DNA of 35,733 nucleotides from NCBI GenBank assembly GCA_027460585.1, contig JAPZAP010000097.1:1-35733 (forward strand). Direction: 5' to 3'. The notes under the pieces are model-generated. The model did not search any database. It was given only the letters and a program-made list of their open reading frames with translations, and had not been told where the DNA came from. Shown here in pieces: positions 1-35,733 of the stretch. Both the position numbers and the translations under genes were made by a program. Within the stretch, counting starts at the first letter, position 1, and each line of letters starts with the position of its first letter. This DNA comes from Candidatus Methanoperedens sp. GTDB lineage: Archaea; Halobacteriota; Methanosarcinia; Methanosarcinales; Methanoperedenaceae.

Positions 1-140
1 GGCTGTCAAAAAGTTTGGTGTTGTGGGCTATCATAAAATTTTTGAAAATAAAAAACCGCAGATAAACGCCGATGAACGCAGATTTATGATAGCGTATTTT
101 ACGATTTATAATAATCTAACACCAAAAGATTTTACACTCA
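1..140 (+). mobile_element. MITE-like element, left copy
   Basis: This roughly 140-bp element matches the reverse complement of 33648-33788 at about 90% by eye. It has imperfect terminal inverted repeats ending in TTTGGTGTT on the left and AACACCAAA on the right, and an inner inverted pair GCTATCATAAA / TTTATGATAGC. Between them lies a periodic core with CGCAGAT and CGCCGATGAACGCAGAT. It encodes no protein. The window begins at the element end, so the outer flank and any target duplication cannot be checked here. Confidence 0.75.
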
Positions 141-149
141 CCCATTCCG

Positions 150-216
150 GTTCTGTCAAGTTGTCGGTTGTTTTGGTATGTTGGAACGCCTGTCAAAAAT
201 CGGTTGTTATTGGAAA
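150..216 (+). repeat. Imperfect direct repeat beside the MITE
   Basis: Two related stretches, about 37 nt apart, read CTGTCAAGTTGTCGGTTGTT and CTGTCAAAAATCGGTTGTTA. Both begin like the outer end of the neighbouring MITE-like element (GGCTGTCAAAAAG). They may be degenerate ends of related elements. No gene is apparent here. Confidence 0.35.
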
Positions 217-261
217 ACGAGTGTAGTTTGAGACAGAAGCCCAGAAAAAAGTTAAAATTAC

Positions 262-285
262 AAAAAAAATGGGGAAAAGTCCCCA
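262..285 (-). terminator. Terminator of the NosD1 gene
   Basis: Read on the minus strand, a six-base-pair stem TGGGGA/TCCCCA with a four-base loop is followed at once by eight T. It lies 16 nt past the NosD1 stop. The same hairpin, with the same flank up to the stop codon, lies after MCO1 at 5251-5284. Confidence 0.75.
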
Positions 286-300
286 CATATTGTTTATATT

Positions 301-2433
301 CTACTGCCCGCCCCAATCGCCTACGAGTGGTGTATCGCCGTCAACTCCATATATGAAGGAAAGGTCAGCATTACCGGCACTATTGCTGTTCCTGAGATAG
401 AATACACCATGACGATAGATAGCAGCGGTATCAACGCCATCGCCGTTCCAGTCGCCTACGAGTGGTATATCGCCGTCCACTCCATATATGAAGGAAAGAT
501 CAGCACTTCCAGCAGTGTTGCTGTTCCTGAGATAGTAAGCACCGTGACGATAGATACCAACAGTATCGGTGCCATCGCTGTTCCAGTCACCCACGAGAGG
601 TGTATCGCCATCCACTCCATAGATGAATGACAGGTCAGCATTACCGGCACTGTTGCTGTTACGCAGATAAAACGCACCGTGACGATAGATACCAACGGTA
701 TCAACGCCATCGCCGTTCCAGTCACCTACGAGTGGTATATCGCCGTCCACTCCGTATATGAAGGACAGGTCAGCATTACCGGCACTATTGCTATTCATAA
801 GATAGAATTCCCCGTGACGATAGATACCAACGGTGTCAACGCCATCGCCGTTCCAGTCACCTACGAGTGGTATATCGCCGTCCACTCCATAAATGAAGGA
901 AAGGTCAGCATTACCGGCACTGTTGTTGTTCCTTAGGTAGAAAGCACCGTGACGATAGATGCCAATAGTGTCGTTTGTTGGTTTGTATGCAAGCGGCAGG
1001 TAATCGATATTGTTCTCATTAAATGGTGTATATGATGAATCGCATATACCATCGCTATCCATATCGATGCAGGTCTGGCTGAACCCTGTGCCATACGAAT
1101 TAGCCCAGAAGTTGCCGCCGAGGTTGGTACCACCGACAATGTTTGTGCCCGGCATCTTTGTAATATTCCAGATATTGCTGACAGTTCCGGAAAAATAAAA
1201 GTTGTTGGTATTGTTGAAATAGTTATTATAGATAGTGTTGTTGTTAGAAGAATCTAAATAGATACCAATTTGGGAATTATTCGAAGCATTGTTGCCGCTA
1301 AGCGTGTTTTCGCTCGAACTCCACAGATAGAAGCCGATATCGTAGCCCGATACATTGTTGTGGCTTAATGCGTTTTTGCTGTTACCGCCTAGATAGAAAC
1401 CGTTGTTGTTAAAGCTGTAGCTATTGTAGCCGTTGTTGTTCAAGGCATTGTTGCCACTCAGCCTGTTGTTGCTTGAACTGGACAGATAGAAGCCGTAGCT
1501 GTAGTACCCATCGTTATTCAAGGCATTGTTGCCAGTCAGCGTGTTACTACTGGATAAATACAGATAGAAGCCGTAGCCGTTGTTGTTCAAGGCATTGTTG
1601 CCACTCAGAGTGCTGTTGCTGGAACTGGACAGATAGAAGCCGTTGCCGTTGTTGTTCGAGATGGTGTTAACGTAGTAGCCATTATTGTTCGAGGCATTGT
1701 TGTCGATCAGCATGTTGTTACTTGAACTAAATAGATAGAAGCCAGTGCCATAGTAGCCGTTATTGTTTGAGGCACTATTGCCACTCAGCGTGTTATTGTT
1801 AGAACCGGATAGATAGAAGCCGTAGCCATTGTCGCCATTGTTGCCGCTGTTATTTGAGGCATTATTGCCGATAAGGAGGTTGTTACTTGAACTGGATAAA
1901 TAGAAGCCAAATCCGTTGTCGACGCTATTGTTTGAGGCACTGTTGTCACTCAGAATGTTATTGTTGGAACTGGATAGATAGAAGCCGATATGGTTGTTCG
2001 ACGCACTATTATTTTTAACAATATTACTGGCTGAACTTATATATATTCCCGAATATGCATTGAATATAAATGCATTTGTGCCATTCCTTGCATCGAATCC
2101 ATCAAGCGTAATTCCATTCGCGCTCAGAGTGATCGCGTTGCTGCTCCCCCCTGCATCTACAACAGGCTTTCCTCCGCCGCTATCAATTCCGCTTAGAATA
2201 AGTTGCTTATTTACGTTCACATTTTCATAATACGTACCGCTGTAAACCAGAATTGTGTCCCCTGCGTTCGCATTATCTATCGCATCCTGAATCCTCGAAT
2301 AATTTGCGCCGCCGCTGGCATTCACCGTAAACGTGGCCGCCCCCGCCCCACCTGCCAACAATAACACCAGTGCCATTATTCCAACCGCTATCCTGAGGGC
2401 ATTCCCTCTTTTATTAACACTATACCCTTTCAT
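301..2433 (-). CDS. NosD1, secreted beta-helix protein with five DWNGDG modules
   Basis: A 710-aa secreted protein. Residues 1 to about 32 form a signal peptide ending GGAGA. The segment after it (NYSRIQDAIDNANAGDTILV) is the typical start of NosD/CASH-type right-handed beta-helix proteins. Residues from about 90 to 430 are ladder-like repeats of the form SSSNNTLSGNNASNN with GFYL strands, rich in Asn, with many possible N-glycosylation sites. A cap region (NIVGGTNLGGNFW and a DMDSDGICD motif that could bind calcium) precedes residues 488-710, which are five 45-aa modules of pattern DTVGIYRHGAFYLRN followed by GDWNGDG. There is no C-terminal anchor. The gene lies 24 nt after a small secreted-peptide gene and is probably co-transcribed with it. 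The role is inferred as surface binding or scaffold; no catalytic residues were recognised. Confidence 0.85.
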   Translation of the reverse strand: MKGYSVNKRGNALRIAVGIMALVLLLAGGAGAATFTVNASGGANYSRIQDAIDNANAGDTILVYSGTYYENVNVNKQLILSGIDSGGGKPVVDAGGSSNAITLSANGITLDGFDARNGTNAFIFNAYSGIYISSASNIVKNNSASNNHIGFYLSSSNNNILSDNSASNNSVDNGFGFYLSSSSNNLLIGNNASNNSGNNGDNGYGFYLSGSNNNTLSGNSASNNNGYYGTGFYLFSSSNNMLIDNNASNNNGYYVNTISNNNGNGFYLSSSSNSTLSGNNALNNNGYGFYLYLSSSNTLTGNNALNNDGYYSYGFYLSSSSNNRLSGNNALNNNGYNSYSFNNNGFYLGGNSKNALSHNNVSGYDIGFYLWSSSENTLSGNNASNNSQIGIYLDSSNNNTIYNNYFNNTNNFYFSGTVSNIWNITKMPGTNIVGGTNLGGNFWANSYGTGFSQTCIDMDSDGICDSSYTPFNENNIDYLPLAYKPTNDTIGIYRHGAFYLRNNNSAGNADLSFIYGVDGDIPLVGDWNGDGVDTVGIYRHGEFYLMNSNSAGNADLSFIYGVDGDIPLVGDWNGDGVDTVGIYRHGAFYLRNSNSAGNADLSFIYGVDGDTPLVGDWNSDGTDTVGIYRHGAYYLRNSNTAGSADLSFIYGVDGDIPLVGDWNGDGVDTAAIYRHGVFYLRNSNSAGNADLSFIYGVDGDTPLVGDWGGQ

Positions 2434-2457
2434 TTTTCAACACACCTTTCCCAATTT

Positions 2458-2589
2458 TCAAATGATGCCAGCGCGTTGATTTTGTGTTCCAGGATACGTT
2501 ACTTTTATCTGAGCTGACACTTGTTGAACAACCAGCAGTATCGCTGCAATGGCACCCAAAAACACCATTGTATCCATAATTCGTTTCAT
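2458..2589 (-). CDS. Small secreted peptide, copy 1
   Basis: This is a 43-aa reading frame, MKRIMDTMVFLGAIAAILLV onward, ending in NQRAGII. It is a signal-peptide-like hydrophobic stretch with a possible cleavage after VSA, leaving about 17 residues. A strong ribosome site (GGGAGGT) lies 8 nt before the ATG. A paralogue of 42 aa stands in the same place before NosD2 (4891-5019), with matching core MVFLGAIAAILL and IKVT, and GT.NQ..GII at the end. Conservation of length, frame and position between the copies argues for a real gene. I do not recognise a family. It could be a secreted peptide or a leader that couples translation to NosD1. Confidence 0.65.
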   Translation of the reverse strand: MKRIMDTMVFLGAIAAILLVVQQVSAQIKVTYPGTQNQRAGII

Positions 2590-2790
2590 TTTTTTTACCT
2601 CCCGATTATTTCAACGTGCACTTTTCCCAAATCTTCCATCCTGCGGGATAATTCCAGGGATGCACCATGCCATAATCATGCATGCCACCGTGTAAAGGAA
2701 GAAAGCGTTCTAAATTAACTTACCCGTTTGAAAGATAAAAGGTAGAGACGATTCTTATAAATGATAATGATCGAAAAAATATATAATGTA
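2590..2790 (-). promoter_or_regulatory. Promoter and long leader of the NosD1 unit
   Basis: On the minus strand a TATA-like ATTTATAAG (2754-2764) would start a transcript near 2730, giving a leader of about 140 nt before the small-peptide gene. The block is strongly similar to 5020-5205 upstream of the other NosD unit, including CTTTTATCTTTCAAACGGG and TTATCCCGCAGGATGGAAG. Inside it is a short frame starting MHDYG and containing NYPAGWK.WEK. The conservation suggests a recent duplication, perhaps with a conserved regulatory element. No known riboswitch was recognised. Confidence 0.5.
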
Positions 2791-3010
2791 AGGAAAGCTT
2801 CACCTAGATTATACATAGGAATCAAAGAATCAAGGGTTAATGTGAGCCAAAAGGTACTTGGATTTGGGCAACTCTAACTGATAAAGTTAATCTGCTCATG
2901 TCGGATTGACTTCCGGCTTCTATTTTCCACCTAATTTATGGAATTCTATAATTACTTGCGGACTACTTATTAACTCCAATACCACATGTATTGTGAACTA
3001 TATAACTTTT
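2791..3010. other. Gene-free stretch after NosD2
   Basis: About 220 bp of AT-rich sequence between the NosD2 stop and the NosD1 promoter block. It has no strong hairpin, no recognised RNA and no reading frame with a convincing ribosome site. No terminator for NosD2 was seen, so read-through into the NosD1 unit is possible. Confidence 0.5.
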
Positions 3011-4864
3011 TTACCAATGACCAACTACTGGAATATCACCTGACTGTCCATATGCAAAGTTTATGTCATCACGTTCAGCAGTATTGCTGTTCCTGAGATA
3101 GAACACACCATTGCGGTACACGCCTATCGTATCTATGCCATCTCCATTCCAGTCTCCAACAACAGGAATATCGCCAGGATTTCCATAAGCAAAGGCAAGG
3201 TCAGCGATACCTGCGCTGTTGTTGTTCCTGAGATAGAACACACCATTGCGATACACGCCGCCTGTTGTTATGTTATCTCCATTCCAATCTCCAACAACAG
3301 GAATATCGCCTGACTGTCCATATGCAAAGGCAAGGTCAGCGATACCTGCACTGTTGTTGTTCCTGAGATAGAACACACCATCGCGGTACACGCCTATCGT
3401 ATCTATGCCATCTCCATTCCAGTCTCCAACAACAGGAATATCGCCTGACTCTCCATATGCAAAGGCAAGGTCAGCATTACCAGCAGTATTGCTGTTCCTG
3501 AGATAGAATACACCATTGCGATAGATGCCAATAGTGTCTATTTCCAGGTTTGTTGTTTTGTATGCAAGCGTGAGGTAATCGATATTGCTCGCATCAAGGA
3601 CATAAGGCGAATCGCATATGCCATCGTTATCCGCATCCGCGCAGGTCTGGCTGAAGCCTGCGCCGCCCGGGTTTGCCCAGACATTGCCGCCTAGAAAGGA
3701 GCCGCCGATAATGTTGTTGCCTGGGGTTTTGGTGGTGTTCCAAGTGCTTATGGAATTACTTATTCCAATGTTGTTGGTATTGTTGAAAATGTTGTTATAA
3801 ATGTTGTTGTTGCTGGAAGAGTATAGATAGATGCCACCGTCGTTGTTTGATGCATTTATATTTTGAATATTTGAGTTAGTTGTATTCCAAAAGACCACTC
3901 CCCATATATTAGCTTTCAAGTCGAGATTTTTTAGAGTTACATTCACACATTTAATGCAGTAGAAAGTTCCTGCATTGGTAGAAGAATCATAAACAGTATT
4001 TATAGCATTTTTTACATAATATATCGGCTTGCCATCCACCGTATTACTATAGTCAATCTGGTTGTTAAAGTCTGAATCTGACCATCCGTCTAAACCAAAA
4101 TTAAATGAATTTGCCGTCATTGTGTTGTTCAAGAGCGTGTTGTCGCTGGAAGAGTACAGATATATACCGTAGCTGTTCGAATTAGCGTTATTGCTGCCGA
4201 GTGTGTTGTTGCTGGAAGAGTACAGATATATGCCGTTGTTGTTCGAGTTAGCAGTGTTTCCGCTCAGCGTGTTGTTGCTGGAAGAGCCCAGATAGATGCC
4301 GTCCCAGGGGTTCGAATTAGCGTTATTGCTGCTGAGTGTGTTGTTGCTGGAAGAGTACAGATATATGCCGTTGAGGTTGTTGGATGCATTGTTGCCGTTC
4401 AGCGTGTTGCCGTTGCTGGAATAATCCAGAGTGATGCCATTGTAGCCGTTCGAATTGGCATGGTTGCCTATTAGCGTGTTGTTGTTTGAATTTACCCTGA
4501 TACCTGCCTCTGGATAAAATGACCCACCTCCGGTCGCAGTAAATCCTTCAATTATAATTCCATCAGCAGAAAGCGTGATCGCATTTCCGTTTCCCATGGC
4601 GTCCACAACTGGCATCCCGATACCTCGCAAGGTCAACTGCTTGTTCACGTTCACGCTCTCGAAATAAGTGCCGTTTTGCACCTGAACAGTATCACTACCA
4701 TTCGCAGCATTTATCGCCCCCTGGATGCTTGAATATATACATCCGCTGGGGCAAACCGTAAGCGTGGCCGCCCCCGCCCCGCCCGCCAGCAATAACACCA
4801 GTGCCGTTATTCCAACCGCTATCCTGAGGGCATGCCCTATTTTATTAACACTATACCCTTTCAT
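3011..4864 (-). CDS. NosD2, secreted beta-helix protein with four DWNGDG modules
   Basis: A 617-aa paralogue of NosD1. The first 32 residues, MKGYSVNKIGHALRIAVGIT onward, are almost the same as in NosD1 and form a signal peptide ending GGAGA. Next come the beta-helix entry (CIYSSIQGAINAANGSDTVQ) and a ladder of SSSNNTLSGN repeats, interrupted around residues 240-330 by a less regular segment with a CIKC motif. A cap with DADNDGICD follows. Residues 443-617 are four 45-aa modules (DTIGVYRNGVFYLRN, then GDIPVVGDWNGDG), the last ending at VVGHW. It sits 26 nt after its small secreted-peptide gene. There is no membrane anchor at the C-terminus. The NosD/CASH-like fold is clear; the ligand is unknown. 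Confidence 0.85.
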   Translation of the reverse strand: MKGYSVNKIGHALRIAVGITALVLLLAGGAGAATLTVCPSGCIYSSIQGAINAANGSDTVQVQNGTYFESVNVNKQLTLRGIGMPVVDAMGNGNAITLSADGIIIEGFTATGGGSFYPEAGIRVNSNNNTLIGNHANSNGYNGITLDYSSNGNTLNGNNASNNLNGIYLYSSSNNTLSSNNANSNPWDGIYLGSSSNNTLSGNTANSNNNGIYLYSSSNNTLGSNNANSNSYGIYLYSSSDNTLLNNTMTANSFNFGLDGWSDSDFNNQIDYSNTVDGKPIYYVKNAINTVYDSSTNAGTFYCIKCVNVTLKNLDLKANIWGVVFWNTTNSNIQNINASNNDGGIYLYSSSNNNIYNNIFNNTNNIGISNSISTWNTTKTPGNNIIGGSFLGGNVWANPGGAGFSQTCADADNDGICDSPYVLDASNIDYLTLAYKTTNLEIDTIGIYRNGVFYLRNSNTAGNADLAFAYGESGDIPVVGDWNGDGIDTIGVYRDGVFYLRNNNSAGIADLAFAYGQSGDIPVVGDWNGDNITTGGVYRNGVFYLRNNNSAGIADLAFAYGNPGDIPVVGDWNGDGIDTIGVYRNGVFYLRNSNTAERDDINFAYGQSGDIPVVGHW

Positions 4865-4890
4865 TTTTCAACACCCACCTTTTCCAATTT

Positions 4891-5019
4891 TTAAATGATG
4901 CCAAGGCCTTGATTTTTTGTTCCAAGATCCGTTACTTTTATCCAAGCTGAAACTGGTTGAACAAACAGCAGTATCGCTGCAATGGCACCCAAAAACACCA
5001 TTTTATCAATTATTTTCAT
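4891..5019 (-). CDS. Small secreted peptide, copy 2
   Basis: A 42-aa product, MKIIDKMVFLGAIAAILLFV onward, with a probable cleavage after VSA and a short tail ending GLGII. The ATG at 5019 is chosen over an upstream in-frame ATG (5112) because GGGAG lies 8 nt before it and it aligns with the start of copy 1. The upstream extension (MRDYGG...NYPAGWKDWEK) is partly conserved in copy 1 but out of frame there, so it is more likely leader sequence or a separate short frame. It is followed closely by NosD2. The family is unrecognised. Confidence 0.65.
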   Translation of the reverse strand: MKIIDKMVFLGAIAAILLFVQPVSAWIKVTDLGTKNQGLGII

Positions 5020-5205
5020 TTTTTTTCTCCCGATTATTTCAACGTGCACCTTTTCCCAATCCTTCCATCCTGCGGGATAATTCCCAAAGATGCACCCGCC
5101 ATAATCACGCATGCACCGTGTAAAGGATGAAAGGGTCCTAAGTTAACTTACCCGTTTGAAAGATAAAAGGTAGAGACGATTCTCATAAATGATAATGATC
5201 GAATA
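5020..5205 (-). promoter_or_regulatory. Promoter and long leader of the NosD2 unit
   Basis: This is the duplicate of 2590-2790. From the TATA region (ATTTATGAG, near 5186-5194) through the ribosome site the two blocks align with few substitutions and small indels. Within the short frame that includes NYPAGWK, a one-base loss is balanced by a one-base gain. Confidence 0.5.
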
Positions 5206-5250
5206 AAAATATACTAAAACAACCTGAAATCACTCTATTAAATTAATAAA

Positions 5251-5284
5251 TTATTATAAAAAATTGTGGGGAAAAGTCCCCACA
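5251..5284 (-). terminator. Terminator of the MCO1 gene
   Basis: On the minus strand the stem TGTGGGGA/TCCCCACA (8 bp, four-base loop) is followed by ATTTTTTATAATAA. It lies 12 nt past the MCO1 stop and is nearly identical to the terminator after NosD1. Confidence 0.8.
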
Positions 5285-5296
5285 TATTGTTACATT

Positions 5297-8200
5297 TTAC
5301 GTTCCGTTCCAATCGCCTGTGAGAGGTGTATCGGTGCTGATTCCATATATGAATGCATTGTCTGCATTACCGGCACTGTTGCTGTTCCTGAGATAGAACG
5401 CACCAGCACGATAGATACCAACAGTATCAATGCCAGAGCCAGTCCAGTCGCCTGCGAGAGGGGTATCGCCGCTTATTCCATATATGAATGCATTGTCAGC
5501 ATTGCCTGCACTGTTGCTGTTCCTGAGATAGAACGCACCATTACGATAGACACCAACGGTATCTGTGCCATCGCCATTCCAGTCGCCAACGAGTGGAATA
5601 TCGCCGGCTACTCCATATACAAAGGCCAGATCAGCATTACCGGCACTGTTGTTGTTCCTGAGGTAGAACGTGCCATTACGATAGACACCAACGGTATCTG
5701 TGCCATCGCCATTCCAGTCGCCTGCGAGAGGTGTATCGCCTGCTACCCCATATACGAAGGCCAGGTCAGCATTGCCTGCACTGTTATTGTTCCTGAGATA
5801 GAACGCGCCATTTCGATAGACACCAACTGTATCTGTGCCATCGCCATTCCAGTCGCCTGCGAGAGGTGTATCGCTGGCTAATCCATATATGAATGCCAGG
5901 TCAGCATTCCCGGCACTGTTGCTGTTCCTGAGATCGAAAGCGCCGCTGCGGTAGATACCAACAGTATCAGTGCCAGCAACTGATGCACTTGCCGTGTTAG
6001 ACGAAATGGAATTGGCAACCATGTTCGGATAGCCAGCCGCAGGAGCAGCGTACACAGTAGTATCACCGACAACGTTGGTGGCAATCACCTGGTAGTAATA
6101 TATCGTATTGTTTCCAGTGACAGTGTCGTTATACATTACAGTTGTGCCCTTTCCCGGTCCTGTTGTGGACTGAACCGTTGCTACGGTAGTCCAGGGACCG
6201 CTGGCATTTGTGGCTCTTTGGACTATGAAGTTAATCTCATTCGTGGAGTTATCAATCCAGTTCAATGCCACACCCGTCGTAATCCGGGTAGCAGCCAGGT
6301 TAGAAGGCGCATTTGGTGTAACCAGGATCGCCATTGGGCGCATTATCATACTTTCTTCATGGCCAAGAATGTGGCAGTGCCAGACATACTCCTCGCCAAA
6401 GTTGACCAGGTGATTGGTGACATTTGCAGTCTGGTTTGCCGGATCGATATTTTCAAATGGCGTCGGGTTCTTAGCACCGATCGGCGAAGTCACATCTATG
6501 GGACGGATGTTGTTGGGAAGATCCCATGGGACATTGGGTTTAATCGGTCGCAATGCAATGATTGCGTCTTCCAGAGGGTTCACCCTTAGGGTTTCTCTCC
6601 ATCCCAACTCGTTGGGGTCGGGCGGCTTTATCGTTCCGTCCAGCTGGCTGATACGGTTGATCACCTGCACATTGAACATGTGCCAGTGCATGGGATGGGT
6701 ATCCACGCTGTTATGGTATATCCTCCATATCTGGGTGCCATCACCGAGTGTTCCGATGGGGACCGCAGCATTCGAGTTCCTGATAATCTCGGTTGGCGGA
6801 TCAAAATTGTTATAGGGAATCGCAAACCTTGCCTGGGGTATCTCGACCCCAAGGACAGTCATCAGACCGCCAAAAATTGGATCAAACCCATCATTTATTG
6901 ACTTTGGCATAAGGTTCATCGTGATATTCGCAGCTGAACCTTCAGGTGTGAAGGTAATGGAGGTGTCATTTAATCCTATGTAATTATCGATGTAACTCGT
7001 GTTAAAAGCTGCATTGTAAGCAGATTCCGGTACGATTGGCCTGCCCTGTGACTGGGCATAGGCTACTGGTAGTGCTTCTGTCAAATTGGTCATGTTGAAA
7101 GCAGGCGCAGTGCCAATAGATGCATTAACCCGGAATTGCATGATAGTCCGGGTATTTGGACCGTAACCAGGTATTGTCGATGATGCGCCTCCAATTATCG
7201 TATTATCCGGGTCGTTCGTGAAGTAGTCGTATCGTGAGTCAGCCCCGGTGACCGGGATCGGTGAATCACTGTAAAGAATCAGTGTGGAATTGTCCGGAAC
7301 TCCCGAAAAGTCCACAATGACATCTGCCCGCTCCGCTCCGGCCAAGTTGAGAGCTTTCTCCCTCACATTCAAGACCCCATTTGCACTGTTGTTGTAATCA
7401 TAGCCGATCGGCCTGTTAGGAATGGTCACAGGCGCAGGCAGGAAGCCGCCTTCAGTGCCTATCTGTATCATCGATGGACCGGTCGAGTTAGGATCCGGCA
7501 CACCTTCAGGCCTGCCGTCCAATATGGCATATGGATTCTCGGCATTACCTGTAGTTGTGTTCCAGTCAGCCGGGAATTGAGCTGCGCCCGGGACAGCAGG
7601 AACCATTGAGATTTCAGTACAGAGGCTGTGATTCGTTACTGCAGCTCCTTTGCACATAGTAGGAACGGAATAACCACTGCCTCCATTCGTTACCGTGATG
7701 TCGGTAACGGTACCGTTGGCAACGTCTATTGTTGCAGTAGCTTCAGCGTCTGAACCATCATGAGTATGCCCGGGGGCATCAAAGATGAGGACTTCAGGAC
7801 GTTCGGTATAACCTGCGCCTCCGCTTGTAACAGAGATGCCGGTAATACCACCGGTTGCATTTACCATAGCCCTGGCTGAAGCACCTTTTGCATTGTCACC
7901 GCCGCCCGATATCTTGACAAAAGGTCCTGCGGTTGAGGCGTAATACAGCTGCAGGTTGAAAGTACGGTCATTCGCCGCGTTCAGTATCCTGAACCTGTAT
8001 GCTTTTTGCCCGAGCTGGAGGTACGGATAAACATTGCCGTTGACTACCGAGGTGTCCACGAATGCTTCCGGCACAATGGACGGGTTAGGTGTCCCAGGAT
8101 TGAGCGACCCTTCCTGGGGCGCAGTGCCGCTAAGTGGGTTCGGAACCGGCCCATTGGTGGCATTTACCGGTTGATCTATCCATGGACCGTAATCCCACCT

Positions 8201-9664
8201 TCCCATAGGATTTATTGAACCACTTTGGTTCTCGGCGGGCATATAAACATGGGGGAACCAGAGATCTGATCTGCTTGAGTTCAGAGTAAAAGGCCAGGTA
8301 GGATCCTGGGCTGCAACCTTGAGGTTGTCTGGCAGGAAAGTCTTATCCTGGATAACAAGGGGAATCCCGACATCGGGGAGAACTTGCAGGTTATCAGGAT
8401 TAGCGCCCGACAGGTTGGTGCCACTGATCAAGTCCTGTTCCACCTGATCGGTCTCAAGGTAAGCCGCAGCTACGCCGGCATAAACAGTCAGGCGTGTAAG
8501 TCCGTATGCATGGTCGTGGTAGAACATCAGCCTTGCACTCTGCTGGTTGGTATAGTAGAATGTCATCGTTCCAGCGGGTTCAGTTCCTCCGTCCATGTCC
8601 GGGACATATTTCGTACTGACGCCCCTGGGATAGGATGTGTTTTCACCGGCAGGAGTCGTCCACTGGTCCTGCGTCCCGTCGCTAATCCACGGCGTGTTGC
8701 CGCCATGTAGATGGATTGTGCCGCGATTCTGCGAGTATTGCTGGCATGTGCCCATTACAACAATTCCGTTAGCATCAAGAGTACATCCGGAGGGACCATC
8801 CCCCGCTCCTACGATTGTGGTGTCCACCGGGATGAAAAGGTTGCCATCCGTGCCTGTGGCAAGGAAGTTGGTGAACTTGACACGCACCGGTTTATCCTTC
8901 TGGGCTATGATAACGGGTCCGAGATAATGAGGATTATCCACAGCATAGACCTGGTCGCCACTGGCGTTTAAAATACCGGTACCATTAATGTATTTCAGGG
9001 GAATGTGCGCACCCGGAACGTTCGTTGTAGATAACTGCACATAGCCCCGGAGTTTAGTCGCGTTCAGGTCAGAATGCATTTTTTCGGTATAGTCTACCAG
9101 CCCGATTTCGTAATAATCGGATCCGTTGTAAGTTGTAGTATCTGCAACTGCAATGGGTATATACTGCCCGATATTGTTTGCGCCGGCAGGTCCAAGACCA
9201 GGCAATGAATCGACAAATTTCCTGATACCGCCTGAAACGGTCCCGTTCGAATCGACTGCCGGAGCAGGGCTATTGGCGTAGTTTGGTATCGTGCCGAAGT
9301 AGTCAGGCGTCCCGCCCGGCGTTAACGCAGCTATCCTCATTCCGGCACCAGTTGCTGCGACAAGTGATGCTTTAGTACCAGATGCCGCAATACGAGCTGC
9401 GGACAGCCTTTGAGCGTTCGTAGTCCTTATTCTGATTAAAGGGCTGAGTGACGGCTGTGCATTTGCATATAAAGACGGGCTTTCCGTGACGGGTGCGCCG
9501 CTATATGATACTTTGTTAATAACCGCACTGGCAACGTTGCTGTTCAACGGCAATAATGAAAAGAGTATTCCGACTGCAAGCAATATGCTGATAAATCCAA
9601 TTCCGGCAAATAATGTTCTCCTGGCTATACGACTTTTTTTACCTGATGACCACCTTATTTTCAT
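5297..9664 (-). CDS. MCO1, large secreted multicopper oxidase
   Basis: A 1455-aa multicopper oxidase, expected to oxidise a substrate at a type 1 copper and reduce oxygen or another acceptor at a trinuclear copper cluster outside the cell. All four copper motifs are present: HLHGG near residue 316, HDHAYG near 381, HPMHWH near 988 and HCHILGHEESMIM near 1094. The usual axial position of the type 1 copper holds Ile, where MCO2 has Met. Two GGxGY repeats lie in a loop near residues 590-680. A fibronectin III-like domain (about 1108-1200) and five 45-aa DWNGDG modules (1233-1455) follow. The N-terminus is a basic stretch and a hydrophobic segment ending VASA. The start at 9664 is preferred over 9682 because AGAGGTCAGG precedes it and MCO2 starts alike. 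It resembles large bacterial OmpB/MofA-type oxidases from memory; the substrate is unknown. Confidence 0.9.
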   Translation of the reverse strand: MKIRWSSGKKSRIARRTLFAGIGFISILLAVGILFSLLPLNSNVASAVINKVSYSGAPVTESPSLYANAQPSLSPLIRIRTTNAQRLSAARIAASGTKASLVAATGAGMRIAALTPGGTPDYFGTIPNYANSPAPAVDSNGTVSGGIRKFVDSLPGLGPAGANNIGQYIPIAVADTTTYNGSDYYEIGLVDYTEKMHSDLNATKLRGYVQLSTTNVPGAHIPLKYINGTGILNASGDQVYAVDNPHYLGPVIIAQKDKPVRVKFTNFLATGTDGNLFIPVDTTIVGAGDGPSGCTLDANGIVVMGTCQQYSQNRGTIHLHGGNTPWISDGTQDQWTTPAGENTSYPRGVSTKYVPDMDGGTEPAGTMTFYYTNQQSARLMFYHDHAYGLTRLTVYAGVAAAYLETDQVEQDLISGTNLSGANPDNLQVLPDVGIPLVIQDKTFLPDNLKVAAQDPTWPFTLNSSRSDLWFPHVYMPAENQSGSINPMGRWDYGPWIDQPVNATNGPVPNPLSGTAPQEGSLNPGTPNPSIVPEAFVDTSVVNGNVYPYLQLGQKAYRFRILNAANDRTFNLQLYYASTAGPFVKISGGGDNAKGASARAMVNATGGITGISVTSGGAGYTERPEVLIFDAPGHTHDGSDAEATATIDVANGTVTDITVTNGGSGYSVPTMCKGAAVTNHSLCTEISMVPAVPGAAQFPADWNTTTGNAENPYAILDGRPEGVPDPNSTGPSMIQIGTEGGFLPAPVTIPNRPIGYDYNNSANGVLNVREKALNLAGAERADVIVDFSGVPDNSTLILYSDSPIPVTGADSRYDYFTNDPDNTIIGGASSTIPGYGPNTRTIMQFRVNASIGTAPAFNMTNLTEALPVAYAQSQGRPIVPESAYNAAFNTSYIDNYIGLNDTSITFTPEGSAANITMNLMPKSINDGFDPIFGGLMTVLGVEIPQARFAIPYNNFDPPTEIIRNSNAAVPIGTLGDGTQIWRIYHNSVDTHPMHWHMFNVQVINRISQLDGTIKPPDPNELGWRETLRVNPLEDAIIALRPIKPNVPWDLPNNIRPIDVTSPIGAKNPTPFENIDPANQTANVTNHLVNFGEEYVWHCHILGHEESMIMRPMAILVTPNAPSNLAATRITTGVALNWIDNSTNEINFIVQRATNASGPWTTVATVQSTTGPGKGTTVMYNDTVTGNNTIYYYQVIATNVVGDTTVYAAPAAGYPNMVANSISSNTASASVAGTDTVGIYRSGAFDLRNSNSAGNADLAFIYGLASDTPLAGDWNGDGTDTVGVYRNGAFYLRNNNSAGNADLAFVYGVAGDTPLAGDWNGDGTDTVGVYRNGTFYLRNNNSAGNADLAFVYGVAGDIPLVGDWNGDGTDTVGVYRNGAFYLRNSNSAGNADNAFIYGISGDTPLAGDWTGSGIDTVGIYRAGAFYLRNSNSAGNADNAFIYGISTDTPLTGDWNGT

Positions 9665-9984
9665 ACACCTGACCTCTTTCATTCCAAATTATAGTTAAAT
9701 AAAAACAATTCAAATTATCCTTGCATCTTTTGCGTTAAAAAAAATCATGCACGGCAAAGAACCCTAAGGGTTATTATATCGTAAAATAATTATCTTCGTG
9801 ACTATCAACACAGTACCGTATCGAATAGATAATTATACTGCAGCAGCCTGTTCTAAAATCAGGCACTTATTTACCGGATGAGCTGCATCGAATTTTCCAC
9901 TAAACCGGTACATCATTTCTTACTTTTTATCAGAAATCTTATCAATCCTCCGTATAATCGGATACAAATACCTCAAATTGGCTG
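9665..9984. other. Intergenic region upstream of MCO1
   Basis: About 320 bp without a gene. The 100 bp nearest MCO1 is AT-rich and contains TATTTAACTATAATTT on the minus strand, a possible TATA region. CCCTAAGGG (9762-9770) is a short palindrome further out. No RNA gene or mobile element was recognised. Confidence 0.4.
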
Positions 9985-10010
9985 AAAAAGGAGATGATTT
10001 CTCATCTCCT
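9985..10010 (-). terminator. Terminator overlapping the NosD3 stop codon
   Basis: On the minus strand AGGAGATGA, loop GAAA, TCATCTCCT, then TTTTT. The nine-base-pair stem is perfect and the NosD3 TGA stop codon is the end of its 5' arm. It separates NosD3 from MCO1. Confidence 0.8.
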
Positions 10011-13000
10011 CTTCCTGCCAAACAGGTAGGCCACTGAGATCAGGGCAACCGCCAGGGTAAATCCAATTCCGGGCACTTTATTTGTAGCACTCGGCGCCGG
10101 AGTAACTGTCGGTACAACCTGGGTTGCTGTTACTACACCTGTCGGCGTTTCTGTGGGAACTGCTGCTGCAACGCCTTTTATTGCGCTTATCGCGAAAGGC
10201 GAGAACTTTGCTGTCTTTGCCTCGAAATAGGTGTATGTATCGTCTTTGGTCGTTTGGGCAGTGTCAAGCTGCGTCCACTGGCTGCCATCCCATCTGAGCA
10301 TTTGCACATCGCTGCCTGCAAGGTTGTTGCTTCCGAGCCATGAGTTCGCAACCTTGAATCTTATCAGGGCTTCCTTCATTTTTTGTGTGGCAACAATGAT
10401 ATTTACGTTCTTAAATACCATTCCAGGCGGCTGGGTTTTTGCCTGTTTTGACGGGCCTTTAAGACTTTCCACTCTCAGGGCTATACTGTCTTCATTCACT
10501 TTGCCCGTAAGAGCTACCTCATACACACCGAGTTCAGGCGTTTTGAAGGTATATGTTACCGGCGTGTTTGCAACCAGGAATTTATCATAGCTTTCATATA
10601 ACGCTATGTTGTCGTAAGGCTCGGCTGTAACTATTCCGCCGCCACCAGTGCCACCGCCGCCTGAACTACCCCCACTGCTTCCTGTCCCGCCTGGGATTGG
10701 TGTCGGAGTTGGGGTTGGAGTTGGGGTTGAGCCGGCTGTTCCAAGTAGCGCAATCGTGCCGAAGTTGCTCACATTGGCGATTATGTAATTACCGGCTGGA
10801 TTACTCGTGATTATTGGCAGGATCTTCCATGTCCTGGAGACGTTATCGTACCAACCGACCACAAGGGAGCCTTCTGAAACGCCTGCGGCCAGGAGATCGT
10901 CATCTGTATAATTGATCCGTACCATTATAGGCGCCGAGACATTGGCTCCTTCAGGCCCAATAGTCAGGTTCTTGCCAACAAATGACAGGTTTGCAGCGGT
11001 AGCCGCGTTCTGGGCAGATGGGCTTAAACTATCCAGCGGAGTCGTGGTTATTGAAGTCAGGACACCTCCTGATGCATTCGATGCTACAGTTCCAGCAGGC
11101 ACTGTAATTGTTATATTTACATCTGGCAGTGTTATTATTATGGGTGTTGTGACCGTTCCATTCGTCGTATTGATATAACCGGATAGGGAAGTTCCCAGTG
11201 TAGTGAGCAACGGCAGATAATCTCCTCCTACTGATATGCCGCCAGAGGAATTGTATGGAGCCGGGCTATAAACCAGACCATACCCGGTATAATTTCCAGG
11301 GAAATCAGACCAGACGTTTCCTCCAATATAAGGTCCACCTACTATGTTGGTTCCAAGAGTTCTTGTGCTGTTCCAGAAGTTGTTCCCATTGTCAAAAGCA
11401 TTGTTGGTGTTGTTGAAGTAGTTGTTGAAGATAGTGTTGTTGTCTGAAGATGTAAGGAATGTTCCATTGGCTGAACCTGTTATATTGCAATAGGAAATGA
11501 TATTGAAATCAGATGAGTCAAGGTAGATTCCGTCATCGGTATTATTTGATATTATATTGTCACTTGTTGAGATTGCTGTTACCGACAGGTCTGTGCCGAA
11601 GGATCTGTGACTTCCGATTGAATAGCCCGCTATGTATTCCAGGTTTTCCGGCATCGCATACGCGCCGCTGAACATATCATAACTGTAACTGGAAAACTCC
11701 ATACTCTTAAAATTCCATTCCATTGTTCCATCTGGATACAGCACCGCCTGGAACCAGACAGGATTCGTAACAGAATTATTATCAACCAGCGTTGATCCAT
11801 TCCACTCGACAACTATTTTATTGCCGAAGTTGAATACGCCGAGATAATTATTTCCACTGCTGGTTTCCGGGGCAGTTGTTAAATCATCATTGCTTGCAAA
11901 TATCGCATCAACAGTACCGATGTGATTATTATTAGCGTGCGTTCCATAATCAGAACACAAAGCGCAAGTCTCTCCAGTCTCCAGAAGCTCTATCAAGCCG
12001 TTTGTATTCACTGAAAGGTTTGTTATGCTCCTTCCCCTGAACGGGAAGGCGAAAGGCAATTTGTATGTAAAGCTGTCATCATCAGCCTGCATGATATAGT
12101 TCCCGTAGTCGGTTATGCTCGCCCCTGAGCCTGATGTCCTGGCTGTTGAAGGGTTTACATCAACCCACCGGAACGACGTTTCCGGAACGGTAACAGATGC
12201 TCCTATGTTGTTGAAGCTCGAAGAGATAAAGATTATTCCATTGACGTTACCATTTACAGTATTCCCGGTCAGAGTATTGCTAAAGGAATAGTAAAAGTAA
12301 ATTCCAGCGTCTGTATTATTATTTGCTACGTTGTTAGTCAACGTATTGGAGCTGGAAGTGCTCAGGTAGATTCCATCGTAGTTTGAGCTTGCGTTGTTAT
12401 CTGCCAGGATATTTTCATCTGCAGAATTGAGGTAGATTCCATAAACACTATTACTTATAGTATTTCCAATCACTTTTACATCATAGATACTCGTACCATT
12501 GTTGTCAAGAAGTATTCCAGCGTCGTTCGATGCATCACTGATTATATTATTCTTTATAGTAACATTGTATATGTTGTAATTTGCATACAGATAGATGCCA
12601 TCATTATACGGGGTGGAAGATGATATCGTGTTACCTTCAATGGTTATATTGTGTATATCCACATAAAAATCATCAATTGAAATACCATTATGATAATTTA
12701 TATTTGTAATGGTATTTCCACGATATATATCTCCTATATCTCCTGACACTGAATACGGTTCAACATACATCCCATAGTCACTGAGTTTAATCGTGTTGTT
12801 TATTACTGTATTATTGTTGGAGGCATCAAGCCAGATTCCAGTATCGATGTTCGAAATGAGAATGTTGTTTGTTACTGTATTGTAGTTGCTGGAGGATTCC
12901 AGGTAGATTCCTTCGATGTTCGAAGTGACAGTGTTGTTTGTCAGGGAGTTATTGCTGGAAAATTGCAAATCTATCCCTATAGTGTTTGAGTTGGCAATGT

Positions 13001-13607
13001 TGTTTGCCAGGGCATTGTTGCTGGAATTAAATAATTGTATTCCAGTATCTGTGTTCGAGTTCGCAGTATTGCCTGTTAATTTATTGTTGCTGGAAGAGTC
13101 CAGAAGGATTCCATAGTCGATATTCGAGTTCGCAGTGTTATTCGTTATAGTATTTTTATTGGAGTTTTCAAGATGTATTCCAACATTGTTCGGGCTTACT
13201 GAATTATCAACGATGTTGTTTTTTACGGTGTTATTGGAAGATTTGAGGTAGATACCATTATCTGCATTTGTTATTCTAAATCCATCCAGTGTGATCCCAT
13301 CTGCAGAAAGTATAATCCCATCGGAGCCTCCCCCATTCACTACAGGGATGCCGCCTCCATTATCAACACCACGCAATGTCAGCGGTATGTTAACATCAAC
13401 ATTTTCTGCATACGGGCCACTGTAAACTAATATCGTGTCCCCATTATTCGCCGCATCGATCGCAGTCTGGATCGTTGTATAATTCGCAGAACCGTCACCA
13501 TTCACTGTCAACGTCGCCGCACTCGCGCCGCCAGCCAACATGAGAAATGCTGACAGAAAAATTGCGAAGAATGAAGAATTATAGTTGACCATGTTTTTTA
13601 CTACCAT
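10002..13607 (-). CDS. NosD3, PGF-CTERM beta-helix surface protein
   Basis: A 1201-aa surface protein. A signal peptide (ending GGASA) leads into NYTTIQTAIDAANNGDTILV and NosD-like beta-helix repeats to about residue 470. An inserted domain of about 200 residues (around 480-690; SFTYKLPFAFPFRGRSITNL, then NPVWFQAVLYPDGTMEWNF) resembles nidogen-like beta domains. The helix pattern then returns briefly. Later parts are a beta-rich segment (VNITITVPAGTV), a Thr-Pro and Gly-Ser linker, a PGF-pre-PGF-like domain (PPGMVFKNVNI, FKVANSWLGSNNLAGSDVQM, KFSPFAISAIKG), a Thr/Pro stalk and a tail of PGIGF, a hydrophobic stretch and GRKRR. That tail matches the archaeosortase (PGF-CTERM) plan with PGIGF in place of PGFG. 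The gene starts 6 nt after the upstream stop. Confidence 0.88.
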   Translation of the reverse strand: MVVKNMVNYNSSFFAIFLSAFLMLAGGASAATLTVNGDGSANYTTIQTAIDAANNGDTILVYSGPYAENVDVNIPLTLRGVDNGGGIPVVNGGGSDGIILSADGITLDGFRITNADNGIYLKSSNNTVKNNIVDNSVSPNNVGIHLENSNKNTITNNTANSNIDYGILLDSSSNNKLTGNTANSNTDTGIQLFNSSNNALANNIANSNTIGIDLQFSSNNSLTNNTVTSNIEGIYLESSSNYNTVTNNILISNIDTGIWLDASNNNTVINNTIKLSDYGMYVEPYSVSGDIGDIYRGNTITNINYHNGISIDDFYVDIHNITIEGNTISSSTPYNDGIYLYANYNIYNVTIKNNIISDASNDAGILLDNNGTSIYDVKVIGNTISNSVYGIYLNSADENILADNNASSNYDGIYLSTSSSNTLTNNVANNNTDAGIYFYYSFSNTLTGNTVNGNVNGIIFISSSFNNIGASVTVPETSFRWVDVNPSTARTSGSGASITDYGNYIMQADDDSFTYKLPFAFPFRGRSITNLSVNTNGLIELLETGETCALCSDYGTHANNNHIGTVDAIFASNDDLTTAPETSSGNNYLGVFNFGNKIVVEWNGSTLVDNNSVTNPVWFQAVLYPDGTMEWNFKSMEFSSYSYDMFSGAYAMPENLEYIAGYSIGSHRSFGTDLSVTAISTSDNIISNNTDDGIYLDSSDFNIISYCNITGSANGTFLTSSDNNTIFNNYFNNTNNAFDNGNNFWNSTRTLGTNIVGGPYIGGNVWSDFPGNYTGYGLVYSPAPYNSSGGISVGGDYLPLLTTLGTSLSGYINTTNGTVTTPIIITLPDVNITITVPAGTVASNASGGVLTSITTTPLDSLSPSAQNAATAANLSFVGKNLTIGPEGANVSAPIMVRINYTDDDLLAAGVSEGSLVVGWYDNVSRTWKILPIITSNPAGNYIIANVSNFGTIALLGTAGSTPTPTPTPTPIPGGTGSSGGSSGGGGTGGGGIVTAEPYDNIALYESYDKFLVANTPVTYTFKTPELGVYEVALTGKVNEDSIALRVESLKGPSKQAKTQPPGMVFKNVNIIVATQKMKEALIRFKVANSWLGSNNLAGSDVQMLRWDGSQWTQLDTAQTTKDDTYTYFEAKTAKFSPFAISAIKGVAAAVPTETPTGVVTATQVVPTVTPAPSATNKVPGIGFTLAVALISVAYLFGRKRR

Positions 13608-13613
13608 TTGCGT

Positions 13614-14078
13614 TCACCTCTTCCTGAGTTCGCTCACGGAAGGTTTGGCGTAAGACCTGCCCGGCCTTTCCTTAGCTGCTGTCTGCACACGCGGAGCTGT
13701 TATGCTTTTACGAACGGCTATGACCATTGTTCCTGATAATTTTTTCTGGATTTTTGAATTGAGAGCGTGTGTCCTGTTCCCGCTTATCTGAGCTACTGAT
13801 TTATGCACGGGGAGAGCCGTTCCAACCCTCGCGCCTGATACTTTTTTTGTGAGTTCCGCATGATTCGTAGCTATCACATTGGAAGTCTGGGCCTGCACCG
13901 GTGTTTTGGCCGCGCTGATGGATGATGTATCGCTGCCCGCACTGGCAACATTGCCATTAAACGGCAATACTATAAACAGTATTCCGATTGCGAGCATTAT
14001 GCCGATAAATCCGATGCCCGCAAAGCATGTTCTCTTTGCTATACCCCTTTTCCTATTAGATAACGACTTTAATTTCAT
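13614..14078 (-). CDS. Orphan MCO-type leader protein
   Basis: A 154-aa basic protein whose first 50 residues match the export leaders of MCO1 and MCO2 (KRTCFAGIGFIGIMLAIGIL, then NVASA). The rest is low-complexity, rich in Lys, Arg, Ala and Ser, with no copper ligands, no Cys after residue 18 and no recognised domain. The start has AGAGGTTAG 4 nt before it, as in the MCO genes. Its TGA stop overlaps the AGGTGA ribosome site of NosD3, so the two are translationally coupled. It may be a remnant of a third MCO gene that kept only leader and linker, or a small basic partner of the surface complex. The family is unrecognised beyond the leader. Confidence 0.7.
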   Translation of the reverse strand: MKLKSLSNRKRGIAKRTCFAGIGFIGIMLAIGILFIVLPFNGNVASAGSDTSSISAAKTPVQAQTSNVIATNHAELTKKVSGARVGTALPVHKSVAQISGNRTHALNSKIQKKLSGTMVIAVRKSITAPRVQTAAKERPGRSYAKPSVSELRKR

Positions 14079-14120
14079 AAATCTAACCTCTTTTTACAAT
14101 ATCCTGTAATTCTAATGGTA

Positions 14121-14157
14121 ATAATAAAGAATTCGGGAAGGGTATCCCTTCCCGAAT
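14121..14157 (-). terminator. Terminator of the MCO2 gene
   Basis: A perfect 12-bp stem, ATTCGGGAAGGG with its complement CCCTTCCCGAAT around a three-base loop, is followed on the minus strand by TCTTTATTATTACC. It lies 13 nt past the MCO2 stop. Confidence 0.85.
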
Positions 14158-14170
14158 GACATATGTCACA

Positions 14171-17100
14171 CTAGTTTGTAGTCACTGACCTGTTAATTCC
14201 TGGCGAATTGGTGGTTATGTTCTGGAAGCCAATTGCCAGAGGGTTCCCTGCAGTGTAATCCGTAACGTCGCCGATTACGTTAGTGGCATTCACCATGTAG
14301 TAGTACAGAGTCCTTCTTGCGGTCGTAGTGTCGACGTAACTCACAATCGTGCCCCTTCCCGGCCCTGTTGTAGACGGTAATGATGCTATTGTTGTCCATG
14401 GTCCTGAGGCGTTTGCGGCTCTCTGGACTGTCCACTGGACTTCGTTCGTGGAGTTGTCTGTCCATGTCAGAGTCGCCAACCCTGTTGGAACATTTGTGGC
14501 TACCAGGTTATTAGGCACTCTGGGTGTCACTGAATATAACATCGGACGCATCATTATGTTCTCTTCATGACCCAGCAGGTGGCAGTGCCAGACGTACTCG
14601 AATCCATAGTTAATCAGATGGTTGTAAACCGTAACCGGTTCACCGGATGGGTCTACCATTATCGAGTTAACTGTTCCGAACTGTCCGGTCGTGCCAATCG
14701 GCATCGTCACGTCATTAGGACGAATACTGTTGGGGAGGTCGAATGAGACATTGATACGTTCCGGCCTGAACGCTACTATTATATCTTCCAGCGGGTTTGT
14801 GCGGATCGTGTCTTTCCAGCCGAGTTCGTTTGGATCCGGCGCCTTGACCATTCCGTCCCAACCAACCCTGTTGATAAGCTGCACATCGAAATCGTGGAAG
14901 TGCATAGCATGGGTATCAACACCATTGTGCGTAATCTTCCATATCTGGGTTCCGTCTGTTAGCGAACCTATGGGTTGCACGCTTGTGTTGTCCCCGTAAA
15001 GCTCGGTCGGCGGATCGATATCCGAATATGGGATTGTCGTCTGTATCATCCAATTGACCAATGGCAGTTCGACTCCGATAAGGGAATTCATGCGTCCAAA
15101 GTCAGGATCAAACAGTTCATGGATGGCTTTGGGCTGCAGATCCATTGTCAGGTTAAGCGTCGCTATAGCAGTAGCTCCTGAGCCTGTGGCAGCAGTGATT
15201 GTAACGATTGGAGCAGAGGTATAACCAGAACCTCCATTCGTTAATGTGATACTGCTGATGGCACCAGTAACTAGAGCTATCGCAGTAGCGCCTGTGCCGC
15301 CGCCACCCGTGATTGTGACAGGAGGTGCTGTAATATAACCTGTGCCCGCGTTTGTCAGGGTGAGGGTCATTGGCGATAACGTTGCCGCAACAGTCATTCC
15401 CCTGCCGCCGCCACCTGTGACTGTGACAGTCGGCACTGAGGTATAACCAGAGCCAGGATTCGTCAGCGTGATGGCGAGAACTGGTGGCGTAATCGTTGCC
15501 GTAGCAGTTGCGCCTGTGCCGCCGCCGCCTGTGATGGTCACTCTAGGAGCAACGGTATAGCCCGATCCCGGGTTAGTTACCGCGATGGTGAGAGCCAGTG
15601 CTGATAACGTTGCCGTAGCCCTGGCGCCTGTGCCTCTGCCTGTACTAGTGATGGTCACCGCAGGAGCAGTTGTATAACCTGATCCCGGGGCAGTAACCGT
15701 GATGGCAGTAATTCGGCCTCCAGTTATTGTAGCCCTGGCAGTAGCTCTTACTCCTCCAGCAGTCGTTGGTGCTGCGATCGTTACCGTGGTTGTTGCTGTT
15801 GTATAACCGGTACCTGCGGCATTAACCGCGATTCTGGCAACAGTACCGCTTAAGGATGCTAAGGCAGTAGCTGTTACTCCTCCGGCAGTCGTCGGTGCTG
15901 CGATTGCTACTGTAGGCGGTGAGGTATATCCTCTGCCTGCATTCGTAACCCTTATGCTGGCAACAGTGCCTCCCAACCCTGCAGTTGCTGTAGCTCTTAT
16001 TCCGCCAACTGTCGCAGGGGCTGAGATTGTAACGATTGGTGTCCCGGTATATCCTCTGCCTGCATTCGTAATCCTGAGGCTGGCAACTGAGAATGTTGCC
16101 GTAGCTGTAGCTGTTGTTCCGCCAGGAGTCGTCGGAGCCCCGATTGTTACATTGGGTGAACTGGTATAACCGGTTCCATTGGCGGTAAGCCTGAGACCGG
16201 AAAGAATACCGGCCACGTTTGCTATAGCAGTAGCGCCTGTGCCGCCGCCACCCGAAATGCTGACAACAGGCAAGGCGTAATTAGAGCCACCATTCGTTAG
16301 AATGATGTTCCTGACCGGCTGAGTAGAGGTAGCCGGGAGGAAAGTCATGTTATAGGACTGTATCCTTGCGTACGCATCATTTGGATATGTCGCATTGAAT
16401 GGTACATCATAACCTGCCTGGGGCACTATGGGCTTGGGCTGGGCCTGGGCATAAGCTACCGGCAATGCTGCATTCAATTTGGTCAGGTTGAACCCTGAGG
16501 CATTGCCTGACATATTGCCAAGAGCTCCGTTAACCCGTATTTGCATAACTGTCCTTGTATTGGGACCGTAGCCCGGTATGGTAGTCGGTGCGCCGCCTGT
16601 CAATGTCTGATCCGGATCATTTGTATAATAATCGTTTCGTACATCAAACGCTGGCATCGGTGCTGGTGCGTCGTTATACAGAATCAATGTTGAACCGTTC
16701 GGAACTGTGGAGAAGTCAGCTATGACATCCGCGCGCTCTGCCGGTGCAATATACAGTGATTTTTCATAGACATTAGTGATGGTTATGCTCCTCGTGTTCT
16801 TTTCATATCCAACCGGCCTGGGAGGGATAACAACCGGGGCAGGGATGAACCCGCCTTCTGTGCCGATCTGGACCCAGCTTGGACCCATCACTGCGGGATT
16901 TGGAATACCTCCGACCCTGTTGTCCATGATGTCTGGAGCCATGCCTGGCGCTGCCGAACCTATCAGCCAGTCTGCGGGCCAAGCCGGGTCACCGTAGGAT
17001 CCAGTTGCCGGAACCATTGAGATTTCAGTACATAGGCTCGAATTTATGGGTGCGGTTGCATTGTTGCACACTGTAGGAACCTGGTAACCGCTGCCATTGC

Positions 17101-20100
17101 TGGTAAGCGTAATAGCAGTTACCGTACCTGATACAGGGTCCACTATTGCCGTAGCCGCTGAAGCAGGTACGAAGGTTACTGCGAATGTTGCGTTTGCAGT
17201 TGCGCCTGTACCTGAACCGTTTAGATCCGTTATGGTAACACCAGGTGCGGATATGTAACCTGTACCGCCATTGGTAACGCCGATAGCTGTTATATTTATT
17301 GATCTTATACTGGCATTCGCGCCTGAACCTGTGCCGGTGCTATCCATGATAGTGACCGGGTTGGCAGGCATATAACCGCTGCCTCCGGCGATAAGCCTGA
17401 GACCTGTGACATTTATTGTCGCGTTAGCAGTAGTGCCTGAACCGCCGCCACCCGATATGTTTACAAGAGGTGCGGATGAGTAATTAGAACCACCATTTGT
17501 TAGCGTGATGGTTGTAATGCTTAATGTTGCACTGGCATTCGCGCCTGAACCTGTGCCGCCGTTGCTATCATTGATGGTAACAACCGGTGCTGACGTGTAG
17601 CCCGAACCGCTATTGGTAAGCACAATTCCTGTCAGATTGACAGTACCGTTAGCAGTAGCGCCTGAACCTATGCCGCTATCAGTGATAGTGACATTAAGAG
17701 GCGAGGGATAATTCAAACCGCCAGACAATAGCGTGATTCCTGTAACATTAATCGTTGCAGTAGCAATAGCGCCTGAGCCTGTGCCGCTATCCGTGATAGT
17801 GACGTTGGGTGCTGATGTGTAGCCCGAACCGCCGCTTGTAAGCGTGATCGCGGAAAGACTTAATGTAGCGTTAGCAGTAGCGCCTGAACCTGTGCCGGCA
17901 TTATCCGTGATGTTTACAACAGGCGCAGTATAATTACTGCCTCCATTGTCAACCACGATTGAATAAACGCTAAGATTGCCGACGGCTCCATATAATACTA
18001 CATGTGCAAGAGCTCCTGATCCAGTGCCGTTATTGCTGTCATTGATAGTGACAATCGTCAGCGAGCTATAATTACTGCCTCCATTTGTCACATTAACGCC
18101 GCTTACGACAGTTGTTGCAATGGCAGAAGCGTTTGTTCCACCGCCGCCTGTTATGTTGACGACGACCGGATAGGTATAATTTGAGCCCGCGTTCTTCAGC
18201 GTGATGTTGTTCACATCACCGGTTGTTATAGCTGCTGCACCCGTTCCGCCAACGAAGTTGACACTGGGAGCAGTATAATTTGAACCATTCGTAAGAAGCG
18301 TGACGCTGGTGACAGAACCTGTTGCACTGGCAGTCATGTTTGTTCCACCGCCGCCTGATATGTTAACAACAGGAGATGTATAATTTGAGCCCGGGTTCGT
18401 CAGCGTTATGCTGTTAAAGCCAAGTGTTGCATTCGCAGAAGCCCCAGTTCCACTACCACCCGTGAAGGTGATACTGGGAAGAGAGGTATAGCCTGAACCG
18501 TTCGTAAGAAGTGTTACGCTGCTAACAGGACCAGTTGTAGTGGCACTAGCGTTTGATCCGCCTGTGAATGTTACAACAGGAACTGTATAACCTGAACCGT
18601 TTGTGAGAAGCGTCATATTGGTGACTGCGCCCGTTGCAGTGGCAGTAGCATTAATTCCGCCAGCAGACGTTGGAGCCGCGATGTTAACTACCGGATTGGA
18701 ATAGTTTGCACCTGGTGTCAAAACGTTAATGGCAGTAACAATACCTGTTCTTGTACTTGTGTTGCCTGCATGTCCCGGAGCATCAAAGATGGTTACATTA
18801 GGAGGATTTGTAGCGCTATAGCCTGCGCCCCCGCTTGAAACCATGACACTTGTAATACTACCTGTTGCATTTACCGCTACAGTAGCCGATGCACCTGAAC
18901 CAGGAGCGCCGCCGGAGATCACAGCAAAAGGACCTGCGGTCGAAGCATAATATAATTGAAGATTCAGCATGCGCTCATTGGCTGCATTAAGTATCCTGAA
19001 CCTGTATGCTTTTTGTCCGAGCGGGAGGTATGGATAGGCATTACCGTTGACTATAGGCGTGTCTACATAACCTTCCGGCACAGCGGATAGGTAAGGGTAA
19101 GGTATCCCTGGGTTGACCGGGCCCTGCTGGGGCGTGGTACCATACAGTGGGTTCGGCAACGGCGGGAATGTCAAACTCGTTTGCGGAGGGAAGAACCATG
19201 GACCATAGTCCCACCTGCCATTGGGGTTTGCCCCTGAAATGTCATATGGATTCTGGTTCGGGATGTAAACATGGGGGAACCATAGATCGTTTCTGGAAGT
19301 ATTCAGCGGAAAAGGCCATGTTGGGTCCTCGAGTGTCAGTTGTGCCATATTGGGCAGGAAGGCCTTGTCCTGGATGACAAGAGGTATCTGGGTGGCCGGG
19401 ATTGTTCCGGCACTGACAGTCATTGTAGTTCCCGGAATAATTCCGCCGTTTACCAGAGCGCCTTCCACAGTATCACTCACAAGGAGGGCTGAAGCTTCGC
19501 CACCATAAACATTGAGACGGGTAATCCCGTAGGCATGGTCATGGTAGAAGTATAGCCTGGCGCTCTGCTGGTTTGTATAATAAAAAGTCAGAGACCCATC
19601 TCCGGGGTTGTTCGTTGCTCCCGCCGTCCCTGCTGCAACTGTGGCGCCGGTTGTTGGGCTAAACCACATGTCAGGTACGTAACCCACAGCTACGCCTTTG
19701 GGATATGAAGTGTTTTCCCCGGCAGGGGTCGTCCACTGGTGTTCTGTCCCGTCGCTGATCCACGGCGTGCTTCCGCCGTGAAGATGTATCGTGGCGCGGT
19801 TCTGTGAGAAATTGCCGCTAATCGTGTTGGGAGATGAATAGTTGATCCTATTGTTGGTTGCATTAATGGTGAATGGTCCTGCTCCCATGATTGTTGGGTC
19901 CACAGGCAGGAAGAGATTGCCGCCCGTGCCCGCGGGGAGGTAGTTGGTGAACTTGACGCGTGACGGTCTGTCCTTCGAGGCTAAGATCACGGGTCCCAAA
20001 TAATGAGGTTTATCCACAGCATAGACCTGCCCTCCTGTGGCATTGTGAATTGCAGTGCCATTCATATAAGTCAGAGGAACGTGATTACCTTTCACGACAT

Positions 20101-20752
20101 TTGTCTCTATCTGCACATAGCCCCTCAGTAAGGTAGCATTCAGGTCAGTGTGCATTTTTTCGGTATATTCTACCACCGCGATTTCGTAATAATCAGAACC
20201 GTTGTAAGTTATAGTGTCCGCTTTTGCAACGGGTATGTATTGCCCGATATTGTTTGCAGAAGCATTCCCAAGACCTGGCAGCGAATCAACGAATTTCCTG
20301 ATACCGCCTGTGATGTTCCCGTTAGAATCGACGGATGGGAGCGGACTGTTGGCGTAATTGGCTGTGGGGCCGAAGTAATCCGGCATCTGGCCGGGGGTCC
20401 CTGGTACGAGAGTTGATATGGATTTTATGGAAGCAGATGACTTGATGCGAGATGCCTCAATAAGAGCAGTTCTAATGCGAACGGCATCCATCATCCGCTG
20501 TGTGTTGTTATAACTTCTCATCATACTGGGTGGAGCATTTGGATCCTTGCTCTGGCTGTACAGTGAAGTGAGGGTTACACCGTTGAATGGTGCATTGCCA
20601 GAGCCGCTTACCGCACTGGCAACATTGTAATTATATGGCAATACTGAAAATAGTATTGCGAGTGCAAGCATTATACCTATAAAACCAATGCCTGCATAAA
20701 AAGTTCTCTTGGCTCTACGTTTATTTTTGGATGTATTCCACTCTAATTTCAT
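14171..20752 (-). CDS. MCO2, giant multicopper oxidase with GxGY repeat arrays
   Basis: A 2193-aa secreted multicopper oxidase, paralogous to MCO1 over leader, copper domains and the fibronectin III-like end. Copper ligands are complete: HLHGG near residue 322, HDHAYG near 402, HAMHFH near 1947 and HCHLLGHEENIMM near 2054, with Met at the axial type 1 position. Two loops carry repeat arrays of about 30-35 residues each with core TNGGSGYTSAPVVTITGGGG: 16 units at about 614-1224 and 10 units at about 1479-1867. The first array is rich in Asn (SNYT, NATL), giving many N-glycosylation sequons; the second is rich in Ala and Arg. The start at 20752 is chosen over 20836 because GAGAGGTTAAG precedes it and MCO1 aligns there. 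No C-terminal anchor or DWNGDG modules. The substrate is unknown; surface electron transfer or metal oxidation is inference. Confidence 0.9.
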   Translation of the reverse strand: MKLEWNTSKNKRRAKRTFYAGIGFIGIMLALAILFSVLPYNYNVASAVSGSGNAPFNGVTLTSLYSQSKDPNAPPSMMRSYNNTQRMMDAVRIRTALIEASRIKSSASIKSISTLVPGTPGQMPDYFGPTANYANSPLPSVDSNGNITGGIRKFVDSLPGLGNASANNIGQYIPVAKADTITYNGSDYYEIAVVEYTEKMHTDLNATLLRGYVQIETNVVKGNHVPLTYMNGTAIHNATGGQVYAVDKPHYLGPVILASKDRPSRVKFTNYLPAGTGGNLFLPVDPTIMGAGPFTINATNNRINYSSPNTISGNFSQNRATIHLHGGSTPWISDGTEHQWTTPAGENTSYPKGVAVGYVPDMWFSPTTGATVAAGTAGATNNPGDGSLTFYYTNQQSARLYFYHDHAYGITRLNVYGGEASALLVSDTVEGALVNGGIIPGTTMTVSAGTIPATQIPLVIQDKAFLPNMAQLTLEDPTWPFPLNTSRNDLWFPHVYIPNQNPYDISGANPNGRWDYGPWFFPPQTSLTFPPLPNPLYGTTPQQGPVNPGIPYPYLSAVPEGYVDTPIVNGNAYPYLPLGQKAYRFRILNAANERMLNLQLYYASTAGPFAVISGGAPGSGASATVAVNATGSITSVMVSSGGAGYSATNPPNVTIFDAPGHAGNTSTRTGIVTAINVLTPGANYSNPVVNIAAPTSAGGINATATATGAVTNMTLLTNGSGYTVPVVTFTGGSNASATTTGPVSSVTLLTNGSGYTSLPSITFTGGSGTGASANATLGFNSITLTNPGSNYTSPVVNISGGGGTNMTASATGSVTSVTLLTNGSNYTAPSVNFVGGTGAAAITTGDVNNITLKNAGSNYTYPVVVNITGGGGTNASAIATTVVSGVNVTNGGSNYSSLTIVTINDSNNGTGSGALAHVVLYGAVGNLSVYSIVVDNGGSNYTAPVVNITDNAGTGSGATANATLSLSAITLTSGGSGYTSAPNVTITDSGTGSGAIATATINVTGITLLSGGLNYPSPLNVTITDSGIGSGATANGTVNLTGIVLTNSGSGYTSAPVVTINDSNGGTGSGANASATLSITTITLTNGGSNYSSAPLVNISGGGGSGTTANATINVTGLRLIAGGSGYMPANPVTIMDSTGTGSGANASIRSINITAIGVTNGGTGYISAPGVTITDLNGSGTGATANATFAVTFVPASAATAIVDPVSGTVTAITLTSNGSGYQVPTVCNNATAPINSSLCTEISMVPATGSYGDPAWPADWLIGSAAPGMAPDIMDNRVGGIPNPAVMGPSWVQIGTEGGFIPAPVVIPPRPVGYEKNTRSITITNVYEKSLYIAPAERADVIADFSTVPNGSTLILYNDAPAPMPAFDVRNDYYTNDPDQTLTGGAPTTIPGYGPNTRTVMQIRVNGALGNMSGNASGFNLTKLNAALPVAYAQAQPKPIVPQAGYDVPFNATYPNDAYARIQSYNMTFLPATSTQPVRNIILTNGGSNYALPVVSISGGGGTGATAIANVAGILSGLRLTANGTGYTSSPNVTIGAPTTPGGTTATATATFSVASLRITNAGRGYTGTPIVTISAPATVGGIRATATAGLGGTVASIRVTNAGRGYTSPPTVAIAAPTTAGGVTATALASLSGTVARIAVNAAGTGYTTATTTVTIAAPTTAGGVRATARATITGGRITAITVTAPGSGYTTAPAVTITSTGRGTGARATATLSALALTIAVTNPGSGYTVAPRVTITGGGGTGATATATITPPVLAITLTNPGSGYTSVPTVTVTGGGGRGMTVAATLSPMTLTLTNAGTGYITAPPVTITGGGGTGATAIALVTGAISSITLTNGGSGYTSAPIVTITAATGSGATAIATLNLTMDLQPKAIHELFDPDFGRMNSLIGVELPLVNWMIQTTIPYSDIDPPTELYGDNTSVQPIGSLTDGTQIWKITHNGVDTHAMHFHDFDVQLINRVGWDGMVKAPDPNELGWKDTIRTNPLEDIIVAFRPERINVSFDLPNSIRPNDVTMPIGTTGQFGTVNSIMVDPSGEPVTVYNHLINYGFEYVWHCHLLGHEENIMMRPMLYSVTPRVPNNLVATNVPTGLATLTWTDNSTNEVQWTVQRAANASGPWTTIASLPSTTGPGRGTIVSYVDTTTARRTLYYYMVNATNVIGDVTDYTAGNPLAIGFQNITTNSPGINRSVTTN
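15150..16320 (-). repeat. Second GxGY repeat array inside MCO2
   Basis: Ten protein-level repeats (counted by the motif GxGYT or GxNY) occupy the place where MCO1 has only a short link between ITFTPEGSAANI and TMNLMPKSI. Units read like TNAGRGYTSPPTVAIAAPTT or TNPGSGYTSVPTVTVTGGGG, with few Asn sequons. Confidence 0.85.
17075..18915 (-). repeat. First GxGY repeat array inside MCO2
   Basis: Sixteen repeats (motifs GGAGYS, PGSNYT, NGSGYT, GGSNYS and similar) lie at the spot where MCO1 carries only two such units. The flanks (STAGPF before, PTVCNN after) align with MCO1, so the array has grown within a loop and the copper domains on either side remain intact. Confidence 0.85.
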
Positions 20753-21120
20753 ACACTTAACCTCTCTTTTTTTTGTTCTAACCATTTTAAGATATAAATT
20801 TACATAAAATATTATACTCAATAGATTATTATACACTACCGATTATAATATTTTGCGGTTTCCCTACAAATATACTACGCGGTTAAAAGTATTTAATACT
20901 AACTGAACTTAAAATGAGACAGTTAGTATAGTTATGTTCCAGCAGAAACTTTATTAACGCTATTGTTTAGTAGAGTCCATTTGGTTTTAAACAGTTATTA
21001 TAGTTCAGTTTAGTTTTTATGCACTATAAAATTGTCTTTTTTTTAAATAATACCATAGAAATGAATTGAATTGTATTGATGCATCAAAATTGATTAATAT
21101 GTCAAAATTAACAAAAACCC
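20753..21120 (-). promoter_or_regulatory. Regulatory region upstream of MCO2
   Basis: This AT-rich gap of 368 bp holds no gene. On the minus strand AATTTATATCTT (about 20789-20800) is a good TATA candidate, about 40 nt before the ATG. A perfect inverted repeat, ATACTAACTG (20896-20905) and CAGTTAGTAT (20920-20929), lies further upstream, and a related AGTTCAGTTTAG is near 21002-21013. These look like binding sites for a dimeric regulator. Confidence 0.45.
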
Positions 21121-21864
21121 TCAAAACCTGACTATAGTAATAAAACCCGTGTGACCTACCCTTGCTGTTGAAGGTCGTGTTCCCCTATCCGTGAATGATA
21201 TCTCACGCTCAAGAGTCTCTATCGTCCTGACCTCAATAAAATTAGTTTTTCCAATGGCTTCCCTGATCTCCTTTGCCTGTTCAAAAAAAGGTGAATATGC
21301 AACGAGAAATCCTCCTGGATAAATTATATCAGGAACATAAGGAACAACCTGGGCAGAAGCCATAGTATCAAGTGTTACTACATCAAATTTCTCATCCAGT
21401 TTCTGTATTTCTGTAACAATATCCCCAAGCCGCAATTCTATGTTCGAAAGACCTGCCAGGGCAATATTATCTCTTGCCAATTCCAGGAAATCCTCCCTCA
21501 CTTCATATGTAACAACTCTTTTTGCTATGCTTCCAAGATAAATTGCAAGTATCCCCGAACCTGTGCCGGCATCCAGCACAATATCCGAAGAGCATAGTCC
21601 CGTATTTGAAATGATAACACCAATATCCTTGGGCATCATCGGGGCACCGCTTCGCCTGGCATGAATGAACAGGTCAGGAGCCCTGGGTTTCTGGATGACC
21701 AATTCCACTCCAAGATGGGTACTTATCTTATCCCCGAAGTTTTTTTCCCTGAGTTCATCAAGTTTTATTATCCCGATATCCGTATGCATTTCGCCTTCAG
21801 GCCTGACAAAATATTCCTTCATCTTTCCTTTATGGAATGTTTTTAAAATTGCCGGTGTGTTCAT
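21121..21864 (-). CDS. trmI: tRNA (adenine-N1)-methyltransferase, TrmI type
   Basis: A 247-aa SAM-dependent methyltransferase, expected to methylate N1 of adenine 57/58 in the tRNA T-loop. The N-terminal part carries FHKGKMKEYFVRPEGEMHTD and the family segment RSGAPMMPKDIGVII. The SAM site is LDAGTGSGILAIYLG (near residues 97-111), followed by an acidic ribose-binding position in YEVRED and by LDTMASAQVV. The C-terminal end DRGTRPSTARVGHTGFIT is typical of TrmI. Length is normal for the archaeal enzyme. GCGGAG lies just before the ATG. It diverges from the small acidic gene at 21917 with only 52 bp between, and lies upstream of the MCO2 regulatory region. Confidence 0.88.
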   Translation of the reverse strand: MNTPAILKTFHKGKMKEYFVRPEGEMHTDIGIIKLDELREKNFGDKISTHLGVELVIQKPRAPDLFIHARRSGAPMMPKDIGVIISNTGLCSSDIVLDAGTGSGILAIYLGSIAKRVVTYEVREDFLELARDNIALAGLSNIELRLGDIVTEIQKLDEKFDVVTLDTMASAQVVPYVPDIIYPGGFLVAYSPFFEQAKEIREAIGKTNFIEVRTIETLEREISFTDRGTRPSTARVGHTGFITIVRF

Positions 21865-21916
21865 TATTCTCCGCTGATATAATATAGGACTTAATAGATA
21901 TAGAATAAGTGGTTAT

Positions 21917-22273
21917 ATGGTAATTATAAACGATAAGAAATATTCAATAAAAACATTGGGACTTCTTACTGGCCAGATGGATGCGGATATAGAAAAAGTC
22001 CCTGAAAATATTCTAATTATAGCCCAGGTTGTGGATGATCCGGACAGTCTGCCATATCTTCTGGAAACTTTGAAATACATGAAAATAGACGATATGGAAA
22101 AATTCAGGTTCGTATTATTGAGGGTACAGATCGATTCCCAGCTTCACCTGAATGAAGACATGGAAAAATATCATAAACGTCTTTTTGTTTCCCAGGTAAT
22201 TGAAAAATTAATATACGGAGAACTGCTGCTTGAAGCCGGAAAAGAAGATGAAGAGGATGAAGACGAGGATTAA
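21917..22273 (+). CDS. Small acidic protein of unknown function
   Basis: A 118-aa protein, predicted cytoplasmic and mainly alpha-helical, with an N-terminal segment IINDKKYSIKTLGLLTGQMD and an extreme acidic tail of Glu and Asp (last 14 residues). No signal peptide, cysteine motif or known catalytic motif was seen, and I do not recognise the family. It is transcribed divergently from trmI; GATATAATATAGG (about 21878-21890) could be its TATA box, giving an almost leaderless message. Codon use and position suggest an ordinary chromosomal gene. Confidence 0.7.
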   Translation: MVIINDKKYSIKTLGLLTGQMDADIEKVPENILIIAQVVDDPDSLPYLLETLKYMKIDDMEKFRFVLLRVQIDSQLHLNEDMEKYHKRLFVSQVIEKLIYGELLLEAGKEDEEDEDED

Positions 22274-22838
22274 TCTACGCATAGGAAAGTATAAATCCAT
22301 TTCGATATTGGAACAGCTAATTTTATTAACTCAACTCTTTTGACAGGATTTACAGGATAAACAGGATATGCAGGATTGGCTCGTATCCTGTCGATCCTGT
22401 TATCCTGTCTTGAATACATTTTAACCTCCAGAAAGTCAAAAAAAAGTATATTTCTGAAAAATATACCCATGAATATAATAGAGAAAAAGAATGGAGATTT
22501 CAGCTACAGATCCCCTTACTATTTTGTCCAGGTATACCGGTGACTCGCGCAAAATAGAGTTCGTGCATCAATTAAATCTTGACCCATAATAAAAGTCGTG
22601 GCTTTAAAATTGGGCACGGATATAACTACAAAAAAGACTTGATGAGAACGTTATCGGTCTGGAAATACCGCGTTCTCAAATTGAGGGAAAAGCCTGTGTT
22701 CCAAAATTATATAAACTAGTAAATGAATTAATAATATGCAAGTCTTAAAGTACTTGCTGCACAAACTCATTGCAGGCAAATACGGGTGGTGAATGCTTTG
22801 TCGGTAAGCTTTGTGTCGTTAAAAATAGAGGTGGTATT
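22274..22838. other. Long gap with repeat, hairpin and promoter
   Basis: This 565-bp gap holds the ACAGGAT repeat (listed separately), a stem with arms GAGAACG (22644-22650) and CGTTCTC (22671-22677) and an inner CGGT/ACCG pair, and TTATATAA (22704-22711), a probable TATA box for the membrane protein gene that follows with a leader of about 100 nt. No gene with a convincing start was found. Confidence 0.45.
22342..22409. repeat. ACAGGAT palindromic short-period repeat, copy 1
   Basis: Units of about nine bases built on ACAGGATNN run in one direction (GACAGGATTTACAGGATAAA and on) and then, after a short spacer, in the opposite direction (ATCCTGTCGATCCTGTTATC). A related copy is at 35652-35719. 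The whole can fold into a long imperfect hairpin. Confidence 0.8.
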
Positions 22839-24857
22839 GTGATTAGTAAAAAATGGATGACAGTAATTTGTATTATAATACTTGGACTTTATGTACAACC
22901 AATTTTAGCCCAGGACGGTTCAAAAAATCTAACGGCTACAGTAAATACTTTTACTGGCGAATCAAGTTCAAATATATTTCTGTTCCAGTTGGGCAACAAA
23001 GAACTTAAAGGCAATCTTATTATAACCGAAAATGAAGGAAAAGACCAAAATATCAACATTTCATTTACTAATCTAATTGAAGAGAATTCAAGTCAAGTTT
23101 TAGATAAGAGTAAGATAAATGTTACTTCCGCTGATCTAAATAAAGACCAATCAGAATACATAGTTACTGTAAAGGGATATAGTGTCTGGGTAGGTGAGAT
23201 ATCTATCAATACCACGGGCATTAAATCTGGAACCTACAACGGGAAGGTGATAATAGAAAGAGCTAATTTTACTCCTCTAGATGTCGGTTTATCAGTAAGG
23301 CTATCTAAATATACCCTGCCGAAATGGATCGTTTTGCTAATAGCTGCTATTTTAATAATAGCTACTATAGCCATAATCTTATTTTTTAAAGATCCTAAAA
23401 TTGGTGTGGTATTTGCACTCATTCCAGCGGTGGCTGGCATCTTTATGCTAGATTCATCCTCTCCTTTTGATGCTACGGGAACTATTTTATTAAACACAGC
23501 TTTTCTTGTCCCATTGGCTGCCTATATCATCGATTATCTAAAAACAAGAAGAGATGACAGGCTTGCATTAGAAAAGAGTGTGACCGAAGTAAAGAAGAAA
23601 GCTGTTAATGATGCAGTAGACTTCCATTCAGCACTCCTTGAGGAAATTTCGGCTCATGCGGCAACCTTCTCTTGTATTAATGGCGTTGGTGCCAATCCGC
23701 TTGAAGATAATATCTGGAATGATGGCAAGAAAAAAGCGGGAATGGTGTCTGATTTACATGGATTAATCTTGGCAAAATACTATCAGCATACAGATGATTT
23801 CAATAACTATCTTAAAGCCAGGAATGATGGGCAAGGGAGCTTGGAAAATCCTAATGAGTTCGATGATTTTTGTAGCAAGTTCGATGAGTTTAATAAAGCA
23901 TACAAGGAGCTTGTAGATATACTCTACTATAATCTTTTTTATAACATAGGTTCATTCCAATATAAGTTTCATTCTTTCAAAGAATTTGAGGTTCACTTCC
24001 GTATCCCAGATGACCTTCGCCATTACCTCGTTGATATTACTGGAAAGAGAAGGTATTTATTTAGCTGGGAAGAAATTACACGAAACAAGAACTTTGGAGA
24101 TAAAAGGTATTTGTTTACTTGGGACGAAATTATACGAAACGATAAGGGAAGACTCAAAGGGTTTCTAAAGAAAAACTTTGGGATCGATTGGTTAAAAGCA
24201 GCTGAAATTAAATCAATCAATAACTGGACTATTGAAATATCTAATAAAAATAATAAAAATAATAATGTTAGACTAAAACTTAACGACGATAAAAATAAGG
24301 TAAACCTTGAAATCGATGGCGATAGAACCGATGTTTTAATAGCGAAAATGGTAGATGAGAAGCTAAAAATATACGAGATAATAATAAATAAGGATAAAAA
24401 AATATACAACGAAAAAGTAGCTACGAGATTAATGAAAAAAATAGAGAAAGAGTTCGATAAAAAATACATGAATCTGCAGAAAACACTACAAGAATTAAGC
24501 AAATTTAAAATTCACAAAGAATCGGTGGTGGAGACGAGTAACGCAAAGAAACCATCAATAACGGTTACTTACAATGAAGATACCACTCCACCAAGCATCT
24601 CTATTACTTCTCCAACAAATAATCAGATATTTACCACTGCTAATTTAACCGTCCGCGGAACTGCATCGGGTAATGTTGCTTTGAGCAAGGTTGAGGTAAA
24701 AGTCGGGTCTGGATCATATCAGATGGCAACAGGTACAGAATCATGGAGCAAATCTGTAACTCTAGCATCAGGTTGTAACACGATTTATGCAAGAGTAACC
24801 GATACATCAGGAAATGTTAAAGAAACATCAATAACGGCTAATTACAATAAGAAGTGA
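22839..24857 (+). CDS. Membrane protein with Ig-like C-terminal domain
   Basis: A 672-aa protein starting at GTG 22839, preferred because GAGGTGG lies 6 nt before it and a clean signal peptide (ending ILAQ) follows; a longer frame begins at 22770. After a beta-rich outer segment come three hydrophobic helices (about residues 163-183, 188-204 and 214-236), then a long charged, mostly helical region and an Ig-like domain from about 578 (DTTPPSISITSPTNN, then VTDTSGNVKE). A short internal duplication reads RRYLFSWEEITRN and KRYLFTWDEIIRN. With the signal peptide outside and three helices, the Ig-like domain would lie in the cytoplasm, which is unusual. The gene stands alone and I do not recognise the whole architecture. 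It is richer in A and T than its neighbours. Confidence 0.75.
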   Translation: MISKKWMTVICIIILGLYVQPILAQDGSKNLTATVNTFTGESSSNIFLFQLGNKELKGNLIITENEGKDQNINISFTNLIEENSSQVLDKSKINVTSADLNKDQSEYIVTVKGYSVWVGEISINTTGIKSGTYNGKVIIERANFTPLDVGLSVRLSKYTLPKWIVLLIAAILIIATIAIILFFKDPKIGVVFALIPAVAGIFMLDSSSPFDATGTILLNTAFLVPLAAYIIDYLKTRRDDRLALEKSVTEVKKKAVNDAVDFHSALLEEISAHAATFSCINGVGANPLEDNIWNDGKKKAGMVSDLHGLILAKYYQHTDDFNNYLKARNDGQGSLENPNEFDDFCSKFDEFNKAYKELVDILYYNLFYNIGSFQYKFHSFKEFEVHFRIPDDLRHYLVDITGKRRYLFSWEEITRNKNFGDKRYLFTWDEIIRNDKGRLKGFLKKNFGIDWLKAAEIKSINNWTIEISNKNNKNNNVRLKLNDDKNKVNLEIDGDRTDVLIAKMVDEKLKIYEIIINKDKKIYNEKVATRLMKKIEKEFDKKYMNLQKTLQELSKFKIHKESVVETSNAKKPSITVTYNEDTTPPSISITSPTNNQIFTTANLTVRGTASGNVALSKVEVKVGSGSYQMATGTESWSKSVTLASGCNTIYARVTDTSGNVKETSITANYNKK

Positions 24858-25129
24858 TATTACACCCCTTATAACAATACAGAAGCTGGTTGTAAAGACC
24901 GTCCACATTAAATTTTTTTCTGCCACCTTTTTGTTCATCACAGAGCAGAGCAGCGAATGAACTTTAGCTCGCCTCATGCACCCCATTGATGCCTCAGACT
25001 TTAGCGAAGTGGAGTCCGAGGTAGTGACTGCCATACGATAGGTTTTTCTCATTTTCAGAAAGACCCAGACTCTTACTAAATGTAAAAAAAAGGCGCGCTC
25101 AGAGAAACAAGAATTTTTTTCAAAAGCTT
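24858..25129. other. Gene-free stretch before dapL
   Basis: About 270 bp. An imperfect hairpin CCTCAGACT / AGTCCGAGG lies at about 24991-25021 and may end the upstream transcript, though its T-run is weak. Nothing else was recognised. Confidence 0.35.
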
Positions 25130-25142
25130 ATATCTTATATAC
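25130..25142 (+). promoter_or_regulatory. TATA box of dapL
   Basis: ATATCTTATATAC (core CTTATATA at 25134-25141) lies about 25-30 nt before the ATG at 25166. With no ribosome site in between, the message is probably leaderless, as is common in archaea. Confidence 0.6.
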
Positions 25143-25165
25143 CTTAAACAACATCAAAACCGCTC

Positions 25166-26323
25166 ATGATTACATACGCTGACAGAATAAATTCCTTACC
25201 CCCTTATCTATTTGCAGCTATCGATAAAGCAAAAGCCCAGGTCATAAAGAAGGGTGTGGATGTCATTAACCTTGGAATAGGCGATCCTGACATGCCAACG
25301 CCCCCTCATATTGTTGAAGCCATGAAGAAATCCCTGGATAACCCGGCCAGGCATCGATATCCATCTTATGAAGGGATGCTAACTTTTCGGAATGCTGCAG
25401 CGCAATGGTACAGGAAAACGATGAACGTGACATTAAATCCTGAGGATGAGGTTCTCACGCTTATCGGTTCAAAGGAAGGAATCGCCCATATCCCGCTTGC
25501 GTTCCTGAACCCGGGTGATGTGTCTCTGGTTCCGGACCCGGGATATCCTGTTTACAATATAGGTTCGATCCTTGCAAGCGCAAAGCCATTTAAGATGCCC
25601 CTTCTTGCTGAGAATGAATTCCTTCCTGACCTTGATGCAATACCAAAGGATATTGCTAAAAAGGCAAAGCTCATGTTCCTGAATTACCCCAATAATCCGA
25701 CCTCGGCAATAGCATCATTAAAATTCTTTGAAGAGGTCGTGGATTATGCGAATGAAAATGAAATTATTGTAGTTCATGATGATGCCTATTCAGAGATGAC
25801 CTTTGATGGTTACAAGGCGCCAAGTTTCCTGAATGTAAGCGGCGCAAAGGACGTAGGTATCGAGATGCATTCCCTTTCAAAAACATATAATATGACAGGC
25901 TGGAGACTTGGTTTTGCAGTTGGCAACCGCGAGATAATGGCTGGACTTGGAAAAGTGAAAACGAATGTAGACTCAGGAGCATTTGAATCTATCCAGGAAG
26001 CAGGGATTGCTGCCCTTACCGGACCTCAGGATTGCGTTCGGGATATGAATAAAATATACAGGGAAAGGCGTGATGCACTCCTATCAGGACTCATGGAACT
26101 GGGGCTTGATGTGAAACCTCCAAAAGCCACATTTTATGTTTGGGCGCATGTTAATGGAAAAGCTTCTGACTTTTCAACGATGCTTCTTGAAAAAGCAGGT
26201 ATTGTGGCTACGCCCGGCAACGGATTCGGGGAATATGGCGAAGGGTATGTGCGATTCGCGCTCACGCAGCCGGTTGAGAGGATCAATGAAGCGGTGGAAA
26301 GAATGCGCAAACTGGACATTTGA
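25166..26323 (+). CDS. dapL: LL-diaminopimelate aminotransferase
   Basis: A 385-aa class I/II PLP aminotransferase. DapL makes LL-diaminopimelate directly from tetrahydrodipicolinate in lysine synthesis, using glutamate as amino donor. Visible features: the N-terminal INLGIGDPDMPTPPHIVEAM, the YPSYEGM segment, NYPNNPTSA, and the PLP lysine at residue 239 in SLSKTYNMTGWRLG; a final Arg in the family segment YVRFALTQP. The length is normal. Closely related aminotransferases share these motifs, so the exact substrate is a family-level assignment. A TATA box suggests a leaderless transcript of its own; idsA follows after 123 bp. Confidence 0.85.
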   Translation: MITYADRINSLPPYLFAAIDKAKAQVIKKGVDVINLGIGDPDMPTPPHIVEAMKKSLDNPARHRYPSYEGMLTFRNAAAQWYRKTMNVTLNPEDEVLTLIGSKEGIAHIPLAFLNPGDVSLVPDPGYPVYNIGSILASAKPFKMPLLAENEFLPDLDAIPKDIAKKAKLMFLNYPNNPTSAIASLKFFEEVVDYANENEIIVVHDDAYSEMTFDGYKAPSFLNVSGAKDVGIEMHSLSKTYNMTGWRLGFAVGNREIMAGLGKVKTNVDSGAFESIQEAGIAALTGPQDCVRDMNKIYRERRDALLSGLMELGLDVKPPKATFYVWAHVNGKASDFSTMLLEKAGIVATPGNGFGEYGEGYVRFALTQPVERINEAVERMRKLDI

Positions 26324-26446
26324 AGAAGTAGACAGTATAGATTCGCAGAACTAAAAGGTAAAATCTATTTATGATTAGTACAAGTTGGAAAGAAATATGC
26401 TGCTAATAGAAATCCTTTTCAAGTATTCAGGTCATGGGTGTGAATA

Positions 26447-27361
26447 ATGGATATTGAGCAACTTTTAGAACAGCGGGCAAGATTGGTTGACTCTGAAATG
26501 CCAAATCTTCTCAGTGACATAAAACCTCCTGAACTTGCAGCGGCTGTCACCTATGCCATCTTATCAAAAGGAAAACGCATCAGACCTGCCCTTGTGACAC
26601 TGGCCAGTGAAGCAGTTGGCGGAACGGCAGAAAAAGCCTGCTTCGCAGCAGCATCTATAGAATTGATCCATTCTTCGTCACTCGTTCTTGATGACGTGAT
26701 CGATAAATCAGAAAAAAGACGCGGCAAATCCACGGTTCATGCCCTGTGGGGCAATGATATGGCTTTGCTGACCGTGCAAATACTTGCGGCGCTTTCACTG
26801 CGCATAGCTGCGCGTGACCCAAGACTCATCCATGCGATAGCCGATTCACTGTTCTATATGGGCGAAGGGGAAGCCATGGAACTTGTGGATTTTGCAAAGG
26901 ATAAGAAAAGCTATCTTGATCTAGCATTTCGAAAAACAGGTTCCCTTTTCAGTTCAGCAGCAGAAGTTGGCGCTCTCGTGGGCGGAGGGGACAAGACCCA
27001 GATAAATGATCTCAAGGAATTCGGGAATCACATAGGTATTGCTTTCCAGATCCGCGATGATATTCTGGATTGCATTTCAAAAGAAGAAGATATCGGAAAA
27101 CCAGTGAAGAAAGACCTTTTTATGGGAAGACCATCCATTGTATTGCTTGATGCCATCAATTCCGGAATATCGATCGATCGAATGATGAAATGCAACAACG
27201 GGGAACTCATGCATCTTGTGTCCGATTCTATTGAGAATGCTAAGAGATCAGCAAACGAAGAATTTGAAATTGCAAACAGCAAGCTTGACAACCTTGATGA
27301 CAGTTTCGCAAAGACCAAGCTGAATGAATTAGGCAAATATATAATAAATCGCAGCAAATAA
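26447..27361 (+). CDS. idsA: Geranylgeranyl diphosphate synthase type prenyltransferase
   Basis: A 304-aa trans-isoprenyl diphosphate synthase that condenses isopentenyl diphosphate with allylic diphosphates, giving the C20 (or longer) chain for archaeal ether lipids. It has GKRIRP (42-47), the first aspartate-rich motif DDVID (82-86) and the second DDILD (204-208). The residues four and five before the first motif are Ser, both small, as expected for a C20 or longer product and unlike C15 enzymes, which have aromatic residues there. GGTG lies before the ATG. The stop is two bases before the start of the radical SAM gene, so the two form an operon. Confidence 0.88.
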   Translation: MDIEQLLEQRARLVDSEMPNLLSDIKPPELAAAVTYAILSKGKRIRPALVTLASEAVGGTAEKACFAAASIELIHSSSLVLDDVIDKSEKRRGKSTVHALWGNDMALLTVQILAALSLRIAARDPRLIHAIADSLFYMGEGEAMELVDFAKDKKSYLDLAFRKTGSLFSSAAEVGALVGGGDKTQINDLKEFGNHIGIAFQIRDDILDCISKEEDIGKPVKKDLFMGRPSIVLLDAINSGISIDRMMKCNNGELMHLVSDSIENAKRSANEEFEIANSKLDNLDDSFAKTKLNELGKYIINRSK

Positions 27362-27363
27362 TA

Positions 27364-28389
27364 ATGGAAAGCGATAATAGCGGCTCATTTTATAATTTCC
27401 TCCCTGAAGGATGCCGTTTATGTTACAAAGGTGCAAAAATGGTTCTTTTTGTAACAGGAATATGCGGGAAGAATTGCTTTTACTGTCCGGTTTCAAACAA
27501 ACGGCGTGAGAAGGACATAATATTTGCAAATGAAAGACGTGTGAACAGGGATGAAGATATTATTGAAGAAGCGATCTCGATGGATGCTCTTGGTACAGGA
27601 ATAACCGGCGGCGAGCCGCTTTTAAGACTTGGCCGGGTGATTCATTACATAAAACTGCTTAAAAATAAATTTGGAGAATCGCACCATATTCATTTATATA
27701 CCGCCCTTGCCCCGAACAAAGGGATCATTGAATCGTTAAAAGAGGCAGGTCTTGATGAAATAAGGTTCCATCCTCCACAGGATTTGCTTCCAGGTATCGA
27801 CAAAACGTATTACAGGGTATCTTTGACCGAAGCTCATAAACTTGGTCTTTCTGTGGGAATAGAGATACCATCAATTACTTGCGATCTTAGCGGAGTTATT
27901 TCATTATTGAAGGAAGTCGATGGTTTCCTGAACCTGAATGAACTTGAATTTTCTGAAACGAATTTTTCGAAACTTAAGGAGCGCGGATATGTGACTGTTG
28001 ATGATACATCATCAGCCGTGCTTGGCAGCAGGGAAGCAGCGCAAGGTCTGGATTATGATAAACTGCATTTTTGCTCTTCAAGATTCAAGGATGCAATACA
28101 GCTCAGGGAGAGATTTAAAAGGATCGCAAAAATATCTGCCAGGCATTTTGATGAGATTACTGACGACGGAACTCTTGTATATGGGCTCATTGAAGGGAGT
28201 TGCGCACCTTTTTTAAAAGAAGCGGGAGTCCCGGATGAAATGTACTCTGTCCTTGACGATACTGTTGAGATCGCATGGTGGATAGCTGAAGACTTTGCTG
28301 GTGAATTGAAAAAAATCGGGTGTGAGGTGTCTGTAATTGAGAGATACCCGATGAAAAACGGTATGATCGCTGAAAGAACCCCACTTTAA
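27364..28389 (+). CDS. Radical SAM protein
   Basis: A 341-aa radical SAM enzyme. The 4Fe-4S/SAM motif CGKNCFYC (Cys 34, 38, 41) is complete, and a further CRLC pair (17 and 20) precedes it. GITGGEPLLR (the GGE motif) follows. It resembles archaeal proteins described as related to pyruvate formate-lyase activating enzyme (COG2108-like, from memory); the substrate is unknown. It starts 2 nt after idsA, pointing to co-translation. A link to lipid or isoprenoid chemistry is only a guess from position. A small winged-helix-like gene follows 34 nt later with its own TATA-like GTATAAAC. Confidence 0.8.
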   Translation: MESDNSGSFYNFLPEGCRLCYKGAKMVLFVTGICGKNCFYCPVSNKRREKDIIFANERRVNRDEDIIEEAISMDALGTGITGGEPLLRLGRVIHYIKLLKNKFGESHHIHLYTALAPNKGIIESLKEAGLDEIRFHPPQDLLPGIDKTYYRVSLTEAHKLGLSVGIEIPSITCDLSGVISLLKEVDGFLNLNELEFSETNFSKLKERGYVTVDDTSSAVLGSREAAQGLDYDKLHFCSSRFKDAIQLRERFKRIAKISARHFDEITDDGTLVYGLIEGSCAPFLKEAGVPDEMYSVLDDTVEIAWWIAEDFAGELKKIGCEVSVIERYPMKNGMIAERTPL

Positions 28390-28423
28390 TAAATAGAAAG
28401 GTATAAACTCTAAAAATCAAATA

Positions 28424-28747
28424 ATGACAGAGGTGGTTTCACTGAACGGAAAAGAAAATGAGGCTTTAAAAGAACGGCTCACAAAATACCTGATGAGAGA
28501 TGAGACCGGTATCAGGAAGTCTGTCTTGAAATTGTTTCTTAATGAGCAGCCTTATACCACCCAGAACGTCTTTGACCGTTTGAAGGAACAGGGATTCGAT
28601 GTAAATTACAGGGGAGTTTCAGCCATGGTCGGGCTTATGAACACGAGGCTTGGCATTTTGAGAATAGATGTCAAAGGCGACCATAATGTCTATTCGCTTA
28701 AATATGAATACAAGAACAGTGTAAAAGCGACAATGGATAATTATTAA
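28424..28747 (+). CDS. Small winged-helix-like protein (DUF2551-like)
   Basis: A 107-aa protein with a helix-rich N-terminus and a probable winged-helix core: IRKSVLKLFLNEQPYTTQNV, then FDRLKEQGFDVNYRGVSAMV and a beta hairpin ending GDHNVYSLKYE. It recalls archaeal DUF2551 proteins, judged from memory. It may bind DNA, but no target is known. GTATAAAC (28401-28408) about 22 nt before the ATG suggests a leaderless message. It ends 32 bp before the convergent ruvC gene. Confidence 0.65.
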   Translation: MTEVVSLNGKENEALKERLTKYLMRDETGIRKSVLKLFLNEQPYTTQNVFDRLKEQGFDVNYRGVSAMVGLMNTRLGILRIDVKGDHNVYSLKYEYKNSVKATMDNY

Positions 28748-28779
28748 TATTTTAAAATATGGATAATTAATATAATATA

Positions 28780-29253
28780 TTAACATTTCGAAATATTAAT
28801 GTGACATAAAGCGATCGAGAGTCCATCCGCCGCATCATCTGGCTGCGGTATCTCATCCAGGTTGAGCAACCTTTTGATCATCTCCTGCATCTGTTTCTTA
28901 TCTGCACGCCCTGAGCCGGTTATTGCCTGCTTCACCTGGCTGGGAGTATATTCAAGAACAGGGATGTTCTTTTGCGCTGCTGCAAGGAAAATGACGCCTC
29001 TTGCCTCGCTCACACTCATGGCATTTGTTACATTGGTATTGAAAAACAGCCGTTCAACAGCGATTACTTCGGGATTGTATTTTTCAAGAAGCGAATTGAC
29101 CTCGGAGTAAATTTGCGCGAGGCGCTGCGGGGTTTTCTTATCTGCGGATGTCCTGATGCATCCATAGCTTATCGGAGTTATCGTCCCGTTTTTTGTGCTT
29201 ATTACTCCAAAACCCACAATCGCAAGCCCTGGGTCAATTCCGATAACTATCAT
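28780..29253 (-). CDS. ruvC: Holliday junction resolvase RuvC
   Basis: A 157-aa RuvC-family nuclease that cuts four-way DNA junctions during recombination. All expected acidic residues are present: Asp7 in GIDPG, Glu67 in AVERLFF, and Asp140 and Asp143 in DDAADGLSIALCH. The segment FFNTNVTNAMSVSEARGVI and YTPSQVKQAITGSGRADKKQ are also typical. The length is close to the bacterial enzyme (about 170 aa), slightly short at the C-terminus. Archaea normally use Hjc, so a bacterial-type RuvC with no RuvA or RuvB nearby is noteworthy. It diverges from cfbA across about 100 bp. Confidence 0.9.
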   Translation of the reverse strand: MIVIGIDPGLAIVGFGVISTKNGTITPISYGCIRTSADKKTPQRLAQIYSEVNSLLEKYNPEVIAVERLFFNTNVTNAMSVSEARGVIFLAAAQKNIPVLEYTPSQVKQAITGSGRADKKQMQEMIKRLLNLDEIPQPDDAADGLSIALCHINISKC

Positions 29254-29359
29254 GGGGATTTAAATGAGTTTAACATTTATTTGCTTTTGCCCATCAAAAG
29301 GGTTATAAGATGAATCACCAATAAAACCACTCAATTATCACGATCATATGAGGATTTTT
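29254..29359. promoter_or_regulatory. Divergent promoter region of ruvC and cfbA
   Basis: GGGTTATAAG (29300-29309) is a likely TATA box for cfbA, giving a leader of about 30 nt. On the other strand AAATAAATG (near 29271-29279) could serve ruvC. Confidence 0.4.
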
Positions 29360-29761
29360 ATGACAGAAAAAATTGGAATACTCGCACTTGGACATGGAAG
29401 CAGGCATCCCCACAATAAAGAAGTAGTTAACGGGGTTGCGCAACTCATCGCTAAGAAATACAAGAACACAGTTGTTCGCATAGGTTTTATGAATATGAAT
29501 ACTCCAACCATGAAAGAAGGTCTTGATGGTTTCAAAGGAACAGGCGTTTCCACGATCGTAGCCGTTCCCATATTCCTTGCGCATGGCGTACATACAATGG
29601 AAGACATCCCCCAGATACTTGGTGTCAGCAAGGAATCGCGAAAAGCAAATATAAAACTTGACGGCAGGGACGTGACCCTGATCTATTCGGAGCCTCTGGG
29701 AGTCGATGACCTGGTCGCAGAACTGGCATATAAGAGGGTGACGGAAGCTCTCTCGAATTGA
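29360..29761 (+). CDS. cfbA: Sirohydrochlorin cobalt/nickel chelatase (CfbA/CbiX-small)
   Basis: A 133-aa small CbiX-type chelatase. In F430 makers CfbA inserts nickel into sirohydrochlorin, the first committed step to coenzyme F430; the same enzyme can insert cobalt for cobamides. Metal-site histidines are in GHGSRHP (His12) and FLAHGVHTMEDIP (His75 and nearby). The size is that of the short, homodimeric archaeal form. The start at 29360 is chosen over 29348 because GAGGA lies 5 nt before it, overlapping the upstream ATG. cfbE follows 170 bp later, which supports a role in F430 synthesis. Confidence 0.85.
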   Translation: MTEKIGILALGHGSRHPHNKEVVNGVAQLIAKKYKNTVVRIGFMNMNTPTMKEGLDGFKGTGVSTIVAVPIFLAHGVHTMEDIPQILGVSKESRKANIKLDGRDVTLIYSEPLGVDDLVAELAYKRVTEALSN

Positions 29762-29800
29762 TGCTGTTTCATTGTAGTTCAAGAGATAAATCGAACTATA

Positions 29801-29868
29801 TAACACACGATTTACACCGATAAGCGAATATCCGTGAAAATCCGTGTAATCCGCAGCATCCGTGTTCT
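29801..29868. repeat. CACGGAT-type short-period repeat
   Basis: Read on the minus strand it is AGAACACGGATGCTGCGGAT, then TACACGGATTTTCACGGATA and a tail ending TCGTGTGTTA. Units of about 10-12 bases recur on CACGGAT. A fragment of the same type is at 32358-32385. It sits between cfbA and cfbE. Confidence 0.65.
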
Positions 29869-29895
29869 ATTCAAACTGACCTTGAAATGATGGAA

Positions 29896-29905
29896 AATTT
29901 ATAGC
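29896..29905 (+). promoter_or_regulatory. TATA box of the cfbE-dhs operon
   Basis: GAAAATTTATAGC, with core TTTATAG at 29898-29904, lies about 30 nt before the ATG, predicting a very short leader. Confidence 0.5.
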
Positions 29906-29931
29906 TTTTTGGAACCTAAATAAAAGCAAGC

Positions 29932-31329
29932 ATGTTAAACTCCTCAACCAATGACCGATCATTGCTGCTCAAGAAAACTTCAAAAATAGCAGTTCTTGAC
30001 TTAACCCATGGCGGCGCCGTCATAGCCAGGAAGTTAACGAAATTCGCAGGATCTGTCACCGGAGTAGATGTTTACAGGACGCTAAGTATTGAATCCCTGA
30101 ATGAACTCGAAAACGATGGAATAAAAACATCCACTGAACCTCTTGATCCATTGGATTTTGACATCATAATCGCCCCGGTGCATCTTGACTCCGGCTATCC
30201 GATGCTTGCAGAAGCTGCCAATCGAAATATCCCAATAATATCACATCATCAAGCTGTGGGGCAGATTTTATCAACCTACGACCTGAAGAACAAAATCTTT
30301 ATTGAACTTACAGGGACAAAAGCAAAAACAAGCACTGCGATCCTCCTTGCTGATATTTTGTCCGCGAAAAAAAGAGTGATATCCCATACAAGCAGAGGAC
30401 TTGAAAATCGAAGCACCGGAACAATAATTAAAAAAGGATTAAGCATAACCCCTGCAAGCATCCTGACCGCGCTTGATGCAGTGAATGACGCCGGGATCGA
30501 TTTCGATGTGTTCATAGCCGAGGTTTCAATTGGCGGAACTGGTTATGCCGATATCGGAATAATCACAACTATCGCAAATGATTACAAAATAGCAAATAAC
30601 ACAAAGCTTGCAAGTGACTCTAAACGTCGCATGATACTTGATGCAAAACCAGGAAGCAAACTTGTGGTGAACAATGATGCTCTTAGGTTTTTCGGGGCAT
30701 GCAGAAGGGATATCGAGATTATCTCTTTCACTGATTCGATTGATGCTTCATGTAATGTCTATTATGAAGACCTTGATAAAAAAGGTGGAACAATAGCCTA
30801 TTTTCTCGGCAGGGAACATGGAAAAATCCATATCAGGGAAGCCGGGGATTACGACATAAGTTCATATAAAACCGCTTTTGTGTGCGCAACCGCCGCGGCT
30901 CTTGCACTGGATATTGACTCAGACACGGTCGAGAGGGCTTTTCTGGGATTTAAGGGCGCAAAGGGTCGCATGACGAAAAAATCAGTTGACGGCAGGATCC
31001 TCATAGATAATTCAAACTCCGGAATGGACATACGGACAGCGCAAAAAGCGCTCAAGTATGCGCAGGAAGAAGGAGGAAGAATCGTCATGGTTCTTGGAGA
31101 AGAGGCAAAAGAAGTATGCGAAGGACTTGATCCGGCAGGAGTGGAACGTTTTATCAACAATCACATAAATGAGCTTGGAGCGCTCGTACTTGTCGGGGAA
31201 AGGATGAAACCGCTTGCAATGAAGGCAAAAATATATTATGCTGGCGATCTGCATGGCGGGCTTGAGCTTGCAAAGTCATTGACAAACGAAAAGGATATTA
31301 TTTTATCCTGTGTGAAGTGCTTCAGGTAA
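29932..31329 (+). CDS. cfbE: Coenzyme F430 synthetase, Mur ligase-like (CfbE)
   Basis: A 465-aa Mur-ligase-like ATP-dependent enzyme. CfbE closes the last ring, turning seco-F430 into coenzyme F430 for methyl-coenzyme M reductase. It has an N-terminal Rossmann-like part, the P-loop variant GTKAKTST (128-135), the mid-domain EVSIGGTGYADIGIIT, and a C-terminal ligase segment FKGAKGRMTKKSVDGRILID followed by a conserved DNSNSGMD. This P-loop differs from the GTNGKTT of cell-wall Mur ligases and agrees with the CfbE subgroup as I recall it. With cfbA beside it the assignment is strong; cfbB, cfbC and cfbD are not in the window. The dhs gene starts 6 nt after its stop. Confidence 0.82.
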   Translation: MLNSSTNDRSLLLKKTSKIAVLDLTHGGAVIARKLTKFAGSVTGVDVYRTLSIESLNELENDGIKTSTEPLDPLDFDIIIAPVHLDSGYPMLAEAANRNIPIISHHQAVGQILSTYDLKNKIFIELTGTKAKTSTAILLADILSAKKRVISHTSRGLENRSTGTIIKKGLSITPASILTALDAVNDAGIDFDVFIAEVSIGGTGYADIGIITTIANDYKIANNTKLASDSKRRMILDAKPGSKLVVNNDALRFFGACRRDIEIISFTDSIDASCNVYYEDLDKKGGTIAYFLGREHGKIHIREAGDYDISSYKTAFVCATAAALALDIDSDTVERAFLGFKGAKGRMTKKSVDGRILIDNSNSGMDIRTAQKALKYAQEEGGRIVMVLGEEAKEVCEGLDPAGVERFINNHINELGALVLVGERMKPLAMKAKIYYAGDLHGGLELAKSLTNEKDIILSCVKCFR

Positions 31330-31335
31330 TAAGAT

Positions 31336-32256
31336 ATGGAACTTAATAAAAAGATCATTCCCGCAAGAATAACCAAAAACATGTCCGCAGGAGAGCTTGT
31401 GGCAAGTTTTGAGAGCTGCGCTTTCGGGGCAGGCCGCTTATATGAAGCGGTTGACATATACAGGGAAATGCAGGATGACCCTGAATGCACAAAATTCTTC
31501 GGACTTGCAGGCGCCATGGTACCTGCTGGTATGAGGCAGATCGTAAGCGACATGATCCGGGACAGGGAGATCGACATTCTTGTGAGCACAGGTGCAAATC
31601 TTGTCCATGATATCATAGAATCCATGGGGCTTCATCATTACAAAGGAACTGATGCCACAGATGATATCCAGTTGAAACACGAAGCAGTAAACCGCATATA
31701 TGATGTTTTCCTTCCAGAACATCATTTTACGGATCTTGAGGAAAAACTCCAGTCCATCTTCAGGGAAATCCCTGAAAAGCTCTCCATAACCGAACTTCTT
31801 TCACACATCGGGGCGCGCCTTGACGATGAAAACTCTATTTTGAAAAGCGCATATGATATGGGCATTCCTGTATACTGCCCCGCCATCCAGGATTCCATAA
31901 TCGGGCTGCAGGCATGGCTGTACAAGCAGACAAAGCCCCTGAACGTGGATGTTTTTGCGGATATGAAAGGGTTGATCGACCGATGCTTTGAGGCAAAACG
32001 TGCAGGTGTTATGATAATAGGCGGGGGCGTACCCAAGAATTTCATTTTGCAGTCCATGCTTGTCACTCCGCGCTCTTTTGACTATGCAATACAACTCACG
32101 ATGGACAGGCCTGAGACCGGCGGACTTTCCGGCGCAACGCTTGATGAAGCGCGCTCATGGGGCAAGATCGGGGAAAACGCACGGTCTGTGACTGTTTATT
32201 CGGATGCGACCATTACGCTGCCGATGATCGTGGCTGCCGCAAAATGCCGGAAATGA
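31336..32256 (+). CDS. dys: Deoxyhypusine synthase
   Basis: A 306-aa deoxyhypusine synthase. It moves the aminobutyl group of spermidine (or an agmatine-derived form in some archaea) to a lysine of initiation factor aIF5A, using NAD. Visible signatures: TGANLVHDI, MGLHHYKGTDATDD, PVYCPAIQDSIIG, IGGGVPKNF, and RPETGGLSGATLDEARSWGK with the catalytic lysine at residue 277. The length is normal for archaea. It starts 6 nt after cfbE with AGGT upstream, so it is likely co-transcribed with cfbE; a functional tie to F430 is not known. Confidence 0.9.
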   Translation: MELNKKIIPARITKNMSAGELVASFESCAFGAGRLYEAVDIYREMQDDPECTKFFGLAGAMVPAGMRQIVSDMIRDREIDILVSTGANLVHDIIESMGLHHYKGTDATDDIQLKHEAVNRIYDVFLPEHHFTDLEEKLQSIFREIPEKLSITELLSHIGARLDDENSILKSAYDMGIPVYCPAIQDSIIGLQAWLYKQTKPLNVDVFADMKGLIDRCFEAKRAGVMIIGGGVPKNFILQSMLVTPRSFDYAIQLTMDRPETGGLSGATLDEARSWGKIGENARSVTVYSDATITLPMIVAAAKCRK

Positions 32257-32357
32257 GAAAGGATTTTCGGTATGCTCCTTTGGAAAAGGTTGTTTCATGC
32301 ATAAACGCGAATTCATGAGCGTTTGGGTTGAAGAAGTAGTATTCATCAAAACGAAGG

Positions 32358-32385
32358 GAACACGGATGACACGGAGGATTTTCAA
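32358..32385. repeat. CACGGAT-type repeat fragment
   Basis: GAACACGGATGACACGGAGG, then ATTTTCAA, the same unit type as at 29801-29868, lies in the gap between two convergent genes. Confidence 0.5.
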
Positions 32386-32411
32386 CGATTTGGGTATTTC
32401 TGATTAAATCT

Positions 32412-32948
32412 TTATTTCCTGTCATCGTGACTATCACTCAATGTTTGTTTCTCCTTTTTTTCAAACCACTTCTCGTCAACAAGAACCACAGATGCCTTAA
32501 CCTTGGCTTCTGGTGATGACCAGTATTTTCTCTGCAATCGATTTCCTTCTTCCCTGGAGACCATTTTAAAACCGTGTTTTTCATAGAATCGAATCGCCCA
32601 AATAGCATTTGACCACGTGGCTATCAGGATTGGTTCATCTGTGAGTTCTTTGAGATAAGATAGCAATTTTCCCCCGATGCCATGATTTTGCATGGCAGTC
32701 TTTACATAGGCGTGTCGGATGAGCGTCACGTTCTGCCTGTGCTGAATACCCATCACCCCGGCCAGTTCTCCATCTTCCTCATAACCCCACATTGCAATAC
32801 CGTCATCCAGTTCTCCCCTCAGTTCATCTCTGGACATATAGGGCTCTTTCCAGTATTCTACGGGGATAACTCCTTTATACGACTGTGCTGCATCATTGAT
32901 GATCTCGTAAATCTTCTCAAAATCACTTGCTATGCATTTACGAATCAT
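32412..32948 (-). CDS. GNAT-family N-acetyltransferase
   Basis: A 178-aa GNAT acetyltransferase; the acceptor is unknown. The acetyl-CoA site is QNHGIGGKLLSYL, preceded by TLIRHAYVKTAM, and FYEKHGFKMVSREEG is the usual C-terminal segment. After it come about 40 residues (RKYWSSPEAKVKASVVLVDE, then KWFEKKEKQTL) typical of a subgroup. The start at 32948 is preferred over 32996 because AGAGG lies about 10 nt upstream and the GNAT fold begins MIRKCIASDFEKIYEI. It is convergent with dhs. Confidence 0.85.
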   Translation of the reverse strand: MIRKCIASDFEKIYEIINDAAQSYKGVIPVEYWKEPYMSRDELRGELDDGIAMWGYEEDGELAGVMGIQHRQNVTLIRHAYVKTAMQNHGIGGKLLSYLKELTDEPILIATWSNAIWAIRFYEKHGFKMVSREEGNRLQRKYWSSPEAKVKASVVLVDEKWFEKKEKQTLSDSHDDRK

Positions 32949-33051
32949 TGCCTGTTTTCCTCTTTCTCCTGACAAATACGATAGCACAGGACACAATAGA
33001 ACCCCTATTACTGCTGGCGGGTGCTTTTCATATTCATCGAAAGTAAATTAC

Positions 33052-33588
33052 TTATGCTGATTCCTTCGCTAATTTCTGTGTAGTTAACCATAGACATATA
33101 ACAGTAAATGGAATTGTTACCAGATTACCAACAACCACTGCGCCTCCGATAATATTTATCACAAAAAGCACAACTCCGAGAATTAATGTGAATTCGAAGT
33201 TATCGCGCCCGATCCTGTAGCTTTTCTTCAGAGCTTCGATAGCTCCTGATTTCTCTGATATCGCAATAGGGATCGAATACTGGAACAGGAGCAGTAGTAT
33301 CAATCCTGGGATTACCAGCAGGATAAGACCAACAAGCACTGCCAGTCCTCCGACTATGAACATTGCCCAGCTTGTTACGAAATAATCAAAACCGGCAAAT
33401 ACGTCCTTTATTTCAACCTCTTCTCCATTAACGATCTTTCGCCCCATTAAATATAGTCCGAAAAACAATGGCGGCGCTGTGATTATTAAGATCGAACCGA
33501 TAATTGCTACCGCAGTTGCAACGATGAAAACGGCGAACTGTTTTTTGTATATCTCGAATCCTTCGTTTAAGATATCTTCAACCTTCAT
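33052..33588 (-). CDS. Small polytopic membrane protein
   Basis: A 178-aa membrane protein with an amphipathic start ([20 protein letters not shown]) and about four hydrophobic stretches near residues 18-50, 72-100, 138-155 and 156-172. The plan, with [20 protein letters not shown] between helices, recalls the DUF975 or glycerophosphodiesterase membrane-domain group, but this is a loose likeness. The function is unknown. CAAGGAGTTGAATTT precedes the ATG, giving a clear ribosome site. Confidence 0.7.
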
Positions 33589-33637
33589 AAATTCAACTCC
33601 TTGTTGTTAAATTATTTGGCCAACTATATAATATATC

Positions 33638-33647
33638 CTATTTCCCG
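33638..33647. repeat. Target-site duplication, left
   Basis: CTATTTCCCG, matched perfectly at 33789-33798 on the other side of the MITE-like element. A 10-bp duplication is evidence for transposition. Confidence 0.7.
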
Positions 33648-33788
33648 TGAGTGTAAAAGCTTTTGGTGTTACAATTTTATAAATCGTAAATACGCTATCA
33701 TAAATCTGCGTTCATCGGCGTTAATCTGCGGTTTTTTATTTTCAATTATTTTATGATAGCCCCCCAACACCAAAGTTTTTGACAGCCT
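33648..33788 (-). mobile_element. MITE-like element, right copy with target-site duplication
   Basis: A 141-bp noncoding element, inverted relative to 1-140. Ends are TGAGTGTAAAAGCTTTTGGT and, as reverse complement of the other end, AGGCTGTCAAAAACTTTGGT, matching at 16 of 23 bases. An inner pair GCTATCATAAA/TTTATGATAGC frames the periodic core. Perfect 10-bp direct repeats flank it. It lies between a membrane protein gene and an APC permease gene. No transposase is in the window; it would need one in trans. Confidence 0.8.
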
Positions 33789-33798
33789 CTATTTCCCG
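33789..33798. repeat. Target-site duplication, right
   Basis: CTATTTCCCG, the partner of 33638-33647. Confidence 0.7.
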
Positions 33799-33891
33799 GA
33801 TTTCATACATCCCTCTAAGATATCCATTGCTTTCAGGCGATAATTTTAATCGATATGAGAACTATAATTTAACTCTTCATCCTTCCATAAT

Positions 33892-35061
33892 ATGCGTAAT
33901 ATGAAAGTTAAAGGCAGCTATAACAAGTCCCTTGGCGTTTTTGAGCTTGTCAGTCTTGGCGTAGGCGGAACTATAGGTTCAGGGATATTTGTAGTTCCGG
34001 GTATAGCTGCTGGAATTGCAGGTCCAAGCTCCCTGATCGCATGGCTTATTGCGGCAGTTTCAGCTACATGCGTCATGCTGTCTCTTGCTTGGGCTTCTTC
34101 CAGGTATCCCTCTACAGGGGCTTTTTACTCAATTTTATCAAGGGTATTCGGCAAAAAAACATCGGTGACGCTTGTCATATTATATTTAATATCCTCAATA
34201 TTCGGAATTGCAACGATTGCAGCCGGGATCGGACAATATGTTTCCTTTTTTGGGGTCAGTAATATCCTGCTCGTGGAGATATTGTTACTCATCCTGTTCT
34301 GTCTTCTTAATATCAGGGGCGTTCGTCCTTCAGGACTTGCTGAGAACTTTCTAACGACTCTTAAGACTATTCCCCTGATAATTCTTGCAGTTCTGCTGCT
34401 TCCGTATATCAAGACAAGCAATTTTGTGCCTTTTTTCACTCCGGACAACACCGGTTTCCTGAAGGCTATAATCATAATTTACTGGTCGTACACTGGCTTT
34501 GAGATCAGCGCAATACCTGCTGAGGAGACAAAACGGCAAAGTGATGTTTTCAAATCATTAATTATTGTCATGTTTATTGTAGTATTTGTATATCTTTTAT
34601 TAAATGTCTCACTGATCGGCAGTGTGGGAAGCACAATTCTTGCTAACTCACCCGCCCCTATCGCCGCTGCTTCGGGATTGATTTTTAAGCAATCGGAGAA
34701 GATTGTTGCAATAATAGGGATCATTGCAATGATGTCTGCCCTGAACGCTTATATCTTAGGCGCATCGAGAGTGGCACAAAATATCTCTTCCCAATTTAAT
34801 ATACCGCTCTTGAAAGAATTAAGTAATACGGGCACACCAGCAGTCGCTGTGCTAGTTTGTACTGCCCTTGGCATAGTGCTATTATTCTTTTCCAATCATT
34901 TCGGCATTCTTGCAAGCATATCAGTGGTTACGATTCTGCTTCCCTATATTTTCATATGTTTGTCTGCATATAAGTTATTCAGTGATAGGAAAATAAGACT
35001 GGTTGCAGCTATCGGCGCTTTGACTACGTTTGCTATTCTTATATCTCAATACGTAAAGTAA
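33892..35061 (+). CDS. APC-family amino acid permease
   Basis: A 389-aa transporter with about 11 hydrophobic helices. The first helix carries the family motif GVGGTIGSGIFVVPG (unwound substrate-binding segment), and the WSYTGFEISAIPAEETKR segment is the usual sixth-helix region. It is somewhat short for the superfamily (420-500 aa), lacking the last one or two helices. It probably imports an amino acid or similar organic cation by symport; the substrate cannot be read from the sequence. ACTATAATTTAAC (33864-33876) about 20-28 nt before the ATG suggests a leaderless message; an ATG at 33901 is a possible alternative start. Confidence 0.85.
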   Translation: MRNMKVKGSYNKSLGVFELVSLGVGGTIGSGIFVVPGIAAGIAGPSSLIAWLIAAVSATCVMLSLAWASSRYPSTGAFYSILSRVFGKKTSVTLVILYLISSIFGIATIAAGIGQYVSFFGVSNILLVEILLLILFCLLNIRGVRPSGLAENFLTTLKTIPLIILAVLLLPYIKTSNFVPFFTPDNTGFLKAIIIIYWSYTGFEISAIPAEETKRQSDVFKSLIIVMFIVVFVYLLLNVSLIGSVGSTILANSPAPIAAASGLIFKQSEKIVAIIGIIAMMSALNAYILGASRVAQNISSQFNIPLLKELSNTGTPAVAVLVCTALGIVLLFFSNHFGILASISVVTILLPYIFICLSAYKLFSDRKIRLVAAIGALTTFAILISQYVK

Positions 35062-35066
35062 GGTAA

Positions 35067-35085
35067 TGTAAAAGCTCGGGGTGTG
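35067..35085. repeat. Possible solo MITE end
   Basis: TGTAAAAGCTCGGGGTGTG matches the end of the right-hand MITE (TGTAAAAGCTTTTGGTGTT) at 15 of 19 bases. It lies in the short gap between convergent genes. Confidence 0.3.
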
Positions 35086-35099
35086 AAACCTTATTTCTG

Positions 35100-35345
35100 T
35101 CACCCGTTTTTTAATGAATCCATTGCCTTTTTCCTTTCTGGCAAACCGAAAAATGCAACCTTATCATCGATCAAGGTGACAGGCACCGAGTGTATCTCAT
35201 GCTTTTTCACATACCCGATACCCTCAGGGGATGTCAGGTTCACCTCTTTATATTCAAAAGAAATATCTTTCCCCAGGTCATTCCAAAATTTTTTCGTTGC
35301 CTGGCATACGGCACACCAGTCGGCATGGATCAATATAACCTTCAT
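35100..35345 (-). CDS. Thioredoxin/glutaredoxin-like protein
   Basis: An 81-aa thioredoxin-fold protein with the active site WCAVC (Cys11 and Cys14) and the cis-proline segment HSVPVTLIDD. It is shorter than thioredoxin (about 105 aa), of the size of archaeal glutaredoxin-like proteins. It probably serves as a cytoplasmic dithiol carrier. Its ATG lies two bases after the stop of the zinc-ribbon gene, so the two are surely translated from one message, and the partner is a likely substrate or co-factor. Convergent with the APC permease. Confidence 0.88.
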   Translation of the reverse strand: MKVILIHADWCAVCQATKKFWNDLGKDISFEYKEVNLTSPEGIGYVKKHEIHSVPVTLIDDKVAFFGLPERKKAMDSLKNG

Positions 35346-35347
35346 AA

Positions 35348-35503
35348 CTATTCAACGCATTTATTATCCGTGGAATGGCATTTCGGGCAGCGCAAATTGG
35401 TGCCAATTCCTTTGAATTTCTTGCCACATTGATTGCATACATATTCATGCGGCTCTATGCCTTCTTCAAGCTCTACTCCGAACGAATCGCCTACACTGCA
35501 CAT
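35348..35503 (-). CDS. Small zinc-ribbon/rubredoxin-like protein
   Basis: A 51-aa protein, MCSVGDSFGVELEEGIEPHE onward. Two CxxC pairs, CNQC (23 and 26) and CPKC (39 and 42; the latter preceded by LR), form a zinc ribbon or rubredoxin-like knuckle; Cys2 and Cys49 are extra. GGGAGG lies 4 nt before the ATG, a very clear start. It overlaps nothing and is followed two bases later by the thioredoxin-like gene. A redox-sensitive zinc or iron protein is likely; the exact function is unknown. Confidence 0.82.
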   Translation of the reverse strand: MCSVGDSFGVELEEGIEPHEYVCNQCGKKFKGIGTNLRCPKCHSTDNKCVE

Positions 35504-35651
35504 ATTACCTCCCTGGTTTTGCAGGCATTATCCCGCAATTGATAATTATCTTTCGTGGTATTTCTAGTTTGTCAATATGGGTGACCATTTCAATTTGTCT
35601 TGTTGAATAATAGTTAACTTGAGTGTTAATGTCTAACAAATCGTGACCTTT

Positions 35652-35719
35652 GACAGGATTTACAGGATCGACAGGATACGATTTTTGTGGCAAATCCTGT
35701 AAATCCTGTCGATCCTGTC
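35652..35719. repeat. ACAGGAT palindromic short-period repeat, copy 2
   Basis: GACAGGATTTACAGGATCGA and on, a spacer of about 16 bases, then AAATCCTGTAAATCCTGTCG and on: nine-base units in both directions, as at 22342-22409. Confidence 0.8.
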
Positions 35720-35733
35720 TAAAAAAATCATGA

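What the first reader, a model, noticed from the sequence alone, without database searches (positions are those of the whole stretch)
14171..20752. Giant multicopper oxidase with two repeat arrays grown inside loops
MCO2 keeps every copper ligand yet carries 26 GxGY/GxNY units, 16 in one loop and 10 in another. At the same two places MCO1 has two units and none. The sequence outside the loops aligns well. So the arrays grew without breaking the enzyme, and they may form beta-rich arms or a surface lattice that presents a copper site.
Basis: partly seen in the sequence, partly recalled or inferred. Interest (0 to 1): 0.8.

Follow-up and report, generated by a model that had tools for sequence, protein, structure and literature searches.

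The report
Copper oxidase with paired-repeat arms
A probable methane-oxidising archaeon encodes a very large copper enzyme that carries 26 small repeats at two surface positions without losing its metal-binding residues; relatives in distant archaea and bacteria carry the same repeats, nearly always in even numbers, which suggests an add-on building block made of repeat pairs.

Summary
MCO2 (14171-20752, minus strand, 2193 aa from its ATG) has 26 GxGY/GxNY units, 16 in one insertion and 10 in another, and keeps its copper ligands; MCO1 has two and none. It is not peculiar to MCO2: in 45 family members from archaea and bacteria (MCO1 and MCO2 included) units occur at three positions only, ahead of cupredoxin domain 1, in a domain 2 loop and in the domain 2-3 linker. 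By hand 57 of 58 arrays are even-numbered, by an automatic counter 50 of 58, so the building block is probably a pair of units, about 75 aa. The unit matches phage virion families. AlphaFold2 gives an intact CotA fold plus a confident beta array for a Neobacillus relative; for MCO2, domain 2 appears to close around array 1, which is itself modelled poorly. New here: array 1 holds 43 N-glycosylation sequons (17.6 expected by shuffling), array 2 only 2 and no acidic residue. Best reading: an exported copper oxidase of CotA type with modular, partly glycan-bearing arms that hold or space it in the envelope. Substrate and arm function are inferred.

The parts
14171..20752 (-). MCO2 gene, 2193 aa from ATG at 20752 (open frame continues to GTG at 20836, 2221 aa)
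   Evidence: Cu-oxidase_2 PF07731 34.1 bits
17021..18856 (-). Array 1: 16 GxGY/GxNY units (residues 661-1272) in a domain 2 loop that starts after the strand matching CotA residues up to 267; 43 N-glycosylation sequons in residues 661-1262
15149..16315 (-). Array 2: 10 units (residues 1508-1896) in the domain 2-3 linker; no D/E, 15 K/R, 2 sequons
19772..19786 (-). Copper motif HLHGG (residues 351-355)
19532..19543 (-). Copper motif HDHA (residues 432-435)
14894..14911 (-). Copper motif HAMHFH (residues 1976-1981)
14552..14587 (-). Copper motif HCHLLGHEENIM (residues 2084-2095)
5297..9682 (-). MCO1 paralogue, 1461 aa, ending in five 45-aa repeats
7610..7846 (-). The single pair of GxGY units in MCO1, same site as array 1 of MCO2

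Best explanation
MCO2 is an exported three-cupredoxin multicopper oxidase of the CotA / phenoxazinone-synthase type whose copper ligands are kept. A portable beta module has been inserted in tandem at two surface positions: eight modules in a domain 2 loop and five in the domain 2-3 linker. One module is a pair of about 38-aa GxGY units, each with about three short strands. The modules probably work as arms that space, hold or shield the enzyme in the cell envelope and its glycan layer. Array 1 has become rich in N-glycosylation sequons and array 2 is a cationic, acid-free arm. Shown by sequence: ligands, insertion sites, recurrence in the family, even numbers, sequon density. Predicted by AlphaFold2: intact copper fold with arrays in a relative, and domain 2 closing around array 1 in MCO2. 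Inferred: export (from a hydrophobic N-terminal segment), arm function, glycosylation, and the reaction (oxidation of a metal ion or small reductant with reduction of oxygen, as in known multicopper oxidases).
For: Copper ligands invariant or at least 90% conserved over 44 aligned members. Units at three positions only, in 40 of 45 screened members (16 of the 45 were found through the unit itself or lie beside such a hit, so the share is biased; of the 29 found by oxidase queries, 25 have units). 57 of 58 arrays even by hand, over at least 29 copy-number changes on the 44-member core tree; automatic count 50 of 58. Viral arrays from 80 fetched contigs: 57 of 70 non-redundant even. Four of the 50 listed matches of the Neobacillus model to predicted viral proteins span 74-81 columns at 0.8-1.8 A, the size of two units, while all listed matches over 100 columns have rmsd of 7.1 A or more. 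CotA fold with arrays present; domain 2 of MCO2 against CotA 178-333 with a model range 7-964 that spans array 1. 43 sequons in array 1 against 17.6 (s.d. 3.4) on shuffling, spread over many positions of the unit; two STT3 matches in the genome. Of 27 open frames found with the unit profile in genomes, 25 are these oxidases.
Against: Array 1 of MCO2 is modelled at block pLDDT 26-71, so its fold is taken from relatives. The hand count included degenerate units that I looked for; one clear odd array exists (L048, 9 units), 13 of 70 viral arrays are odd by the automatic counter (7 of these are single units), and lag analysis shows no alternation of two unit types. Other arrays of the same genus (L046 both, L061, two of three in L048) have no sequon, and bacterial arrays are not enriched, so glycan carriage is not general. 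Sequons are not proof of glycosylation. The Foldseek search of the MCO2 fragment reached only E 0.1. No solved structure, expression or activity data.
Confidence: 0.6

Rival explanations
1. The arrays are binding modules (for glycan, cell surface or mineral) that bring the oxidase to its substrate, as adhesive domains do, and array number tunes avidity.
For: The same unit matches phage virion, baseplate and tail-fibre families, where adhesion is common; array 2 is strongly cationic; OmpB of Geobacter, a surface oxidase needed for Fe(III) oxide reduction, is said to be possibly involved in attaching to iron oxides (PMC5566968, section 13 passage).
Against: In the ten units aligned, the invariant residues are I, T, G, Y, P, V, G and A, which look structural; arrays differ in charge and sequons even within one protein.
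Confidence: 0.25
2. The expansion is near neutral: a loop tolerant of insertion gains and loses repeat pairs by recombination, with folding stability as the only constraint.
For: Copy number varies from 0 to 18 per site with at least 29 changes on the tree, and 5 of 45 members have no unit at any site; a same-genus genome carries an array-free member in the slot where another has 9-2-4 units.
Against: Even numbers and third-position bias show constraint on protein; sequons in array 1 exceed shuffles by 7.5 s.d. while array 2 of the same gene has 2.
Confidence: 0.2
3. The arrays gate the type 1 copper pocket or join molecules into a surface lattice.
For: Two of the three sites lie in domain 2 and the domain 2-3 linker, on recollection not far from the CotA substrate pocket.
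Against: Nothing tested here shows contact with the pocket or self-association; array-free members keep the core.
Confidence: 0.08
4. Assembly or gene-calling artefact.
For: The genome is a draft of 153 contigs, 84% complete, and tandem repeats are assembly traps.
Against: Units are 55% and 59% identical on average as DNA, the frame is open, and independent assemblies show the same architecture.
Confidence: 0.02

Closest known systems
CotA laccase / spore coat protein A (1GSK) and phenoxazinone synthase PhsA
   Same: Three-cupredoxin fold, copper motifs, among the closest solved sequences and folds; NCBIfam PhsA is the best of three NCBIfam matches, 90.7 bits.
   Different: Far below the PhsA cut-off of 950 bits; CotA (513 residues) has no arrays; MCO2 is about four times longer.
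OmpB (Geobacter sulfurreducens) / MofA (Leptothrix) surface multicopper oxidases
   Same: Outer-surface or extracellular multicopper oxidases of metal-cycling organisms (PMC5566968, passages); Geobacterales members of the present family carry the units.
   Different: No OmpB or MofA sequence was at hand, so homology was not tested; the fibronectin domain reported for OmpB was not found by Pfam in the C-terminal regions of MCO1 and MCO2; no CxxCH motif in any of 55 window frames of 100 aa or more, whereas the ompB cluster has a cytochrome gene.
GxGY-type repeats in phage virion structural, neck, baseplate and tail-fibre protein families (PHROG 701, 19630, 460, 708 and others)
   Same: Profile matches to 15 families, E 3.4e-105 to 3.8e-9 for the whole repetitive protein; mostly even-numbered in viral contigs; two-unit-sized rigid matches among predicted viral structures.
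   Different: In phages the repeats are in virion parts, here in an enzyme. Direct tblastn links are weak: none at 1e-5; with another array at E <= 10, 374 phage records, mostly cyanophages, the 20 listed having E 0.03 to 6.

Membership tests
CotA/PhsA-like three-domain multicopper oxidase | Four copper-binding motifs (HxH, HxH, HxxHxH, HCHxxxH then M) | tested here: met
   MCO1 and MCO2; ligands invariant or at least 90% conserved in 44 aligned members
CotA/PhsA-like three-domain multicopper oxidase | Three cupredoxin domains in CotA arrangement | tested here: met
CotA/PhsA-like three-domain multicopper oxidase | NCBIfam PhsA equivalog cut-off (for PhsA proper) | tested here: not met
   90.7 bits against a cut-off of 950: a relative, not PhsA
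CotA/PhsA-like three-domain multicopper oxidase | Oxidase activity with bound copper | not testable with these tools
   needs the protein
OmpB/MofA surface multicopper oxidases | Sequence homology to OmpB or MofA | not tested
OmpB/MofA surface multicopper oxidases | C-terminal fibronectin type III domain | tested here: inconclusive
   No Pfam match in the C-terminal regions of MCO1 (137 aa) and MCO2 (132 aa) up to E 10, though the stretch looks Fn3-like by eye
GxGY virion repeat (PHROGs) | Profile match of the repeat | tested here: met
   15 PHROG families, best 3.4e-105
GxGY virion repeat (PHROGs) | Two-unit periodicity | tested here: met
   Same automatic counter: 57 of 70 viral arrays and 50 of 58 oxidase arrays even; this is my own criterion, not a published one

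The most novel reading that the evidence does not exclude
A two-unit beta module shared with phage virion proteins is a dedicated, loop-insertable accessory of one surface copper-oxidase family across archaea and bacteria. It can as a rule only be added in pairs, and in Methanoperedens MCO2 it has been turned into a roughly 600-residue N-glycan-bearing arm plus a cationic arm that place a copper oxidase within the S-layer or matrix of a methane-oxidising, metal-cycling archaeon.
Probability: 0.25. Interest if true: 0.78.

Novelty: new variant of a known kind. Interest (0 to 1): 0.58.

Why it matters
It shows an enzyme whose size is set by how many copies of one external module it accepts at fixed surface points, with a parity rule that makes the folded unit of a repeat found in phage virions and in these oxidases directly testable. 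It also names a concrete candidate for a surface copper oxidase in methane-oxidising archaea. Pfam gave no family for the unit (only a 10.4-bit chance match), and eight paper searches in the held library listed no paper whose title or abstract start describes it in multicopper oxidases; that covers open-licence papers only, and one search listed 12 of 27.

Tried and rejected
Profile search of the unit against PDB sequences gave only TAL-effector repeats, matched over about 12 residues, rejected as chance. Literature search for the string GSGYT (11 papers, none on this repeat by title) and for cyanophage repeats (none). Lag analysis for alternation of two unit types: none found, so pairs are not A-B sequence types. 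Foldseek of the MCO2 fragment against PDB: best E 0.1, so judged mainly through the second aligner. Cytochrome genes as a sign of an electron-transfer cluster: no CxxCH motif in the open frames of 110 aa or more kept for nine loci, of which L063, L064 and L067 repeat L047, L046 and L048, nor in 55 window frames.

Rows dropped: L057, L063, L064, L066, L067 and L068 duplicate L037, L047, L046, L053, L048 and L036 and were counted once; further oxidase-like frames in L059, L060 (about 1280 aa) and L093 (778 aa) were left out of the 45; L042 is cut at a contig end and its linker array was left out of the hand count; L053 is also cut and is not in the 44-row alignment or the tree. Shorter, more distant oxidases found were not counted; two of them, L020 and L021, were screened and have no unit. 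L044/L051, L059/L060, L045/L049 and L080/L081 are near relatives kept as separate rows. The hand set and the automatic set of 58 arrays are not exactly the same arrays. No support values were read off the tree.

Full report
Where it is. The window lies in a 2.47 Mb draft archaeal genome of 153 contigs, 84% complete. Two genomes placed in the same genus have contigs of the same lengths as named records that came up with the same oxidase: G045 contig 20, 51712 bases, as PQAS01000020.1 (Candidatus Methanoperedenaceae archaeon FeB_1), and G054 contig 20, 90299 bases, as JAPMTR010000066.1 (Candidatus Methanoperedens sp. Ig 1). I therefore take the organism to be a Methanoperedens. That members couple anaerobic methane oxidation to Fe(III) or Mn(IV) reduction is stated in PMC8280799 (passages read); it was not tested for this genome.

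MCO2 has 16 and 10 GxGY/GxNY motifs in two insertions, and MCO1 has two and none. The unit is about 38 residues with the majority pattern ITLTNxGSGYTSAPxVTITxGGGGxGATAxATLS in ten aligned units. Copies are on average 55% (array 1) and 59% (array 2) identical as DNA, and differences are concentrated at codon position 3 (0.60 against 0.38 and 0.36 in array 1; 0.59 against 0.35 and 0.30 in array 2), so the arrays look old and selected as protein. In the held genome the unit profile matches only MCO1 and MCO2 (27 of 27 matches).

The enzyme. Pfam finds Cu-oxidase_2 (34.1 bits, cut-off 20.4); the nearest solved sequences are CotA-type laccases and bilirubin oxidases, and the nearest NCBIfam model is PhsA, far below its cut-off. 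The copper ligands are invariant or at least 90% conserved in 44 aligned members. A PDB alignment of an array-free member, read against the MCO1/MCO2 alignment, puts array 1 just after CotA residue 267, inside domain 2, and array 2 between CotA 320 and 405, that is between domains 2 and 3.

The family. Searches brought in relatives from Methanoperedens, Methanomassiliicoccales and another Thermoplasmata archaeon, Neobacillus and Bacillus, Actinobacteria, Coriobacteriia, Acidobacteria and Geobacterales. Reading the units in 45 proteins, MCO1 and MCO2 included, shows a third position, ahead of domain 1: in the Neobacillus model the CotA match begins at model residue 98, after that array. Sixteen of the 45 were found through the unit profile or beside such a hit; of the 29 found by oxidase queries, 25 have units. 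Hand counts per site: N-terminal site 21 arrays (fifteen of 2, two of 4, two of 8, one of 9, one of 10); domain 2 site 16 arrays (ten of 2, five of 4, MCO2 with 16); linker site 21 arrays (three of 2, eight of 4, seven of 6, one each of 8, 10 and 18). Thus 57 of 58 are even; of the 30 arrays with more than two units, 29 are. The odd one, L048 with 9, holds two nearly identical neighbouring 33-residue units. Hand counting included degenerate units that I searched for; the automatic counter, which misses half-units at array ends and degenerate copies, gives 50 of 58 even. On the 44-member core tree the numbers changed at least 10, 8 and 11 times at the three sites, presence or absence included. 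Five of 45 have no unit. MCO2, with 26, has the highest total; L087 of Geobacterales has 20, 18 of them in one array.

Why pairs. Lag analysis in 12 arrays shows no A-B alternation, so the even numbers seem to reflect folding and not a duplicated two-unit sequence. The same counter applied to complete open frames in 80 viral contigs fetched with the unit gives 57 even of 70 non-redundant arrays, 37 of them exactly two; of the 13 odd ones 7 are single units. Against predicted viral proteins, 4 of the 50 listed matches of the Neobacillus model span 74-81 columns at 0.8 to 1.8 A, one of them a putative tail fibre, while all listed matches over 100 columns have rmsd of 7.1 A or more. The list gives no query range, so that these short matches are the array is my inference; they are the size of two units.

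Where else the unit lives. In genomes searched with the unit profile, 27 open frames carry it; 25 are this oxidase family, one is a 1481-aa protein with surface-domain matches below their cut-offs (L082), and one is a T4 gp8-like baseplate protein (L094). At E <= 1e-6 the unit is found in 1 of 299 genomes of the Neobacillus order (the seed), 4 of 294 of the archaeal phylum (the window's own included) and 13 of 141 of the Geobacter order. The profile was made from MCO2, and the eight genomes were chosen for their oxidase, so the share of oxidases is biased upward. Among viruses it matches 15 PHROG families of virion, connector, baseplate and tail proteins (one of unknown function) and, weakly, 374 phage records, mostly cyanophages.

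Glycan and charge. Array 1 of MCO2 has 43 N-x-S/T sequons in 602 residues; shuffles give 17.6 with s.d. 3.4. Array 2 of the same protein has 2 sequons in 389 residues, 15 K/R and no D/E. The two FeB_1 arrays are also enriched (15 against 6.5; 12 against 5.0), L037 array 1 mildly (5 against 2.0), whereas both arrays of L046, the one of L061, that of the other archaeon L058 and two of three in L048 have none, and five bacterial arrays are at or below expectation. The cores of MCO1 and MCO2 are enriched too (27 against 11.9; 22 against 11.0). The genome has two STT3 matches, 96 and 48.8 bits against a cut-off of 24.5, so N-glycosylation is possible; it is not shown.

Function. Known surface oxidases offer a guide. 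[quoted passage not shown] the original papers were not read). Membership of our family in that group could not be tested. Multicopper oxidases normally reduce oxygen, which sits oddly in an anaerobe; this is unresolved. I commit to a surface copper oxidase with modular arms for spacing, holding and shielding, at 0.6 for the whole statement, and lower for any given substrate.

Noticed in passing
13614-14078 (-): A 154-aa frame directly downstream of MCO2 starts with the same leader and membrane segment as MCO1 and MCO2 (52% identical to MCO2 over 67 residues) but then is basic and low in complexity, with no Pfam match; perhaps a remnant of a third oxidase gene.
   Followed up: partly
301-2433, 3011-4864 and 5300-5980 (-): Two beta-helix proteins (the first NosD-like by Pfam) and MCO1 share a C-terminal 45-aa repeat (period 135; GDxPLxGDWNGDGxDTVGIYR); a further match to it lies in contig C16 of the genome. 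Pfam gives no confident family for the MCO1 stretch.
   Followed up: partly
10002-13607 (-): A 1201-aa NosD/beta-helix protein with a PGF-pre-PGF domain sits between MCO1 and MCO2 on the same strand.
   Followed up: no
L062 and L048: Two genomes of the genus have an oxidase in the same slot between the same neighbour genes, one array-free (0-0-0), one with 9-2-4 units; the tree puts them apart, which suggests replacement of one gene by another.
   Followed up: partly
BFVD rows 1 and 4: Two viral records (Satyrvirus, Hyperionvirus) encode copper oxidases of 1102 and 863 aa that match the array-bearing model.
   Followed up: no
L087:4960-11484 (+): A genome of the Geobacter order has a 2175-aa oxidase of this family with 18 units in the linker site, a second giant array apart from MCO2 on the tree.
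   Followed up: partly
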